From Cryobacterium arcticum (GTDB taxonomy: Bacteria > Actinomycetota > Actinomycetes > Actinomycetales > Microbacteriaceae): a stretch of 64,000 bases of DNA. Location: assembly GCF_001679725.1 (NCBI RefSeq), contig NZ_CP016282.1, forward strand, positions 3,596,001 through 3,660,000, written 5' to 3'. Position numbers and translations under genes: made by a program. Under the pieces are notes generated by a model. That model was not told where the DNA came from. It saw only the letters and a program-made list of their open reading frames with translations, and did not search any database. How positions within the stretch are numbered: position 1 is the first letter of the stretch; every line of letters starts with the position of its first letter. Below are positions 1-64,000 of this stretch, piece after piece.

Positions 1-532
1 GCGCCACCACCTCGTGTCCGGTGAGGATGCTGCCGCCGTTGCTGCGAACATCCGTGGCCATGGCCTCGGTGATCGCGCCGTAGTCCACGGCCGCGGTCTG
101 CGGCGAGTGCACGGCGGCGACCCCCGCCACGTGTGGTTCGATCTCGCGGAGCCGCGCGCCGCCGTCGAGACGGATGAGGCCCGGCACCCCATTGGCGTGC
201 GCCCGCCGTTCAATCTCGGCGAGGGCCGGCAGCTCGCTTTCGTCGACGGCGACGACGAGTTTGCCGACCTCGCGGTAGGGCAGGTTCTTCTCGGCGCAGT
301 AGTCGCGGATGCTGGTGCGGCCCGCGGCGCACAGCCGGGCCTTGAGGCTGCCCGGCTGGTAGTACAGGCCGGCGTGCACCACGCCGGAGTTGCGTCCGGT
401 CTGGTGCGCGGCGAGTCGGTCCTCTTTCTCGAAGACCGTGACGCCGCCGAGTCCGCGCAGGGCCAGGGCCCGCGCCAGGGCCACCCCTACGATGCCGCCG
501 CCGATGATCGCGATGCGTTCGCCCATAGCCAT
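1..532 (-). CDS. lhgO: L-2-hydroxyglutarate oxidase (FAD), 3' end outside the window
   Basis: The encoded protein starts MAMGERIAIIGGGIVG, an N-terminal FAD-binding Rossmann motif (GGGIVG), and continues with GRNSGVVHAGLYYQPGS, the sequence typical of LhgO/YgaF-type DAO-family flavoproteins. In this family the enzyme oxidises L-2-hydroxyglutarate to 2-oxoglutarate with electrons passed to the respiratory chain or oxygen. About 177 of the usual ~400 residues are visible because the gene runs off the left edge. Two in-frame ATGs lie at 532 and 526; the first is used here. No partner gene is visible, since upstream sequence holds only palindromic repeats. Confidence 0.8.
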   Translation of the reverse strand, partial: MAMGERIAIIGGGIVGVALARALALRGLGGVTVFEKEDRLAAHQTGRNSGVVHAGLYYQPGSLKARLCAAGRTSIRDYCAEKNLPYREVGKLVVAVDESELPALAEIERRAHANGVPGLIRLDGGARLREIEPHVAGVAAVHSPQTAAVDYGAITEAMATDVRSNGGSILTGHEVVA

Positions 533-679
533 CCGTTCTCAGGTGCCCGTGACGGATCATCGGTTCGACGAACCCCCGCACGGTGGCATCCTGCCCCGGC
601 CGGGCGGCCCGGGCAATGCCCGGCTAGACGGACCCGTTCATCAGGACCGGCGGCGGCCAGCTCCCGCCCCTGCCACCCC

Positions 680-834
680 TCGCGAAAGCGGCCTAACGGC
701 TATCTCACCAGGTTGAAGGAACCACACGGCCGCTCTCGCGAGATGTCGCCGTCCCTCCCACGCTCCCCTCTCTCGCGAAAGCGGCGAAATGGCTACCTCA
801 GCGCGCTGAAGCGACCACACGACCGCTCTCGCGG
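680..834. repeat. Pair of 62-bp palindromic repeats (family A, copies 1 and 2)
   Basis: Two near-identical imperfect palindromes lie at 680-741 and 773-834. Each opens TCGCGAAAGCGGC, carries CTCA...CTGA or TTGA as an inner arm near its centre, and closes CCGCTCTCGCG. They occupy most of the 366-bp stretch between the oxidase and nuclease genes; the rest of that stretch shows nothing recognisable. Two more copies follow the nuclease gene at 1827-1960. Confidence 0.8.
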
Positions 835-898
835 AATACCGGGTGGAGGCTGGGGATAACTTCGGCACGGCAACACGCTCACGGCGCATCCTCTGGGG

Positions 899-1813
899 AT
901 GAAACGGCGCACAGAGATACCGCGAGCGCTGCAAGGGCGCGCATTCAGCCATCAGGAAGGGCTGTCCGAGGGTATGACACGGGCGCGTATGCGTGGTGAC
1001 GACCTGGCGCGGCCGTACCACGGCATCCGTGTGGTGCCGTCTGACTCGACCGACCCGCTCGCCCGTATCCGCTCGTACCTGCCCCATCTCAGCGGGGAAC
1101 AGTTCTTCAGCCACACCAGCGCTGCTCTCATCCACAATATGCCGCTGCCGTTGCGCCTCGCCCAGGATCCACGCGTGCACGTCTCGACTCACATCGCATC
1201 ATCGAGGCACGCCGGCCGCGGCGTCGTGGGGCATCAGGTACAGCGCGACCGGGTTCGCGTCGTCGTCGTGACCGGGATGCAGGTGACCTCCCCGGTCGAT
1301 ACATGGTGTCAGCTATCCACAATGTTGTCATTGGACGCCCTGATCGAAGCGGGAGATGCTCTGGTACGTCGGAAGCGGCCGCTGGCGACCATGGATGAGC
1401 TGCGCGCTGGCGTGTTGCGGTACACCGGGCAACGTGGGGCGAAGAAGCTGCGCGAGGCCTTCGAGTCTGTGCGGCCCCGGACGGATTCAGCCAAGGAGAC
1501 GGCGACCAGGTTGGTGATCGTGCGGGCAGGGCTACCCGAACCGGAGGTGAACGGTGAGATTTTCGACAGGCTGGGCCGCAAGATCGCGACCGGGGACCTC
1601 GTGTTTCGCAAGTACAAGGTGCTCGTGGAGTACGACGGCGAGCAGCACCGCACCGACGAGGAGCAGTATCACTGGGACGTGGACCGTCTTGATGCGATCA
1701 TGGAGGCCGGCTGGCGCGTCATCCGCATCAATAAATCGCATCTGAGGATGTCGCCTTCGCCGGCCCTGCGGAAGATCACCACGGCCCTCGCCGCAGCGGG
1801 GTGGAGCCCATGA
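899..1813 (+). CDS. DUF559 (VSR-fold nuclease-like) protein with AbiEi-like N-terminus
   Basis: A 304-residue protein. The C-terminal ~110 residues fit the DUF559 family, a relative of the very-short-patch-repair endonuclease fold: GDLVFRKYKVLVEYDGEQHR holds the expected acidic and E..QH residues, followed by a C-terminal strand WRVIRINKSHL. The N-terminal part (roughly residues 5-130) resembles the winged-helix region of AbiEi-type antitoxin-like proteins, which commonly precedes DUF559 in actinobacteria. The cellular role of this family is not known. Start choice is weak because no clear ribosome-binding site precedes 899; an internal ATG at 974 is possible. The gene is flanked on both sides by pairs of the same palindromic repeat, an unusual arrangement. 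Confidence 0.7.
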   Translation: MKRRTEIPRALQGRAFSHQEGLSEGMTRARMRGDDLARPYHGIRVVPSDSTDPLARIRSYLPHLSGEQFFSHTSAALIHNMPLPLRLAQDPRVHVSTHIASSRHAGRGVVGHQVQRDRVRVVVVTGMQVTSPVDTWCQLSTMLSLDALIEAGDALVRRKRPLATMDELRAGVLRYTGQRGAKKLREAFESVRPRTDSAKETATRLVIVRAGLPEPEVNGEIFDRLGRKIATGDLVFRKYKVLVEYDGEQHRTDEEQYHWDVDRLDAIMEAGWRVIRINKSHLRMSPSPALRKITTALAAAGWSP

Positions 1814-1826
1814 CCCGCGGCGGGGA

Positions 1827-1960
1827 TCGCGAGAGCGGCGAAACGGTGACCTCACGCAGCTGAGGCAGCCATATGGCCGCTTTCGCGAAAACGACAGTCC
1901 ACGAGAGCGGCGAAACGGCGACCTCAGCCGGCTGAGGCAGCCATTTGGCCGCTTTCGCGA
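1827..1960. repeat. Pair of 62-bp palindromic repeats (family A, copies 3 and 4)
   Basis: Copies at 1827-1888 and 1899-1960 share the plan of the upstream pair in the same orientation: TCGCGAGAGCGGCGAAACGG at the left, GGCCGCTTTCGCGA at the right, with an inner stem. In copy 4 the inner stem is the perfect CCTCAGCCGGCTGAGG. Copy 4 has a degenerate left tip. They fill the gap between the nuclease gene and the convergent SDR gene, and could also fold as terminators. Confidence 0.8.
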
Positions 1961-1995
1961 GACGTAACGACAGCGAGGGGGCGAGCAGGGTGGGG

Positions 1996-2937
1996 TTAGG
2001 CGGGGAGGGAGAAGGGGGCGCCCACCAGGGCCTCGGTGCGGGCGAAGAGGCGGTCGGCGATGCCGCGGTCGAGCGAGGTGCGTGTGGGGCGCTGCAGGGT
2101 CGGAGTGCCGCGGGTGAGGAAACGGGGGCCGTAGTACTGGCCGCCGACGGCAGCGGGATCGATCGCCGCCCGCACGGTCGGCCAGGCACCGGCATCCTTG
2201 CCCTGGGCGCCGATGAAGCCCTGCAGGGTGTCGACGAACCGCTTGGCACGGCTGACCTCGTTGACGCCGCGGATGCCGGGCGTGAGCCCCGAAATCGAGT
2301 AGCCGGGGTGGGACACCAGGCTCTGCACCCCGGTCGGGCCATCGAGGCCGGCCGCGTGCAGCCGCCGGTCAAGCTCGAAACCGAACACCTGCATCGCGAT
2401 CTTGGACTGCGCGTAAGCCTTCCAGCCGTTGTAGGTGACCTCCAGCTGAAGATCGTCGAGTGAGGAGTCCATCAGCCGGGAGATCATCGACCCGAGCGAC
2501 ACCACCCGGCTGCCGGGGGTGCGCTGCAGCACGGGCAGAACCAGGCTGGTGAGCAAGAAATGGCCGGTGTAATTCGTGGCGAGCACCAGCTCGGTGCCGT
2601 CCAGGCTCACCGAACGGTCGGTGGGCGGGTGCACGATGCCGGCGTTGAGGATGAGGCCGTGCAGCTGCGGAAGGTCGAGCATCCGCTCTGCTGCCCGGCG
2701 CACCGAGGTGAGGTCGGCGACGTCCAGCTCGAGGGTTGAGACGGATGCGCCGGGAACGCGCCCGCGGATCGCGGCGACGGCCGCGGCCGCCTTGGCCGGG
2801 TTGCGGCAGGCCAGCACCACGTGGGCGCCGGCACGCGCGAGTTGCTCGCTCGTGAAGTAGCCCAGGCCGGCGTTGGCGCCCGTGACCACGATGGTGCGGC
2901 CGGTTTGATCGGGCAGCGCCCGCGGGTTCCAGGTCAC
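1996..2937 (-). CDS. Short-chain dehydrogenase/reductase
   Basis: A 313-residue SDR-family oxidoreductase. The NAD(P)-binding motif TGANAGLG lies at residues 20-27, NAG follows in mid-protein, and the active-site region has SLGSMISR with YAQSK (Tyr-x-x-x-Lys). The length and C-terminal extension resemble the retinol-dehydrogenase/protochlorophyllide-reductase-like SDR branch; the substrate cannot be read from sequence. Its ATG overlaps the stop codon of the chorismate mutase gene by 4 bp (ATGA), so the two are translationally coupled in one transcript. Confidence 0.85.
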   Translation of the reverse strand: MTWNPRALPDQTGRTIVVTGANAGLGYFTSEQLARAGAHVVLACRNPAKAAAAVAAIRGRVPGASVSTLELDVADLTSVRRAAERMLDLPQLHGLILNAGIVHPPTDRSVSLDGTELVLATNYTGHFLLTSLVLPVLQRTPGSRVVSLGSMISRLMDSSLDDLQLEVTYNGWKAYAQSKIAMQVFGFELDRRLHAAGLDGPTGVQSLVSHPGYSISGLTPGIRGVNEVSRAKRFVDTLQGFIGAQGKDAGAWPTVRAAIDPAAVGGQYYGPRFLTRGTPTLQRPTRTSLDRGIADRLFARTEALVGAPFSLPA

Positions 2938-3404
2938 GCGGCGGGGCCGGCGGAGCCCTGACCGGCGCCCGGGGCCGATGCGTCCGGCGCATCGGCCGGC
3001 GCATCGCCGGTCGGAGCGCTGACGGCGGCGTCGCCGGAAACGGTGCCCGCGCCAGTGTTGCCCGCCGACCGAACGCCGCTCGAGGTGTCGCCGGCGATCT
3101 TCTCGTGGTGGTGGATGACCTCGGCGATGATGAAGTTGAGGAACTTCTCGGCGAACGCCGGGTCGAGCCTGGCGTCTTCGGCCAGGCCGCGCAGGCGCTG
3201 GATCTGCAGGAACTCCCGAGCCGGGTCCGCCGGCGGCAGGCCGTGCTCGGCCTTCAGCCGCCCCACGCTCTGGGTGAACTTGAACCGCTCTGCCAACAGG
3301 TGGATGAGTGCGGCATCGATGTTGTCGATGCTCTGGCGAATGCCCTGCAACTCATTGATCGCATCCTGTCCCGCGCCGGCGGGCAATTCCTCGTTTACAG
3401 CCAT
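2934..3404 (-). CDS. Chorismate mutase, AroQ type, monofunctional
   Basis: Residues ~15-100 form the AroQ all-helical domain: the segment LQGIRQSIDNIDAALIHLLA with the conserved Arg near its start, then RLKAEHGLPPADPARE and a third helix ending VIHHHEKIA. The enzyme converts chorismate to prephenate for Phe/Tyr synthesis. The last ~50 residues are an Ala/Pro/Gly-rich low-complexity tail of unknown role. The start at 3404 (MAVNEELPAG) is preferred because TATCGT (3411-3416) lies exactly six bases upstream, which predicts a leaderless mRNA; a GTG at 3422 is an alternative. First gene of a two-gene operon with the SDR. Confidence 0.85.
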   Translation of the reverse strand: MAVNEELPAGAGQDAINELQGIRQSIDNIDAALIHLLAERFKFTQSVGRLKAEHGLPPADPAREFLQIQRLRGLAEDARLDPAFAEKFLNFIIAEVIHHHEKIAGDTSSGVRSAGNTGAGTVSGDAAVSAPTGDAPADAPDASAPGAGQGSAGPAA

Positions 3405-3487
3405 GTCCTTACGATATTGCACCGGCCCGGATGCCCGCTCCGGGCTCGCCCGTCGCGGCTTGTTGCCTGAGGTTCATGGCGGGGCGG

Positions 3488-4429
3488 TCAGGCGGGGCGG
3501 GGTGCCCGCAGGGGCAGGCGCACGCGCTTCTGGGTGAGCAGGATACCCATCAGGACCAGGAGCGCTCCGAGCGGTTCGTGCCAGGAGAAGGTCTCGGCCA
3601 GGATGAGCACGCCGAGCAGCACACCCACGACGGGTGTGACGTAGGTGACCGTGGAGGTCGTGGTGGGGCCCCAGGCGCGCAGCACGTTGATGTGCCAGAT
3701 GTAGGCCAAGCCGGTGCCGAGGGCGCCGAGGGTGACCAGGCTCAGCACGATCGGGGTGGTCAGTGCTACCGGCTGCCAGGCCAGGACCGGCGTGAACAGC
3801 AGCATCGCCGCACCGGCCAAGCCGATGTTGAGGAACGCGAAGGTGGTGCCGGCGATGGGCCGACCGCTGAGGTGCTTGCGGGTGTAGCCGAAGGTGAAGC
3901 CGTAGCAGAGCGCCGCACCGAGGCAGGCGAGCTGGCCCCAGAGGTCGCCGGTGAGCGCGGTGTACTGCCAGGGCGCGATGATGACGACCACACCAATGAT
4001 GCCGACGAGCACGCCGACGATCTGGTCGCGGGCGAGCTTCTCGACCCGGAAGACCGCGGTGACCATGACGGCGGTCATGATGGGTGTCACGGCGTTGTAA
4101 ATGCTGGCCAGGCTCGACGAGACGTATTGCTCGGCCCAGGCGAAGAGCAGGTGCGGGATGAAGCATCCGGTGAACGCGATGACCAGGAAGTGCAGCCAGA
4201 CCACGCCCTCCCGTGGCAGCACCGGGCCGTTGTTGATGCGCGGGCGGGTGATCAGCACGATCAGGCCCAGCGTGAGGCCACCGAGCACGAGGCGCGACCA
4301 GGCCACCTGGCCGAAACTCACGCCCTCGAGGGCGATCTTCATGAACAGGAAGCTGGCACCCCAGACGACGCCCATGCCCAGGAATTGCAGGGCGACCAGG
4401 GGCCTTCGGGTAGTCGTAACATCACTCAC
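3488..4429 (-). CDS. EamA/DMT-family membrane transporter
   Basis: A 313-residue membrane protein with about ten hydrophobic segments and two EamA halves; the first half includes GVVWGASFLFMKIALEGVSF, typical of drug/metabolite exporters. It sits in the cytoplasmic membrane and probably exports a metabolite or amino acid, but the substrate is not evident. The GTG start at 4429 lies six bases after TAGGGT (4441-4436 on the minus strand), so the mRNA is probably leaderless. It stands alone between the chorismate mutase and GNAT genes. Confidence 0.85.
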   Translation of the reverse strand: MSDVTTTRRPLVALQFLGMGVVWGASFLFMKIALEGVSFGQVAWSRLVLGGLTLGLIVLITRPRINNGPVLPREGVVWLHFLVIAFTGCFIPHLLFAWAEQYVSSSLASIYNAVTPIMTAVMVTAVFRVEKLARDQIVGVLVGIIGVVVIIAPWQYTALTGDLWGQLACLGAALCYGFTFGYTRKHLSGRPIAGTTFAFLNIGLAGAAMLLFTPVLAWQPVALTTPIVLSLVTLGALGTGLAYIWHINVLRAWGPTTTSTVTYVTPVVGVLLGVLILAETFSWHEPLGALLVLMGILLTQKRVRLPLRAPRPA

Positions 4430-4521
4430 CTGCCGACCCTAGCCCACCGGTGTGCCGCGCCCACCCCGTGCCGGTGCGGGCCCGAGGGTGATGTCCGAAA
4501 TTCGCGGGCGAATGGCCGGAA

Positions 4522-5187
4522 TCAGGCGGGGGTGACGCGGCGGCGGGGAGCGCGCGGGTTGCTGTATTCGACCGATGTGCCGGCGAAACCCTCGAGGCGT
4601 TTCTGCAGCCCGGCCTGCACGACGGGCCACTCGTCGGCAAGCACCGAGTAGACGGCGGTGTCGCGCCAGGAGCCATCCGCCCGGCGCTGTACGCGCCGGT
4701 TGATGCCCTCGAATTGCGCGCCGATGCCCAGAATCGCGGCCCGGGATCGGGAGTTGAGCACGTCGGCCTGGATCTTGACGCGGCCGAAGCCGTGCTCGAA
4801 CGCGGCTCCGAGCATGAGCAGCTTGGTCTCGGGGTTCACCGCGGTTCCCCACACCTGCGGGGCATAGGCGGTCCAGCCCAGGTGCAGCGCCTCGTTGGGC
4901 AGGTCGATGTCGCCCAGGGTGGAGGTGCCCACCAGGTCGCCCGCATGCGGACCGGACACCACGCGCACGGCGTAGGGCAGCGCATCCCACTGGTAGTACT
5001 TCGACGCGAACGCCACGAACTCGTCGAGGTCGGCGGGCAGTCCGTGCGGGCCGCCACCGTAACCGCCGGCGAAGACCGCCGGATGCGCGATGGCACGATG
5101 CAGCTCCGGCAGGTGCGCGTGGCTGAGCCGCTCCAGGCACACGAAACGCCCCGTGAGCACGTGCTCGTCAGGCCGCTGGGCACTCAC
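4522..5187 (-). CDS. GNAT-family N-acetyltransferase (RimJ/RimL-like)
   Basis: A 221-residue protein with the layout of RimJ/RimL-type acetyltransferases: an N-terminal 'GRFVCLERL' strand, the central STLGDIDLPNEALHLGWTAY segment, then a motif region TKLLMLGAAFEHGFGRVKIQ and NSRSRAAILGIGAQFEG. The family transfers acetyl from acetyl-CoA to N-terminal amines or small molecules; the target here is unknown. GTG start at 5187 is supported by AAGGGAGA upstream. The start of this gene lies next to a palindromic repeat that also serves as the purA terminator. Confidence 0.85.
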   Translation of the reverse strand: MSAQRPDEHVLTGRFVCLERLSHAHLPELHRAIAHPAVFAGGYGGGPHGLPADLDEFVAFASKYYQWDALPYAVRVVSGPHAGDLVGTSTLGDIDLPNEALHLGWTAYAPQVWGTAVNPETKLLMLGAAFEHGFGRVKIQADVLNSRSRAAILGIGAQFEGINRRVQRRADGSWRDTAVYSVLADEWPVVQAGLQKRLEGFAGTSVEYSNPRAPRRRVTPA

Positions 5188-5201
5188 GGGCGTTCTCCCT
5201 T

Positions 5202-5262
5202 CGCCGAACCGTGAGTCAAGCCCCGAAAACTCGAGTTTTCGGGGCTTTGCTCACAGGTCGCG
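5202..5262. terminator. Hairpin terminator of purA within a palindromic repeat (family C, copy 1)
   Basis: The core AAGCCCCGAAAACTCGAG / CTCGAGTTTTCGGGGCTT (5218-5247) is a perfect inverted repeat just past the purA stop codon and should terminate the purA operon. Flanking bases extend the symmetry (GCCGAACCGTGAGTCAAGC versus GCTTTGCTCACAGGTCGCG). A second related copy lies at the other end of the same operon (7094-7155). Confidence 0.8.
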
Positions 5263-5264
5263 AG

Positions 5265-6551
5265 TTAGTCGATGAGGTCGTGGCGGGTGAGGATCGCTTC
5301 GCGGTCGGGGCCGACGCCGATGGCGGAGATGCGGGCGCCGCTCATGGCCTCGAGCGCGAGGACGTAGTCCTGGGCGTTCTTCGGGAGGTCCTCGAAGCGG
5401 CGCACCATGGTGATGTCCTCGGTCCAGCCGGGGAATTCCTCATAGACGGGCTTGGCGTGGTGGAAGTCGGACTGCGAGACCGGCACCTCGTCGTAGCGCA
5501 CGCCGTCGACCTCGTAGGCGACGCAGACCGGGATGGTCTCCAAGCCCGTGAGCACGTCGAGCTTGGTGAGCACGAAGTCGGTGACACCGTTGATGCGCGC
5601 CGTGTAGCGGGCGATCGGGGCGTCGTACCAGCCACAGCGGCGCGGGCGGCCGGTGGTGGTGCCGAACTCGAAGCCCTTGGCGCGCAGGAACTCGCCGGAC
5701 TCGTCGAACAGCTCGGTGGGGAACGGGCCGGCGCCGACGCGGGTCGTGTACGCCTTGACGACCGCGATGATGCGGTCGATGCGGTTCGGGCCGATGCCGG
5801 AACCGGTCACCGCGCCACCCGAGGTGGCGTTGGACGACGTGACGAACGGGTAGGTGCCGTGGTCGACATCCAGCATGGTGGCCTGGCCGCCCTCGAACAG
5901 AACGGTCTTGCCGTCAACGAGCGCCTCGTGCAGCAGCAGCGCGGTGTCGGCGACCATGGGGCGCAGGCGCTCGGCGTAGCTGAGCAGGTCGTCGACGATC
6001 TCGTCGACGGTGATGGCGCGGCGGTTGTACACCTTGACCAGCATGTGGTTCTTCTGGCCGAGCGCGCCCTCCACCTTCTGGCGCAGGATGTTCTCGTCGA
6101 ACAGGTCCTGGATGCGGATACCGACCCGGTTGATCTTGTCGGCGTAGGTCGGGCCGATGCCGCGGCCGGTGGTGCCGATCTGGCGCTTGCCCAGGAACCG
6201 CTCGGTGACCTTGTCCATGGTGCGGTGGTACTGGGTGATCACGTGCGCGTTGGCGCTGACGCGCAGCTTGGACACGTCGACACCGCGGGAGCTGAGCGCG
6301 TCGAGCTCCTCGAAGAGCACCTCGATGTCGACGACGACACCGTTGGCGATGATCGGGGTGACGCCAGGCGTGAGGATGCCCGAGGGCAGCAGGTGCAGAG
6401 CATACTTCTCGGTGCCGACGACCACGGTGTGGCCGGCGTTGTTGCCGCCGTTGAACTTGACGACGTAGTCGACCCGGCTGCCGAGCAGGTCGGTGGCCTT
6501 GCCCTTACCCTCGTCGCCCCACTGGGCGCCGATCAGAACGATGGCTGGCAT
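5265..6551 (-). CDS. purA: Adenylosuccinate synthetase
   Basis: A full-length 428-residue PurA. The N-terminus [20 protein letters not shown] carries the GDEGKGK GTP-binding/catalytic motif, followed by NNAGHTVVV and, later, [16 protein letters not shown] and [11 protein letters not shown]. It joins IMP and aspartate using GTP to form adenylosuccinate, the first step from IMP to AMP, in the cytosol. AAGGAGAA in front of the ATG lies inside the end of the upstream DUF3151 gene, with only 3 bp between the genes. A strong hairpin terminator follows. Confidence 0.98.
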
Positions 6552-6554
6552 AGC

Positions 6555-7073
6555 TTAGTTTTCTCCTTGGATAAAGAAGGCAGCGGTCGGCGGGGCCGGG
6601 TCCTCGCCTGGTGAAACGGCGGGCGGGGCCGCCGGGAACTTCTGGGAGTCGTCCGACTCGGAGCGCAGCAGCGGGATGACGGTGGCGTCGGCCCCATTCA
6701 GGAACTCGGTGAGGCGTTCGAACTCGTCGGTCTCGCCGATCTCGGCCGCGGCGCGGCGGAGGGCGAACAGGGCGCGGAGCACCCCGCGGTTGGGTGCGTG
6801 CGACCACGGGATCGGGCCCTGGCCGCGCCAGCCCGCCTTGCGCAGCGCGTCGAGGCCGCGGTGGTAGCCCACCCGGGCATACGCGTAGGCCTCGAGCAGT
6901 CGGCCCTGAGAGTGGGTCACGTCCGCGAGGGCTGCCCACGCCAGTGACGACTTCGGATGCGCCGCCACAACGGTTGCAATATCTTGCATTCCGGTTCGGC
7001 TGAGCGCCTCAGTCACCTCCGGTTCCGCGGGTAGGAGGGTCTCGGGCTGGTCAAGCAGATTTGCGCCGGTCAC
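6555..7073 (-). CDS. DUF3151 family protein
   Basis: About 172 residues from GTG 7073 (VTGANLLDQPETLLPAEPEV...), with the segment HPKSSLAWAALADV and GWRGQGPIPWSHAPNRGVLR typical of DUF3151, an actinobacterial family with tetratricopeptide-like helices and no known function. The GTG is chosen because AGGA lies six bases before it; a longer reading from 7115 would run into the palindromic repeat. The C-terminal ~35 residues are Pro/Ala-rich and variable. It is co-transcribed with purA, an association that recurs in actinobacteria. Confidence 0.85.
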   Translation of the reverse strand: MTGANLLDQPETLLPAEPEVTEALSRTGMQDIATVVAAHPKSSLAWAALADVTHSQGRLLEAYAYARVGYHRGLDALRKAGWRGQGPIPWSHAPNRGVLRALFALRRAAAEIGETDEFERLTEFLNGADATVIPLLRSESDDSQKFPAAPPAVSPGEDPAPPTAAFFIQGEN

Positions 7074-7093
7074 ACTGAATCCTACCAAGACGG

Positions 7094-7155
7094 CGCCGAA
7101 CCGTGAGTTAAGCACGCCTCCAGGGCGTTTCTGGGTGCTTTGCTCCAGTTCGCGG
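7094..7155. repeat. Palindromic repeat (family C, copy 2)
   Basis: Matches the element at 5202-5262 at both ends (CGCCGAACCGTGAGT and GCTTTGCTC.CAG.TCGCG), with a diverged centre (AGCACGCCTCCAGGGC...). It separates the tetR gene from the DUF3151-purA operon and may act as the tetR terminator. The two copies bracket the DUF3151-purA operon almost exactly. Confidence 0.65.
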
Positions 7156-7181
7156 AACTGGGGACGGTGGGGGCCGGCTGC

Positions 7182-7763
7182 CTAGTGGGTGGCGGGCACC
7201 AGGCGGCCGGAGAAGGTGCATAGGACGGCGGCGACCACCTCGGCCTGCGGGCGTTCCTCGTCGAAGAGCAGCCATTCCAGCCCGGCCATGAGGGTGGCGC
7301 CGAACACACTGCTGGCCATGAGCGCCGAGGCACCGACCGCGGATGCCTCCGGCAGCGCTTCGGTGATGGCGACCTCGAACTCGGCGAGCGCGTCGTGCCG
7401 GAAGGTGAACGAGGCCTCCCGCCAGGCCCGGTCGGTGCGGAAGATATCGCCGGCGATGATCTTGGCCAGGGCGGTGTTGCGCGCGATGCTTCCGAGGAGT
7501 GTGGTGACGAGGGCCTCGATGGCGCTCCAGCCTTCCACGCCGGTGCGGGCCTCGCGCAGGACCTCGGTGAGCGCGGCCATGCCCTCGCCGAGCAGTCCCT
7601 CGAAGAGCTTGTCCTTGGACGCGAAGTTGTAATAGAGACTGCCCTTGGCCACGCCGGCACGTTCGGCGACGTCGTCCATGGTGGTTCCACTGATGCCGCG
7701 CTCGGCCGCGATCTCGAGCGCCGCGTCGAGAATCGCCCGCTTGGTGCCGGTCATCCGAACCAT
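7182..7763 (-). CDS. TetR-family transcriptional repressor
   Basis: A 193-residue regulator. Residues ~8-55 form the TetR HTH (TMDDVAERAGVAKGSLYYNF, then ASKDKLFEG). The rest is a helical ligand-binding domain. It is divergent from the pseudo-ATPase/YhgE-Pip pair, and a perfect 16-bp palindrome sits in the shared promoter region, so it most likely represses that pair and itself. AAGGGG lies eight bases upstream of the ATG. The inducing ligand is unknown. Confidence 0.9.
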   Translation of the reverse strand: MVRMTGTKRAILDAALEIAAERGISGTTMDDVAERAGVAKGSLYYNFASKDKLFEGLLGEGMAALTEVLREARTGVEGWSAIEALVTTLLGSIARNTALAKIIAGDIFRTDRAWREASFTFRHDALAEFEVAITEALPEASAVGASALMASSVFGATLMAGLEWLLFDEERPQAEVVAAVLCTFSGRLVPATH

Positions 7764-7774
7764 GGTCCCACCCC

Positions 7775-7804
7775 TTGAAATTTGTACTGACTAGTCAGTA
7801 TAGT
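7775..7804 (+). promoter_or_regulatory. Promoter with TetR operator in its spacer
   Basis: TTGAAA (7775-7780) and TATAGT (7799-7804) are separated by 18 bp. The perfect palindrome TACTGACTAGTCAGTA (7785-7800) fills the spacer and overlaps the -10 box. A bound TetR dimer here would block RNA polymerase directly. The promoter reads into the ATPase-like and YhgE/Pip genes. Confidence 0.8.
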
Positions 7805-7890
7805 GGGATTCGGCCCCGCTGCAATGGAGCATGCCGCCCGGACAGACATCCGGCTACCGGGTGCCGCCCCACCTCGAAGAAGGCTCCAGC

Positions 7891-8502
7891 ATGCGCATCA
7901 CCCTGACCAACGTCACCAAGGGTCCGAAGGACTCGGCTCTCCCCCTCACCTCACTCGAATTCGAGTCCGGCGCCGTCACTCTCGCCCAGGCCGAAACCGA
8001 ACGTCGTCCCACGGTGCTCGGGCTCATCGCCTCCGGCCGGATGCGACCGGATGCCGGAACCGTCACTCTCGACGGCCACACCGACTACGCGGGCCTCCGC
8101 CGCCACATCGCCCTGATCGACGCGCTCGGCGTCTCCGAGCCCGCGCCGGACGTGACCGTGGCCGAGGTGGTGTCGGAGGAGCTGATGTTCGCCGGCCGGG
8201 TGGGCCACCGCCGTGCCGTGGCCCAGCTACTGAGCGAACTCGGCCTCGCCGACCAGGCCAGGGCCAACATGGCCGACCTCGCCCCAGACTCCCGCATCCA
8301 CCTGCTCACCGAACTGGCCGTACTGCGGGATGACGTGCAGGGCATCGTGCTCACCTCCCCCGACCGGCACGGCGGCGATCCACTCGGCTGGTGGCAACTC
8401 GCCGGCGACCTCGCCGTACGCGGCTACGCCGTTCTCGTCATCGCCGGCGACGCGTCGGCCCACGCCATCAACGCCCTTGACCGCTCCGGAGCCGAACTGT
8501 GA
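7891..8502 (+). CDS. Degenerate ABC-type ATPase-like protein
   Basis: The 203-residue protein aligns by eye with an ABC ATPase domain (the stretch LGLIASGRMRPDAGTVTLDG corresponds to the Walker A helix and following strand), but the catalytic motifs are gone. Walker A (GxxGxGKS/T) is replaced by AETERRPTV at residues 34-42, the signature LSGGQ by LAPDS, Walker B LLLDEP by GIVLTSPD, and neither a Q-loop Gln nor an H-loop His is apparent. It is therefore unlikely to bind or hydrolyse ATP normally. Start 7891 is preceded by GAAGAAGG. Its stop overlaps the GTG of the YhgE/Pip gene, so the two proteins probably work together. Confidence 0.7.
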   Translation: MRITLTNVTKGPKDSALPLTSLEFESGAVTLAQAETERRPTVLGLIASGRMRPDAGTVTLDGHTDYAGLRRHIALIDALGVSEPAPDVTVAEVVSEELMFAGRVGHRRAVAQLLSELGLADQARANMADLAPDSRIHLLTELAVLRDDVQGIVLTSPDRHGGDPLGWWQLAGDLAVRGYAVLVIAGDASAHAINALDRSGAEL

Positions 8503-10856
8503 AGATCTTCGCCATGATCCGCGCCGAACTGGCGCGCCTGACCGCCACCACCATGTCCCGGGTAGCCCTCGTGGCCCTGATGCTCGTGCCCGTGCTCTAC
8601 GGCGGCCTATACCTGTGGGCCAACCAGGACCCGTACGCAGGCCTGGACCGCGTGCCGGTCGCCCTGGTGGTGGCCGACACCGGCACCGAGGCCGACGGCA
8701 CGACCACCAACTACGGGTCGGATGTCGCCGAGCAGCTCATCGACGACGGCACCTTCGACTGGCACAAAGTGACCGCCGACACCGCCCAGGCCGGCGTCGC
8801 CGACGCCACCTACGACTTCAGCGTCACGATCCCCGCCGACTTTTCCAGCTCGATCGCTTCCTCGTCGACCGACTCACCACACCAGGCCACCATCACCCTC
8901 ACCACGAACGACACCAACAGCTACCTCGCGTCCACGATCGGCAGCCAGGCGGCGCAGAGCATCCGGGACGCCATCGTGGCCCGGGTGAACGAGCAGGCCG
9001 CCGACCAGTTGCTCATCGGGCTTTCCGACATCCGCTCGAGCCTGGTCGACGCGGCCGACGGCGCGGGCCAGCTGACGGATGGCGCGGGCACCGCGGCCGA
9101 CGGCGGCACCAGCCTGGCCGATGGCGCGAGCCAGCTCGCCGACGGTACCGGCCAGCTGGCCACGGGCGCCGGCAGCCTGGCCGATGGCACCGGGCAGGTC
9201 GCCGACGGGGCCAGCAAGGTGGCCGACGGGACGGGCCAGGTGGCCTCGGGCGCCGATGCCCTGGCCACGGGCGCGGGCACCCTGAGCACGGGCGCCGGCA
9301 GCCTGGCCTCCGGCACGGCGCAGGTCGCCACCGGCGCCGACTCGCTCGCGACGGCGACCGGCCAGGTGGCCGACGGCACCGCCGCGCTCTCGCAGGGCGC
9401 CGCATCCCTCGCTGACGGCACGGGCAAAGTCTCGGCCGGAGCCGCCCAGGTGGCCGCCGCCGCCCAGAAGGTGGCCGATGGCACAGCGGCGCTGAACACG
9501 GCCGCGCAGCAAGCGTCCGCCGGCGTCGCCGGGGCCGGAGCGGTCTACACCGCCGCGCAGACCGCCCTGGCCGACCAGCTCACCGCCGACGGCCTGAGCC
9601 CCGCCCAGATCGACGAGGCGCTGGCGACCCTGACCCCGATCGGCGGCACCCTCACCCAGAGCGGAGCCGCCCTCACCCAGGCGGGCACCGCCATCGCGAC
9701 ACTGTCGACCGGCACCACCCAGCTGGCCGCCGGAGCCGCCGCGACCGCCACCGGCGCCCAGCAGAGCGCCGACGGGGCCACAACCCTGGCCACCGGCGCG
9801 GCCACCGCCTCGGCCGGAGCACGCAAGACGGCCGACGGCGCCGCCACCCTCGCCACCGGAGCCCACCAGAGCGCCGACGGCGCCAGCGCCCTCGCCACCG
9901 GGGCCGGCCAAGCAGCGAGCGGCGCGGCCACCCTGGCCGCCGGCGCGGACCAGACCGCCGCGGGAGCCGCCACCCTGAGTTCCGGGGCGACCTCCGCCGC
10001 CGACGGCGCTGCGGCTCTGAGCACCGGAGCCAGCTCGGCGAAGACCGGTGCGGACAGCCTCGCCACCGGAGCATCCTCGCTCAGCGACGGGCTGCTCGGC
10101 CTCAAGACCGGCGCGGGCACCCTCCGCGACGGGCTGACCAACGGTGTCAACAGCATCCCCGACACGGATGCCGCCACCCGCGACCTGCAGGGCTCCACCA
10201 TCGCCGACCCGGTCGACCTGCAGAAGGCGGCCGTGACTTCCGCCGGCACCTACGGCGCCGGGCTCGCCCCGTTCTTTGCCAGCCTGGCCGGCTGGATCGG
10301 GATCTACGCCCTGTTCCTGATCGTAAAGCCGGTCTCCCGCCGCGCCATCACGGCGCTGCACTCGCCGCTGAAGATCACCCTCGCCGGCTGGCTCACCCCG
10401 GGCATCCTGGGGCTGCTGCAGATGGCGGCACTGTTCGGGATCCTCACCGGCGTGCTGCACTTCGAGGTGCACAACCCCGTGGGCACCTACGCAATGATGG
10501 GTCTGGCCGCGATGACGTTCGCAGCGATCATCCTCGCGCTGAACGTCTGGCTGGGCAGCGTGGGCCAGTTCGTCGGCCTCGTGCTCATGGTGATCCAGCT
10601 CGTCACCGCCGGCGGCACCTTCCCGTGGCAAACCCTGCCGGCTCCCCTGGCGTTCCTGCACCACGTGATGCCGATGAGCTACGCGGTCGACGGCATCCGT
10701 CAGCTGATGTACGGCGGCAACCCGGCCACCGCGCTGAACGACGCCGGCGTGCTGCTGCTCTGGCTGACCGGCGCGCTCGTGCTGGCCGCGATCGGCGTGG
10801 TGCGGATGACGCACTTCCGTACCCTGCGCGACCTCAAGCCCAGCCTGATCGGCTGA
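8499..10856 (+). CDS. YhgE/Pip-family membrane protein
   Basis: A 785-residue protein. Residues ~18-42 form one membrane segment (ALVALMLVPVLYGGLYLW), followed by an extracytoplasmic domain, then a long region (about residues 190-560) built of short Ala/Gly-rich repeats of the type ADGAxxLAxGA, and finally about six membrane segments from residue ~590 to 770. This layout is that of YhgE/Pip (phage infection protein), related to ABC-2 permeases. In other bacteria relatives act as phage receptors or export/secretion components. GTG start overlaps the ATPase-like gene by 4 bp. A strong hairpin follows. Confidence 0.88.
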   Translation: MKIFAMIRAELARLTATTMSRVALVALMLVPVLYGGLYLWANQDPYAGLDRVPVALVVADTGTEADGTTTNYGSDVAEQLIDDGTFDWHKVTADTAQAGVADATYDFSVTIPADFSSSIASSSTDSPHQATITLTTNDTNSYLASTIGSQAAQSIRDAIVARVNEQAADQLLIGLSDIRSSLVDAADGAGQLTDGAGTAADGGTSLADGASQLADGTGQLATGAGSLADGTGQVADGASKVADGTGQVASGADALATGAGTLSTGAGSLASGTAQVATGADSLATATGQVADGTAALSQGAASLADGTGKVSAGAAQVAAAAQKVADGTAALNTAAQQASAGVAGAGAVYTAAQTALADQLTADGLSPAQIDEALATLTPIGGTLTQSGAALTQAGTAIATLSTGTTQLAAGAAATATGAQQSADGATTLATGAATASAGARKTADGAATLATGAHQSADGASALATGAGQAASGAATLAAGADQTAAGAATLSSGATSAADGAAALSTGASSAKTGADSLATGASSLSDGLLGLKTGAGTLRDGLTNGVNSIPDTDAATRDLQGSTIADPVDLQKAAVTSAGTYGAGLAPFFASLAGWIGIYALFLIVKPVSRRAITALHSPLKITLAGWLTPGILGLLQMAALFGILTGVLHFEVHNPVGTYAMMGLAAMTFAAIILALNVWLGSVGQFVGLVLMVIQLVTAGGTFPWQTLPAPLAFLHHVMPMSYAVDGIRQLMYGGNPATALNDAGVLLLWLTGALVLAAIGVVRMTHFRTLRDLKPSLIG

Positions 10857-10861
10857 CCGGA

Positions 10862-10898
10862 ACGGCCGCCGACCCGCTCGATGCGGGGCGGCGGCCGT
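10862..10898 (+). terminator. Hairpin terminator after the YhgE/Pip gene
   Basis: ACGGCCGCCGACCCGC and GCGGGGCGGCGGCCGT form a long GC-rich stem around TCGAT, six bases after the stop codon. There is no T-run, as is common for actinobacterial terminators. Confidence 0.65.
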
Positions 10899-10939
10899 GG
10901 CCGTGCCCCACAACCGTTGACCACGACCGGCCCAGCAAA

Positions 10940-10966
10940 TCGAACACATGTACTATTGAGTACATG
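10940..10966 (+). promoter_or_regulatory. SOS-box-like promoter with start-codon hairpin
   Basis: TCGAACACATGTACTA (10940-10955) matches half of the actinobacterial LexA box (TCGAAC-N4-GTTCGA) well and the other half partly. TACTAT (10951-10956) looks like a -10 box seven bases before the ATG of a mini-ORF. CATGTACT-ATTG-AGTACATG (10947-10966) is a perfect 8-bp stem whose right arm contains that ATG. Together this suggests damage-regulated, leaderless transcription. Confidence 0.45.
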
Positions 10967-10993
10967 GCACAGATCGAGGGCGAGCATCGATGA
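10964..10993 (+). CDS. Nine-residue leader ORF of the Y-family polymerase gene
   Basis: ATG at 10964 opens MAQIEGEHR and stops at 10991-10993, overlapping the polymerase ATG as ATGA. If transcription starts at or next to A10964, ribosomes would load on this leaderless ORF and reinitiate at the polymerase. The role as a coupling leader is inferred from position only. Confidence 0.4.
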   Translation: MAQIEGEHR

Positions 10994-12033
10994 CGGCCGG
11001 CCCGATTCTCCATGCCGACGCCGACTCGTTCTTCGCATCTGTCGCGTTGCGCTCCCGACCGGAACTCGCCGCGCAGCCCGTCGCCGTGGTGGCCCACGTG
11101 TACATCGCCAGCGCCACCTATCCGGCTCGCGCTCGCGGAGTGCGCGCCGGGATGCTGGCCCAGGATGCGCTTCGGCAGTGTCCGGAGCTGATGCTGATCG
11201 ATGTGCCCCGGGCCGAGATCGAGGAGGTGGGAGACGCCCTCTTCGACATCTTCCACAACTCGGCCGTCGCCGTGGAGCCCGGCTCCATCGAGGAAGCCTT
11301 CCTCGACGTGGGCGCGGCCGATCAGGCCGGCGCCGTGGAGGCCGGGCAGGTTCTGCGCCGACGGGTGGCCCGCGAACTCGGCATCCCGATCAGCGTGGGT
11401 GTGGGCCGCACCAAGCTCATGGCCAAGCTGGCCTCCCGCCGGGCCAAGCCCGACGGGCTCTTCGTGATCGACGTCGCAGAAGAAACGGTTCTGCGCACGA
11501 CCCTGCCCCTCAGCGAAGTCTGGGGCATCGGCGCCACCACTCTGGCGCGGCTCCACCGGATCGGGGTGATCCGGCTCGGCGACGTGGACGGCATTCCGCA
11601 GAACGAGCTGCAGCACGTCTGCGGCACAGCCATGGCCCGCCGGTTGTGGCGCATCCGCGAGGGCACCGACGATGCCGTGGTGCGACCTGTCGAGGCGCGC
11701 ACCTCCCTCACTGCGGAGGGATCGACAGCCGGCTACGACCGGCCCGACAAGACCCCGACCGAACTGGTGCAGGCCTGCGTCGACCGGCTCTGCAAGCGCG
11801 CGGAGCGGGCCGGGCTCGCGGGGACGGGAATCACGCTGACCCTGCGCCCAGAGCTCGGTGGCAAGGCGATCGTGCTCAAGCGCACGCTGATGGCGGCGAC
11901 GACCGGCCGGGACACCTGGCTGGCCGTGGCTGGCGATTTGCTCGCGGGCGAGCGGGTGCCCCGGCTGGCCGGGCTGCGGGTTTCCCTGACCGGTCTACTC
12001 CCCCTCGACCGGGTGCAGCACACCCTGTTCTGA
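10990..12033 (+). CDS. Y-family translesion DNA polymerase (DinB-like)
   Basis: A 347-residue Y-family polymerase. The N-terminal metal motif is HADADSFFASV (Asp10; Phe15 in the steric-gate position). The second motif is SIEEAFLD at residues 99-106, where the usual Asp of SIDEAYLD is Glu101. The PAD/little-finger domain covers ~residues 235-340, and the C-terminus VQHTLF resembles a beta-clamp-binding peptide (QxxLF). Such enzymes insert nucleotides opposite damaged bases. Catalysis is probably kept (D10, E101, E102), but the D-to-E change is unusual. It follows an SOS-like promoter and a 9-codon leader with ATGA overlap. Confidence 0.85.
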   Translation: MTAGPILHADADSFFASVALRSRPELAAQPVAVVAHVYIASATYPARARGVRAGMLAQDALRQCPELMLIDVPRAEIEEVGDALFDIFHNSAVAVEPGSIEEAFLDVGAADQAGAVEAGQVLRRRVARELGIPISVGVGRTKLMAKLASRRAKPDGLFVIDVAEETVLRTTLPLSEVWGIGATTLARLHRIGVIRLGDVDGIPQNELQHVCGTAMARRLWRIREGTDDAVVRPVEARTSLTAEGSTAGYDRPDKTPTELVQACVDRLCKRAERAGLAGTGITLTLRPELGGKAIVLKRTLMAATTGRDTWLAVAGDLLAGERVPRLAGLRVSLTGLLPLDRVQHTLF

Positions 12034-12070
12034 CGCGGGTCTGCGGTCGCCATCACGGGCAGAGTCACCA

Positions 12071-12403
12071 GGTCTCGACAGGCTCGACCGACGACCGGGG
12101 AACGAACCGCGGGGCGGGTCGCGAGGTCTCGACGGGCTCGACCGACGGGATGGCCGGGCCCGCAGGACAGGTCGCGTGCTCGACCGACGACCGGGGAACG
12201 AACCGCAGGGCGGGTCGCGAGGTCTCGACGGGCTCGACCGACGGACGGGAACCAACCACAGGACGGGTCGCGAGGTCTCGACGGGCTCGACCGACGGACG
12301 GGAACGAACCACAGGACCTGTCGCGGGGTCTCGACAAGCTCGACCGACGGACGGGAACGAACCACAGGACGGGTCGCGGGGTCTCGACAGGGTCGACCGA
12401 CGG
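12071..12403. repeat. Array of GGTCTCGAC...GCTCGACC repeats (family E, array 1)
   Basis: Seven irregular units of about 50-60 bp share GGTCTCGACRRGCTCGACCG and the linker ACGGGAACGAACCACAGGAC. They fill the 422-bp gap between the convergent polymerase and malic enzyme genes. Arrays of the same core recur at 45141-45420 and 53306-53540. No gene is seen here. Confidence 0.8.
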
Positions 12404-12455
12404 GATGGCGGGGCCGAGGGAATGCCGGGAGCCACGGGTGCGGGCGCCGCGGGTG

Positions 12456-13643
12456 TTAGACGGCGGCGATCACCGCGGCGGCCACGGCGGGTGCGACGCG
12501 GTCGTCGAACGGGCTCGGCACGATGAAATCGGCGGCCAGGTCGTCACCGACCAGGTCGGCGATGGCCGTGGCGGCGGCGATCTTCATGGCGGTGGTGATC
12601 CGGCGGGCGCCGGCATCCAGCGCACCCCGGAAGATGCCGGGGAACGCCAGAACGTTGTTGATCTGGTTGGGATAATCGCTGCGTCCCGTGGCGACGATCG
12701 TGGCGTAGCGGGCGGCCACCTCGGGCTCCACTTCCGGTTCGGGGTTGGACAGCGCGAAGATCATGGCGTCGTCCGACATCGTGGCGAGCAGCTGTTCGTC
12801 GACCGTGCTGGAGGAGACGCCGATGAAGACGTCCGCGCCCACCAGCGCCTCGGCCGGGCCGCCGTGGATCTGGTGCGGGTTGGACCTCAGCGCGAACCGG
12901 GCCTTGACGCCCAACAGGTCGAACCGGCGATTGCTCAGGATGCCCTTCGAGTCCAGCACCAGCACGTCTTCGATCCCCACCTCCAGCAGGAGGGCGGCGA
13001 TGGCGATGCCCGCGGCGCCCGCTCCGGAGACGACAACCCGGAGACCACGGAGGTCGCGGCCCAACACCTTGGCACCGTTGGTGATCGCCGCGAGCACCAC
13101 GACGGCCGTGCCGTGTTGGTCGTCATGCATCACGGGCATGTCGAGGGCCTCGATCAGCTTGGCCTCGAGCTCGAAGCAGCGCGGGGCCGACACGTCTTCG
13201 AGGTTCACGGCGCCGAAGCTGTGGCGCAGTCGCACCAGGGTCTCGACGATCTCGTCGACATCGGTGGTGTCGAGCACCAGTGGGATCGAGTTGAGCCCGG
13301 CGAAGCGCTGGAACAGCGCCGACTTGCCCTCCATCACGGGCAGAGCAGCCGCCGGGCCGATGTCGCCCAGGCCCAGCACCGCGGTGCCGTCGCTGACGAC
13401 GGCGACGAGACGGCTCGCCCAGGTGTGCGACGCGGCGACGGCGGCATCCGCGTGGATGGCCCGGCTGACCTCGGCGACGCCGGGCGTGTAGACGACGGCC
13501 AGGTCGCGCGCGGTGTCGATGGGGCGGGCCAGCTCGATGCGCAGCTTGCCGCCCTCGTGGGCAGCGAAGATCTCGTCGGTGCTCACCCGGCGGCTGACGT
13601 CGGCGCCGGGGACGGTGGGCGGAGCGGACAGGGTGAGGGACAT
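12456..13643 (-). CDS. NAD(P)-dependent malic enzyme
   Basis: About 395 residues, the short bacterial malic enzyme type. VYTPGVAEVSRAIHAD, SDGTAVLGLGDIGP and HDDQHGTAVV (DDQHGTA, metal/malate region) form the catalytic part; GAGAAGIAIAALLLEVG is the Rossmann nucleotide site. It oxidatively decarboxylates malate to pyruvate, producing NAD(P)H. The ATG at 13643 (MSLTLSAPPTVPG) is preferred to the upstream in-frame ATG at 13691, as it has GAAGG upstream and avoids an atypical Cys-rich lead. It stands alone, with repeats at both ends. Confidence 0.92.
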   Translation of the reverse strand: MSLTLSAPPTVPGADVSRRVSTDEIFAAHEGGKLRIELARPIDTARDLAVVYTPGVAEVSRAIHADAAVAASHTWASRLVAVVSDGTAVLGLGDIGPAAALPVMEGKSALFQRFAGLNSIPLVLDTTDVDEIVETLVRLRHSFGAVNLEDVSAPRCFELEAKLIEALDMPVMHDDQHGTAVVVLAAITNGAKVLGRDLRGLRVVVSGAGAAGIAIAALLLEVGIEDVLVLDSKGILSNRRFDLLGVKARFALRSNPHQIHGGPAEALVGADVFIGVSSSTVDEQLLATMSDDAMIFALSNPEPEVEPEVAARYATIVATGRSDYPNQINNVLAFPGIFRGALDAGARRITTAMKIAAATAIADLVGDDLAADFIVPSPFDDRVAPAVAAAVIAAV

Positions 13644-13796
13644 GGCACGGGCCTTCGCGGTCGAGGGGGAAGCCGCACACTCGCAGGACATCCCGAGACC
13701 GGCCTGGAATCAGGCTACGGCCACCGCGGCCCGAACGACCGGGACCATAGACCTAGTCGACGGTCCGGATGCATCCGCCGGCGCCGGCTGTGACGG

Positions 13797-13927
13797 CGAG
13801 TTGCCGTGAAGTGCCCCCTTGCGGGCGCTCAGGGGGCACTTCGGCCGAAGTCGATGACGGGCGCGGCGCCGAGGTGCGCCGAAATGCCCCCTCGCGCGCT
13901 GCGAAGGGGCATTGTGGCGCATGTCGG
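13797..13927. repeat. Two 58-bp palindromic repeats (family B, copies 1 and 2)
   Basis: Copies at 13797-13854 and 13870-13927 begin CGAG(T/G)TGC and end near GTCG(A/G), with a central stem of GCCCCCT...AGGGGGC or AGGGGC. Both are exactly 58 bp. They lie in the 318-bp gap between malic enzyme and the MFS gene, where nothing else is recognisable. Confidence 0.8.
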
Positions 13928-13961
13928 CGAGCCGGACGAGCGGGGCCCGCCGCGGCATCCG

Positions 13962-16266
<2,305 letters not shown>

Positions 16267-16268
16267 AG

Positions 16269-16284
16269 AGTGCAGCTTTGCACT
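16269..16284 (-). promoter_or_regulatory. Probable TetR operator (AGTGCA inverted repeat)
   Basis: AGTGCAGCTTTGCACT is a perfect 6-bp inverted repeat with a 4-bp centre. A further half-site (AAGTGCAAG) lies at about 16295-16303, and TATAGA on the minus strand between them may be the -10 box of the tetR-MFS operon. Confidence 0.6.
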
Positions 16285-16355
16285 TTCTATAGTGAAGTGC
16301 AAGTCCTTGCGGAGTGTCCCGCGGCCGGACGCCCGTCCGGGCGCGTCACCCGGGT

Positions 16356-16730
16356 CTAGACGGGCGACTCCTGATGCGCCGCGATGGACCAGCCGCCGTT
16401 GTTCTCGTCGAAGAGATAGGTCGTGGACGTCTGCAGCTCGGTGACCGTGTCGCCCCGCCAGGCGAGCGACCGGTAGACCAGCACGCCGGCGTGCTCGCCG
16501 ACCCGGATCACGGCCGGATCGTGCAGTTCGTAGCGGTCGAGGGGACCGGCGGCGGCCAGGGCTGCGCGCACGTGATCCCGGTCCACCACCTGGCCCGGGA
16601 GGATGAGCAGGGCGTCACCGGTCATGGTGCGTTGGTAGTAGTCGCCGCCCTTACCCGCGAGGATGGCGCGCCATCCGTCGTGGGCTTCGTGCAGGAGTCT
16701 GGCAGGGAGATCGTCGGTGATCACAGTCAT
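16356..16730 (-). CDS. SnoaL/DUF4440-like (NTF2-fold) protein
   Basis: A 124-residue protein with the cone-shaped NTF2-like layout: an N-terminal helix, YYQRTMTGDALLILPGQVVD, then strands including GVLVYRSLAWRGD and STTYLFDENNGGWSIAAHQE at the C-terminus, typical of DUF4440/SnoaL-like small-ligand proteins. No function can be assigned. TAGCGT six bases before the ATG (16737-16742 on the minus strand) predicts a leaderless mRNA. Confidence 0.65.
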   Translation of the reverse strand: MTVITDDLPARLLHEAHDGWRAILAGKGGDYYQRTMTGDALLILPGQVVDRDHVRAALAAAGPLDRYELHDPAVIRVGEHAGVLVYRSLAWRGDTVTELQTSTTYLFDENNGGWSIAAHQESPV

Positions 16731-16763
16731 GACCCCACGCTAGACCCGGTGGGGTGCGGATGG

Positions 16764-17510
16764 TCAGAATCTGTGCTGCAGAATCCAGGAGTGCATGGTC
16801 ACGGCCGCCGCCGCGGAGGCGTTGATCGAGCGCGTCGAGCCGAACTGGCTGATCTCCACCATGGCGTCTCCGGCGGCGACGGCCTCCGGTGAGAGGCCGG
16901 GGCCTTCCTGTCCGAAGAGCATCACACAGCGCTCGGGGAAGCGATAAGTCTCCATGATCACGCTGCCGGGCATGTTGTCGATGGCGATGATGGGCAGGGA
17001 CTCCGAGCGCGCCCACTCGACGAACGCCGCCACATCCGGATGGTGCATGACGTGCTGGTAGCGGTCGGTCACCATCGCGCCGCGCTTGTTCCAGCGCTTG
17101 CGCCCCACGATGTGCACGGTGTCGGCGCCGAACGCGTTGGCGCTGCGCACGATGGAGCCGATGTTCATGTCGTGCTGCCAGTTCTCAATGGCCACGTGGA
17201 ACGGGTTGCGCTTCTCATCGAGGTCCGCGACGATCGCCGCCATCTTCCAGTAGCGGTAGCGGTCGATCACGTTGCGGGTGTCGCCCCGCTCGAGCAGTTC
17301 GGGATCGTAGTACGGCTCGTCCGGCCACTCGCCGATCCACGGGCCGACCCCGTAGGTGGACAGCTCTGGCGTGGGGTTCAACGGTTCTGGCACCCGACCA
17401 CCGTATCCCGGCTGGGCGGCCGCCAACGCGGGGCCGTCGACCGCGACTGGCGGCGCATACTCAGCTTCCGCCCATTTCGCGTTCGCTAGCCTTGTGCGCA
17501 GGGTGCTCAT
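16764..17510 (-). CDS. TrmH/SpoU-family RNA 2'-O-methyltransferase
   Basis: About 248 residues. The three SPOUT motifs are present: motif 1 NIGSIVRSANAFGADTVHIV, motif 2 CVMLFGQEGPGLS and motif 3 STRSINASAAAAV. The trefoil-knot fold binds S-adenosylmethionine; the target is likely a tRNA or rRNA ribose but cannot be named. An N-terminal extension of ~80 residues precedes the catalytic domain. The ATG at 17510 (MSTLRTRLANAKW) is chosen over GTG 17543. Divergent from dedA. Confidence 0.88.
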   Translation of the reverse strand: MSTLRTRLANAKWAEAEYAPPVAVDGPALAAAQPGYGGRVPEPLNPTPELSTYGVGPWIGEWPDEPYYDPELLERGDTRNVIDRYRYWKMAAIVADLDEKRNPFHVAIENWQHDMNIGSIVRSANAFGADTVHIVGRKRWNKRGAMVTDRYQHVMHHPDVAAFVEWARSESLPIIAIDNMPGSVIMETYRFPERCVMLFGQEGPGLSPEAVAAGDAMVEISQFGSTRSINASAAAAVTMHSWILQHRF

Positions 17511-17597
17511 TGCCGGCCCGACAGGTGCGAGTTCGCGCCACAAGCCGGCACCATCCGATCGAGACCGTACTCATGACCCCGACCGGAAGGTATTTCC

Positions 17598-18287
17598 ATG
17601 CAACCCACACTCTTCGGAATTGATTTCCTCGACTCCGAGTGGCTGATCGGCTGGTTCGGCTCCTTCGTGCTGCTCGGCGTGGCCGCCGTGGTCTTCGTGG
17701 AGACCGGGTTCATCGTGTTGTCGTTCCTGCCGGGCGACTCGCTGCTCTTCACCGTGGGGCTGCTCACCGCAACCGGGGACATCCCGTTCCCCATCTTCGT
17801 GACCTGCGCAATCATCTTCGTCGCGGCGTTCGCGGGCGACCAGCTGGCGTACGGCATCGGCCGCAAGGCCGGACCCGCGGTGTTCGCCCGCGAGCAGAAC
17901 CGCTTCTTCAACCCCAAGAACGTGGAACGCACCAACGCGTTCTTCGCCAAGCACGGCGGCAAGGCCGTGATCATCGCCCGCTTCCTGCCCGTCTTCCGGG
18001 CCTTCGTGCCCCTCGCGGCCGGCGTGGGCAAGATGAGCTACCGCACCTTCGTCACCTTCAACCTGATCGGCGCCTTCGCCTGGGGCGTCGGCCTCACCAT
18101 GGTGGGCTTCCTGCTCGGACAGATCGACTTCGTGGCCCGTTACTCGGAGTACTTCATCATCGGCATCGTGCTGCTCTCGGGCATCCCGATCCTCACCGAG
18201 CTCTACAAGGCCGGCCGGGAGAACCTGCGCACCCGGGGCAAGGCCGTCGTGCCCCCCGTGGAGATTCCGGAGGACGTGCGCGAGTAA
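17598..18287 (+). CDS. DedA-family membrane protein
   Basis: A 229-residue DedA (SNARE-associated/VTT domain) protein. FLPGDSLLFTVGLL and AFAGDQLAYGIGRKAG (the GDxxAY motif) are followed by ARFLPVFRAFVPLAAGVGKM, the conserved R-x(3)-P-x-x-R re-entrant loop. Family members are undecaprenyl-phosphate or phospholipid translocases of the inner membrane. GGAAGG lies upstream of the ATG. The C-terminal ~25 residues are a cytoplasmic tail. Confidence 0.92.
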   Translation: MQPTLFGIDFLDSEWLIGWFGSFVLLGVAAVVFVETGFIVLSFLPGDSLLFTVGLLTATGDIPFPIFVTCAIIFVAAFAGDQLAYGIGRKAGPAVFAREQNRFFNPKNVERTNAFFAKHGGKAVIIARFLPVFRAFVPLAAGVGKMSYRTFVTFNLIGAFAWGVGLTMVGFLLGQIDFVARYSEYFIIGIVLLSGIPILTELYKAGRENLRTRGKAVVPPVEIPEDVRE

Positions 18288-18536
18288 AAGCGCCGGGGCC
18301 GCCGCCAGGCCGCACGGTGTGCGACGTGAGCCCCGGAATGGGGACTCACCTCCGACCCTGCTGCTCGGTACATTGAGAATCGGGCGCACTGGATCGGGCG
18401 AAGCGATCTCGGCGTCCGCTCTGCTCGGTACCGCCGAGCGCGCAACACACACGACCCGGGGGGCGTCGCGATGAAACAGGGAACGTGCACTCCTGCCTGC
18501 AACTCGGCGGCGCCGCCGCGCTCACGAAGCTGACTG

Positions 18537-18830
18537 ATGGGCCGGTTCGTCTACAACTCGACGCTCAACATCCTGCTGGACGATGAGGAGCTCGGCCACC
18601 TGCAGGCCGTCATCGGCGCCAAGTTTCGCCTCCAGCAGTCGTTCTATTTCTCCTGGACCCGGCCGGCCAACACCGGCGAGTACCGCTCCACGATCTGGCT
18701 CACGCCGCACATCCCCCTGCAGTTCCACTACCGGCGGGCGCTCAGCGCCGCCCTGGACCGGGACCGGATCAACGACATGTACGCCCAGGCGAACAGCCCG
18801 GGTGGCCTGTTGCTGGTCATCGACCCCTGA
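18537..18830 (+). CDS. Small conserved protein, DUF7882-like
   Basis: A 97-residue protein MGRFVYNST...HLQAVIGAKFRLQQSFYFSW...ANSPGGLLLVIDP. The opening MGRFVY, the mid-protein F-x-F/Y-x-W and the ending NSPxGL match the small DUF7882 family that I recall from Microbacteriaceae. No function is known. The ribosome-binding site is weak. The 249 bp upstream hold a repeated CTGCTCGGTA (about 18360 and 18420) but no recognisable gene. Confidence 0.6.
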   Translation: MGRFVYNSTLNILLDDEELGHLQAVIGAKFRLQQSFYFSWTRPANTGEYRSTIWLTPHIPLQFHYRRALSAALDRDRINDMYAQANSPGGLLLVIDP

Positions 18831-18855
18831 CACCTGGCGCCGGCCGGCACCACCA

Positions 18856-19320
18856 TCAGTGGTGATCGATCAGCGCCGCACCCAACTCGCTGCGGAAATA
18901 CAGCATGCTGTGGCCATAGCGGGTGGACGTGACCAGTCCCCCGTCGCGCAACGCGCGCAGATGCTGGTTGACGGCGGATGCCGACACCCCGAACCGCAGG
19001 CCGAGCTCGGTGGATGACGCCGGTTCGGCCAGTGCCAGGAGCAGGGCCGTGCGGGTTCGACCGAGGAGCGCCGAGACCGCGGCCACGGTGACGGGATTCT
19101 CCGTCTGCCACATCACGCCCTGACCGCGTGCGGAGTAGAGGATCAACGGCGGCTCGTCGAGCTCCGACGGTACCGACGCGCGGTTGGCGAACATGGTGGG
19201 CACGAGCGTGAGCCCTCGCCCCTCAGCGGCGACAACCCTCGTGGTCATCGCCCGCCGCCATGCCAACGCTGAGACCCTTGATCTTTCGGTGGCCCTAAAA
19301 AAGACGTAGGGTTTAGGCAT
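18856..19320 (-). pseudogene. C-terminal remnant of an ArsR-type winged-helix regulator
   Basis: The readable protein (154 residues, or ~130 from ATG 19248) matches only the C-terminal third of a ~320-residue ArsR-like family: GRGLTLVPTMF, LILYSARGQGVMW, then the wHTH LLGRTRTALLLALAEPASST and SASAVNQHLRALRDGGLV. The N-terminal domain is missing, because the upstream DNA on this strand is the mntH gene. A short functional regulator cannot be excluded, but a decayed, 5'-truncated gene is more likely. Confidence 0.5.
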
Positions 19321-19328
19321 GCCTCAAA
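19307..19328 (+). promoter_or_regulatory. Leaderless mntH promoter with DtxR/MntR-type operator over the start codon
   Basis: TAGGGT (19307-19312) lies exactly six bases before the mntH ATG. TTTAGGCATGCCTCAAA (19312-19328) is a near-perfect palindrome resembling half-sites of DtxR/IdeR boxes (TTAGGnnAGnCT) and covers the transcription start and the ATG. CCTAAA at 19294-19299 forms a further half-site with TTTAGG. The regulator is probably the DtxR-family protein encoded just downstream of mntH. Confidence 0.6.
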
Positions 19329-20599
19329 CTGACAGGTCCGCTTCCGCCGTCGCAGCCCCTGCCCCGCTGCCCGCCGTGCGCGGCGTCGGATCCACCCGGC
19401 TGCTCTGGCTGCTCGGCCCTGCCCTGGTCGCGGGGGTCGCCTACCTCGACCCGGGCAATGTGGCCAGCAATATGACCGCCGGCGCCCGCTACGGCTACCT
19501 GCTCGTGTGGGTGGTCGTGGCCGGAAACCTGATGGCCTGGCTGATCCAGTACCTCTCCGCCAAGCTCGGCATCGTCACCGGAACGAGCCTGCCGGAGGTG
19601 CTCGGTTTGCGGCTGCGCCGGCCCGCGGCCCGGCGGCTGTACTGGGTGCAGGCCGAGCTCGTGGCCATGGCCACCGACCTGGCCGAGATCATCGGCGGGG
19701 CCGTGGCACTGAACCTGCTCTTCGGGCTGCCGCTGCTGGCCGGCGGTGTGATCACCGGCGTGATCTCGATGATCGTGCTGACCGTGCAGACCCGGCGGGG
19801 CCCGCGCGTCTTCGAACGGGTGATCGTGGCGCTGCTGCTGATCATCACGGTGGGGTTCACGGCCGGCGTCTTCTTTTCACCGCCGGATGCCGGCGGTGTC
19901 GTCGCCGGGCTCGTTCCGCGCTTCGAGGGCACCGACTCGGTGCTGCTCGCGGCGTCGATCCTGGGCGCCACGATCATGCCGCACGCGATCTACGCGCATT
20001 CGGCGCTCACCCGGGACAGGTTCCCGATGCAGGAGGGCCCGGCTGCGACCCGACGGCTGCTCTGGGCGACCAAGTGGGATGTCTCGATCGCGATGCTCAT
20101 CGCCGGCACCGTGAACCTCGCCATCCTGCTGCTCGCCGCCTCGGCCCTGCAGGGCGTGCCGGGCACCGACTCTCTCGAGGGCGCCTACCTGGCCCTGCAG
20201 AGCGGTCTGGGCCCGGTCGTCGCAACGGTGTTCGCCGTGGGCCTGCTGGCCTCCGGGCTGGCCTCCACCTCGGTTGGCGCGTACGCCGGCGCCGAGATCA
20301 TGCACGGCCTGCTCAAGGTGCGGGTACCGCTGCTGCTGCGCCGCGTGGTCACCCTGATCCCGGCCCTGCTGATCCTCGGCGTGGGCTTCGACCCCACCCA
20401 GGCCCTCGTGCTCAGCCAGGTGGTGCTGTCGTTCGGCATCCCGTTCGCCCTGATCCCGCTGGTCTGGCTCACGGCGCAGCGGGGCCTGCTCGGCGACTTC
20501 ACCAACCGCTGGTTCACCACGGCCGCAGGGGCCGTGGCTGCCGTGCTGCTTGTCGCACTCAACGCCGTGCTCCTGGTGCTGGTCTTCAGCGCCGGGTAA
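19319..20599 (+). CDS. mntH: Nramp-family divalent metal (Mn2+) transporter
   Basis: A 426-residue Nramp protein with about eleven membrane segments. The metal-coordinating residues are visible: DPGN at residues 44-47 in TM1 and MPH at 220-222 in TM6, plus the TM3 stretch AELVAMATDLAEIIGGAVAL. It imports Mn2+ (possibly Fe2+) with protons. It is followed 26 bp downstream by a DtxR-family regulator gene. The mRNA is predicted to be leaderless with the operator over the start codon. Confidence 0.93.
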   Translation: MPQTDRSASAVAAPAPLPAVRGVGSTRLLWLLGPALVAGVAYLDPGNVASNMTAGARYGYLLVWVVVAGNLMAWLIQYLSAKLGIVTGTSLPEVLGLRLRRPAARRLYWVQAELVAMATDLAEIIGGAVALNLLFGLPLLAGGVITGVISMIVLTVQTRRGPRVFERVIVALLLIITVGFTAGVFFSPPDAGGVVAGLVPRFEGTDSVLLAASILGATIMPHAIYAHSALTRDRFPMQEGPAATRRLLWATKWDVSIAMLIAGTVNLAILLLAASALQGVPGTDSLEGAYLALQSGLGPVVATVFAVGLLASGLASTSVGAYAGAEIMHGLLKVRVPLLLRRVVTLIPALLILGVGFDPTQALVLSQVVLSFGIPFALIPLVWLTAQRGLLGDFTNRWFTTAAGAVAAVLLVALNAVLLVLVFSAG

Positions 20600-20625
20600 G
20601 ACCGGGCCGATACCCTGAAGGCGCC

Positions 20626-21270
20626 ATGAAACCCCCCACTGCAGCCGCCGAGGACTACCTCAAGACCATCTACGCCCACACCGAGTGGCAGGCGGAGCCG
20701 ATCACGCCCAAGGCCCTGGCCACCCGGCTGGGCATCGCGCCGTCGTCGGTGACCGAGATGGTCAAGAAACTGGCCGCGGACGGCCTGATCTCCCATGTGC
20801 CCTACGGACCGCTCACTCTCACCCCGGCCGGCCGGTTGCAGGCGACCGCGGTGGTGCGCCGGCACCGCCTGATCGAAACCTGGCTGGTGCGGGAGCTCGG
20901 CTACACCTGGGACGAGGTGCACGACGAGGCCGAGGTGCTCGAGCACGCCATCTCCGACCGTCTCCTCGAGGCCATCGACACCCACCTGGGCCACCCCACG
21001 GCCGACCCGCACGGGGACCTCATCCCCGCCGCGGACGGTTCGACGACCCCGGTGCCCGCGGTCGTTCTCGCTGAGGCCGCACCCGGCCACTCCGGAACCG
21101 TGCTGCGGGTCAGCGATCGCGATCCGGCCATCCTGCGCGCCCTGGCGGATGCCGGCATCGTGCCGGGCAGCCTGCTGCACGTCGTCGATGCGGCCACCGT
21201 GCGGCTGCCCGCCGGCGGGCTGCATCCTCTCGCCCCCGACGCGGCCGGAGCCATCTGGCTCACCAGCTGA
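20626..21270 (+). CDS. DtxR-family metal-dependent regulator (MntR-like)
   Basis: A 214-residue protein with the three DtxR domains: an N-terminal wHTH (AEDYLKTIYAHTEW, then KALATRLGIAPSSVTEMVKK), the metal-binding/dimerisation domain (RRHRLIETWLVRELGYTWDE, EVLEHAISDRLLEAI), and a C-terminal FeoA/SH3-like domain (~residues 145-214). Linked to mntH, it most likely represses mntH when Mn2+ is plentiful. GAAGG lies five bases before the ATG. It could respond to iron instead; context favours manganese. Confidence 0.88.
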   Translation: MKPPTAAAEDYLKTIYAHTEWQAEPITPKALATRLGIAPSSVTEMVKKLAADGLISHVPYGPLTLTPAGRLQATAVVRRHRLIETWLVRELGYTWDEVHDEAEVLEHAISDRLLEAIDTHLGHPTADPHGDLIPAADGSTTPVPAVVLAEAAPGHSGTVLRVSDRDPAILRALADAGIVPGSLLHVVDAATVRLPAGGLHPLAPDAAGAIWLTS

Positions 21271-21394
21271 GCGCCTGCTGGGCGTCCATGCTGAGAGCAC
21301 CCCGCCGAACGCCCTTGGGACCTCGCCCGATAGTCTGAGAGGGCGGCGTCACAGAGACGGCCGACCGCACCTCCCCCACACGAAGGAGCCCGCC

Positions 21395-22195
21395 ATGAGA
21401 ACGCGTGACGAGATCGAATGCTGGCTCACCGACATGGACGGAGTCCTGGTGCACGAGAACCAGGCCCTGCCCGGTGCTGCCGAACTGCTGCAGCAGTGGA
21501 CCGATGCGGGCACTCCGTTCCTGGTGCTCACCAACAACTCCATCTTCACCCCGCGTGACCTGTCTGCGCGGCTGCGCTCCTCCGGCCTCAATGTTCCCGA
21601 GGAACGCATCTGGACCTCGGCGCTGGCCACCGCCGACTTCCTCAAACAGCAGAGCCCCGGCGGCACGGCCTTCGTTATCGGCGAGGTGGGGCTCACCACC
21701 GCGCTGCACGAGGCCGGCTTCATCATGACCGAGACCAACCCGGACTACGTGGTGGTGGGCGAGACCCGCAACTACTCGTTCGAGGCCATCACCAAGGCCA
21801 TCCGCCTGCTGCTCAAGGGCGCCCGGTTCATCGTGACCAACCCGGATGCGACCGGTCCCAGTGCCGAGGGGCCGATGCCGGCCACGGGCGCCATCGCCGC
21901 CCTCATCACGAAGGCCACCGGCATGGAGCCCTACGTGGTGGGCAAGCCCAACCCGATGATGTTCCGCTCGGCGATGAACCGCATCGGCGCACACTCGGAG
22001 AACACCGGCATGATCGGCGACCGGATGGACACCGACATCGTGGCCGGTATCGAGGCCGGGCTGCACACCGTGCTCGTGCTCACCGGCATCAGCGATGACT
22101 CGGAGATCGCCCGCTACCCGTTCCGCCCCGACGAGATCCTCGACGGCGTGCACCAGCTGCTCGCCCGGGAACCCATCGAGTCCGACCAGATCTGA
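21395..22195 (+). CDS. HAD-IIA-family phosphatase (NagD-like)
   Basis: A 266-residue HAD hydrolase. Motif I is LTDMDGVLV (Asp13 nucleophile, Asp15 acid/base), motif II VLTNNS, the Lys motif VGKPNPMMF and motif III MIGDRMDTDI. The C2-type cap between motifs II and III defines subclass IIA (NagD, p-nitrophenyl phosphatase, 4-nitrophenylphosphatase-like). It dephosphorylates a small sugar or nucleotide phosphate of unknown identity. GAAGGAG six bases upstream fixes the ATG at 21395. A strong terminator follows. Confidence 0.92.
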   Translation: MRTRDEIECWLTDMDGVLVHENQALPGAAELLQQWTDAGTPFLVLTNNSIFTPRDLSARLRSSGLNVPEERIWTSALATADFLKQQSPGGTAFVIGEVGLTTALHEAGFIMTETNPDYVVVGETRNYSFEAITKAIRLLLKGARFIVTNPDATGPSAEGPMPATGAIAALITKATGMEPYVVGKPNPMMFRSAMNRIGAHSENTGMIGDRMDTDIVAGIEAGLHTVLVLTGISDDSEIARYPFRPDEILDGVHQLLAREPIESDQI

Positions 22196-22213
22196 GCGCA
22201 CCGCCTCGATACG

Positions 22214-22245
22214 ACTCAAGCCGGGCCCCTGGGCCCGGCTTGAGT
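22214..22245 (+). terminator. Rho-independent terminator after the HAD phosphatase gene
   Basis: ACTCAAGCCGGGCCC - CT - GGGCCCGGCTTGAGT is a perfect 15-bp stem followed by ATTTTG, 18 bp after the stop codon. Confidence 0.9.
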
Positions 22246-22272
22246 ATTTTGTGCGAAAGGTGCGCGGCGGAG

Positions 22273-24270
22273 TCAGGCCGCCGGCGCGAGGCTCGTGGTG
22301 AGCGGCTCGCCCGAGGACCGGCTGGCGAAGCAGTAGAAGTACCGGTCGCCGGCATCCCACTGTTCGGCGGTCACCGGGTAGCTGCCCTGCAGCTGCACGT
22401 CCGAGTACTCTCCGGCGGCGGCGAAGTCGATGGTGCCGGGAGCCGAGCAGAGCACGTTGATCTGCTGCGCGAAGGCCTCTTCGCCCGGGAACGTCGAGCC
22501 GCTCTCGCCCTCCAGGATGCCCCGGTAGACCAGCTGCGCTGTGTGCGGGGTGGCACAGTCAACCACGGTGAATTCTTCGTCCCACGGTGACGTGTAGGGC
22601 TCGAGGCACTCGGAGCCGAACATGGTGTCCCAGGCGTGCACGCCGGCCGCCTGCGGCGCGGTGGGCGGCGGGGTCGGGGTGGGCGTCGGCGTGGGCGTGG
22701 CACTGGCGGGGGCCGACGTCGATGCGGTGGGAGCGGCCACGGGCGTGCCGCCCAGGGCCTGGCCCAGGAAGAAGAGCCCGATGATCACGAGCACGGCGAG
22801 AACGGCGCCGCCGGCCCAGAACAGGGTGCGGGTGGACGGTCGCCGGGGCGGCCCGCCGGCGGCAGCGCGACGATCGGCGCGATCGGCGTCGTGCGGAGCG
22901 GGAACCGAAGCCGCGGCCGTCACGGACGGTGCGGCGGCAGCGGCGAGGACCGACTCGGGCAGGGCCGCGGGCACCGGCGAACGCCGTGTCGACGGGGCGG
23001 CCGTGGCGCCGGGAGCCGCGCGGTGCGAGGGCGCCAGCGGCGCCGCGGTGGGTGCGCCGAAGGGCGGCTGCACGCCGGTGTCGAGCGGGCTCGGCGGCGT
23101 GCGGTGGCGACGCGCCTCCTGCTCTTCATCCGTGGGGACAAGGCGGGACTGGGCGGGCGTGGTCCACCACGGTGCAGGTTCGACGTCGGCGGCACGCCGC
23201 GGTTCCGCGGGGGCCTTGGTGAGAGCCTCCGAGGCCGCGGAGGCGGCGGAGGCCGAAGGAACCGCGGGCACGGGGCGGGCCGGGGTGACACCCAGCGGCG
23301 GGGCCTCGGCCGGAGTCGGCGCGGCCTCGGGAGCTGGCGGGGTCGCGGTCGGTGCGGCGGCAGCCGGTGCCGGCGGGGTGGCGCGCGGGGCGGCAGGCTC
23401 AGGAATCACGGGGGCCGCGGGCACGATGGGGGGAATCGCTGCAGTGGCAGGAACGGGCGCGGCGACCGGGGCCGGTGCGGCGGGCGGAGCGGCTGCGGCA
23501 GGAGCCACAGCAGGAGAAGAAGAAGCGGCAGCAGCAGCGTCGGCGGGCGGAGTGGGGCGCCTCGACGCGGGAACGGCCGGGTCGGGCTCGATCTTGGGCC
23601 TGAGGCCCCAGCGAAAGCCACCGGGAGCAGGCTCGGCGGTCTGGGCCGCGCCGTCTGCGGGCTCATCGTCGAGCTCGGTTTCGGCCAGGGACGCGGCGGC
23701 GCGGTCAGCGGCAGCTTTCTCGGCGGCCGCTCGGTCGGCGGCGGCACTCTCCGCAGCGGCACGGTCAGCGGCAGCGCGGTCAGCGGCGGCACGGTCAGCG
23801 GCAGCGCGGTCAGCGGCGGCGCGGTCAGCGGCAGCCCTATCGGCAGCAGCACGGTCAGCGGCAGCGCGGTCAGCAGCAGCACGGTCAGCGGCAGCCCGAT
23901 CGGCAGCAGCACGGTCCGCAGCCGCTCGATCGGCGGCGGCTCTCTCGGCGGCAGCGCGCTCGGCGCGGGTCACGTACTCGTCGGCAGGAGCCGCGGAGAC
24001 AGCACCAGAAGGCTCGGCGGGCGGAATCGGCAGGGCGACGGTCGGAGCCGAGTCGGGTTGGGCATCCGGTGCAGGGCGGTCAGCAGTGCGGTTAGCGGTC
24101 CGGTCGGCGTCGCGGTCGGCCGTGTCGCCATCCGCGGCCCCACCGGCTTCGCTGTCGGACGCCTCGGAGCCGGCGTCGGAATCATCGGTGCCGTCATCGG
24201 CGCCCAACTGCGCCTCGAGCCAGTCGATGCCGAGGTCGTTCTCGTCGTTTCCGCCCTGCTGATCCGGCAT
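22273..24270 (-). CDS. Repeat-rich single-pass membrane protein with C-terminal septum-formation-like domain
   Basis: A 665-residue protein. Residues 1-100 are acidic; ~103-192 are 18 tandem AxRAA pentapeptides (mostly ADRAA); ~200-500 are Pro/Ala-rich. One membrane segment follows at ~510-535 (FWAGGAVLAVLVIIGLFFLG), then a short TPTPTPTPTP linker and an extracytoplasmic domain with ECLEPYTSPWDEEFTVVDC, ATPHTAQLVYRG and further Cys, typical of the Septum_form/DUF4190-associated family. The acidic/Ala-rich cytoplasmic part is presumably extended or coiled. Its ATG overlaps the pyrE stop (TGATG). No function is established. Confidence 0.8.
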   Translation of the reverse strand: MPDQQGGNDENDLGIDWLEAQLGADDGTDDSDAGSEASDSEAGGAADGDTADRDADRTANRTADRPAPDAQPDSAPTVALPIPPAEPSGAVSAAPADEYVTRAERAAAERAAADRAAADRAAADRAAADRAAADRAAADRAAADRAAADRAAADRAAADRAAADRAAADRAAAESAAADRAAAEKAAADRAAASLAETELDDEPADGAAQTAEPAPGGFRWGLRPKIEPDPAVPASRRPTPPADAAAAASSSPAVAPAAAAPPAAPAPVAAPVPATAAIPPIVPAAPVIPEPAAPRATPPAPAAAAPTATPPAPEAAPTPAEAPPLGVTPARPVPAVPSASAASAASEALTKAPAEPRRAADVEPAPWWTTPAQSRLVPTDEEQEARRHRTPPSPLDTGVQPPFGAPTAAPLAPSHRAAPGATAAPSTRRSPVPAALPESVLAAAAAPSVTAAASVPAPHDADRADRRAAAGGPPRRPSTRTLFWAGGAVLAVLVIIGLFFLGQALGGTPVAAPTASTSAPASATPTPTPTPTPPPTAPQAAGVHAWDTMFGSECLEPYTSPWDEEFTVVDCATPHTAQLVYRGILEGESGSTFPGEEAFAQQINVLCSAPGTIDFAAAGEYSDVQLQGSYPVTAEQWDAGDRYFYCFASRSSGEPLTTSLAPAA
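23694..23964 (-). repeat. 15-bp tandem repeat encoding ADRAA pentapeptides
   Basis: Eighteen 15-bp units code for AxRAA-type pentapeptides (12 identical ADRAA in a row, with AER, AES and AEK variants at the edges). On the plus strand the unit reads like GCGGCACGGTCAGCG. Copy number is likely to vary between strains by slippage without breaking the frame. Confidence 0.85.
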
Positions 24271-24818
24271 CAGCTCAGTCCCAGGTCCTCGAGTCCGATG
24301 GCCGCGTAGTACGGGTAGCCGGCAGCTTCGATGACTTCGCGGGCTCCCGTGCTGCGGTCCACGACCACGGCGACGCCGGCGATGATGGCACCCACCTTGA
24401 GCAGGGCTTCGATGGCTGCGAGAGGCGATCCGCCCGTCGTCGACGTGTCTTCGAGAACGATGACGCGCTTGCCGGCGAGATCGGGGCCCTCGACCTGACG
24501 GCCGCGGCCGTGGTCCTTGGGCTCCTTGCGAACGACGAACGCGTCGTAGGCGAGGCCGCGAGCGGCGCCCTGGTGCAGGATGGCGGTGGCGACGGGGTCA
24601 GCCCCCATGGTCATCCCGCCGACGGCGACGACATCGGGGATGTCCTGGATGAGGTCGAGCATGACCTGGCCGATCAGGGGGGCCACCCGGTGATCCAGGC
24701 TGACCTTGCGGAGGTCCACGTAGTACGTGGCCTTCTTGCCGCTGGTGAGGGTGAAATCACCGTGGAAGACGGCGTCGGCCGAGATGTAGTCGATGAGTTG
24801 CTTGCGGGTATCCATCAC
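24270..24818 (-). CDS. pyrE: Orotate phosphoribosyltransferase
   Basis: A 182-residue PyrE. GKKATYYVDLRKVSLD holds the flexible-loop Lys/Arg region, VGGMTMGADPVATAI follows, and RVIVLEDTSTTGGSPLAAIE is the PRPP-binding motif (E-D-x-x-T-T-G-G-S). It converts orotate and PRPP to OMP in pyrimidine biosynthesis. GTG 24818 sits six bases after TAAAGT (24830-24825), predicting a leaderless mRNA; the next codon is ATG 24815. It is the first gene of a unit with the septum-formation-like gene. Confidence 0.95.
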   Translation of the reverse strand: MMDTRKQLIDYISADAVFHGDFTLTSGKKATYYVDLRKVSLDHRVAPLIGQVMLDLIQDIPDVVAVGGMTMGADPVATAILHQGAARGLAYDAFVVRKEPKDHGRGRQVEGPDLAGKRVIVLEDTSTTGGSPLAAIEALLKVGAIIAGVAVVVDRSTGAREVIEAAGYPYYAAIGLEDLGLS

Positions 24819-24887
24819 AGAGCTACTTTAGGCCAACACCCGCCGTGAGTCCCGCGCACGATGCAGGCGCGCACGGGACCGCACAGT

Positions 24888-25010
24888 CTAGAAGCTGCGA
24901 ACGAGCTTCTTCTCCGGCACGCGGCCGTAGCCATCCTTGTTGACGGCGACAACGGTGCCGACGATGGAGCCAGCGGCCACAAGGGAGATGAGGATCATGA
25001 AAACGAACAC
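24888..25010 (-). CDS. 40-residue single-pass membrane protein
   Basis: A short reading frame from GTG 25010 encodes MFVFMILISLVAAGSIVGTV, then VAVNKDGYGRVPEKKLVRSF. It has one membrane helix (residues ~2-23) and a basic C-terminal tail with DGYGRVP, resembling a type of small actinobacterial membrane protein that carries a 'DGYGxxP' tail. AAAGG lies eight bases upstream of the GTG. It lies alone in the gap between pyrE and the lysR gene. Function unknown. Confidence 0.65.
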   Translation of the reverse strand: MFVFMILISLVAAGSIVGTVVAVNKDGYGRVPEKKLVRSF

Positions 25011-25143
25011 GGTCGTGCCTTTCGAAGGAAGTGGATGGCCGCGTTATTGCGGGCGCGTGCCCGGTAACCGACACCTTTATAAGACCACCAACAACCTTTC
25101 AGCACAATCGCACAGTTCTGCACTGACTATGTAGGCTGGCTAC

Positions 25144-26070
25144 ATGGATGTGCAACGTCTGGAATTGCTCCGAGAACTGGCCGAACGCGGCAGCGTGACG
25201 GCCGTGGCACGGGCCACCCATCGCACGCCGTCGGCGGTCTCGCAGCAGCTGAAAGTGCTCGAACGGGAGGCCGGCCTGCCGCTCACCGAGCGCAGCGGGC
25301 GCGGTCTGGTTCTCACGGACGCCGGTCGTGCTCTGGCCTCCAGCGCCACGGATATCGCGGTAGCCCTCGAACGCGCGACGGCCGTGTGGGACACCTTCCG
25401 CAACGGCGCCACGGGCGACGTCAGCCTGGTCACCTTCCCCACGGCCGGGCAGATGCTGCTGCCGGGCGTGCTGCAGGATCTCGACGCGATCGACGGCCTT
25501 GCCGTGCACTGCACCGACATGGACCCGGAGCTCAGCGACTTTCCCGCACTCACCTCCGACTACGACATCGTGCTCGCGCACAGCATGCGCGGGCAGCTCG
25601 GCTGGGGCGGGCGCGGGCTCACCTCGGTGCCGCTGATGACCGAGCCTCTCGATGTGGGACTGCCGGCCGACCACCGCCTGGCCGGGCGGGCGTCGCTCGG
25701 TGCGAGCGACGTGGTCGGCGAGACCTGGATCGGCGTGCCGGGCGGGTTCCCGTTCGAACGCATCCTGCACGACATCGAGCAGCAGACCGGCGGCCGCGCC
25801 CGGGTGACCCAGCGCTTCGCCGACATGCGCCTGATCGAGTCGTTCATCATGGCCGGCCTCGGCATCGCCCTGGTGCCGCGCTACACCTCGGGCGGCAACC
25901 AGCCCGGCCGCATGGTGCTCAAGCCGTTGCGCGGGCTTGACGCCGAGCGTCAGATCGTGGCGCTGATGCGGCCCGACCGCGCGGAACGGCTGGCCGTGCG
26001 CACCGTCATCGGTGCTCTGCGCAAGCGAGCGGCCCAGGTGCAGGCCGAGCACGCGGCGGCGGCCGGCTAG
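25144..26070 (+). CDS. LysR-family transcriptional regulator
   Basis: A 308-residue LTTR. The N-terminal wHTH includes LLRELAERGSVTAVARATHR and TPSAVSQQLKVLEREAGLPL; residues ~90-300 are the substrate-binding-like effector domain. The target gene is not evident; the divergent 40-residue membrane protein gene is the only neighbour sharing its promoter region. TAGGCT (25132-25137) six bases before the ATG predicts a leaderless mRNA. Confidence 0.92.
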   Translation: MDVQRLELLRELAERGSVTAVARATHRTPSAVSQQLKVLEREAGLPLTERSGRGLVLTDAGRALASSATDIAVALERATAVWDTFRNGATGDVSLVTFPTAGQMLLPGVLQDLDAIDGLAVHCTDMDPELSDFPALTSDYDIVLAHSMRGQLGWGGRGLTSVPLMTEPLDVGLPADHRLAGRASLGASDVVGETWIGVPGGFPFERILHDIEQQTGGRARVTQRFADMRLIESFIMAGLGIALVPRYTSGGNQPGRMVLKPLRGLDAERQIVALMRPDRAERLAVRTVIGALRKRAAQVQAEHAAAAG

Positions 26071-26125
26071 CTCGCTGCACCTTTCCACCCCCGGTTGGCG
26101 CTGACCTGCCGATTAGGCTGGGTGG

Positions 26126-26680
26126 ATGGCTGACATCGAGTGGACCCTGCGTTGGGAAGCCGATCTGTCGGCCGACGACCACGCCGCCCTGGCAATGCTG
26201 TTCGCGCGGTACTTCCCCAGAGACCACGCCACCTTCACCGGCACCCGCAGCTGGATGGGGGCCCGCCCGGAGGCCCGCGTGATCGGCTACGACGGCGACC
26301 GTCCGGTGGCCCACATCGGCTTCGTGCGCCGGATGCTGCGCCTCGAGTCCGGCGGGTCACAGCTCGTCGGCGACGTGGGGCTGGTCGGCGTCGATCCCGA
26401 CTATCAGGGCGAGGGGCTCGGCCGCCGGCTGCTCGCCGAGGCGACCTCGGCCCTCGACGGCCAAGCGTTGCCGTTCGGGTTCCTCACTTGTGCCCCCGAC
26501 CTCGTGCCGTTCTACTCCACCGGCGGCTGGCGGCAAGCCGTAGGGCTGACGACTCGAATGATCGACACCCGGATGCAACCGGAGACATTCACCGGCCCCG
26601 CGATGGTGCTTCCCGTGCGGGCGGCGTTCGCCGACTGGCCGACCGGGCAGACGATCATCCGGGACGGCCTCGAGGTCTGA
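26126..26680 (+). CDS. NodA-like N-acyltransferase (GNAT fold)
   Basis: A 184-residue protein. Beyond the GNAT signature (VGVDPDYQGEGLGRRLL), segments all along its length match what I recall of rhizobial NodA, the enzyme that N-acylates the chitooligosaccharide backbone of Nod factors: IEWTLRWEADL at the N-terminus, TRSWMGARPEARVIGYD, VAHIGFVRRML, and the end FADWPTGQTIIRDGLEV. NodA is ~196 residues, close in length. No nodB- or nodC-like gene is nearby, so the acceptor is probably another amino sugar or amine. TAGGCT six bases before the ATG predicts a leaderless mRNA. Plain acetyltransferase activity remains possible. Confidence 0.7.
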   Translation: MADIEWTLRWEADLSADDHAALAMLFARYFPRDHATFTGTRSWMGARPEARVIGYDGDRPVAHIGFVRRMLRLESGGSQLVGDVGLVGVDPDYQGEGLGRRLLAEATSALDGQALPFGFLTCAPDLVPFYSTGGWRQAVGLTTRMIDTRMQPETFTGPAMVLPVRAAFADWPTGQTIIRDGLEV

Positions 26681-26692
26681 AGCGTCCGGCGC

Positions 26693-26823
26693 CGAGTCGC
26701 CGCAAACGCCCCCTCCGGGAGCGCCGGAGGGGCACTTCGCAGCAAGTCGGCGCGGCATCCGTTTTCGAGTCGACGCAAATGACCCCTTCGGGGCTCCCCA
26801 GAGGGCGCTTTGGCGCGTGTCGG
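26693..26823. repeat. Two 58-bp palindromic repeats (family B, copies 3 and 4)
   Basis: Copies at 26693-26750 and 26766-26823 each start CGAGTCG and end GTCGG, with the central stem CCCCT...AGGGG or AGGGC. They lie between the convergent acyltransferase and sugar-permease genes, where they may also terminate transcription. Confidence 0.8.
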
Positions 26824-26834
26824 CGAGACCGCGG

Positions 26835-28139
26835 TCAGGCTCTACCGTGCGAGACCCGGGTGCGGCGCGACAGGGAGTCGACGATGACCGCGAGCAACAG
26901 CACGGCGCCGGTGATCATGTAGCGGATCGAGGAGTCCAGGTTGAGCAGGGTGAGCCCGCTGGAGATCGACTGGATGACCAGGATCCCCAAGAGGGCGGAG
27001 AACGCACTGCCCCGGCCGCCGAAGAGGCTGGCCCCGCCGATCACCGCCGCGGCGATGGCGTTGAGGTTGGTGTCGCCGCCGCCGGAGCCCTGGTTGGCCG
27101 CCGCCAGGCGCCCGGCGGCGAGCAGGCCGCCGAGGGCCGCGAAGGTGGAGCAGAGCATGAACACGCTCAGGTACACACCGGTGACGTTGATGCCCGACCG
27201 CCGGGCGGCTTCGACGTTGCCGCCGACCGCGTACACCGAACGGCCCCACTTGGTGCGGGTGAGGAAGAAGTTCATCACGACGACGAGCACCAGGAAGAGC
27301 AAGAACATGGCGCCGACCCCGCGGGTCTGGTTGAGATACCAGGTGGGCACCCCGAGCACCAGGAGCAGGAACACGCTCCGCACCGCGATGGAGGTGGCGG
27401 GCACGGCGGAGAGCCCTGCCGCGGCACGACGGTTGGCGGTGACGAAAAGCTGCGCCGCGTAGGCGAGCGCCGTGAGCACCACAAGCACATAGGACAGCCA
27501 GTCGGGCAGGAAAGACTGCTGGGCGAACTGCACGATCCAGGAGTCGAACGGGATGTTGATCGAGCCCGTCGAGCCGAGCACCCACAGTTGCAGACCCAGG
27601 AAACCGAGCAGCCCGGCGAGGGTGATGACGAAGCTCGGCACGCCGAACCGGGTGTATAGGAAGCCATAGAGCAGCCCGATGACCACACCGGTCAGCAGCG
27701 ACGCCAACAGGGACACCGGCAGCGGCCAGCCGAGGTTGACGAAACTCACGGCGAGGATGGCGGCGGACAGGCCGCTGACCGATCCGACCGACAGGTCGAT
27801 CTCGCCGAGGAGCAGCACCAGGACGATGCCGATGGAGATGGTGCCCACCGCCGCGCACTGCAGGGTGAGGTTGACCAGGTTGGTGCTGGAGAGGAAGTTG
27901 GGGTTGAGCAGCGAGAACGCCACCCAGATCACAATGAGGCCGATCACCACGGGTAGCGAGCCGATGTCGCCGGAGCGCACCCGCTTGCCGAAGGCCCGCA
28001 GGGTGCCGCCCAGGCCATGTGGCTGGATCAGTCGTTCGTCCTGCAGGTCGGCGGCCACGGCGGCCAGCCGCACGGTCTCGGTGGGCGGAGCCGTGTCTTC
28101 CGGGCCGGCCGGCGGCGGGGCCGAAGTTGGTGTCGTCAT
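26835..28139 (-). CDS. Sugar ABC transporter permease (XylH/RbsC type)
   Basis: A 434-residue inner-membrane protein with about ten or more hydrophobic segments. LLGEIDLSVGSVSGLSAAIL and AIAAAVIGGASLFGGRGS are the signature stretches of the BPD_transp_2 (ribose/xylose/galactose) permease family. With the ATPase and binding protein upstream it forms a monosaccharide importer; the ~430-residue length and wide central part resemble XylH. Its ATG overlaps the ATPase stop by 4 bp. It is the last gene of the operon, followed by palindromic repeats. Confidence 0.92.
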   Translation of the reverse strand: MTTPTSAPPPAGPEDTAPPTETVRLAAVAADLQDERLIQPHGLGGTLRAFGKRVRSGDIGSLPVVIGLIVIWVAFSLLNPNFLSSTNLVNLTLQCAAVGTISIGIVLVLLLGEIDLSVGSVSGLSAAILAVSFVNLGWPLPVSLLASLLTGVVIGLLYGFLYTRFGVPSFVITLAGLLGFLGLQLWVLGSTGSINIPFDSWIVQFAQQSFLPDWLSYVLVVLTALAYAAQLFVTANRRAAAGLSAVPATSIAVRSVFLLLVLGVPTWYLNQTRGVGAMFLLFLVLVVVMNFFLTRTKWGRSVYAVGGNVEAARRSGINVTGVYLSVFMLCSTFAALGGLLAAGRLAAANQGSGGGDTNLNAIAAAVIGGASLFGGRGSAFSALLGILVIQSISSGLTLLNLDSSIRYMITGAVLLLAVIVDSLSRRTRVSHGRA

Positions 28140-29002
28140 GGCCGTTCCTCCTCGGGGAGTTCGGTGTCGGTTTCGGTCCCCGCCGCGGCCACGGCAGCGG
28201 CGTCGGCAGAATCCACCCGCGCCTGGGCCCGCCTGGTGACGGCATTGTCGGTGGCGCCGGTGATCGCGGCAATGATGTCTTCGTAGGTGACGTCGGCCAC
28301 CCTGAACTCGCCGTTGTTGCGGCCGAGGCGCAGCACCACGATGCGGTCGGCGACGGCCTGAACATCCGCCATGTTGTGGCTGATCAGGACCACGGCCAAG
28401 CCCCGTTCGCGGAGGCGTTCGATGAGGTTGAGCACCTCGGCGGTCTGGGCCACGCCCAAGGCCGCTGTGGGTTCGTCGAGGATGACGATGCGCGGATCGC
28501 CGATGAGCGACCGGGCGATGGCCACGGTCTGCCGCTGGCCGCCGGAGAGCGAGGCAACGGGGATGCGCACCGAGGGGATGCGGGCGGAGAGTTGACGGAG
28601 CAGGCCCCAGGAACGTTTCTCCATCTCGACCTCGTTGATGGTGCCGCGTCCCAGCTCGTGGCCGAGGAAGAGATTGGCGACAACGTCGAGGTTGTCGCAG
28701 AGCGCCAGGTCCTGGTAGACCGTGGCGATGCCCAGGTTGTTGGAGTCCGCCGGGTTGTTGATCGAGACGGTCTTGCCGCCGTGGCTGATGGTGCCGCCGT
28801 CTTGCGGGTGCACTCCGGCGAGGATCTTGATCAGGGTGGACTTGCCTGCACCGTTGTCACCGACGAGGGCGACCACCTCGCCCGCGTAGATGTCGAGGTC
28901 GATGTCGGTGAGCGCCTGCACGGCGCCGAAGTTCTTGTCGATCCCCCGCAGCGACAGGACAAGGTCGTCGGCGGGGGCCGCAGGGCTGGAAAGCACAGAC
29001 AT
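28136..29002 (-). CDS. Sugar ABC transporter ATP-binding protein (XylG/RbsA-like, single domain)
   Basis: A 288-residue ATPase: Walker A GDNGAGKST, signature LSGGQRQTVAIAR, Walker B VILDEPTAAL and H-loop ISHN. XylG and RbsA of enterobacteria carry two such domains (~500 residues); this one has a single domain, as in many actinobacterial sugar systems, and presumably dimerises. AGAGGAAT lies six bases before ATG 29002. The C-terminal ~35 residues are acidic/Ala-rich. Confidence 0.93.
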   Translation of the reverse strand: MSVLSSPAAPADDLVLSLRGIDKNFGAVQALTDIDLDIYAGEVVALVGDNGAGKSTLIKILAGVHPQDGGTISHGGKTVSINNPADSNNLGIATVYQDLALCDNLDVVANLFLGHELGRGTINEVEMEKRSWGLLRQLSARIPSVRIPVASLSGGQRQTVAIARSLIGDPRIVILDEPTAALGVAQTAEVLNLIERLRERGLAVVLISHNMADVQAVADRIVVLRLGRNNGEFRVADVTYEDIIAAITGATDNAVTRRAQARVDSADAAAVAAAGTETDTELPEEERP

Positions 29003-29028
29003 TGTGATTCCTCTGGGTTGGGAGGGGA

Positions 29029-29070
29029 GCCGGCCGGGACCCGAATCGTGGGTGCGGTATCCCGGCCGGC
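29029..29070 (-). promoter_or_regulatory. Intercistronic hairpin between sugar-binding protein and ATPase genes
   Basis: GCCGGCCGGGA and TCCCGGCCGGC form a perfect 11-bp stem around a 20-base loop, between the binding-protein stop and the ATPase ribosome-binding site. Such hairpins commonly stabilise or attenuate the mRNA so that the binding protein is made in excess. Confidence 0.55.
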
Positions 29071-29109
29071 CGTTTCGATGCTGTTGAGTTGTGCGGTGGC
29101 TGCGCGCGG

Positions 29110-30195
29110 CTACTGGAGTCCGGCCGCTGCGCACGCGTCGGCGTACTCAGCCGTGCAGATCTCGTCGACGGTGTAGAAACCGTCATCGATCACGGTCTCC
29201 TGAATGTTGTCGACGGTGACGACCACCGGGGTCAGCAGCGTGGATGGGATGTCCTGGAAGGTCGTGTCCGGGCTCGGGGTGTCGCCCTGCGCCAACTGGT
29301 GGGCAACCTCGGCCGCCTTCTCGGCCTCGAGCTTGATGGCCTTGTAGACGGTCATGAACTGGTCACCGGCGACGATGCGCTGGATGGCAGCGAGCTCAGC
29401 GTCCTGCCCGGTCACGGGCGGGATCGGCTCGGTTCCGGCAGCCTTCACTGCGGCGATCGCACCGCCGGCCGTGCCGTCATTCGCCGCGTAGATACCCGAC
29501 ATCTCGGCGCCGAACTGGGTGATCTGGCCGGCCGCCCACTCCTGGGCCTTGTCCGGGCTCCAGTCCGGCGTGTCGTACTCCGCCAGGATCGGGATGCCGC
29601 TCGGATCGATCACTGAGTGCGCGCCCTTCTTGAACTCGGCCGCGTTGGCGTCGGTCGGCGATCCGTTGATCATGATCAGGCCGGACGTCGTGTTGTCCTG
29701 CTTGAGCCTGTCGACGAGCGCGGTGCCCTGCAGCACGCCCACCTGTTCGTTGTCGAACGAGATGTAGTAGTCGACCTTGTCGCTCTTGATGAGCCGGTCG
29801 TAGGAGATCACCGGGACGTCCTGTGCCGCAGCGGATTCGGCGATGCTCGCCGCTGCCGCCCCGTCAACCGGGTCGAGGACGAGGACCTTGACGCCCTCGG
29901 TCAACGCTGACTCCGCCTGCTGCTGCTGCTTGGCGGCATCCTGGTCGGCGTTGGCGTAGATCACCTCGTAGTTTCCGAGTGAGGTCAGCTTGTCTTCGAA
30001 CAAGGGCCGGTCGAAGCTCTCGTAGCGGGTGGTCTTGGATTCAGGGAGGAGCAGGCCGATCTTGATCGTCTCGCCGGAGCTGCCCCCGTCGGAGCTGGAG
30101 GAGCTGGATCCGTTGGACGTGCATGCGGTCAAAACGCCCGTGGTTGCGATCACTGTGATCGCCAGGAGCGCGAACCTCTTCCTGGGTTTTCTCAT
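29110..30195 (-). CDS. Sugar-binding lipoprotein of an ABC importer (XylF/ChvE-like)
   Basis: A 361-residue exported lipoprotein. The signal peptide MRKPRKRFALLAITVIATTG leads to lipobox VLTAC with the lipidated Cys at residue 25, then a Ser/Gly linker. The mature part is a periplasmic-binding-protein type I fold: IKIGLLLPESKTTRYESFDR, YANADQDAAKQQQQAE, VLVLDPVDGAAA and PVISYDR resemble xylose/multiple-sugar binders. AGGAGG six bases upstream of ATG 30195 is the strongest ribosome-binding site in the region. First structural gene of the operon, with the ROK repressor upstream. Confidence 0.92.
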   Translation of the reverse strand: MRKPRKRFALLAITVIATTGVLTACTSNGSSSSSSDGGSSGETIKIGLLLPESKTTRYESFDRPLFEDKLTSLGNYEVIYANADQDAAKQQQQAESALTEGVKVLVLDPVDGAAAASIAESAAAQDVPVISYDRLIKSDKVDYYISFDNEQVGVLQGTALVDRLKQDNTTSGLIMINGSPTDANAAEFKKGAHSVIDPSGIPILAEYDTPDWSPDKAQEWAAGQITQFGAEMSGIYAANDGTAGGAIAAVKAAGTEPIPPVTGQDAELAAIQRIVAGDQFMTVYKAIKLEAEKAAEVAHQLAQGDTPSPDTTFQDIPSTLLTPVVVTVDNIQETVIDDGFYTVDEICTAEYADACAAAGLQ

Positions 30196-30237
30196 GATAT
30201 GCCTCCTACTGTGACCACCCTCGTTGGCGGTGTAACG

Positions 30238-30280
30238 AGCATGGCCCCGGTCCCAAATGCCGTCAAGGCTTGAACTCAAG
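30238..30280 (-). promoter_or_regulatory. Probable promoter and ROK operator of the sugar-transport operon
   Basis: On the minus strand TTGACG (30266-30261) and CATGCT (30243-30238) are spaced 17 bp. TCAAGGCTTGA (30263-30273) overlaps the -35 box and the adjacent CTTGAACTCAAG (30269-30280) gives a second palindrome; both share TCAAG/CTTGA half-sites. The site overlaps the end of the ROK gene. The assignment to the ROK repressor is inferred from position. Confidence 0.45.
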
Positions 30281-31565
30281 AGGCCAGGCCGCCCCTGTCC
30301 ACGGTGATTTCAGCGGTTTCCCCAGGCCCGAACGGGCCGATTCCGGGCAGGATGTCGGGGGTCGGGCCCGCCGGCAGGGTGCGGCGCAGCTCCCCCGGCC
30401 GGCCGGCCGTGATCTCCGCCCGGTCGATGGCGAACAGCACCGCGCCGAGCACCTCTGCGCGCTCCCCCAACTCGCCCTTGACCACCTCGGGCACGCCAGC
30501 CTGGGTGGCAAGGGTGGAGCGCTCCAACGCGTGCCGCAATGGGCTGAGGAGCAGTTCGCCGGCTTCGGCCAGCTCGCCGCCCACCACGATGCGGTGCGGG
30601 TCGACGAGGTTGCTCAGGCCCGCCAGCGCGATGCCAAGGTGCCGGCCCGCGTCGGCGATCACCCGTCGGGCGCGGGCCTCGCCGGCCTCGGCGCGCAGCA
30701 GGATGTCGCGCAATCTCACCTCGCCGTGCGCGGCCGGAAACCGGGCCGCGAGCGCGGATGCCCCCACCAGGGTCTCCAGGCAGCCGCGGTTGCCGCAGCG
30801 GCACACGAGCCCCTGCTCGTCGAGGGTGAGATGCCCGATCTCACCGGCCTTGCCGCTGCCGCCGCGGTACACCCGGCCGTCCACGATCAGCCCCGCTCCG
30901 ACGCCGTGCGAGACGCGCAGATAGGCAGCCTGGCGGATGCCCCGCGCCGCTCCCATGCGGTACTCGCCGAGGGCGCCGAGGTTGGCTTCGTTGTCGACGA
31001 AGACCGGCCGGTGCAGCCGGGCCTCCAGCTCCTGCGCGACGGGAACACCGTCCCAGCCGCGGAGGAGCCCACGGGTGGCGATGATGCCGGTGCGCGGATC
31101 CACCGGCGCTGCCAGGCCCACTCCCACCGCGAGCACCTCGGTCAGCCCCGCGCCCACCGACTCGGCCATGTCCTGGATGAGCAGCATCACCCGGTCGAGT
31201 TCGCTGTCGGCGCGGTGGTCGCGGGCGAGCGGTAGCATCCGTTCGGCCAGCACCTGGTGCCCGGCGTCGGCCAGGGCCACCCGCAGCTGCCGGTTCGACA
31301 CGTGCAGCCCCACCACCAGGCCCAGTTCACGGGCAAGCGTGACCCGCACCGCCCGGCGGCCGCTGCGTGAGGTGGGTGCGGTCTGCAGTACCCCGGCGGC
31401 GGCCTGCTCCTTGACGATGTTGGAGACCGTAGCCGGCGACAGCCCGGTCACGGCGGCCAGTTCGACCTGGGTGAGAGCGCCGTGGTGAGTGATCGCGTCG
31501 ACGATGCGCGCGCGATTGGCCTCTCGCAGGGATGACTGCGACCCGGGATTGCCGCGGCTGCTCAC
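30276..31565 (-). CDS. ROK-family transcriptional repressor (XylR/NagC-like)
   Basis: About 429 residues. An N-terminal wHTH (GALTQVELAAVTGLSPATVS) is fused to a ROK sugar-kinase-like domain with DNEANLGALGEYRMGAARG, GVGAGLIVDGRVYRGGSGKA, GEIGHLTLDE and the zinc motif CRCGNRGCLET. It most likely represses the downstream sugar ABC operon until the sugar binds. GTG 31565 (MSSRGNPGSQ) is favoured because TATCGT lies seven bases upstream, giving a leaderless mRNA; an in-frame GTG at 31574 overlaps that box. The C-terminus has a Gly/Pro-rich extension. Confidence 0.9.
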   Translation of the reverse strand: MSSRGNPGSQSSLREANRARIVDAITHHGALTQVELAAVTGLSPATVSNIVKEQAAAGVLQTAPTSRSGRRAVRVTLARELGLVVGLHVSNRQLRVALADAGHQVLAERMLPLARDHRADSELDRVMLLIQDMAESVGAGLTEVLAVGVGLAAPVDPRTGIIATRGLLRGWDGVPVAQELEARLHRPVFVDNEANLGALGEYRMGAARGIRQAAYLRVSHGVGAGLIVDGRVYRGGSGKAGEIGHLTLDEQGLVCRCGNRGCLETLVGASALAARFPAAHGEVRLRDILLRAEAGEARARRVIADAGRHLGIALAGLSNLVDPHRIVVGGELAEAGELLLSPLRHALERSTLATQAGVPEVVKGELGERAEVLGAVLFAIDRAEITAGRPGELRRTLPAGPTPDILPGIGPFGPGETAEITVDRGGLAS

Positions 31566-31641
31566 AGGACACACGATACAACTGCCCCACCCGTCACATC
31601 CGGTTTCGCCCAGAACGGGGGTTCGCCCCCCCTCCGCAGGG

Positions 31642-32085
31642 TCACACCAGCGGTGCGGGTCTTGCTCCCAGATGAAGGACTGCGGCTGCCGCGACCACGG
31701 CCAGGAGGCCGCTGCCGAGCAGCGCGAACATCAGCCCCGGCGTCGCATACTCCAGCACGTTCAGCGCGATGAAGGCCGCGGCCACGAGCAGCACGAACAC
31801 CAGCAGGCAACCCACGATGGCGCGCAGCCAGCCCCGGAGCGCCCGCTCGAGCCGCTGGCCCCTGGCGAGCGCCACCAGTCTCAGGCCGATGACGGCGATG
31901 GCCTCCCAGCAGGCGATGGCGAGCACGCCCCAGATCACTCCGGGCAGCGCGATCGGCGTCACAACGGGGAAGGTGGCGACCACCGTGGCCACGGCAGCCG
32001 GCAGCACCCACACTTGCACCAACACGGCCACACCGAGAACGGCGATGAGCAGCACCGTCAGCGCGGACCACATTCCTGAACGCAT
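31642..32085 (-). CDS. Four-helix membrane protein, DUF2975-like
   Basis: About 147 residues from ATG 32085 (MRSGMWSALTVLLIAVLGVA...), with four hydrophobic segments and a Gly/Ala-rich third loop. The arrangement resembles DUF2975, a small membrane family often paired with a YozG-like HTH regulator; no such regulator is adjacent. ATG 32073 is an alternative start. Function unknown. Confidence 0.55.
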   Translation of the reverse strand: MRSGMWSALTVLLIAVLGVAVLVQVWVLPAAVATVVATFPVVTPIALPGVIWGVLAIACWEAIAVIGLRLVALARGQRLERALRGWLRAIVGCLLVFVLLVAAAFIALNVLEYATPGLMFALLGSGLLAVVAAAAVLHLGARPAPLV

Positions 32086-32294
32086 CCTGCCCCCCGGCAC
32101 TCGTCTGGTTGTGACACTAGCCCAGCTGCGTGCCGCTCCCACCCTGTTTCTGTGAACTCGCTGGATCACGACCGGAAGTTCCACAGGTTCCGTGACAAAT
32201 CGTCGATTCGACACCTCTTAGGGATATGGCGATCCGATCGCCCCGGCCGAGCCATTCCGGCCAGCCGGAACTCAACAAGATTTGAGGACACACC

Positions 32295-32777
32295 ATGGCT
32301 AACGAAGACGTCCGCCCCACCGCCCCCACCGTTGCGAGCCCCGCCGGCGCGCGCGTGGATCGGCCGGAGTCCCGCACCGCGGCCTCCGTGAGCGGCGAAG
32401 CCCACGGCAAGAACACCATCTCCGACAACGTCGTGTCCAAGGTCGCCGGCATCGCTGCCCGTGAGGTCCCCGGCGTATTCGCGCTGGGCGGCGGAGCGTC
32501 CCGTGCCCTTGGCGCCATCCGCGGTGCGGTCGGCCAGGACGACCTGAGCCAGGGCATCAAGGTTGAAGTGGGCGAGACCCAGGCCGCCGTCGACATCACC
32601 ATCGTGGTGGAGTACCCCGCGCCGATCCAGCAGGTGGCCGACGCCGTGCGCACCCAGGTCACCAACGCCATCACCAACCTGGTGGGCCTGGACGTCGTCG
32701 AGGTCAACGTGGCTGTCAACGACGTCCACCTGCCCACCGACGACCAGGACGAACAGGCTGAGGCTCGCGTCTCATGA
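32295..32777 (+). CDS. Asp23/Gls24-family envelope stress protein
   Basis: A 160-residue Asp23 protein. After a ~35-residue disordered lead the domain begins ISDNVVSKVAGIAAREVPGV and continues GIKVEVGETQAAVDITIVVE and VEVNVAVNDVHL. In firmicutes Asp23 coats the inner membrane face through AmaP and counters cell-envelope stress. It is first in a five-gene operon with 1- or 4-bp overlaps. TTTGAGGA precedes the ATG. Confidence 0.93.
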   Translation: MANEDVRPTAPTVASPAGARVDRPESRTAASVSGEAHGKNTISDNVVSKVAGIAAREVPGVFALGGGASRALGAIRGAVGQDDLSQGIKVEVGETQAAVDITIVVEYPAPIQQVADAVRTQVTNAITNLVGLDVVEVNVAVNDVHLPTDDQDEQAEARVS

Positions 32778-32962
32778 GTGCATCAGTCACCGGCATCGCC
32801 GTCGGCGCCGTTCTCGCGTTCGCGATCCTCGTCTTCGGCTTCTGGGGATTCCTTCTCGTGGCCGTGTTCATGGCCATCGGCCTCCTGATCGGGCGGATCC
32901 TCGACGGAAAGCTCGACCCGCGCGGGCTCGCGAACGCGCTGAGTGGAAAACGAACCTCCTGA
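32774..32962 (+). CDS. DUF2273 small membrane protein
   Basis: 62 residues with two closely spaced membrane helices (ITGIAVG-like N-terminus: residues ~5-50), ending RILDGKLDPRGLANAL, typical of DUF2273, a regular partner of Asp23 proteins. It overlaps asp23 by 4 bp and the next gene by 1 bp (TGATG). Confidence 0.85.
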   Translation: MSASVTGIAVGAVLAFAILVFGFWGFLLVAVFMAIGLLIGRILDGKLDPRGLANALSGKRTS

Positions 32963-33357
32963 TGTCCACGGTTACGGACGACCCCGCCGGCCGCGAGTCA
33001 ACCCTCGCGGCCGACGGGGCAGGCTATCCCGGCCACATCACCGTGCGACAGCGAGCACTCACGACCGTGGCCAGAGCGGTGACGGCCGAGTCCCTCGGTG
33101 TCGATCCCGGTCAGGTATCGGTCACGCTGCGTGACGACTCAGGCCTCCTCGGCCTCGACGTCGTCACCCCGATCAGCATTCCCGACCTCGACACCGTGGG
33201 CGCCGGGTACGCGGGAACGACGCTGCTGCAACGGATCAGCGACGCACAAACCGTCATCCGATCGGGCACGACACGCATCACCGGGAATCAGGTCGGGCGG
33301 GTGGACATCCGCGTTCGCGGTGCCCACATAGAACAGGAACGAAGGGTGCCCAGATGA
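32962..33357 (+). CDS. Asp23-like small protein of the envelope-stress operon
   Basis: A 131-residue soluble protein. The region HITVRQRALTTVARAVTAE, VSVTLRDDSGLLGLDVVTPI and GRVDIRVRGAHI has the alpha-beta layout of the Asp23 fold, but the resemblance is weak. Starts at ATG 32962 inside the stop codon of the DUF2273 gene (TGATG). Its position between DUF2273 and DUF6286 genes suggests a second Asp23-type subunit. Confidence 0.6.
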   Translation: MSTVTDDPAGRESTLAADGAGYPGHITVRQRALTTVARAVTAESLGVDPGQVSVTLRDDSGLLGLDVVTPISIPDLDTVGAGYAGTTLLQRISDAQTVIRSGTTRITGNQVGRVDIRVRGAHIEQERRVPR

Positions 33358-33929
33358 GCGCTCCATATGCTCGCATCGTGCGTCGCGAGACACACTCACC
33401 CCGCACGGCTACAACTATTCTGCTGGCGGTGCTGATCATCCTGGCATGTGCCTATGCCGGCACCGAGTTGATTCTGCGCATGCTGGGGCAACCGGCCCTT
33501 CTGGTGTCCCCAGCGGATGCATGGACCTGGTTGGCGACGTTGCCCACGTTGGAACCGCTGGCTGCCATCTCGGCCGGCGGCGCTCTCGTGGCGGTGGTCG
33601 GCCTCCTCCTGATTCTGCATGCCATCCGCTCGGGCAGGTTGGCCCGCCATGAGATGGTCCTCGGCGACCGAGCGGTGATCGTCGACAACGGGGTTCTCGC
33701 TTCGGCTATCGCCCGCCGCGTCGAGACCGTCGCTCGAGTGCCGCAGGGGCAGGCGGCGGTGTCGGTCTCGCACCGGCGCGCCATCGTGGAGGTCACCCCT
33801 ACCTCGGGCATCCCGGTCGACGAGGAATCCGTGCGCCGGGCCGTCGCGGAAGAAATCGCCTCCTATGACGTGCGCCCGGCCCTGCGCCACACCGTGCACA
33901 TCAAACAGACTGGAGCGATCGGCTCATGA
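33354..33929 (+). CDS. DUF6286-like membrane protein
   Basis: A 191-residue protein. A short basic N-terminus precedes two membrane segments (TTILLAVLIILACAYAGTEL and ISAGGALVAVVGLLLILHAI), followed by a cytoplasmic domain (~residues 95-185) with Asp23-like strands. This is the layout of DUF6286 proteins that accompany actinobacterial Asp23 operons. It overlaps both neighbours by 4 bp. Confidence 0.7.
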   Translation: MSAPYARIVRRETHSPRTATTILLAVLIILACAYAGTELILRMLGQPALLVSPADAWTWLATLPTLEPLAAISAGGALVAVVGLLLILHAIRSGRLARHEMVLGDRAVIVDNGVLASAIARRVETVARVPQGQAAVSVSHRRAIVEVTPTSGIPVDEESVRRAVAEEIASYDVRPALRHTVHIKQTGAIGS

Positions 33930-34543
33930 ACGACACCAACAGAGCCCTGAACCGGGTGTTCATCTTCGTGGTCGGCTTGATCCTGCTCGGCGTCGGCGCC
34001 GCCGTCGCAGCCCTACCGTTCTGGGACTGGTGGGCATCCCGCTGGCAAGAGTTCGGTAGGAGCGCCAACACGGTGCTGACCGACGCATTCGCCGCCAGCA
34101 CCGTGCCGGGCACCGATTTCAGTTGGTGGCTGGTCGCGGCCGTCGCAGTCCTTCTCCTCGTCGTGATCGTCATGATCATGATCATCGCCAGTGTCGGCGG
34201 GGGCGGCAGCCGGGAGATCTATCGGCGACCGATCAGCAAGCAGGATGGCAGCTCTGACAACGTGCTGGTGGACACCTCGTTCGCCGCCGAAGCGCTCACA
34301 CACTCCCTCGACAAGCGACCCGACCTGGTCGGCAGCACCGTCGGAGCCTTCATCGTGAAGCGCCAACCGGTGCTGCACGTCGGCGTCACCCCCCGGCAGG
34401 GCGCGTCGCCCCGGCTGATCGCTGAGCAGACCGGCATCCTGCTCGACAACCTCGCCCAGGTCGTGGGCGACGCCCCCGCCACGTGCCTGACCATCCATTC
34501 GGGCCTGCGTGCGAAGCTCGGCCACGACCAGCGCGTGCGCTGA
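33926..34543 (+). CDS. AmaP-like membrane anchor of Asp23
   Basis: A 205-residue protein with two membrane helices (residues ~10-32 and ~68-90), then GGGGSREIYRRPISKQDGSS and a cytoplasmic domain ending LTIHSGLRAKLGHDQRVR. Two N-terminal helices plus a cytoplasmic domain fit AmaP, which tethers Asp23 to the membrane. It overlaps the DUF6286 gene by 4 bp. Confidence 0.75.
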   Translation: MNDTNRALNRVFIFVVGLILLGVGAAVAALPFWDWWASRWQEFGRSANTVLTDAFAASTVPGTDFSWWLVAAVAVLLLVVIVMIMIIASVGGGGSREIYRRPISKQDGSSDNVLVDTSFAAEALTHSLDKRPDLVGSTVGAFIVKRQPVLHVGVTPRQGASPRLIAEQTGILLDNLAQVVGDAPATCLTIHSGLRAKLGHDQRVR

Positions 34544-34574
34544 GCGGTTCGATCCGGATGCGCGGACCTGCCTG

Positions 34575-34980
34575 ATGACCCGCTGGACTCGGTCCCTCGG
34601 CCGTTCGCGGCCGCGGGGCGTGTGGTTCGCACTCGGCGCGGGAGTGCTGGGCTGCGTGCTTCTCTTCGGGCTCGTGCTCTTGCCACTCTTGGGGTTGATC
34701 GGCAGCAGCGCCGGGACGGCCTGGCTCGTGCCCGTCCCGTTCGGAATGATCGCCCTGGTGTGCACCGTCGGCTTCGCTCACCCTGGGCCTGCTCGCACTC
34801 ATCACCCGGGTGCGCAGCGTGCCGCTTGCCTGGGTGCTCACAAGCGCGGCGCTGTTCTGCGTGCTGCTGACCAGCCTCTACCCGGCCGTGGCCGTGGCCC
34901 AGGCCGGGGTGGAGCAGGGCAGTCAGGTCATCCCGTGGATTCTGGGCTGGATCGACCGTGCCACCGGGGTCCTTTCCTAA
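34575..34980 (+). pseudogene. Frameshifted four-helix membrane protein gene
   Basis: From ATG 34575 one frame reads MTRWTRSLGRSRPRG and two membrane helices up to IALVCTVGFA; the hydrophobic pattern then continues in the next frame from about 34777 (LTLGLLALITRVRSVPLAWV, then SAALFCVLLTSLYPAVAVAQ) to TAA 34978. The joined product would be a ~135-residue, four-helix membrane protein; a single missing base around 34760-34776 explains the break. It follows the AmaP-like gene by 31 bp and would be the sixth gene of that operon. A sequencing error is the main alternative. Confidence 0.6.
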
Positions 34981-35044
34981 GGGCCAGAAGCGTCGCTGGG
35001 TCGCGCGGCCCTCAGCGACCACTCCCGTGCACGACACGGCTGGC

Positions 35045-35782
35045 CTACCAGGCAACCGGCCCCTGATCGTCGGTGAAGGTCCCGGTGGGGCCGCCTGCCT
35101 CGATCGTGGCCATTCGCACCGCCGAAGCGGCACCCTCTGCGGGGGTTCGGATACCGCGATGGTTGTTCAGGTCGGTGGCAACGAAGCCGGGGCAGACGGC
35201 GTTGACCAGGATCCCCTCACTGACCAGGTCCCTGGCGTACATCATGGTCACCGCGGTCAGCGCGGTCTTGGACGGGACGTAGCCCAGCGCGATGGGATCG
35301 GTGTTGGCGAAGTCGGAGATCGATGCCAATGAGCCTGCGCTGCTGGACACATTGACGATTCGGGGAGTCGTCGAGAGCCGCAGCAAGGGCAGGAAGGCGC
35401 TCGTGACGGTGATGACCCCGAAGACGTTGGTCTCGAATACCGAGCGGACGTGGTTCACGTCGGCGAAGCGCGGCACCTGCCCGGCGAAGTCGGCCCCGGG
35501 CTGGTGGCTGATTCCGGCGTTGTTGACCAGAGCGTCCAGGCGACCGAACTTTCCGCGGATCGTCGCCGCCGCGGCCGCGACTGTTGCCGGGTCCGTGACG
35601 TCGAGGGCCACGGCCGTGACGTCTCCTCCGGTCAACCGCAGTTGTGCTGCGGTCGCTTCTCCGCGGTCCAGGCTGCGGGCGCCGATCACCACGGTGTGGC
35701 CGAGCGCGGCCAGTTGGGCGGTGATTTCGCGACCGATGCCTTTGTTGCCACCGGTGACCAGAACGATCATGGGGTTGTTCAT
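35045..35782 (-). CDS. Short-chain dehydrogenase/reductase
   Basis: A 245-residue classical SDR: LVTGGNKGIGREI (TGxxxGIG), NNAG, catalytic Ser in VNVSSSAGSL and YVPSK. The acidic residue that would select NAD is absent after strand 2 (IGARSLDRG), which suggests NADP. The substrate is unknown. AAAAGGAG precedes the ATG. It is divergent from an AraC-family regulator that probably controls it. Confidence 0.92.
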   Translation of the reverse strand: MNNPMIVLVTGGNKGIGREITAQLAALGHTVVIGARSLDRGEATAAQLRLTGGDVTAVALDVTDPATVAAAAATIRGKFGRLDALVNNAGISHQPGADFAGQVPRFADVNHVRSVFETNVFGVITVTSAFLPLLRLSTTPRIVNVSSSAGSLASISDFANTDPIALGYVPSKTALTAVTMMYARDLVSEGILVNAVCPGFVATDLNNHRGIRTPAEGAASAVRMATIEAGGPTGTFTDDQGPVAW

Positions 35783-35866
35783 GGGAACTCCTTTTTCGAG
35801 CCGTGAGTGGTCACGGCGGTGCTGTCACACCAGCATGCAAGCAGAAGTCCGGATTTTGAATCATGT

Positions 35867-35897
35867 TCCGTACTTTTTTTGTGTCGTATAGTACGGA
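35867..35897 (+). promoter_or_regulatory. Inverted repeat and leaderless promoter of the AraC-family gene
   Basis: TCCGTACT (35867-35874) and AGTACGGA (35890-35897) are perfect inverted half-sites 23 bp apart, two helical turns. TATAGT (35887-35892) is the -10 box, exactly six bases before ATG 35899. The right half-site covers the -10 box and start, which suggests autoregulation and control of the divergent SDR. Confidence 0.65.
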
Positions 35898-35898
35898 C

Positions 35899-36834
35899 AT
35901 GGCAACGGATCGACTGTCCGAGGTTCTGGACCTCATCGAGGTACGAAGCGTGGTCTCCGGCGGCTCAGCGGTGCGCGGGCGCTGGCGGACGCACAGCTCC
36001 ATCAGCGATGACCTGAAATTCATCGCGGTGGTCCGCGGCAGCGCATCATTGACCACCAACGGCGCCGACAGGGCAGAGCTCGTCGCCGGGGATGTCGCGA
36101 TCCTGAACGGCCGCTCGTGGCTCACCCTGGAGGGAGGCGACAGAGAAGGCGAACCCGTCACAGTACTGCCACCATCCGCGGGCTCGACCATCAGCGATGC
36201 CGACGCCGCCGCAGACGACGTCGATATCCTCATCGGGGGCCGGGTCGAGCTGAACCCCACGGGCAAGGATCTGCTGCTGCGCGCACTCCCTGCCGTCGCC
36301 CACGTCGGGGCGACCAGCGCGGTGGGTGCGCACCTGCGCGGCCACGTGCAGCGCCTCTTCTCGGAAATCGTGGCCGGCAGGGTCGGCGCCGATTTCGCCA
36401 TCCGCCAGTACGGACAGCTGCTGGTCCTCGATGTCGTGCGCGGCTTCATGCAAAACGCCGACATGCCCGCGGGGTGGCTGAAGGTACTCACCGATGAACG
36501 GCTCCGGCCTGCCCTGGACATGATCCATGAGCAACCGGCGCGGAGTTGGGGTCTTGAGGACCTCGCCCGCGCGTCATCGATGTCGCGCACCACGTTCGCA
36601 GAGCGCTTCCGGGCCGCGGCCGGCACCCCACCCCTGGCGTATCTCATCAGCTGGCGGATGCTCCTGGCCCAACGAGAGCTCCGCTCGGGAGACACCCGCG
36701 TGGGCGCACTCGCGCGCGAGCTCGGCTACTCCTCGGAGAGCGCCTTCAGCACAGCTTTCAAGCGGCATGTCGGCGAGGCTCCGCTGGCGTACCGCACCCG
36801 GATGAGCGCGGCCTCGGCACAACGGAAGGCCTGA
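35899..36834 (+). CDS. AraC-family transcriptional regulator
   Basis: About 311 residues. The N-terminal ~130 residues are a cupin-type ligand domain (FIAVVRGSASLTTNGADRAE, LVAGDVAILNG). The C-terminus carries the double HTH: WGLEDLARASSMSRTTFAER with FRAAAGTPPLAYLISWRMLL, then ALARELGYSSESAFSTAFKR and HVGEAPLAYR. Divergence from the SDR gene and a shared inverted repeat make that SDR its probable target. ATG 35899 is set by the leaderless promoter. Confidence 0.92.
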   Translation: MATDRLSEVLDLIEVRSVVSGGSAVRGRWRTHSSISDDLKFIAVVRGSASLTTNGADRAELVAGDVAILNGRSWLTLEGGDREGEPVTVLPPSAGSTISDADAAADDVDILIGGRVELNPTGKDLLLRALPAVAHVGATSAVGAHLRGHVQRLFSEIVAGRVGADFAIRQYGQLLVLDVVRGFMQNADMPAGWLKVLTDERLRPALDMIHEQPARSWGLEDLARASSMSRTTFAERFRAAAGTPPLAYLISWRMLLAQRELRSGDTRVGALARELGYSSESAFSTAFKRHVGEAPLAYRTRMSAASAQRKA

Positions 36835-36891
36835 GCGTCGAGTCCGAGGGGATGTTCCTGCGGATCTTCCAGAGCCTGCGCGACCAGAGGC

Positions 36892-38088
36892 TCATTCCGT
36901 AGCGAAGGCGGTGCGCCGACCGTAAAACGTCAGCAGGAGCGCTGCCGCCCCGAAGACGATCATCACGATCGGCAGGACCAGACCGTCCAGCACGGTCAGG
37001 AGACCCGCGCCGAGGATCCCGGCGACGAAGATCGCCACGTTGAACGCGACGGGCAGGAACGAGTTCGCGACATCCGACTCGTCGCCGCCGGCCCGGGTCA
37101 GGAAGGACTGAAGCTGCGCGGACGCGCCGCCGAAGGTGGCGCCCCACACGATGGTGGCGCCGATGATGGCCGGGGTCGACGTGTGGAAGACGAGAAGGAT
37201 GACTGCCGCGGTCACGAACAGCATCAGGCTGCCGTGCAGCAGCGCCCGCGGGAAGCGGTCGAGAAGGGCTCCGGTGAGGACGATGCCCCCGATCGAGGCG
37301 ATCCCGAAGAACAGGAGCTGGACATCGACGGTCAAGCTGCTGCCGGTGGTGCGCAGGTACGGCGAGATGTACGTGTAGATGGTGTTGTGGGCGAGCATCC
37401 ACGCGAAGATGACGGCGAGGATGACGGCGATGCCCGGCAGGCGCAGCACCCGGAGCACCGGGAGCCGGGTACGGCCCGTCTGGCCGGGGGCGTTCGGGGC
37501 GACAAGTGCCAGGAGCGTGCCGGCGACGAGTGCCACCATGGTGAGGCCGGCGAAGGCCCATCGCCAATCGAACGTCGTACCGAGCCACGACCCGAGAGGC
37601 GTGCCCAACGCGAAGCCGATGGGTGCCCCGGTCGACACGATCGCCAACGCCAGACCACCCCTGCGGGGCGGGCTGATCTTGAGTCCGTAGGCGGCGAGCA
37701 TTCCCCAAAGGACCCCGGAGAAGGAGCCGGCGACGAAACGGGAGAGCAGCGCAAGGCCGACGTCTGTGGACATCGCGGTGACGCTGTTGGCGAGGATGAG
37801 CCCGGCGAGCGCGCTGAGAAGCAGGGGCTTCCGGCGCATCCGTCGGGTCAGGCTGATCGCGGGGATGGTGACGATCACGGTGCCCAGGGCGTAGGCGCTG
37901 ACGAGGAGCCCGACGGCCCCCTCGCTGGTGTTCAGGCCGGCCGCGATGACGGGCAGCAGTCCGGCCGGCATCGTCTCCATGGCCACGAGCACGAACCCGA
38001 TCGTCGCGAGGCCGATGAGGGTGACGAGTGGGAGCCGCTGCACGGTCTGGCGGCCGGCCGGTCCGACGGCAGGGATGGTGCTGATCAC
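36892..38088 (-). CDS. MFS transporter, DHA1 (12-TM) type
   Basis: A 398-residue protein with twelve membrane segments; FVLVAMETMPAGLLPVIAAG in TM1 and LVSAYALGTVIVTIPAISLTR match the AraJ/PbuE-like DHA1 efflux branch. It probably exports a small molecule such as a drug, sugar or purine. AAGGAGCACC precedes the GTG at 38088. Divergent from an XRE-family regulator. Confidence 0.9.
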   Translation of the reverse strand: MISTIPAVGPAGRQTVQRLPLVTLIGLATIGFVLVAMETMPAGLLPVIAAGLNTSEGAVGLLVSAYALGTVIVTIPAISLTRRMRRKPLLLSALAGLILANSVTAMSTDVGLALLSRFVAGSFSGVLWGMLAAYGLKISPPRRGGLALAIVSTGAPIGFALGTPLGSWLGTTFDWRWAFAGLTMVALVAGTLLALVAPNAPGQTGRTRLPVLRVLRLPGIAVILAVIFAWMLAHNTIYTYISPYLRTTGSSLTVDVQLLFFGIASIGGIVLTGALLDRFPRALLHGSLMLFVTAAVILLVFHTSTPAIIGATIVWGATFGGASAQLQSFLTRAGGDESDVANSFLPVAFNVAIFVAGILGAGLLTVLDGLVLPIVMIVFGAAALLLTFYGRRTAFATE

Positions 38089-38220
38089 GGTGCTCCTTGG
38101 GCGGTGGGGGCTGGGGTACTGCTCCAGTCAAGGCGCCCGGCCCGTGGGGAGGGAGTCACTGTCGAAGGGTGTACCGAGAGAGCACCCCACTCGGCCCGGA
38201 AGGGACGTAACGTCGATGGC

Positions 38221-39090
38221 ATGGACAATCAACCCGAGGTGCGCGAGTTCCTGATGTCACGGCGCGCGAAGCTCACCCCCGAGCTGGTCGGGCTCAGCTC
38301 CGGCCCCAACCGGCGCGTGGCTGGACTCCGCCGCAGCGAGGTGGCCACGCTGGCCGGTGTCAGCGTCGAGTACTACGCCAAGCTCGAGCGCGGCGCCATC
38401 GCCGGCGCATCCTCGTCGGTGCTTGACGCCATCGCCCGCGCGCTGCAGCTCGACGACACCGAACGGACCCACCTGTTCGACCTGGCCCGCGCGGCCGACG
38501 GCATCCCCCTCTCCGGACGCCCGCGCCGCCGCACGGCCAAGAGCGCCGTGACCCGGCCGAGCCTGCAGTGGGCGCTCGACACCCTCACCGGGGCCATCGC
38601 GGTGGTCCTGGACCAGCACCAGAACATCCTGGCGACCAACGAACTCGGCCGCGCGTTCTACTCCCCCGTCATCGGCGACGGCGGACGCGTTCCGAACCTC
38701 GCCCGGTTCCAGTTCCTGGACCCGGCCTCCCGCGACTTCTACCCAGACTGGGACCGCTTCGCCGGGATGTGTGTTGCGATCATGCGCACCCGGGCCGGAC
38801 GCGACCCCAACGACAAGGGACTGCAGGACCTTGTCGGCGAGCTGTCCACTCGCAGCGATACCTTCCGGCAGCTGTGGGGCGCACACGATGTGCGCACCCA
38901 CGGTGCCGGCACCAAACGCTTCAACCATCCCGTCGTCGGCGAGCTCACCCTCGCCTACGAAGAACTCGCGATCACCGCGGACCCCGGACTCGGCATGCTG
39001 ATCTACACCGCCGAGCCCGGCTCCCCCAGCGCCGAACGACTGCAGCTTCTGGCCAGCTGGGCCGCCAGCAGCGCCGTCGTCGAGTCGTAG
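38221..39090 (+). CDS. XRE-family regulator with MmyB-like ligand domain
   Basis: A 289-residue protein. Residues ~8-75 are an XRE-type HTH (LRRSEVATLAGVSVEYYAKL, ERG), and residues ~105-285 an MmyB-like PAS-type ligand-binding domain (LDQHQNILATNELGRAFYSP, then GTKRFNHPVVGELTLAYEEL). Such regulators usually control the divergent neighbour, here an MFS gene. TAACGT (38208-38213) seven bases before the ATG points to a leaderless mRNA. Confidence 0.9.
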   Translation: MDNQPEVREFLMSRRAKLTPELVGLSSGPNRRVAGLRRSEVATLAGVSVEYYAKLERGAIAGASSSVLDAIARALQLDDTERTHLFDLARAADGIPLSGRPRRRTAKSAVTRPSLQWALDTLTGAIAVVLDQHQNILATNELGRAFYSPVIGDGGRVPNLARFQFLDPASRDFYPDWDRFAGMCVAIMRTRAGRDPNDKGLQDLVGELSTRSDTFRQLWGAHDVRTHGAGTKRFNHPVVGELTLAYEELAITADPGLGMLIYTAEPGSPSAERLQLLASWAASSAVVES

Positions 39091-39102
39091 AACCGGCAGC
39101 AG

Positions 39103-39807
39103 TCAGGGCCGCAGGAGCGCCTCCACCTGGTCGACGACCAGATCTGGGCGGGTGATGAACGGATGGTGGCCCGTCGGGATCTCGACGGAGCGGGTGGCGC
39201 GAGCCGCATGGAAGCGCTGCAACTCGACCGAGGTGCTGCGGTCCTGTCCGCAGACGAGGTAGGTCGAGTCGATCCCCTCCCAGCCTGCAACGGTGGTCGG
39301 CGTCATGAACGCACCGACGGCCTGCGCCGTCAGCCGCTGCCATGCCTGCTGCTGGATTTCGGCATCCGCATCCTGCAGGAACCGGGCGCCGAAGGAGCTC
39401 ACGTCGTAACCCGTCAGGCTCAGGGTTCCGTCGTCGTGGGCTCCGATCGACACCGGGTCGCTCTCGCCGCTCAGGATCGCGCCCTGGGACTGACCGACCT
39501 CGGGGAGATAGGAGGACACGTAGAGCAGGTGCGCGACAGCCGGATGCCGGCCGGCCTCGGCGATGACGGTGCCCCCGTAGGAGTGTCCCACCACGATCGC
39601 CTCGTCCACATCGTCCAATTCACGACGCAACGCGGCAGCATCGGCGATCAAGCCACCCGCGACCTGCTCCGGCGTGGTCTCGCCGCACGACGGCAGCGCC
39701 AGCGCGCGGCTGCGGATGCCGGTGCGTTCCCGCAGCAGGTCGGCGCTCTGCTGCCACCACCACTGCCCGTCGCTCACTAGAGCGCCGTGGACGAAGATCA
39801 GTTCCAT
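39103..39807 (-). CDS. Alpha/beta hydrolase
   Basis: A 234-residue protein. FVHGALVSDGQWWWQQ holds the oxyanion region, GHSYGG the nucleophile Ser, and TGHHPFITRPD the catalytic His near the C-terminus. It resembles the esterase/hydrolase group annotated as salicylate-esterase-like in plants and bacteria, but the substrate is unknown. AAGGA lies upstream of the ATG. It is 36 bp downstream of the FGGY kinase gene on the same strand. Confidence 0.88.
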   Translation of the reverse strand: MELIFVHGALVSDGQWWWQQSADLLRERTGIRSRALALPSCGETTPEQVAGGLIADAAALRRELDDVDEAIVVGHSYGGTVIAEAGRHPAVAHLLYVSSYLPEVGQSQGAILSGESDPVSIGAHDDGTLSLTGYDVSSFGARFLQDADAEIQQQAWQRLTAQAVGAFMTPTTVAGWEGIDSTYLVCGQDRSTSVELQRFHAARATRSVEIPTGHHPFITRPDLVVDQVEALLRP

Positions 39808-39843
39808 GTCTGTTCCTTCCAGTTGGGTGGCGCAGAGGTGGGG

Positions 39844-41460
39844 TCAGAGCGTGTCGACAGCCGCCCGTTCGACGGCGAGGCCCGCGGCGTACCGGTCGAG
39901 GTAGCTGGTGAAGCCGGCGACGTCGGCCGGGTCGGGGGCGACGGTGGCGAATTCCTGCCCGGCGAAGACCCGCTCACGCAGGTAACCGTCGAGGCCGAGG
40001 TCGACACCGGATGCCACGGCGGCCGTGTACGACGCCAGGACCGCGATGCCCCAGGCTCCGCCCTCCGACGCCGTCTCGGCGACGGAGACCGGGGCATCCA
40101 GGGAGCCGGCGAGGAAACGCTGCGCGACACCGGCCGTGCGGAACAGCCCGCCGTGTGCGAACATCGCGTCGAGCTGGACGCCCTCCTGGGCGAGCACCCG
40201 CATGCCGAGGGCGAGCGTGCCGAACACGCCGTAGAGCTGGGCGCGCATGAAGTTGGCCAGGGTGAGCCGGCTGTCGGGGGTGCGCACGAAGAGCGGCCGC
40301 CCCTCGGTGAGGCCGGCGATGGGCTCACCGGCCAGGTGGTTGTAGGCCAGCAGCCCGCCCGCATCCGCGTCGCCCAGCAGCGCCTCGCGGAACAGGGTGT
40401 CGAACACCGCGTCGTTGTCGACGGGGTTGCCTCCGGCCGCGGCAAAGCGGCCGAACATGCCGGCCCAGGCAGCGAGCTCGCTCGCACCGTTGTTGCAGTG
40501 CACCATGGCGACGAGATCGCCGGCCGGGGTGGTGACGAGGTCGAGTTCATGGTGCACCTGGGTGAGCGGGCGCTCGAGCACGACCATCGCGAAGATGCTG
40601 GTGCCGGCGCTGACGTTGCCGGTGCGCGGGGCCACTGAGCAGGTGGCCACCATGCCGGTGCCGGCGTCGCCCTCCGGCGGGCAGAGTACGGCGCCGGGGC
40701 GCAGCGCACCCGTGGGGTCGAGGAGGGCTGCTCCCGCGGCCGTGAGCTCGCCGGCCGGCTTGCCGGCCACGAGCACCGTCGGCAGCAGCGCGGCCAGGTT
40801 GAGCTCGGGCGCGGACTCGGCGACTAGACCGCCGTAGCGGGCGAGGAGTTCGGCGTCGTAGTCGCCGGTGGCGGAGTCGATGGGGAACATGCCCGACGCG
40901 TCGCCGACGCCGAGGACCTTGCGGCCGGTGAGGCGCCAGTGCACGTAGCCGGCGAGGGTCGTGATGAAGTCGAGCTGGGCCACGTGGGGCTCGTGGTCGA
41001 CGACGGCCTGGTGCAGGTGGGCGATCGACCAGCGCAGCGGGATGTTCACGCCGAACAGTTCGGTCAGCTCGGCCGCAGCGGGGCCGGTGGTGGTGTTGCG
41101 CCAAGTGCGGAACGGCACCAGCTGGTCGCCGGCGGCGTCGAACGCGAGGTAGCCGTGCATCATCGCCGAGACGCCGATCGCGCCGTAACCCTCGGGCCGG
41201 ATGCCGAACTTCTCATCGATGTCGGCGATGAGCGCGGCGTGTGCGGCCTGGATGCCCGACCAGACGTCTTCGAGGGAGTAGGTCCAGACCCGGTCGACGA
41301 ACTTGTTCTCCCACTCGTGGCTGCCGACGGCAAGGACCTCGGACAGGTCCTCGCCGATCAGGCAGGCCTTAATGCGGGTCGACCCCAGCTCGATTCCCAG
41401 CGACGTTCGTCCGCTGAGGATGGAGTTGCGGGCGGACTCATGTGCATCATTGCTCGTCAT
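39844..41460 (-). CDS. FGGY-family carbohydrate kinase
   Basis: A 538-residue sugar kinase. LGIELGSTRIKACLIGEDLS is the N-terminal phosphate-1 motif, TWRNTTTGPAAAEL and GVGDASGMFPID follow, and EGDAGTGMVATCSV and NVSAGTSIFAMVV lie in the second domain. The FGGY group covers ribulo-, xylulo- and glycerol kinases; the exact sugar is unclear. CATAAT six bases upstream of ATG 41460 resembles a leaderless promoter. No isomerase or transporter is adjacent. Confidence 0.88.
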   Translation of the reverse strand: MTSNDAHESARNSILSGRTSLGIELGSTRIKACLIGEDLSEVLAVGSHEWENKFVDRVWTYSLEDVWSGIQAAHAALIADIDEKFGIRPEGYGAIGVSAMMHGYLAFDAAGDQLVPFRTWRNTTTGPAAAELTELFGVNIPLRWSIAHLHQAVVDHEPHVAQLDFITTLAGYVHWRLTGRKVLGVGDASGMFPIDSATGDYDAELLARYGGLVAESAPELNLAALLPTVLVAGKPAGELTAAGAALLDPTGALRPGAVLCPPEGDAGTGMVATCSVAPRTGNVSAGTSIFAMVVLERPLTQVHHELDLVTTPAGDLVAMVHCNNGASELAAWAGMFGRFAAAGGNPVDNDAVFDTLFREALLGDADAGGLLAYNHLAGEPIAGLTEGRPLFVRTPDSRLTLANFMRAQLYGVFGTLALGMRVLAQEGVQLDAMFAHGGLFRTAGVAQRFLAGSLDAPVSVAETASEGGAWGIAVLASYTAAVASGVDLGLDGYLRERVFAGQEFATVAPDPADVAGFTSYLDRYAAGLAVERAAVDTL

Positions 41461-41520
41461 ACCTCGATTATGGCGGTATCTGAGCGGCCGTATTCTCGCC
41501 TCTGGAGACCCCGAATGGGG

Positions 41521-41937
41521 CTACGCCGGACTGACGGCCTTCTGCAGCAATTCGACCAGTCGTTTTTGGTCGGCGGCGGTGAGCTTGACGACCGCGAACG
41601 ACGTCGGCCAGAAGTCACCGTCGTCGAGAGTGGCGTCCGGCTGGAAACCGATGGTGGCATAGCGGACCTTGAACTTGGCGGCGCTCTGGAAGAACACCAC
41701 GACCTTTCCCTCCGCGTTGGCGTAGGCAGGCATCCCGTACCAGGTCTTGGCGCCCAGGTCGGTGTTCTCCTTCACTAGCCGGTGCAGAATCTGGGCCAGT
41801 TCCTTGTCGGTGCCCGACATCTCCTCGATCGCCGTGAGGCACGCGGCCTCCAGGTCGGCGCCCAGTTTTGCAGCCTTGGCTTCGGCCGCCGCCGCGCGCA
41901 TCGCGGCCTTCTCCTCTTTGCTGAACGTTGTGCTCAT
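41521..41937 (-). CDS. DUF1801/YdhG-like protein
   Basis: A 138-residue protein from ATG 41937 (MSTTFSKEEKAAMRAAAAEA). An Ala/Lys-rich helix is followed by KTWYGMPAYANAEGKVVVFF and ATLDDGDFWPTSFAV, the pattern of the DUF1801 (YdhG/iron-chaperone-like) fold. Function unknown. AAGGA seven bases upstream supports the start. Confidence 0.75.
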   Translation of the reverse strand: MSTTFSKEEKAAMRAAAAEAKAAKLGADLEAACLTAIEEMSGTDKELAQILHRLVKENTDLGAKTWYGMPAYANAEGKVVVFFQSAAKFKVRYATIGFQPDATLDDGDFWPTSFAVVKLTAADQKRLVELLQKAVSPA

Positions 41938-42040
41938 GGTCTGTTCCTTACTGGTCCCGGATGAGTCTCTGGCCACCACTGTAGGAGCAACCCGGGCAGC
42001 GCGCTTCTCGGATCCTGCTCCGCTCGCGCGCGGATCCGGC

Positions 42041-42703
42041 TCAGGGCCCGCCGAGCCAGCTGTCGATCCGGTGGTGATCGGGGGTGAATCCGTGATTGAC
42101 ACCCCAGAGCACGGCCTGGGTGCGACTCTCGGCCCCGATCTTGCCGTAAACGCTGCGGATGTAGGACTTGACGGTGTTGGGACTGAGGTAGGTGAGCGCC
42201 GCCACTTCGGCGTTGCTCTTGCCCTGGGTGATCAGGGCCAGAATCTCGGACTCGCGGTCCGTGATGCCCTCGCGCCGGCCGGGCCAGTCCAGGCCGGGGG
42301 CGCTGCCCGCCCGCTTCGGCGGATCACTCACGACGATCTCGCCGGCATGCACTGACTCAAGCGCCGCCACGAGATCGCGGGCGGGAAGTGTCTTCGACAG
42401 GTAGCCGCTGACGCCCCGCTCCAACGCATCCGCGATGAGTGCGGGCTGGAAGTTCCACGTGTACATGACGACACGACCGGCGCGGGGGTTCCGCACGAGC
42501 TCGGCGAGCTCTGAGAGATCGGACTCGGGTTGCGCGAACGAGTCATACATGACGATGTCGGTTCGGTCGGACAGACCTGTGTTCGCGTCGATCTCGGCGA
42601 CCAGCACACGATCCCGGTAGTGGTCGAACATGTGCGCCAGGCCCTTCAGCACGATGTCGTAGTCGTCGACCAGCGAGACGGTCAGGGGCTGGGTCGAAGA
42701 CAT
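42041..42703 (-). CDS. LuxR/NarL-type response regulator without a visible kinase
   Basis: A 220-residue regulator. Residues ~7-115 form a receiver-like domain (VSLVDDYDIVLKGLAHMF, DIVMYDSFAQ, VVMYTWNFQ, GVSGYLSKTLPARDLVAALE) and residues ~148-205 the LuxR HTH (ITDRESEILALITQGKSNAE, LSPNTVKSYIRSVYGKIG). The expected phospho-Asp region is short and atypical, so phosphorylation is uncertain. No histidine kinase is nearby. TAGCGT (42715-42710) six bases upstream predicts a leaderless mRNA. Confidence 0.88.
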   Translation of the reverse strand: MSSTQPLTVSLVDDYDIVLKGLAHMFDHYRDRVLVAEIDANTGLSDRTDIVMYDSFAQPESDLSELAELVRNPRAGRVVMYTWNFQPALIADALERGVSGYLSKTLPARDLVAALESVHAGEIVVSDPPKRAGSAPGLDWPGRREGITDRESEILALITQGKSNAEVAALTYLSPNTVKSYIRSVYGKIGAESRTQAVLWGVNHGFTPDHHRIDSWLGGP

Positions 42704-42848
42704 AGTAGGACGCTACTGCGTCGGCCGGCCGAACGGCTACACCCCTAGGGGTGTACCGCGGCCTCCTTCCGGGTGTTTGGCTGTTCATCGCCCAGTAACC
42801 GCTGGTCACATCGAACGCTCAGTTCTCCCAAACAGGAAGGAGACCACA

Positions 42849-43127
42849 ATGCTTGGTCTCATCATCAGCCTCATCGTCGTCGGCATCATCGCCGGCGCCG
42901 TCGCCCGCCTCGTCGTGCCCGGTCGGCAGAACATCAGCATCCCGATGACCATCGTGCTCGGCATCGTCGGGTCCTTCGTCGGCGGATTCCTCGGTTTCCT
43001 GATCTTCCAGCACGACCCGATGGACGGGTTCTTCCAGCCCGCCGGGATCATCGGATCCATCATCGGCGCGATCATCGTGCTCCTGATCTACATCCGCGTC
43101 AGCGGCCGCAGCACCGCCCGGGGCTAG
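42849..43127 (+). CDS. GlsB/YeaQ/YmgE-family stress-response membrane protein
   Basis: A 92-residue protein with three membrane helices: MLGLIISLIVVGIIAGAVAR, LVVPGRQNISIPMTIVLGIV and the following GSFVGGFLGFLIF, then IIGSIIGAIIVLLIYIRVSG. This is the transglycosylase-associated (YeaQ/GlsB) family, induced under stress in other bacteria. A strong AGGAAGGAG lies upstream of ATG 42849. Its divergent neighbour is the LuxR-type regulator. Confidence 0.9.
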   Translation: MLGLIISLIVVGIIAGAVARLVVPGRQNISIPMTIVLGIVGSFVGGFLGFLIFQHDPMDGFFQPAGIIGSIIGAIIVLLIYIRVSGRSTARG

Positions 43128-43221
43128 CCGGCCTCTCGGTGGCCGCCACCTGGCCGGCCACCGGGGCCGATCCGGCGTCATCCGCTCTCGTTCGCGCACT
43201 GAGACCTGAAAGAATTCAACG

Positions 43222-43476
43222 ATGTTCCTGCTCTTCGGTACCCGGACCTCAGAGGCCGTGGTCAACGTCGTCTCATTCGTGTGCGCCTACTGCAACACCA
43301 TGGCCGAGCAGCACGTTGTGAAGCGATCGACGAAGGTCACGCTCTTCTTCGTCCCGCTGTTCCCGATCTCGTCGAGCCACGTGAATGTCTGCGCCAACTG
43401 CGGCGGCCACACCGGTCTAACGACCGCCCAGGTGCGGCACTCCCTGGACTGGGCGCGAGCGCGTAGCGCAGGCTAG
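43222..43476 (+). CDS. Small zinc-ribbon protein
   Basis: An 84-residue protein with two Cys pairs: CAYC at residues 21-24 and CANC at ~57-60, separated by a hydrophobic stretch KVTLFFVPLFPISS. This matches small zinc-ribbon domain proteins of actinobacteria. GAAAGAA upstream is a modest ribosome-binding site. Function unknown. Confidence 0.75.
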   Translation: MFLLFGTRTSEAVVNVVSFVCAYCNTMAEQHVVKRSTKVTLFFVPLFPISSSHVNVCANCGGHTGLTTAQVRHSLDWARARSAG

Positions 43477-43500
43477 CGCTGCGCCTCGCGGCACGCAAAA

Positions 43501-43605
43501 ATGCTCGCAGCGTGCGAAAATGAGCACTTTTTCGCACGCTACGAGCATTTCCCTCCGCTTAGAGCACTGACGCACGCTGCGAGCACTAACGCACGCTGCG
43601 AGCGG
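43501..43605. repeat. Long hairpin and direct repeats of the GCACGCTGCGAGCA motif
   Basis: ATGCTCGCAGCGTGCGAAAA (43501-43520) pairs with TTTTCGCACGCTACGAGCAT (43529-43548), 19 of 20 positions, around an 8-base loop. Two further direct copies of GCACGCTGCGAGC follow to 43605. It lies between the convergent zinc-ribbon and mmsA genes and could terminate both. Confidence 0.75.
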
Positions 43606-43607
43606 CG

Positions 43608-45107
43608 TCAGGTGTTCTGAGGGAAGCCCAGGTTGATGCCGCCGTGGCTGGGGTCCAGCCAGCGGGCCGTGACGGCCTTCTCCCGGGTGTAGAAGTTGAT
43701 GCCGGCCGGGCCGTAGGCCTTGGCGTCGCCGAACAGGGAGTCCTTCCAGCCGCCGAACGAGTGGTACGCCACTGGCACCGGGATCGGCACGTTGATGCCG
43801 ACCATGCCCACCTGCACCTCGTGTTGGAACCTGCGGGCGGCCCCACCGTCGTTGGTGAAGATCGCGGTGCCGTTGCCGTACTTGCTGGCGTTGATGACCG
43901 CCACGCCGTCGGTGTAGCTGGCCACCCTCAGCACGCTCAGCACCGGGCCGAAGATCTCATCCTGGTAGACGGCCGAGTCCACGCTCACCTTGTCGAACAG
44001 GGTGGGGCCGAGCCAGAAGCCGGATGCGTCGCCGTCGACCTCGATGCCGCGACCGTCGATCACGACCTCCGCGCCGTCCGCGTGGGCGATGTCGATGTAA
44101 CCGGCGACCTTGTCGCGGTGCGCCTCGGTGATGAGCGGGCCCATGTCGCAGCCGCGCATGCCGTCGCCGACCTTGAGTCCCTTCACGCGCTCGGCGATCT
44201 TGGCGATCAGCTCGTCCGCGACCGGCTCCACGGCCACGATCACGCTGATGGCCATGCAGCGCTCCCCCGCCGAACCGAAGCCCGCGTTGACCGCGGCATC
44301 CGCAGCTAGGTCGAGGTCGGCATCCGGCAGCACCAACATGTGGTTCTTGGCGCCGCCGAGGGCCTGCACCCGCTTGCCGTGGTGGGCGGCGGTCTCATAG
44401 ATGTACTTGGCGATCGGGGTGGAGCCGACGAAGGAGATGGCCTGCACGTCAGGGTTCACCAGCAGGGCGTCGACGGCCTCCTTGTCGCCGTGCACGACGT
44501 TGAAGACCCCGTCGGGCAGGCCGGCCTCGGTGAGCAGGGCGGCGAGCCAATTGGCGGCGGACGGGTCCTTCTCGCTGGGCTTGAGCACGACACAATTGCC
44601 CGCGGCGATGGCGATGGGGAAGAACCAGAGCGGCACCATCGCGGGGAAGTTGAACGGGCTGATGATGCCCACCACGCCCAGGGGCTGGCGGAGGGTGTAG
44701 ACGTCGACGCCGGTGGACACGTTCTCGGAGAACTCGCCCTTGGCCAGGTGCGGCAGGCCCAGCGCAAACTCGACGACCTCGAGGCCACGGGCGATCTCGC
44801 CGAGGGCGTCGGAGGTGACCTTGCCGTGTTCGTTGGTGAGGATGTCGGCGAGCTCGCCCTTGCGGGCGTTGAGCAGCTCGCGGAAGGTGAACATGACGCC
44901 CTGGCGTTTGGCGATGGAGGCGTCTCGCCACGCGGGGTAGGCGGCCTGGGCCGAGGCGACAACGGTGTCGACGTCGACGGCGGAAGCCAGGGACACCAGG
45001 CGCTGCACTGCGCCGGTGGCCGGGTTGTAGACGGGGGCGGTGCGGGTGGAGGTTCCGGTGCCGGGGACACCGTCGATCCAGTGGGTGAGGACGGGAAGGT
45101 CGTTCAT
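43608..45107 (-). CDS. mmsA: CoA-acylating (methyl)malonate-semialdehyde dehydrogenase
   Basis: A 499-residue aldehyde dehydrogenase of the MmsA/IolA type. GIISPFNFPAMVPLWFFPIA and LKPSEKDPS lie in the coenzyme domain; the catalytic Cys is in GSAGERCMAIS, and ALGGAKNHMLVLPDAD replaces the usual catalytic Glu motif with Asn, as expected for CoA-acylating members. It converts malonate or methylmalonate semialdehyde to acetyl-CoA or propionyl-CoA with NAD and CoA. It is the last gene of the pyrimidine/beta-amino acid catabolic run, fitting the product of the aminotransferase upstream. Confidence 0.93.
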   Translation of the reverse strand: MNDLPVLTHWIDGVPGTGTSTRTAPVYNPATGAVQRLVSLASAVDVDTVVASAQAAYPAWRDASIAKRQGVMFTFRELLNARKGELADILTNEHGKVTSDALGEIARGLEVVEFALGLPHLAKGEFSENVSTGVDVYTLRQPLGVVGIISPFNFPAMVPLWFFPIAIAAGNCVVLKPSEKDPSAANWLAALLTEAGLPDGVFNVVHGDKEAVDALLVNPDVQAISFVGSTPIAKYIYETAAHHGKRVQALGGAKNHMLVLPDADLDLAADAAVNAGFGSAGERCMAISVIVAVEPVADELIAKIAERVKGLKVGDGMRGCDMGPLITEAHRDKVAGYIDIAHADGAEVVIDGRGIEVDGDASGFWLGPTLFDKVSVDSAVYQDEIFGPVLSVLRVASYTDGVAVINASKYGNGTAIFTNDGGAARRFQHEVQVGMVGINVPIPVPVAYHSFGGWKDSLFGDAKAYGPAGINFYTREKAVTARWLDPSHGGINLGFPQNT

Positions 45108-45140
45108 GTCATCCGATTCTGTTGGGGGTGAGAGCCGTTG

Positions 45141-45420
45141 ATCGAGCTTGTCGAGATCTGGCGACCGTGTCTACGTTCGCGAGGTCGGGTCGCGGGGTCT
45201 CGACAAGCTCGACCAGCGCATGGGTGCGTTCTCGAGGTCGGGTCGCGGGGGTCTCGGCAAGCTCGACCAGCGCATGGGTGCGTTCGCGAGGTCGGGTCGC
45301 GGGGGTCTCGACAAGCTCGACCAGCGCATGGGTGCGTTCTCGAGGTCGGGTCGCGGGGGTCTCGACAAGCTCGACCAGCGGACGGTCGCCACCATCCCGT
45401 CGGTCGAGCTTGTCGAGACC
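45141..45420. repeat. Tandem ~54-bp repeats of the GGTCTCGACAAGCTCGACC core (family E, array 2)
   Basis: Four direct units of about 54 bp (GTCTCGACAAGCTCGACCAG, then CGCATGGGTGCGTT and GAGGTCGGGTCGCGG) are bracketed by inverted half-units, ATCGAGCTTGTCGAGATC at 45141 and GTCGAGCTTGTCGAGACC at 45403. The array fills the gap between mmsA and the aminotransferase gene. Confidence 0.85.
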
Positions 45421-45423
45421 TGA

Positions 45424-46776
45424 TCACAGGAGGTCGAGGCAGAGGACCTCGTCGTAGATGGCCAGGGCCTCGGCGACCTCGTCGTCGGTGACCACGCAGG
45501 GCGGCACCACGTGGATGCGGTTGTCCTGCACGAAGGGCAGCAGGTTGCGGGCCAGCAGCTCGGTCTTGATGCGGGCCATCACGGCGGGAGCCACAGGCGC
45601 CCGGGTCTCCCGGTCGGCCACGAGCTCGATCGCCCAGAAGACGCCCTCGCCGCGCACCTCCCCGATGATCGGGTGTTTCTCCGCCAATGCCGTGAGGCCG
45701 GGGCCGAGCACATCGGCGCCGATCCGGGCGGCGTTCTCCACGATGCCCTCGTCCTCCATGGCATCCAGCGCCGCCACGATCGAGGCCATCGCCAGCGGAT
45801 GCCCGCTGTAGGTGAGTCCGCCGGGGAACACCGTCGTGTCGAAGTCGGCGGCGATGGCGTCCGAGATGATGACGCCGCCCACCGGCACGTAGCCGGAGTT
45901 GACGCCCTTGGCGAAGGTGATCAGGTCGGGCACCACGCCGGAGCCCTCGAAGGCGAACCAGCGTCCGGTACGGCCGAAACCAACCATGACCTCGTCGAGG
46001 ATCAACAGAATGCCGTACTTGTCGCACAGCGCCCGCACTCCGGTGAGGTAGCCGGGCGGCGGCATGAGCACCCCGGCGGTGCCGGGGATGGACTCGAGCA
46101 GCACGGCCGCGATCGACGTGGCGCCCTCGCTCTGGATGACCCGTTCGAGGTGCTGCAGAGCCCGCTCGCACTCGCGCTCGGGGGTGCGGGCCCAGAACTC
46201 GCTGCGGTAGAGATAGGGGCCGAAGAAGTGCACGTGGCCGCGGGCGAACTCGTTGGGGATGCGCCGCCAGTCACCGGTGGCGACGATGGCCGCGCCGGTG
46301 TTGCCGTGGTACGAGCGGTAGGTGGAGAGCACGGTGTCACGGCCGGTGTGCAGGCGGGCCATCCGGATGGCGTTCTCGTTGGCATCCGCACCGCCATTGG
46401 TGAAGAAGACCTTGTTGAAGCCGTCGGGTGCCCGGTCGACGATGCGTTTGGCGGCCTCGCCACGGGCCAGGTTGGCCGTGGACGGGGCGATGGTCGTGAG
46501 CAGTTGCGCTTGCTCGATGATGCCCTTGATCACGGCGGGATGCTGGTGGCCGATGTTGACGTTGACCAGCTGACTGGAGAAGTCGAGGTAGGTGCGACCC
46601 TCGTGGTCCCAGACCCGGCAGCCGAGACCGCCGGCGATCACGAGGGGCTTCAGTGCCCCCTGAGCCGACCAGGAGTGGAAGACGTGGGCCTTGTCGAGCC
46701 GGGTGGTGAGGTCGTTGAGTCCGAGCTCGGTGTCGGTGGATGTGCCGGTGTCGGTGGTGCTGTCGATGTCGGTCAC
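45424..46776 (-). CDS. Class III aminotransferase, probable beta-alanine/beta-aminoisobutyrate transaminase
   Basis: A 450-residue PLP enzyme of the omega-aminotransferase family: FFTNGGADANENAIRMAR, YRSYHGNTGAA (ring-stacking region), ILDEVMVGFGRTGRWFAFEG with the PLP-binding Asp, and TFAKGVNSGYVPVGGV with the PLP Lys. The neighbours (beta-ureidopropionase, mmsA) point to beta-alanine or beta-aminoisobutyrate as amino donor. GTG start at 46776 has AAGGA upstream. The first ~20 residues are a variable Thr/Asp-rich tail. Confidence 0.9.
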   Translation of the reverse strand: MTDIDSTTDTGTSTDTELGLNDLTTRLDKAHVFHSWSAQGALKPLVIAGGLGCRVWDHEGRTYLDFSSQLVNVNIGHQHPAVIKGIIEQAQLLTTIAPSTANLARGEAAKRIVDRAPDGFNKVFFTNGGADANENAIRMARLHTGRDTVLSTYRSYHGNTGAAIVATGDWRRIPNEFARGHVHFFGPYLYRSEFWARTPERECERALQHLERVIQSEGATSIAAVLLESIPGTAGVLMPPPGYLTGVRALCDKYGILLILDEVMVGFGRTGRWFAFEGSGVVPDLITFAKGVNSGYVPVGGVIISDAIAADFDTTVFPGGLTYSGHPLAMASIVAALDAMEDEGIVENAARIGADVLGPGLTALAEKHPIIGEVRGEGVFWAIELVADRETRAPVAPAVMARIKTELLARNLLPFVQDNRIHVVPPCVVTDDEVAEALAIYDEVLCLDLL

Positions 46777-46861
46777 GATGCTTGTTCCTTCGCTTCTGCC
46801 CCGCGCAGGCGGGGCGGTGGTGACCGGGCGGCGGGTGTGCCGCCGCCCGGTCGGGGTTGTT

Positions 46862-48013
46862 CTACTCGCCGCCCTCCTTCAGGGTGACGTCGGTCGGAGT
46901 CCAGTCGGCGCCCATGACGTCGACTCCCTCCGCGGTGAGTTCATCCAGGGCCTTCTGCACGTACTCGTTGGAGTAGGCGCTTTCGGGCGGGTCTGTGGTG
47001 ATGATGGTGGCACCGGTTTCGTTCTTCGTGTTCATCGCGATGTCGACCGTGTTGGCCCAGGCGGCCTCGTCGATCAGGCCGACGCCGTTGGTGGACGGGA
47101 AGATCAGCTTGCTGACCTCGTTGGTCATCCAGAGCTGGTGTCCGGCGGGGAGGGCGGAACCGGCGTCGGCCACGATGGTCGCGGCCTCTTCCGGGTTCTG
47201 GGCGGCGTAGATCCAGCCCTTGATGGAGGCCTTGATGAACTTCACCGTCTGGTCGGCGTAGGCCTCGTCGTCGGCGAGCTTGTCGGTGTTGGCCCAGATG
47301 GCGTCCTGGAGCATCGCGGTGCCTTCCTTGTTCCAGTCGATGACGTTGAGGTCCTCGGGCTGGTACAGCTCACCGGTGTCGGGGTTGATGGTTTCCAGCA
47401 CCTGCGCGTATTCGTTGTACGTCATGGCCTGGGCCGCGTCGATGTCGCCGGCCAGGAACGCGTTCATGTCGAAGGCCTGCTGCACGAGGCTGATGTCGCC
47501 CACCTCGACGCCGTCCTTCTGCATGCCGGCGAAGAGTTCCCACTCGTTGCCGTAGCCCCAGCTGCCGACGTTCTTGCCCTTGAGATCGGCCGGGCTGGTG
47601 ATGTTCTTGTCCTTGAAGGAGATCTGGGTGGTGGCGCTGCGTTCGAAGATCTGCGCGACGTCGGTGATGTTGGCGCCCTGCTCGATCGAGCCGAGCACCT
47701 TGGGCACCCAGGAGATGGCGTAGTCCACGTCGCCGGCGGCGAGCACGTCCTGCGGCACGATGTCGGCGCCGCCCTCCTCGATGGTGACGTCGAGGCCTTC
47801 GTCTTCGTAGTAGCCCTGGTCGACGGCGGCGTAGTAGCCGGCGAACTGGGCTTGGGCCACCCACTGCAACTGCAGGGTGACGGGGGTCAGCCCGCCACCT
47901 GCGGAGTCATCGGTCGAGGCGGTGTCGTTGGTGGCGCTGCATCCGGAGAGGACGAGTGCGCTGGCCGCGGCGACGGCGCCGGCCGTCGTGAGCCATCGTG
48001 TGCTGTGTTTCAT
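46862..48013 (-). CDS. ABC importer substrate-binding lipoprotein (NMT1/SsuA-like)
   Basis: A 383-residue exported lipoprotein from ATG 48013, with signal MKHSTRWLTTAGAVAAASAL and lipobox VLSGC (Cys25). The mature part is a type II binding fold of the NMT1/THI5 kind: LQLQWVAQAQFAGYYAAVDQ, GYYEDEGLDVTIEEGGADI and NVGSWGYGNEWELFAG. This family binds pyrimidine-like or sulfonate ligands. Location in the pyrimidine degradation run suggests a pyrimidine, hydantoin or beta-ureido acid. AGGAGGAACCC precedes the ATG. Confidence 0.88.
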   Translation of the reverse strand: MKHSTRWLTTAGAVAAASALVLSGCSATNDTASTDDSAGGGLTPVTLQLQWVAQAQFAGYYAAVDQGYYEDEGLDVTIEEGGADIVPQDVLAAGDVDYAISWVPKVLGSIEQGANITDVAQIFERSATTQISFKDKNITSPADLKGKNVGSWGYGNEWELFAGMQKDGVEVGDISLVQQAFDMNAFLAGDIDAAQAMTYNEYAQVLETINPDTGELYQPEDLNVIDWNKEGTAMLQDAIWANTDKLADDEAYADQTVKFIKASIKGWIYAAQNPEEAATIVADAGSALPAGHQLWMTNEVSKLIFPSTNGVGLIDEAAWANTVDIAMNTKNETGATIITTDPPESAYSNEYVQKALDELTAEGVDVMGADWTPTDVTLKEGGE

Positions 48014-48194
48014 GGGTTCCTCCTGAGTAGTACTGCTGCGGGGTGCTGCTGCGGGGGGGTCATGCTGCAAGGCGGGTAACGGATGGTGCGGGTGCTGCCG
48101 GTTCTGCTGTGTGGGTACTGCGGGTTGGGTGCTGCGGTGGGTGTTGCGGGGTGACCGACCTGGTGCGTCGGACGATTGTGGGCCTGGGTGGGGC

Positions 48195-49025
48195 TCAGGC
48201 GGTGGGGGCGCGGCGGCTGACCAGTTTCTCGAGGCCGAGCGCCGCGCAGTAGAAGAGGAGGCCGAGGATGATGGAGCCGAGCACGTACGCCCAGGCCAGC
48301 CCGTAGTTGGAGCTGGAGGCGGCTGAGGTGATCGACTTGCCGAGGCCGCCGACCGGGCCGCCGAAGTACTCGGCGATGAGGGCGGAGATCACGGCGAGCG
48401 ATGACGCTATGCGAAGGCCCGTGAACACGAACGGCACGGCGGTGGGCAGGGTGACGGTCTTGGTGGCCTGCCAGCTCGAGGCGGCGTAGGAGCGCATCAG
48501 GTCGCGGTGCACCGGGCGCACCATGCGCAGGCCCTTGAGGGTGTTGAAGTACACCGGAACGAACACTGCCAGGGCGGCCACGAGCTGCCGGGCGGTCTCG
48601 GCGTTGGCGCCGAACATCGTGTAGAGCACGGGCGCCAGCGCCACGATGGGCACCACCGCGAACGCCGCCACGACGGGCGCGGCCATCTCGTCGAACACCC
48701 GCACGAGGGCCGAGAGGATGGCCAGCAGCACGCCGACGATCGCGCCGAGTACCAGGCCGATCAGGGCGTTGCGGCCCGTGACGACCATGCCATTCAGTAC
48801 GTTCTGCAGGTTGGCGGTGAACTGCTCGCCGATCGCGAACGGACCCGGCAGGATGAACGGCTTGATCGCCAGAACTGTGACGGCACCCTGCCAGAGCAGG
48901 ATCGCGACGAGGCCGAGGAGAACCGGCGGCAGCACGGTGCGGGCCAAGCCGGAGCGCGAGGGTCCCTGGCGCGCCGGCCCGGCGACCGCCGGAGCCGTCA
49001 CGCTCGTGCTCGCCCCGGCGCTCAT
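48195..49025 (-). CDS. ABC transporter permease (SsuC/TauC-like), first of two
   Basis: A 276-residue membrane protein with six helices and the EAA loop region DLMRSYAASSWQATKTVTLP followed by TAVPFVFTGLRIASSLAVIS. Typical of importers for sulfonates, nitrate, and thiamine/pyrimidine precursors. It overlaps the ATPase gene by 4 bp; a 181-bp gap separates it from the binding-protein gene. Two different permease genes in the operon suggest a heterodimeric channel. Confidence 0.9.
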   Translation of the reverse strand: MSAGASTSVTAPAVAGPARQGPSRSGLARTVLPPVLLGLVAILLWQGAVTVLAIKPFILPGPFAIGEQFTANLQNVLNGMVVTGRNALIGLVLGAIVGVLLAILSALVRVFDEMAAPVVAAFAVVPIVALAPVLYTMFGANAETARQLVAALAVFVPVYFNTLKGLRMVRPVHRDLMRSYAASSWQATKTVTLPTAVPFVFTGLRIASSLAVISALIAEYFGGPVGGLGKSITSAASSSNYGLAWAYVLGSIILGLLFYCAALGLEKLVSRRAPTA

Positions 49026-49849
49026 CGTGTCTCGACCCCGCGCGCCCCGGTGGGGGTGGCGCCATGCAGGAGCTCGCGCACCTGGCTGACCGAGTGGAAG
49101 AAGTCCTCGTCTTCGCGCAGGTTCTCGCCGCGGTCGCTCATCCGGCCGAGGTTGACGCTGAGCACGTCGCGGATGCGGCCAGGCCTAGGCGACATCACCA
49201 CCACCCGGTTGGAGAGGAACACCGCCTCCGGAATGGAGTGGGTGACGAAGACCACGGCGGCGCTGGTCTCGGCGCAGATGCGCACGAGCTCGTTCTGCAT
49301 GCGCTCCCGGGTCATCTCGTCGAGGGCGCCGAACGGTTCGTCCATCAGCAGCAGGCTCGGGCTCTCGGCCAGCGACCGGGCGATCGCCACCCGTTGCTGC
49401 ATGCCGCCGGAGAGCTGGTCGGGGTAGTGCCCGGCGAAGTCGCTCAGGCCCACGAGCTCGATCAGCTCGGCGGCGCGGTCGCGGCGTGCGGCCTTGCCGG
49501 TGCCGTGCAGTTCGAGGGGCAGTTCGATGTTGCCGGTCACCGTACGCCAGGGCAAGAGGCCCGCCTGCTGGAACGCGATGCCGTAGTCCTGGTCGATGCG
49601 GGCCTGCCTGGCGCTCTTGCCGAACACCTCGATCGAGCCGTCGGTGGGGGTGTCGAGGTCGGCGATGAGCCGCAGCAGGGTGCTCTTGCCGCAGCCGGAG
49701 GGCCCGATCAACGACACGAATTCGCCGGGGGCGACGGTGAGGCTCACCGCATCCAGGGCCGTGACGGATGCGCCCTTGCGGCCGGCGAAGACGCGGCTGA
49801 CCGCGTTCACCTCCACCGCGTGCTGTACCGGTAGTGCTGCCGTGGTCAT
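49022..49849 (-). CDS. ABC transporter ATP-binding protein (SsuB/TauB-like)
   Basis: A 275-residue ATPase from ATG 49849 ([20 protein letters not shown]). Walker [10 protein letters not shown], signature [13 protein letters not shown], Walker [17 protein letters not shown] and H-loop VTHS are intact. It would energise import through the flanking permeases. It overlaps both permease genes by 4 bp, and GAGGTGG precedes its ATG. Confidence 0.93.
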
Positions 49850-50790
49850 GCGGCCACCTCTCCCCTGCGGAATCGACGTAGGAACAGTGAGATCAGGCCG
49901 ACGAAACCGGCGGCCACGAGGCCCACCAGCACCGACCCGAAGATGGGGGCCCAGGGCTTGCCCGGGTCGCTGCCGGCGGCGCCGGCGTATTCGACGATGA
50001 GCCGGCCGATGCCGCCGCGCAGGCCGATGGACACCTCGGCGACGACGCTGCCGATCACGGCGCTGGCCGCCGCGAGGCGGAGGGCGGGCAGCAGGTAGCC
50101 CACGCTGGCCGGCAGTCGGAGTCGCCAGAGGGTTTTCCACCAGCCGACCGCGCAACAGTGCATGAGGTCCACGTGGTTGGCGTCGGGTGAGCCGAGGCCC
50201 TTGAGGGCGCCGATCGAGACCGGGAAGAAGGCGAGGTAGGAGGCGATCAGCGCCACCGACATCCAGTTCTCCCAGCTGAAGACCCCGAACTCGATCTGCG
50301 CGCCCCAGCGGCGCACGAGCGGGGCGAGGGCGATCAGCGGCACGGTCTGGCTGAGGATGATCCAGGGCAGGATGGCCGATTCGGCGAGCTTGAAGCGCTG
50401 CATGAGCAGGGCGAGGGCGAGGCCAACGGTGACGCCCACGAGCCAGCCGACCGCGGCGATGCCGAGGGTGAACAGGGAGGCCTCGAGCACGGCCTGCCAC
50501 ATCGGCACCGCGCTGGAGCTGCCGGTGACGGGCTCGACGATGCGTTCGAGCATCACCCAGAGGTGCGGCATGGCCATCTCGCTGGCCCGCGGCAGCACGG
50601 TGACCCCGCCGACGATCACGCCGTCGGCGGGCCCGACGACGATGTACAGCTCCCAGAGCAGCGCGAGCGCGAGCACACCGAGCGCGCCCACCAGGATGCG
50701 CCGCGGCATCCCCTGGCCGAGCCAGGACCGGCCGCGCGCCGCAGTGGTCGCCCTCGCCGGGGCGGTGCTGACGGAGCCGGTCTGGGTCAT
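49846..50790 (-). CDS. ABC transporter permease (SsuC/TauC-like), second of two
   Basis: A 314-residue membrane protein. A cytoplasmic lead of ~25 residues precedes six or seven helices; the EAA loop is [20 protein letters not shown] followed by [20 protein letters not shown]. It differs clearly from the other permease of the operon. ATGA overlap with the LLM oxidoreductase gene upstream ties transport to catabolism. Confidence 0.9.
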
Positions 50791-51803
50791 ACCTTGGCCG
50801 TGATGTGATCGGCGAGGGCGGGGATCACGGTCTCGCCGTAGACCCGCAGCGTCTCCTCTTTATTGTCGTGCTGCAGGTAGCCGGCGAACTGGTCGACGCC
50901 GAGCTCCTTGAGGGCCTTGAGCTTCTCGATGTGCGCCTCGGCCGGGCCGAGCAGGCAGAACCTGTCGACGATCTCATCGGGCACGAAGTCGGTGTGGGTG
51001 TTGCCGGCCCGGCCGTGCTCGTTGTAGTCGTAGCCCTCGCGGCCCTTGATGTAGTCGGTGAGGGCCTTGGGCACTGCGGAGCCTTCGCCGTACTTGGCGA
51101 CGATGTCGGCCACGTGGTTGCCCACCATGCCGCCGAACCAGCGGTTCTGGTCGCGCATGTGCTGCCAGTCGTCGCCGATGTGCATGGGCGCTGCGACGCA
51201 GAACTTGATCGCCTCGGGGTCGCGGCCCGCATTGGTGGCGGCGGTGCGCACGGTCTTGATCATCCACTCGGCCACGTCGAGGTCGGCCATCTGCAGGATG
51301 AAGCCGTCACCGACCTCGCCGGTGAGCTTGAGCGCGAGCGGACCGTAGGCGGCCACCCACACGTCGAGGGTCGAGCCCTGGCTCCAGGGGAATTGCAGGG
51401 TGGCGCCGTTGTACTCCACCGACCGGGAGTTGGCGAGCTCGCGGATGACGTGGATCGACTCCCGCAGGGTCTTCAGCGTGCTGGGCCGGCCGTTGGTGAC
51501 CCGCACCGCGGAGTCACCGCGGCCGATGCCGCAGATGGTGCGGTTGCCGTACATCTCGTTGAGCGTGGCGTACGTGGAAGCCGTGACCGTCCAGTCCCGG
51601 GTGGCCGGGTTGGTGACCATGGGACCCACGATCACCTTGCGGGTCTCATTGAGGATTTTGCTGTAGATCACATAGGGTTCCTGCCAGAGCAGGTGCGAGT
51701 CGAAGGTCCACACGTGGCTGAAGCCGTGGTTCTCGGCCAACACGGCCAGCTGCACGGTGCGCGCCGAGGGCGGGTTGGTCTGGAGTACTGCGCCGAAGTC
51801 CAT
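50787..51803 (-). CDS. LLM-class oxidoreductase, TIGR03842-like, probably F420-dependent
   Basis: A 338-residue luciferase-like TIM-barrel oxidoreductase: MDFGAVLQTNPPSARTVQLA, FSHVWTFDSHLLWQEPYVIY, VGPMVTNPATRDWTVTAST and RTICGIGRGDSAVR are characteristic of the F420-type LLM subfamily labelled TIGR03842. It sits directly between dihydropyrimidinase (9 bp upstream) and the importer genes (4-bp overlap). The cluster has no dihydropyrimidine dehydrogenase, so this enzyme may perform the uracil/thymine reduction with F420H2. That role is inference from context; an FMN-dependent oxidation is the alternative. Confidence 0.85.
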   Translation of the reverse strand: MDFGAVLQTNPPSARTVQLAVLAENHGFSHVWTFDSHLLWQEPYVIYSKILNETRKVIVGPMVTNPATRDWTVTASTYATLNEMYGNRTICGIGRGDSAVRVTNGRPSTLKTLRESIHVIRELANSRSVEYNGATLQFPWSQGSTLDVWVAAYGPLALKLTGEVGDGFILQMADLDVAEWMIKTVRTAATNAGRDPEAIKFCVAAPMHIGDDWQHMRDQNRWFGGMVGNHVADIVAKYGEGSAVPKALTDYIKGREGYDYNEHGRAGNTHTDFVPDEIVDRFCLLGPAEAHIEKLKALKELGVDQFAGYLQHDNKEETLRVYGETVIPALADHITAKV

Positions 51804-51811
51804 GGTGCCCC

Positions 51812-53245
51812 CTAGATCAGGTACTGGCTGAGGCCGCGTTTGATGTACTTGCCATCACCCTTGGCGCCGAGGTACTGGTTGTTGTCGATGACGACCTTGC
51901 CGCGGGAGAGCACGGTGTCGACGTGGCCGTCGATCTCGTAGCCTTCCCAGGCGGAGTAGTCCATGTTCATGTGGTGGGTCTTGTCCACTCCGATGGAGGT
52001 GTGCCCGTTCGGGTCGTAGATCACCACGTCGCCGTCGGCACCGGGCTGGATGACTCCCTTCTTGCCGTACATGCCGAACATGCGCGCGGGGGTGGTGGAG
52101 GTGACCTCCACCCAGCGTTCGAGGGAGATCTGCTTGTCGACCACGCCCTGGTACAAGAGGTCCATCCGGTGCTCGACCGAGCCGATGCCGTTGGGGATCT
52201 TGGAGAAGTCGGTCAGGCCCATGTCCTTCTGGCCCTTCATGCAGAACGGGCAGTGGTCGGTGGAGACCATCTGGATGTCGTTCGTGCGCAGGCTCTGCCA
52301 CATGTGGTGCTGGTGGCCCTCGGCCTTGGAGCGCAAGGGGGTGGAGCAGACCCACTTCGCTCCCTCGAAGGTGCCCCATTCGTCGCTCTGGGCGCCGAGC
52401 TGGTCTTCCAGAGAAAGGTAGAGGTACTGAGGACAAGTCTCGCCGAACACGTTCTGGCCGCGGTCGCGGGCAATGGCGATCTGCTCGACGGCCTGCTTGG
52501 CGCTCACGTGCACCACGTAGAGCGGCGCCCCGGTGAGGTTGGCGAGCATGATGGCCCGGTGGGTGGCTTCCTCCTCGGCCTGCCAGGGGCGGGTGAGGCC
52601 GTGATAGTAGGGCGTGGTGTTGCCAGCGGCGATGGCCTGCTGCACGAGCAGGTCGATGACGCTGCCGTTCTCGGCGTGCATCATGATCATGCTGCCGTTG
52701 CTGGATGCCTTCTGCATCGCCTTGACGATCTGGCCGTCGTCGGAGAGGAACACACCCTTGTAGGCCATGAAGAGCTTGAAGCTGGAGACGCCCTCGTTGA
52801 CGAGCTCGTCCATCGCGACGAGGGAGGAGTCCTGCACGTCGGAGAGGATCTGGTGGAAGCCGTAGTCGATGGCGCACTCGCCGCGAGCCTTGTCCTGCCA
52901 GGCGGCGTATTGGTCGAGCACGTTCTCGCCGGCGTACTGCACCACGAAGTCGACGATGCTCGTGGTGCCGCCCCAGGCGGCGGCGCGGGTGCCGGTCTCG
53001 AAGGTGTCGCTGGCCTCGGTGCCGCCGAACGGCATCTGCATGTGGGTGTGCGCGTCGATGCCGCCGGGGATCACATACTTGCCGGCGGCGTCGATCACGG
53101 TGTCGACGTTCCGCTCGATATCGAAGCCGAGCAGGGTGGAGCCGGGGGCGAGCACCGCGGCGATGATGTCGCCGTCGATCAGCACATCCGCTGTGGCCGT
53201 GCCCGTGGAATTGACCACGGTGCCGTTCTTGATCAGGGTCTTCAT
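51812..53245 (-). CDS. Dihydropyrimidinase / D-hydantoinase
   Basis: A 477-residue amidohydrolase. The metal ligands are visible: DAHTHMQMPFGG (HxH), carboxylated Lys in SSFKLFMAYKG, His in MIMMHAENG and VVHVSAK, and Asp in MVSTDHCPF. It opens the ring of 5,6-dihydrouracil or dihydrothymine to N-carbamoyl-beta-amino acids. ATG 53245 (MKTLIKNGTVVNSTG) has AGGAGAA eight bases upstream. It precedes the LLM oxidoreductase and follows, across a repeat array, the beta-ureidopropionase gene. Confidence 0.95.
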   Translation of the reverse strand: MKTLIKNGTVVNSTGTATADVLIDGDIIAAVLAPGSTLLGFDIERNVDTVIDAAGKYVIPGGIDAHTHMQMPFGGTEASDTFETGTRAAAWGGTTSIVDFVVQYAGENVLDQYAAWQDKARGECAIDYGFHQILSDVQDSSLVAMDELVNEGVSSFKLFMAYKGVFLSDDGQIVKAMQKASSNGSMIMMHAENGSVIDLLVQQAIAAGNTTPYYHGLTRPWQAEEEATHRAIMLANLTGAPLYVVHVSAKQAVEQIAIARDRGQNVFGETCPQYLYLSLEDQLGAQSDEWGTFEGAKWVCSTPLRSKAEGHQHHMWQSLRTNDIQMVSTDHCPFCMKGQKDMGLTDFSKIPNGIGSVEHRMDLLYQGVVDKQISLERWVEVTSTTPARMFGMYGKKGVIQPGADGDVVIYDPNGHTSIGVDKTHHMNMDYSAWEGYEIDGHVDTVLSRGKVVIDNNQYLGAKGDGKYIKRGLSQYLI

Positions 53246-53305
53246 CAGTGGTTCTCCTGTTCGCTTCTGTGTCGCTACTTCGTCTGTGGGTCGTGCCGTC
53301 TCGCT

Positions 53306-53540
53306 GGTCGAGCTTGTCGAGCGCCGTACTGAGCCTGTCGAAGTGACCTCGTGAGCCGTCTTCGGAACGTAGGCCGGGTCACCGGGTCTCGACAAGCTCG
53401 ACCACCGTGGGGCTGGGTCTCGAGGGCCTGGTCACCGGGTCTACTTCGACAAGCTCAGTACGACGTCGACAAGCTCGACCGCCGTGGGGCTGGGTCTTGA
53501 GGGCCGAGTCGCGGGGTCTCGACAGGCTCGACCGACGGAT
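53306..53540. repeat. Inverted and direct copies of GTCTCGACAAGCTCGACC / TTCGACAAGCTCAGTACG (family E, array 3)
   Basis: Units run in both orientations: GGTCGAGCTTGTCGAG at 53308 and CTGAGCCTGTCGAAG at 53327 against CTCGACAAGCTCGACC, CTTCGACAAGCTCAGTACG and CTCGACAGGCTCGACCG further on. They fill the 315-bp gap between the dihydropyrimidinase and beta-ureidopropionase genes. Nothing else is seen there. Confidence 0.8.
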
Positions 53541-53560
53541 GGTGCGGCCTCGAGACCGGG

Positions 53561-54439
53561 CTACGGCTTGGGGATCGAGGTGTAGGACTCCGGGCGGCGG
53601 TCCCGGTAGAACTGCCAGTTGTTGCGCACCTGGCGGATCATGCCGAGGTCGAGGTCGCGGATCACGACCTCCTCGTCGACGCCGCTGCCGAGCTCGCCCA
53701 CGTAGTTGCCCTGCGGGTCGACGAACTGGCTCGTGCCGTAGAACGTCACAGCGGCCTCGCCGTACTCGTTGTCCTCCCGGCCCACCCGGTTGGGTGCGGC
53801 CACGAAGTATCCGTTCGCGGCGGCGGCGGCCGGCTGCTCGATCTCCCAGAGCCGGTTCGAGAGGCCCGGCTTGGTGGCGTTGGGGTTGAAGACGATCTGC
53901 GCGCCGTTGAGGCCCAGTTCGCGCCAGCCCTCGGGGAAGTGCCGGTCGTAGCAGATGTACACGCCGATCGGTCCGACGGCGGTGTTGAAGACGGGGTAGC
54001 CGAGGTTGCCGGGGCGGAAGTAGAACTTCTCCCAGAACTTGTCGAGGTGGGGGATGTGGTGCTTGCGGTACTTGCCGAGGATCGTGCCATCGGCATCCAC
54101 CACGACCGCGGTGTTGTAGTACACGCCGGGCTGCTCCTCCTCATAAATGGGGAGCACCATGACCAGGTTGAGTTCCTTGGCCAGCTTGGCGAAGCGCTGC
54201 ACGATGGGGCCGTCGGCCGGTTCGGCGTAGTCGTAGTACTTGGCGTCTTCGGTGATACCGAAGTAGGGGCCGTAGAACAGCTCCTGGAAGCAGATGACCT
54301 GGGCGCCGTCGGCGGCCGCATCGCGGGCGAACTTCTCGTGCTTGTCGAGCATCGAGTCGATATCCCCCGTCCACGTGGTCTGGGTGATCGCCGCTCGCAC
54401 GATGTTGGATGTGCCGAGTCTGGATGGGTCGGTGCTCAT
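53561..54439 (-). CDS. Beta-ureidopropionase (nitrilase superfamily)
   Basis: A 292-residue carbon-nitrogen hydrolase. The Glu-Lys-Cys triad is visible: Glu in FQELFYGPYFG, Lys in GKYRKHHIPH and Cys in VYICYDRHFPEGW. The segment HLDKFWEKFYFRPGNLGYPV is typical of N-carbamoyl-beta-alanine amidohydrolases. It hydrolyses N-carbamoyl-beta-alanine (or the aminoisobutyrate analogue) to the beta-amino acid, CO2 and NH3. ATG 54439 (MSTDPSRLGTS) is chosen over 54463. First gene of the catabolic run, divergent from the MocR-type regulator. Confidence 0.93.
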   Translation of the reverse strand: MSTDPSRLGTSNIVRAAITQTTWTGDIDSMLDKHEKFARDAAADGAQVICFQELFYGPYFGITEDAKYYDYAEPADGPIVQRFAKLAKELNLVMVLPIYEEEQPGVYYNTAVVVDADGTILGKYRKHHIPHLDKFWEKFYFRPGNLGYPVFNTAVGPIGVYICYDRHFPEGWRELGLNGAQIVFNPNATKPGLSNRLWEIEQPAAAAANGYFVAAPNRVGREDNEYGEAAVTFYGTSQFVDPQGNYVGELGSGVDEEVVIRDLDLGMIRQVRNNWQFYRDRRPESYTSIPKP

Positions 54440-54676
54440 ACTCTTGCCTCCACTGGGTCTCACACGGTGGGAACCTCGTCAGCAGGAAAGCAAGACATCG
54501 CTTTATGGGCGAGCCATACGGGGAAGAGCCTGTCGAGATCGAGCCACATTACGGTGTCCGGTTTTGTTATTATTCGACGTAAACATTTCTGTTCTGTTTC
54601 TTCATATGACGCATGCGTAAATCATCCTGTCGTTCGGGCATGCTTTTTGGCAAGCATCCGGGCGAGGAAGGACATC
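54440..54676. promoter_or_regulatory. Divergent promoter region of the pyrimidine-catabolic operon
   Basis: This 237-bp stretch between divergent genes is notably AT-richer than its surroundings (for example TTTTGTTATTATTCG near 54560). It holds the perfect palindrome ACGCATGCGT (54609-54618) and the inverted repeat ATGCT...AGCAT around 54640-54656. These are the best operator candidates for the MocR-type regulator. Confidence 0.45.
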
Positions 54677-56014
54677 ATGCAGCTCTATCTCGACGAGATC
54701 GAACAGGCCACTCCGGCCGGTATCGCCGCCGCGCTGGGCCGCTTGATCAGCTCCGGCCGGCTCGCCCCCGGCGAGCGCCTGCCCACGGTGCGCGACCTCG
54801 CCGCACTCCTCGGTGTGAGCCCGGCCACGGTGAGTCACGCCTGGCAGGCACTGTCGTCGGCGGGCCTGATCGTCTCCCGGGGCCGCAGCGGCACGTTCGT
54901 GCGGGAGCCGTCCCGGCACTGGCTGCCCGCCCGCACCCAGACGCTCGCCGGGCACGTGAGCGACGCCCGGATCGACCTCTCGCGGGGCACCCCGGACCCG
55001 CTGCTCTTGCCCGCTCTCGGGCCGGCGCTCTCCCGGGTCTCGCAGCGGGCCATGACGCCCAGCTACCAGGCGCTCCCGGTGATTCCCGAGCTGCTCACCG
55101 TGCTCACGGGCTCGTGGCCCTACCCCGCCGAGGCGATCACGGTGGTCGACGGTGCACTCGACGCCGTCTCCCGCAGCCTCGAGCAGGTCGCCAGATTCGG
55201 CGACCGGGTCATCGTCGAGGACCCCGGCTTCCCGCCGTTCTTCGACCTGCTCGACCAGATGGGCATCGAGCGGCTGCCCGTGGCCGTGGACGCGGAGGGC
55301 ATCGTGCCGGATGCGTTCCAGGCGGCGCTCGCGCTGTCGCCGGCCGCCGTGATCCTGCAGCCCCGGGCGCACAACCCCACCGGCGCCTCGATGTCGGCCG
55401 ACCGCGCGGCCGAGCTCGCCCGGCTGCTGGGCGCCAGCCCCCGGGCCGCGCACACCGTGGTGATCGAGGACGACCACTCCGGAGCCATCAGCACTTCCCC
55501 GGATGTGTCGCTCGGCCGTTGGCTGCCCGAGCGGGTGCTGCACGTGCGCAGCTACTCCAAGTCGCACGGGCCCGACCTGCGCATCGCCGCGCTCGGCGGA
55601 CCGGCGGCGCTCGTGGACCGCATCGTGGCCCGCCGCATGCTCGGGCCGGGCTGGACCAGCCGGATGCTGCAGACCATCCTGCACGAACTGCTCACCGACG
55701 GCGCGAGCATGGCGCAGGTCAACGAGGCCCGGCACGTGTACTTCGCGAGGCAGAAGGCGCTGGCGGATGCCCTCACCGGGTTCGGCCTGCCCCTGACCCG
55801 CGCCGACGGCATCAACGCGTGGGTGCCGGTGGCCGACGAACGCGACGCCATCGTGCGGTTGGCGGCCTCGGGCATCCGGGTGGCCGGCGGCAGCCCGTTT
55901 CTCGCATCGGAGCGGCCGGAGTCGTTCATCCGGGTGACGGCCGGGGCGCTGCCCGACGACGTGCTGCCGGTGGCCCGGGCGATCGCGGCCGCGGCCGGGG
56001 TGCTCCCGGTCTGA
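54677..56014 (+). CDS. MocR-type (GntR/aminotransferase fusion) regulator
   Basis: A 445-residue protein. Residues ~12-75 are a GntR wHTH (GRLISSGRLAPGERLPTVRD, LAALLGVSPATVSHAWQAL), joined to a fold-type I aminotransferase domain with HNPTGASMS and the PLP-Lys region RSYSKSHGPDLRIAALGG. MocR proteins sense PLP and an amino compound. Divergence from the catabolic operon suggests regulation by beta-alanine, beta-aminoisobutyrate or a pyrimidine intermediate. GAGGAAGGA precedes ATG 54677. Confidence 0.92.
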   Translation: MQLYLDEIEQATPAGIAAALGRLISSGRLAPGERLPTVRDLAALLGVSPATVSHAWQALSSAGLIVSRGRSGTFVREPSRHWLPARTQTLAGHVSDARIDLSRGTPDPLLLPALGPALSRVSQRAMTPSYQALPVIPELLTVLTGSWPYPAEAITVVDGALDAVSRSLEQVARFGDRVIVEDPGFPPFFDLLDQMGIERLPVAVDAEGIVPDAFQAALALSPAAVILQPRAHNPTGASMSADRAAELARLLGASPRAAHTVVIEDDHSGAISTSPDVSLGRWLPERVLHVRSYSKSHGPDLRIAALGGPAALVDRIVARRMLGPGWTSRMLQTILHELLTDGASMAQVNEARHVYFARQKALADALTGFGLPLTRADGINAWVPVADERDAIVRLAASGIRVAGGSPFLASERPESFIRVTAGALPDDVLPVARAIAAAAGVLPV

Positions 56015-56256
56015 CGGGCTCAGCGGGGAGCATGCACGGTGCGCCGGTCGAGCCCGTCGACAGCTCGTGAGACAGCCTGCACAGCCGGTACCGGAATCGC
56101 CCGCGTGACGACCCGAAACCCGCGCGGTGTCGGCAGTCAGCCCCATAAGCCGAGCCTGTCCTTCGTGGCGGGGCACCCGGCCGATGCCTAGCATTACAGG
56201 CACACCGGCGCCGATGTGTGAATCGGTCCAGCCGCATCCGTTCAGCTAGGAGACCC

Positions 56257-56733
56257 ATGTTCGACACCTTTTTCGGTCTGCCGCTTCACCCCCTCGTTGT
56301 GCACGCGACCGAGGTGATCGTACCGACAGCCGCCCTGGTGCTCCTGCTCGCCGCGGCTTGGCCGCGCTTTCGCCGCTGGGCCCGTTTCCTGCCGCTTGGT
56401 CTGGCCCTGGCGGCACTGGTGCTCGTGCCGCTCTCCACCGAGTCCGGCGAGGCCCTGGAGGAACGCGTCTCGGAGTCGGGGCTGGTGGAGACCCACGCCG
56501 ACCTGGCCGAGGGGCTGCTGCCCTGGGTGATCGGCCTCGTCGTGGTGGCCGGCGTGCTGCTCTGGTGGAACTGGTCGGAGCGATCGGCGCGGAAGCCGAT
56601 GAAGTGGGTAGCCATCGTGCTCATCGTCGCCGCAGCCCTCGTGTCGACCGGAACCGTCGTGCAGGCCGTCAGGATCGGGCACAGTGGTGCAGCGGCCGTG
56701 TGGTCGGACAGCGTGGGCACGCCGCCGAAGTAG
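56257..56733 (+). CDS. DUF2231 membrane protein
   Basis: A 158-residue protein beginning MFDTFFGLPLHPLVVHATEV, with the LHPLxVH motif of DUF2231 and four membrane helices. In other DUF2231 proteins such His positions suggest a heme- or cytochrome-like membrane role, but no function is proven. TAGGAG lies five bases before ATG 56257. Confidence 0.88.
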   Translation: MFDTFFGLPLHPLVVHATEVIVPTAALVLLLAAAWPRFRRWARFLPLGLALAALVLVPLSTESGEALEERVSESGLVETHADLAEGLLPWVIGLVVVAGVLLWWNWSERSARKPMKWVAIVLIVAAALVSTGTVVQAVRIGHSGAAAVWSDSVGTPPK

Positions 56734-56749
56734 TCGCGCTGCCCGCTGG

Positions 56750-56800
56750 ATTGCGGACTTCCAGCCTTCGTTTCTGTATCGAAGGCCGGAAGTCCGCAAT
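56750..56800. terminator. Long hairpin after the DUF2231 gene
   Basis: ATTGCGGACTTCC(A)GCCTTCG and CGAAGGC(C)GGAAGTCCGCAAT form a 21-position stem with one internal mismatch around TTTCTGTAT. Located 16 bp after the stop, it should terminate transcription; its long symmetric arms also resemble a mobile palindromic repeat. Confidence 0.7.
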
Positions 56801-56930
56801 TGAATGTTGCTGCTGGGCACGGCCGGGTCGCGGGCGCCTTGGACCGGGGGCATGCTGGGGCGAAAGCAGTGCGGGCCGGACAGAGGCGGGGGCTCGCCCG
56901 GCGCCGCACGCGCGACGCCTGGGAGGAACC

Positions 56931-58241
56931 ATGATCGACGGATTTGCCGGCACCATCCTCGTGCCCGGATCGGCAGACTACCCGGTGGCCGCGACCGCCT
57001 TCGGCACCCTCGGCAGCCCGGCGATGATCGCGAGACCGACCACCGCGGTGGCTGCCTCGGCCGCGGTGCGGTACGCACGAGCCCAGGGACTTCCGCTGGC
57101 GGTGCGCGGCGGCGGGCACAGCCCGTTCAGCACCAATGACGGCGGGATGGTGCTGGACCTCCGCGACATTCGCGAGGTGGAGGTGCTCGACGGCAACCGG
57201 GTGCGCATCGGCGGCGGCGCGATCTGGGGCGACGTGGCCCTGGAGCTGCAGCCGTACGGGCTGGCGATCTCCTCGGGCGACACCTATTCGGTGGGGGTCG
57301 GCGGCCTCACCCTGGGCGGCGGCATCGGCTGGCTGGTACGTCAGCAAGGCCTGGCCATCGACAGCCTGGTCGAGGCCGAGGTGGTGCTTCTCAGCGGGGA
57401 CATCGTGACCGCCAGCGCCACGGCCGAGCCGGAACTGTTCTGGGCGCTGCGCGGCGGTGGCGGCAACTTCGGGGTGGTAACCCGGTTCACGTTCCAGGCG
57501 CATCCGTTGCCCGGAGTGATCGCGGGGTCGATCGACGTGGACCCGGCCCTGCTGGCCGAGACGCTGCACGACTGGCGGGATGTGATGCGGCAGGCGCCCG
57601 AGCAACTGAACTCGACGGTGATCGCGATGCCCGTGTTCGGTCCGGGCATGCCGGTGGTGACGAAGATCCTGGTGTGCTTCGGCGGCGACGATGCCGGGCA
57701 GGCGTTGACGGCCATCCAGCCGCTGCTCGACCTGCCGGGGGTGCGCACCGAGGATGTGGCGCCCAAGCCGTACTTGGAGATGCTCGAGCAGGGCACTCCG
57801 GCGCCCGCGCCGATGCGCATGGTCACCCACAACGGCTTCGCCAGCGACCTTGACGACGATCTCATCGGGCGACTCGCCGCCACTCATGCCACCCTCAGCG
57901 GGTTCGGCGCGGCCACGCTCATGCTGCGGTACCTGCGCGGAGCCTTCAACCGGACGCCGGCGGATGCGACGGCGGTGGCGTACCGAGACGCCGAGGCGTT
58001 CGTGGTGGCGGCGGCGTTCCTACCGCCGGACGCCCCGGCCGACGCGGAGGAACGCATCCAGGACGGGTGGGGCGCCGTGGCCGAGGCCATGCTGGGTAGC
58101 TATGGCAATTTCACCCCGTACCCGAACTCCGGCACCATCACGAGCATGTACCCGCCGGCCACCGCCGAGCGCTTGCGCGCAGCCAAGCGGCACTACGACC
58201 CCGGGAACGTGCTCGCGTTCAACCACAACATCGTGCCGTAG
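56931..58241 (+). CDS. FAD-linked oxidoreductase, BBE/PCMH type
   Basis: A 436-residue flavoprotein. The PCMH FAD domain covers ~residues 35-205, with VRGGGHSPFSTNDGG (His probably bound covalently to FAD), VGVGGLTLGGGIGWL and ALRGGGGNFGVVTRFTF. The C-terminus NSGTITSMYPPATAERLRAA and YDPGNVLAFNHNI is the BBE motif. A second Cys-linked flavin site is absent. Substrates of this family include sugars and polyketides; the substrate here is unknown. GGGAGGAACC precedes the ATG. Confidence 0.9.
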   Translation: MIDGFAGTILVPGSADYPVAATAFGTLGSPAMIARPTTAVAASAAVRYARAQGLPLAVRGGGHSPFSTNDGGMVLDLRDIREVEVLDGNRVRIGGGAIWGDVALELQPYGLAISSGDTYSVGVGGLTLGGGIGWLVRQQGLAIDSLVEAEVVLLSGDIVTASATAEPELFWALRGGGGNFGVVTRFTFQAHPLPGVIAGSIDVDPALLAETLHDWRDVMRQAPEQLNSTVIAMPVFGPGMPVVTKILVCFGGDDAGQALTAIQPLLDLPGVRTEDVAPKPYLEMLEQGTPAPAPMRMVTHNGFASDLDDDLIGRLAATHATLSGFGAATLMLRYLRGAFNRTPADATAVAYRDAEAFVVAAAFLPPDAPADAEERIQDGWGAVAEAMLGSYGNFTPYPNSGTITSMYPPATAERLRAAKRHYDPGNVLAFNHNIVP

Positions 58242-58731
58242 CCCGCTGGAAGACGGGCCGAGGGGCGCATGGCGCTCCGGTGGGGCGGGCGACCTGGTGG
58301 GAAGCCAGAGTGGCTGGGCGGGGTGACTGAAACAGCTGCGCTGGCACGACGCCGCTGGGCGGGTGGCGCGCCCGGGGCGAATCGGCGCCTGACCCGCGCA
58401 TCGCGCCGGGCAGCGTCCGCACGCCGAGTAGCGCGGGGGACGCGCCGCTGCGCGGGTGCCCCGCCCAGGCGACGGACGGCAGCTCGAACGCCTCCGCCCG
58501 AAAGCGGATGGGTTTAGGCTGGATATGACCCCCGGTTCGATCTGACCGGTTGCGCTGGCCCGGATTTGGGCGGCAGGTCGGGGCATTGCCTCCAGTTCTC
58601 TCCCCCACCTTGTACGAGCTCCTCCGTTGGAGGCACAGCCTCTCGCCACTGCGCTGCGGTGTGGTTCTTACGCCGTCGCCGCTGTGTCGGCGCCGCCGAC
58701 GGATGCCGGGCTCCCGCCTCAGATTGGTCTC
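58242..58731 (+). other. 490-bp intergenic stretch upstream of the F420-0 transporter operon
   Basis: No convincing gene or RNA family is seen. TAGGCT (58515-58520) lies four bases before an ATG that opens a six-codon reading frame (MTPGSI), which would leave a ~200-base leader before the transporter gene. A GCCACTG box (58637) is not accompanied by the other conserved parts of a cobalamin riboswitch. The first half is very GC-rich and looks like decayed sequence. Confidence 0.4.
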
Positions 58732-59724
58732 ATGAAGACTCGCTACCCCACTTTTGCCGCTGCCGCGGCCGTGCTGCTGCTGGCCGGCTGCGCATCCGGC
58801 TCGACCGGTGCCGCGCCTGTCGCCACGGCCTCGCCCGGAGGCCCGGGCGCGTACCCCGTGTCGTTCGACAACTGCGACACCTCGCTCACCCTCACGGCCG
58901 CGCCCGAGCGGATCGTGACGATCAAGTCCACCACCACCGAACTGCTGCTGGCCCTGGGCCTCGGCGACCGCATCGTGGGCTCGGCGTTCCTCGACGGCCC
59001 GCTGCCGGCATCCCTCGCAGAAGAGGGCGCCGATCTCAATGTGATCAGCGACTTCGTTCCCGGCCAGGAAGCCGTGCTGACGCTGAACCCTGACTTCGTC
59101 TACGGCGGCTGGGAGTCCAACTTCTCGGCCGAGGGCGTGGGCGAACGCGACGCTCTCGCGGCGCTCGGCATCGGCAGCTACGTGTCGCCGGCCGCCTGCA
59201 AGGGCGACGCGATGCCCGACCCGCTCACCTTCGACACCGTGTTCGGCGAGATCGACGAGGCCGGCACGCTCTTCGGGGTTCCGGATGCCGCCGCGACGCT
59301 CGTCTCCGACCAGGAGGCCGCGCTGGCCGCGCTCAAGCCCGCCACCGGGGAGACCACGGCGCTCTGGTACTCGAGCGGCACCGACACTCCGTATGTCGGC
59401 GCCGGCATCGGCGCTCCGCAGATGATCATGGACGCCGCGGGCCTCACCAACATCTTCGCCGACGTGCACGACACCTGGACCTCGGCCGGCTGGGAGTCCG
59501 TCGTGGCGGCGAACCCGAGCGTGATCGTGCTCGTGGACGCCACCTGGAACACCGCTGACTCCAAGATCGCTCTGCTCGAGGGCAACCCGGCCACCGCCGG
59601 ACTCGACGCCGTGGTGAACCACCGCTACATCACCGTGCCGTTCGCGGCCGGCGAGGCAGGCATCCGCAACGTGGAGGCGGCCGGGTCCATCATCGACCAG
59701 CTCGCCGCGCTCGACGCACAGTAG
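58732..59724 (+). CDS. Putative F420-0 ABC transporter substrate-binding lipoprotein
   Basis: A 330-residue exported lipoprotein: signal MKTRYPTFAAAAAVLLLAGC, lipobox LLAGC with Cys20. The mature part is a type III (FepB/BtuF-like) binding fold with PERIVTIKSTTTELLLALGL and WESNFSAEGVGERDALAALG. The trio of binding protein, permease and ATPase directly before cofD matches the transporter annotated as F420-0 ABC transporter (TIGR03868 group). The ligand is a prediction from that recurrent context; siderophore or cobalamin import is the alternative. Confidence 0.82.
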   Translation: MKTRYPTFAAAAAVLLLAGCASGSTGAAPVATASPGGPGAYPVSFDNCDTSLTLTAAPERIVTIKSTTTELLLALGLGDRIVGSAFLDGPLPASLAEEGADLNVISDFVPGQEAVLTLNPDFVYGGWESNFSAEGVGERDALAALGIGSYVSPAACKGDAMPDPLTFDTVFGEIDEAGTLFGVPDAAATLVSDQEAALAALKPATGETTALWYSSGTDTPYVGAGIGAPQMIMDAAGLTNIFADVHDTWTSAGWESVVAANPSVIVLVDATWNTADSKIALLEGNPATAGLDAVVNHRYITVPFAAGEAGIRNVEAAGSIIDQLAALDAQ

Positions 59725-59779
59725 ACCGCGCCGAACGCATCGACCGTTCGCACCGAGGAGCAGGAATGAGGGAGCAGGG

Positions 59780-60903
59780 ATGACCGGAACGACGCACCCC
59801 CGCGACACTCGTCCGTCGGTGCAGAAGCGTGCCGCGCCCGGCGGGAGCCGCGGTGCGGCATCCGTCACAGTGCGTCGTGGCCGGCCGGGTAGATACCTGT
59901 TCTGGCTGGTCACTGCGTTCGTGGCCCTGCTTCTCGGCTGCGCCGTTGCCGTGACGATCGGCCCGGCCAACGTGAGCCTGGCGCAGGTTGTGGGCAGCGT
60001 GGGCAGCCACCTCGGCCTGCCCGGTCTCACCGGCGGCACCCCGGTGCCGCCCCTGACCGACGCCATCGTGTGGCAGCTGCGGATGCCGCGCGTGCTCACG
60101 GCCGCCATGGTGGGCGCGGGCCTCGCCCTCAGCGGCGCGGTCATGCAGAGCGTCACCCGTAACCCGCTGGCCGACCCGTACCTACTCGGGCTGTCGTCGG
60201 GGGCGTCGCTCGGGGCGGTCTGCGTGGTCATCCTCGGCGTGGGCTTCGCGCTGCCGGCTGCGGCTTTCGCCGGGGCCCTGATCGCGCTGTTCGCCACGCT
60301 CAACATCGCCCGCGTCGGCGGCAGCATCACCCCGGGCCGCGCCGTGCTGGCCGGGCTGGCAATCGCCCAGCTGGGCTCGGCGGGCACCTCGTTCATCATC
60401 TTCTGGGCGGCCAAAGGCGACTCCTACCGGGAGATCCTCAACTGGCTGCTCGGCTCCCTGGCCGGCAGCTCCTGGACCAGCGTGCTGATCTCCACCACCG
60501 CGCTCGTCCTGGTGGGTACGGGCATCCTGCTCGCCGCCAGCCGACTGGATGCGTTCACCTTCGGCGACACGAACGCCGCGTCGCTGGGTATCAACGTGAA
60601 CGCCACCCGCTGGGGATTCCTCGTGGCGGTCGCGCTGCTCACCGGCGCGATGGTGGCCGTGAGCGGGGCGATCGGGTTCGTGGGGCTGATCCTGCCGCAC
60701 CTGGTGCGCGGACTCAGCGGTCCGGGGCACCGACGCCTGCTGCCGCTCGTCGCGGTGGTCGGCGCGCTGTTCCTGGTGCTCGCCGACACCCTCGCCCGCA
60801 CAGTGTTCGACCCCCGGGAGCTGCCCGTGGGCATCATCACGGCGTTCATCGGGGTGCCCGTTTTCATCCTGCTGATCAAGCGCAAGCGAAGCGCGGCCTG
60901 GGC

Positions 60904-60907
<4 letters not shown>
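59780..60907 (+). CDS. Putative F420-0 ABC transporter permease (FecCD type)
   Basis: A 375-residue permease with about ten helices. VWQLRMPRVLTAAMVGAGLA, LSGAVMQSVTRNPLADPYLL and GLSSGASLGAV are the FecCD/BtuC signatures, and GFVGLILPHLVRGLSGPGHR the coupling region. A basic ~30-residue cytoplasmic lead is unusual. The stop overlaps the ATPase start by 4 bp. Matches the permease subunit group linked to cofD (TIGR03869). Confidence 0.88.
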
Positions 60908-61797
<890 letters not shown>

Positions 61798-61826
61798 CAG
61801 CCCCACGGATCTACCGAAGGAACCCC

Positions 61827-62888
61827 ATGACCCGAGTCACAGTTCTCGCCGGCGGCGTCGGTGGCGCCCGCTTCACTCGCGGGTTGTTGCAGTACCTGGC
61901 ATCCGAGGACGCGCGAGATGCGGCGAATAGCCCCTTCGGCGGCGCGGAAGGCGCACTTTCCGGCACCTCGGCGGAGGAGCAGGCCAGCGAGGTCACCGTG
62001 ATCGTCAACACCGGCGACGACATGTGGCTCGACGGGCTGCGCATCTGCCCCGACCTCGACACCGTGATGTACACCCTCGGCGGCGGCATCAGCGAGGAAC
62101 AGGGCTGGGGTCGCGCCGAGGAGTCCCGGCGTACCTCCGCCGAGATCGCCGCGTACGGCCGTGGCTGGTCCTGGTTCACGCTCGGCGACCTCGACCTGGC
62201 CACCCACATTGTGCGCACTGACCTGCTCAAGAACGGCGCCACGCTCAGCGCCGCCACCGAGTTCCTCTGCCGCCGCTGGCAGCCCGGCGCCCGGCTGCTG
62301 CCGATGAGCGACCAGTTCGTGGAGACCCACGTGCGCCTGGCCGCGGACGCCGATGAGCACCGCGCCGGCGACCTCATCCACTTCGAGGAGTGGTGGGTGC
62401 GCTACCGCGCCACCGTGCCCGTCACCGAGTTCGTGCAGGTGGGTCTGGCCGACGCCGTCGCGGCGCCCGGCGTGCTCGAGGCCATCCGTGATGCCGACGT
62501 GGTGATCCTGCCGCCATCGAACCCCGTCGTGTCCGTGGGCACCATCCTCGCGATTCCGGGCATCCGGGATGCCCTGCGCGCCACCTCGGCCCGCGTGGTG
62601 GGCATCTCGCCCATCATCGCCGGCTCCGCGGTGCGCGGCATGGCCGACGCCTGCCTGAGCACGATCGGCGTCGAGACGTCGGCACTCGCGGTGGGGCTGC
62701 ACTACGGCTCCCGCCAGGGCGACGGAGTGCTCGACGCCTGGCTGGTCGACGAGACGGATGCCGCGGCCGTGCCCGCGCTCGAGGCCGCCGGCATCCGCTC
62801 GGCCGCGGTGCCGCTCTGGATGACGGATGTGGCCGCCACAGCTCAGATCGCGGCCGAGGCCCTGCGCAGCGAAGTGGCCACCCGATGA
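61827..62888 (+). CDS. cofD: 2-phospho-L-lactate transferase (coenzyme F420 biosynthesis)
   Basis: A 353-residue CofD. VTVLAGGVGGARFTRGLLQY is the N-terminal motif, VIVNTGDDMWLDGLRICPD and LDTVMYTLGGGI follow, and later ILPPSNPVVSVGTIL, ISPIIAGSAVRGMADACL. It moves the phospholactyl (or phosphoenolpyruvyl) group to Fo, forming F420-0 or its dehydro form. The loop between the first helix and strand 2 (~residues 28-52) is enlarged by an in-frame 58-bp palindromic repeat. GAAGGA precedes the ATG. It overlaps the ASCH gene by 4 bp. cofE/fbiB is not in the window. Confidence 0.95.
   Translation: MTRVTVLAGGVGGARFTRGLLQYLASEDARDAANSPFGGAEGALSGTSAEEQASEVTVIVNTGDDMWLDGLRICPDLDTVMYTLGGGISEEQGWGRAEESRRTSAEIAAYGRGWSWFTLGDLDLATHIVRTDLLKNGATLSAATEFLCRRWQPGARLLPMSDQFVETHVRLAADADEHRAGDLIHFEEWWVRYRATVPVTEFVQVGLADAVAAPGVLEAIRDADVVILPPSNPVVSVGTILAIPGIRDALRATSARVVGISPIIAGSAVRGMADACLSTIGVETSALAVGLHYGSRQGDGVLDAWLVDETDAAAVPALEAAGIRSAAVPLWMTDVAATAQIAAEALRSEVATR
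61914..61971 (+). repeat. 58-bp palindromic repeat inside cofD (family B, copy 6)
   Basis: CGAGATGCGGCGAA...CCCCTTC...GAAGGCGCAC...CGGCACCTCGG follows the family plan and is exactly 58 bp. It encodes RDAANSPFGGAEGALSGTS in a surface loop of CofD with no stop codon. Confidence 0.8.
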
Positions 62889-63370
62889 CCGGTCCGCTCG
62901 ACCCACCGGTCGGCACCGGTGGGGACCACGCGGCACCCGACGCGCTTCCGGTCGCCGAGTTCGCGTTCCCGGGCCCGCTCCGGGACCGGCTCGTGGCGGC
63001 GATTCTGGACGGCTCGAAGACCTCGACCACGTCCACGCTGGTGGAATACGGCATCGAGGATGAGCCGCTGCCCGAGGTCGGGGCCCGCCAGGTGCTGATC
63101 GACTCCGCCGGGCAGCCGGTGGCGGTCATCGAGACGACGGCGGTGCAGGTGGTGCGGCTGGCCGACGTCGACGTGCGCCATGCCCGCGACGAGGGCGAGG
63201 GCCACGACTCGGTGGCCGGTTGGCGCGCCGCCCACGAGGCCTTCTGGACCAGCCCCGACATGCGCGGCTATCTGAACGACCCCACCTTCAGCGTCACCGA
63301 TGACACCCCGGTGGTGCTCGAGCGGCTGCGCGTGGTGGAACTCCTGCCCGGCGAACAGCCGCGCGCCTGA
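62885..63370 (+). CDS. ASCH-domain protein
   Basis: A 161-residue protein. FPGPLRDRLVAAILDGSKTS, TTSTLVEYGIEDEPLPEVGA and the later HEAFW match the ASCH fold (RNA-binding/PUA-like), as in YqfB-type N4-acetylcytidine amidohydrolases and the longer actinobacterial relatives. The role is unknown. ATGA overlap with cofD places it in the F420 operon. Confidence 0.85.
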   Translation: MTGPLDPPVGTGGDHAAPDALPVAEFAFPGPLRDRLVAAILDGSKTSTTSTLVEYGIEDEPLPEVGARQVLIDSAGQPVAVIETTAVQVVRLADVDVRHARDEGEGHDSVAGWRAAHEAFWTSPDMRGYLNDPTFSVTDDTPVVLERLRVVELLPGEQPRA

Positions 63371-63523
63371 CCTCGCGGCCGACCGGCCGGCCAACTGGCC
63401 AACTGGCCGACGCCCCGTCGGCCGGTCGCTCGGGCACTCCCCCGCACCGGCCGCCTGCGCTACTCTCGCCTACGTCGCACAGCCCCGCGGTCGCCCGACC
63501 GCACCCGAGCGAAGGGCAGCCGC

Positions 63524-64000
63524 ATGCCAGCAACGTCCCCGCTACCGCGCATCCACGGCATCTGGCCCGGCGGAATGCCGTACCTCGCCGTCGGGTCCGG
63601 CACCCCGCTGCTCTTCCTGCCCGGCCTCACCCCCAACCACGAGCCACCCACCGGCGCCGACCGCCGATTCCAGACCCGGATGCTGCTGCCCTTCGCCGCC
63701 ACCCGCCGGGTGTGGTGGGTCAACCGGCGGCCCGGCCTCGACCCCGACGCCACCATGGCTGACATCGCGGCGGACTACGCGCTCGCCATGCGGCAGCGCT
63801 TCGACGGCCCCGTCGACGTGATGGGACAGTCCACCGGCGGAAGCGTGGCGCTGCAGCTCGCGGCGGATCATCCGGATCTGGTGAAGCGCCTTGTTATCGT
63901 GTCGGCCGCGCACCAGTTGGGCATCGAGGGCCGCGACACCGCGATGCGGGTCGCCGATGACGTGCTCGACGGCCGGCCGCGCACCGCCTATGCCGAACTC
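63524..64000 (+). CDS. Alpha/beta hydrolase, 3' end outside the window
   Basis: The first 159 residues are visible. LFLPGLTPNHEPP covers the oxyanion region and DVMGQSTGGSVALQLAADHP the nucleophile Ser in GQSTGG, followed by VKRLVIVSAAHQLG. The catalytic Asp and His would lie beyond the edge. AAGGG eight bases before ATG 63524 supports the start. Substrate unknown. Confidence 0.85.
   Translation, partial: MPATSPLPRIHGIWPGGMPYLAVGSGTPLLFLPGLTPNHEPPTGADRRFQTRMLLPFAATRRVWWVNRRPGLDPDATMADIAADYALAMRQRFDGPVDVMGQSTGGSVALQLAADHPDLVKRLVIVSAAHQLGIEGRDTAMRVADDVLDGRPRTAYAEL

Follow-up and report, generated by a model that had tools for sequence, protein, structure and literature searches.

The window analysed here, a stretch of 64,000 nucleotides of contig NZ_CP016282.1 of the soil bacterium Cryobacterium arcticum, contains a pyrimidine-degradation operon on the minus strand. 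An earlier note on this DNA had named a dihydropyrimidinase, a ureidopropionase, an aminotransferase, a (methyl)malonate-semialdehyde dehydrogenase (MMSDH), a two-permease importer, a divergent MocR regulator and an LLM oxidoreductase, and HMM searches together with the open reading frames locate every one of them where it had been placed. The operon genes are given below in order of transcription, followed by the regulator.

53561..54439, minus strand: beta-ureidopropionase-like N-carbamoyl amidohydrolase of the nitrilase fold, PydC role, first (PF00795, 215 bits)
51812..53245, minus strand: dihydropyrimidinase, PydB role, second (TIGR02033, 547 bits, cut-off 393.25)
50787..51803, minus strand: TIGR03842 LLM oxidoreductase, proposed F420H2-dependent uracil/thymine reductase, PydA role, third (TIGR03842, 591.2 bits, cut-off 295.45)
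49846..50790, minus strand: ABC importer permease 1, fourth (PF00528, 63 bits)
49022..49849, minus strand: ABC importer ATPase, fifth (PF00005)
48195..49025, minus strand: ABC importer permease 2, sixth (PF00528, 72 bits)
46862..48013, minus strand: NMT1/THI5-like substrate-binding protein, possibly for pyrimidine, seventh (PF09084)
45424..46776, minus strand: class III aminotransferase, probable beta-alanine/beta-aminoisobutyrate aminotransferase, eighth (NF004718, 748 bits; the model names no function)
43608..45107, minus strand: MMSDH, ninth (TIGR01722, 681.8 bits, cut-off 448.5)
54677..56014, plus strand: MocR-type regulator, divergent from the operon (PF00392 plus PF00155)

The operon is real and is complete except for its first enzyme. 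The LLM gene follows the dihydropyrimidinase gene after 8 bp, where 9 bp had been claimed, and it does overlap the importer, sharing 4 bp with the first permease gene. Short repeats are present in the promoter between the MocR gene and the operon; they were considered as an operator and rejected as too weak.

Comparison with solved structures gives the dihydropyrimidinase 3sfw as best match of the PydB candidate (481 bits). The first protein of the operon scores 245.7 bits against TIGR03381, under that model's cut-off of 410, and reaches no NCBIfam equivalog cut-off. It matches the beta-ureidopropionases 8pt4 and 6ftq with 172 bits each, the fly protein 2vhh with 180 and the N-carbamoylputrescine amidohydrolase 5h8i with 183, similar to the ureidopropionase scores; its role as a beta-ureidopropionase is assigned because of the gene context. 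The aminotransferase is closest to the taurine:2-oxoglutarate aminotransferase 6jix (361 bits), and its substrate is probably beta-alanine/beta-aminoisobutyrate. For the binding protein the best solved match is 4nmy (ligand not stated) and the second-best is the aminopyrimidine-binding protein 3ix1.

The TIGR03842 oxidoreductase

The LLM protein has PF00296 as its sole Pfam match and no match to a DHOD-fold model (NF006183). It is a member of TIGR03842 (F420_CPS_4043), an NCBIfam hypothetical equivalog (591 bits against a cut-off of 295) whose name carries no function, and the role of uracil/thymine reductase is proposed here. Its nearest solved relatives, over the full length, are the F420-dependent Mer enzymes (1z69, 8qpl). 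The Mer study (PMC11094777) reports that the E6Q variant keeps 0.4% of kcat, and presents a model that locates specific residues at the pterin ring. Asp97 and Gln171 of TIGR03842, kept in 58/59 and 59/59 aligned sequences respectively, align with residues of that model. A Mer function was nevertheless rejected: the window protein reaches 124.7 bits with the Mer model TIGR03555, below the cut-off of 348.7, the position of the catalytic Glu6 is occupied by T (24), C (19) or V (16) and never by Glu in the 59 sequences, and the gene context is one of pyrimidine breakdown. Relatedness to Mer and the gene context support a putative binding of F420 rather than FMN.

RutA is also a luciferase-like enzyme that acts on uracil, opening the ring, and the cofactor of LLM enzymes is either FMN or F420; TIGR03842 could be a RutA-like FMN-dependent monooxygenase in spite of its name. 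We consider this extremely unlikely. The nearest solved relatives are the F420-dependent Mer enzymes, ring opening by a RutA-like enzyme would leave the dihydropyrimidinase pointless, and in many loci the gene sits beside F420 synthesis or import genes. Moreover, the 24 NCBIfam models that match the window protein include no RutA model, and a search with E. coli RutA at 40% identity gives no match in the 80 loci of TIGR03842 relatives kept from a genome scan. Another C. arcticum LLM protein as RutA was also rejected: of the eight further LLM matches, seven loci were scanned, and these belong to other LLM families.

Pairing with dihydropyrimidinase and the distribution of PreA

The earlier note had suggested tabulating the neighbours of TIGR03842, and the tabulation bears out the association. 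In a sample of 246 actinomycete genomes (counts uncorrected for phylogeny, 27/91 genera), TIGR03842 is present in 77, dihydropyrimidinase in 79 and both in 75, whereas PreA is found in 0/246. In all 75 double-positive genomes the two genes share a contig and a strand, dihydropyrimidinase being the upstream one, and they lie within 5 kb of each other in 74/75 and within 200 bp in 52/75. The exceptions are two TIGR03842 genomes (of 77) without dihydropyrimidinase and four dihydropyrimidinase genomes (of 79) without TIGR03842. With 75/77 TIGR03842 genomes also holding dihydropyrimidinase, in each case on one contig and strand, the pairing is not explained by chance. Beyond this sample, 50 genomes were chosen from the 80 scan loci for genome-wide searches, and 49 of them contain a dihydropyrimidinase. 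Dihydropyrimidinase or ureidopropionase occurs in 46/80 scan loci, and neither lies inside the fetched flank in the other 34. Further neighbours of TIGR03842 in various loci are an AptA-like aminotransferase, MMSDH, an NCS1 symporter and a RutR-like regulator, besides ureidopropionase itself.

The known Pyd pathway, with PreTA or PydA and including the ferredoxin-dependent PydAc (PMC7332683), shares with the operon the dihydropyrimidinase and semialdehyde dehydrogenase and, by the roles assigned here, the putative ureidopropionase and beta-amino acid aminotransferase, and would share the reaction, uracil/thymine reduction. The reductase differs: here it is an LLM protein of F420-type, whereas the Pyd enzyme has the DHOD fold and iron-sulphur domains, and the donor would be F420H2. 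The genome-wide check for preA that the earlier note had called for, with PF01180 and the PreA model, finds no PreA in C. arcticum. The two DHOD-fold proteins detected score as PyrD, one as class 2 and the other as PyrD-1B with a PyrK-like partner. The latter pair, away from the operon, would be a candidate if a dihydropyrimidine dehydrogenase were encoded elsewhere in the genome and the LLM gene were unrelated. This is very unlikely, and the pair was rejected as the dehydrogenase: the protein reaches 290 bits with the dihydroorotate dehydrogenase model NF005574 (cut-off 269) and 96 bits with PreA (cut-off 335). Furthermore, such an explanation does not account for the 75 genomes in which dihydropyrimidinase and TIGR03842 form a conserved pair.

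In the 80 scan loci, PreA is not found at 35% identity. At the genome level it exceeds its cut-off in 7 of the 50 TIGR03842 genomes, five of which have two dihydropyrimidinases over cut-off, and one more TIGR03842 genome (G027) encodes a near full-length PreA-like protein below the cut-off (219 bits of 335). In a Rhodobacterales sample PreA is present in 2/4 TIGR03842 genomes; it is missing in 2/4 with TIGR03842 versus 19/240 without (Fisher p = 0.038), a sample too small to test exclusion. Paracoccus denitrificans carries TIGR03842 and gives no match to PreA. Some genomes hold both proteins, and TIGR03842 is therefore not a strict replacement for PreA.

This coexistence, together with the promiscuity of the hydantoinase/dihydropyrimidinase family, speaks for another possibility, that TIGR03842 is an F420 enzyme of this pathway whose natural substrate is a different cyclic ureide (a modified pyrimidine, a hydantoin or a ring derived from purines, for instance yanthine), uracil and thymine being secondary. 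Chloroflexota uric-acid clusters contain a putative F420-dependent yanthine reductase which, by its description in PMC12507026, is likewise of the luciferase family, with F420-dependent reduction of a uracil-like ring as its proposed reaction. In the searches of TIGR03842 loci, the uric-acid genes of that system did not appear. Among 117 sequences (80 scan loci, 36 actinomycete loci and the window; E up to 1e-15), E. coli YgeW, YgeX, YgeY, YgfK, SsnA, XdhD and YgfM have no match except a single weak one of SsnA, in a locus (L149) without TIGR03842. A reductive uric-acid pathway was rejected, as SsnA, YgfK and XdhD neighbours were not encountered at TIGR03842 loci in these sequences. MMSDH, the beta-amino acid aminotransferase, the NCS1 symporter and the RutR-like regulators suit uracil and thymine, and we regard another cyclic ureide as unlikely.

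F420 supply at the TIGR03842 loci

The earlier note had also pointed to cofD and a transporter set for F420-0 nearby. These genes are indeed present, with the importer at 58627-61797 and cofD behind it, about 4 to 8 kb off the promoter end of the operon.

58627..59724, plus strand: F420-type ABC importer, substrate-binding protein (TIGR03868, 434 bits, cut-off 392)
59780..60907, plus strand: F420-type ABC importer, permease (TIGR03869, 463 bits, cut-off 437)
60904..61797, plus strand: F420-type ABC importer, ATPase (TIGR03873, 324 bits, below the cut-off of 372)
61827..62888, plus strand: cofD, 2-phospho-L-lactate transferase (TIGR01819, 345 bits, cut-off 257)

Outside the window, C. arcticum carries cofC, cofE and a TIGR03557-type (FGD-family) LLM gene, which falls short of the cut-off of the FGD equivalog; an FMN-type model gives it a slightly higher score, also below cut-off. 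No match to CofH/FbiC is found in the genome; C. arcticum is therefore probably unable to make FO itself. CofC, CofD and CofE carry out the steps that finish F420 from FO, and C. arcticum would take up FO and complete F420 with these three enzymes. Its F420H2 may be regenerated by the FGD-family enzyme. CofE is present in 76/77 TIGR03842 actinomycetes versus 132/169 other actinomycetes; genome G219 has no CofE match.

At least three of the five cof genes are found in 38 of the 80 scan loci and npdG in 47. TIGR03842 lies in many proteobacterial loci downstream of an operon for F420 biosynthesis and reduction, usually in the order cofGHDCE-npdG directly ahead of it, often with pyrimidine-catabolic genes nearby. 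In nine loci of Devosia/Pelagibacterium type an F420-type importer adjoins TIGR03842, on its upstream side in seven of them and on its downstream side in the other two. Of the 50 TIGR03842 genomes from the scan, 12 gave no CofH: seven of Devosia type carry the importer, one is a single-cell genome whose locus includes cofD and cofE, and in the remaining four MAGs, three of Chloroflexi and one cyanobacterial, no F420 source was seen, the search for CofE and the importer not being genome-wide. The presence of npdG and pntAB in the clusters suggests reduction, and F420H2 in proteobacteria would be regenerated by NpdG, with the NAD(P) transhydrogenase in some clusters. It seems rather probable that many alpha- and gammaproteobacteria, in which one cluster unites cofGHDCE, npdG (sometimes pntAB), TIGR03842 and more of the pathway, make F420 chiefly for pyrimidine reduction, that Devosia-type bacteria do the same with a scavenged F420 precursor, and that F420 is there a cofactor of pyrimidine catabolism.

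Proposed pathway and its meaning

The pairing, the absence of PreA and the cof and importer neighbours support what the earlier note had proposed, that the LLM enzyme reduces uracil/thymine with F420H2, a putative activity deduced from sequence. The operon very probably encodes the reductive pyrimidine pathway with a Mer-related, F420H2-dependent TIGR03842 reductase as first enzyme instead of PreTA/PydA. The importer would bring uracil or thymine into the cell. A hydride would attack the pyrimidine ring at C6, transferred there by TIGR03842 from C5 of F420H2, protonation at C5 of the ring then yielding dihydrouracil or dihydrothymine. The dihydropyrimidinase encoded by the second gene would open this ring, and the ureidopropionase of the first gene would release CO2 and NH3, leaving beta-alanine or beta-aminoisobutyrate. 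The aminotransferase would convert these to the semialdehyde and MMSDH to acetyl-CoA or propionyl-CoA, both genes being present in the operon.

One chemical precedent was found. PMC10714638 describes SSGG-03002/NpsU, a putative F420/FMN oxidoreductase of mureidomycin/napsamycin biosynthesis, as genetically required for reduction of the uracil C5-C6 bond, the same bond as proposed for TIGR03842; the likeness is one of reaction, the substrate there being a uridyl-peptide antibiotic and here free uracil. The precedent supports the chemistry by analogy, although the enzyme had no activity in vitro and its cofactor was not shown; the probability given to the proposal is the same with it as without it. 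No paper proposing F420-dependent reduction for pyrimidine breakdown was found in the open-licence literature, and the accessible parts of PMC8305020, PMC13367373 and PMC10117117 contain nothing on F420 in this process.

With an F420-using first step, the pathway is likely to be a novel form of reductive pyrimidine breakdown. If true, the proposal would fill in the missing first step in actinomycetes, where PreA was found in none of the 246 sampled genomes; in Mycobacterium smegmatis, according to PMC4617892, not all genes of the reductive pathway had been identified. It would also give a function to TIGR03842, a large uncharacterised family. Moreover, a 2021 review (PMC8498797) leaves open why proteobacteria and Chloroflexi make F420, and our proposal would be part of the answer. 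Unrelated bacteria share the arrangement, which may account for F420 production in some of them, and the role it suggests for F420 in proteobacteria can be tested.

The operon and its missing first enzyme

A nine-gene pyrimidine operon, delimited by profile matches and open reading frames, is laid out in the window as follows.

54439 down to 43608, - strand: whole operon, nine genes
Genes 1-3, - strand: nitrilase-fold carbamoyl amidohydrolase, dihydropyrimidinase, TIGR03842 LLM (luciferase-like) oxidoreductase
Genes 4-7, - strand: NMT1/THI5-type ABC importer, four genes
Genes 8-9, - strand: class III aminotransferase, (methyl)malonate-semialdehyde dehydrogenase

The LLM gene, whose product has its best named match in Cryobacterium sp. 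AP23 (97% identity), is spaced 8 bp from dihydropyrimidinase and, as the earlier note had it, overlaps the importer (by 4 bp); the divergent MocR regulator it described at the operon is also present in the window. Solved relatives of the importer binding protein include the aminopyrimidine-binding protein 3ix1 and THI5-type proteins. The gap between the ureidopropionase and dihydropyrimidinase genes contains intergenic short repeats (53246-53560; TCGACAAGCTC and kin).

PF01180, the fold common to PreA and dihydroorotate dehydrogenase, was searched across the 4.35-Mb genome and matched two proteins: one is a PyrD of class 2, the other a PyrD of class 1B accompanied by a PyrK-like protein. The class 1B enzyme was considered as a PreA and rejected (96 bits on the PreA model, cut-off 335); its score on a dihydroorotate dehydrogenase model is 290 bits, above the cut-off of 269. 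Since both PF01180 proteins are PyrD and the PreA score falls below cut-off, the absence of a PreA/PydA-type enzyme, claimed from the window, holds genome-wide for the models used (PF01180, PreA). This PyrD-1B-like pair, additional to the class 2 PyrD, lies at 9013-11075 of the fetched locus L011.

Co-occurrence and gene order in actinomycetes

Three families were searched in a class-wide sample of 246 actinomycete genomes (completeness at least 95). TIGR03842 was found in 77 and dihydropyrimidinase above cut-off in 79, while PreA was found in 0 of the 246, the same search being positive in 2 of 14 control genomes. Tabulating the neighbourhood, as the earlier note had proposed, gave 75 genomes with both genes among the 77 with TIGR03842, from 25 genera (Fisher p = 1.5e-55 over the 246 genomes, kinship ignored). 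In all 75 both genes lie on one contig and one strand, dihydropyrimidinase being the upstream one, at a distance of at most 5 kb in 74 and at most 200 bp in 52. CofE, the last step of F420 synthesis, occurs in 76/77 TIGR03842 actinomycetes versus 132/169 others.

A first set of 20 of the 77 loci carries the ureidopropionase-like, dihydropyrimidinase and LLM genes together in every case, with a window-type ABC importer in 13, an NCS1 symporter in 3 and an F420-type importer near 3 (L129, L134, L136). In a second set of 11 more, 3 were picked for a missing or distant dihydropyrimidinase, and none was seen within the fetched stretches of these (L154, L155, L156); L154 retains the ureidopropionase-like gene and L156 the NCS1 symporter. 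All three genes are present in the remaining eight. At L140, an FGD-family gene (12694-13659) directly adjoins the ureidopropionase-dihydropyrimidinase-TIGR03842 genes; like the FGD-family gene of the Cryobacterium genome, it passes TIGR03557 but fails the FGD equivalog, and for both an FMN-type model scores slightly higher, itself below cut-off.

Two genomes have TIGR03842 without dihydropyrimidinase (G073, G246) and four the reverse (G063, G075, G076, G177). In G063 another Mer-like LLM (75 bits on TIGR03842, under cut-off) and NpdG adjoin dihydropyrimidinase without TIGR03842 (L150, 7073-10230), possibly a second F420-linked arrangement. The G177 enzyme has carbamoylase-like neighbours, with no LLM seen in the locus (L149). 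Those of G075 and G076 barely exceed the model cut-off, and no further pathway gene was matched there among the reference proteins used.

Relatives in other phyla

The scan of genome contigs yielded at least 588 confirmed relatives. The best 80 were retained, and genes were counted inside the fetched flanks at set identity limits. Among these best 80 of at least 588 loci, dihydropyrimidinase occurs in 37 (about 0.5 expected by chance, assuming some 1.3 per 4.2 Mb), ureidopropionase in 40, either in 46 and two or more of five pyrimidine genes in 42. Three or more of five cof genes were counted in 38/80, npdG in 47/80 and an F420-type importer in 9/80, and PreA, PreT and RutA in none of the 80 flanks. 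Nine of the 80 have neither gene set, yet npdG is present in three of them (L028, L030, L032). E. coli uric-acid genes had no match in the TIGR03842 loci searched.

Relatives with 42-44% identity are found on alphaproteobacterial plasmids. In Leisingera aquaemixtae (L015), one block encodes an NCS1 symporter, dihydropyrimidinase, Zn-hydrolase, aminotransferase (AptA model above cut-off), pntB and pntA, and a divergent block cofG, cofH, cofD, cofC, cofE, npdG, TIGR03842 and a regulator matched best by RutR models (198 bits, short of the cut-off). In Paracoccus alcaliphilus (L014), an ABC importer comes after cofGHDCE-npdG-TIGR03842, and no dihydropyrimidinase lies within 15 kb. The LLM protein of L017, titled Nocardioides marinus, is 99% identical to that of Leisingera, and the record is probably mislabelled or contaminated.

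Fifty of the 80 genomes were searched genome-wide, 30 having been omitted beforehand (mostly near-duplicates, single-cell genomes and short contigs; one mislabelled record). Dihydropyrimidinase was found in 49/50, CofH in 38/50 and PreA above cut-off in 7/50. Five of these seven (G001, G002, G035, G041, G045) have two dihydropyrimidinases above cut-off. In G001, G002 and G041 PreA has one of the two no more than 5 kb away, and in G001, G035 and G041 the other is close to the cof/LLM cluster, at most 10 kb from CofH; the second of G002 is alone on a separate contig. Such genomes look like carriers of two parallel pathways. Among 244 Rhodobacterales, 223 have PreA and 4 TIGR03842, two of these four, including Paracoccus denitrificans, without PreA.

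F420 supply and the proposed reaction

58627-62888: F420-type importer followed after about 30 bp by cofD (window; L013)

This importer passes TIGR03868 and TIGR03869, its ATPase model being below cut-off. Beyond the window the genome encodes cofC, cofE and an FGD-family LLM, and a genome-wide search gave no match to CofH/FbiC. CofD acts on FO; therefore the so-called F420-0 importer, set just before cofD in a genome with CofC, CofD and CofE and CofH/FbiC unmatched, probably carries FO rather than F420-0. Nine Devosia/Pelagibacterium-type loci (L063-L067, L069, L073, L076, L093) have an F420-type importer and CofE beside TIGR03842, with a binding protein 54-61% identical to the window's; the importer precedes TIGR03842 in seven, whereas in L064 and L067 it lies downstream, and CofH was not found in the seven of their genomes that were searched.

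Among solved structures, those closest to the LLM protein are Mer enzymes (F420-dependent methylene-tetrahydromethanopterin reductase). According to PMC11094777, Glu6 protonates the substrate (E6Q keeps 0.4% of kcat), and the authors' ternary model places Asp96 and the carboxamide residue 178 at the pterin ring; residue 178 is Gln178 in that text versus Asn in the aligned solved chain by our own count. Unlike Mer, TIGR03842 has no Glu at position 6 in any of 59 sequences, the residue there being T, C or V; Asp97 is kept in 58/59 and Gln171 in 59/59. Because of this pattern, a ring-binding site fit for a pyrimidine is plausible, and the Mer-specific acid is, by alignment, gone. The reaction likely runs as a reduction, because the clustered npdG and transhydrogenase genes would supply F420H2. 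In a quick tree of 40 TIGR03842 rows, actinomycete proteins split from those of proteobacteria, Chloroflexi and others, and dihydropyrimidinase is associated with both groups; the outgroups lie too far off to place the root safely.

In the open-access literature searched, TIGR03842 was not found by name, nor was any proposal of F420 in pyrimidine degradation. PMC10714638 describes a putative F420/FMN oxidoreductase of Streptomyces, required by genetics and NMR for uracil C5-C6 reduction in mureidomycin, for which it reports no in vitro activity; PMC12507026 notes a putative F420-dependent yanthine reductase in Chloroflexota uric-acid clusters. A 2021 review (PMC8498797) lists what F420 does in proteobacteria and Chloroflexi among the unanswered questions.

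Gene context in multiple phyla and the lack of the usual enzyme from the actinomycetes sampled give good support to F420-dependent pyrimidine reduction, the central proposal of the earlier note, and TIGR03842 very probably acts as an F420H2-dependent uracil/thymine reductase.
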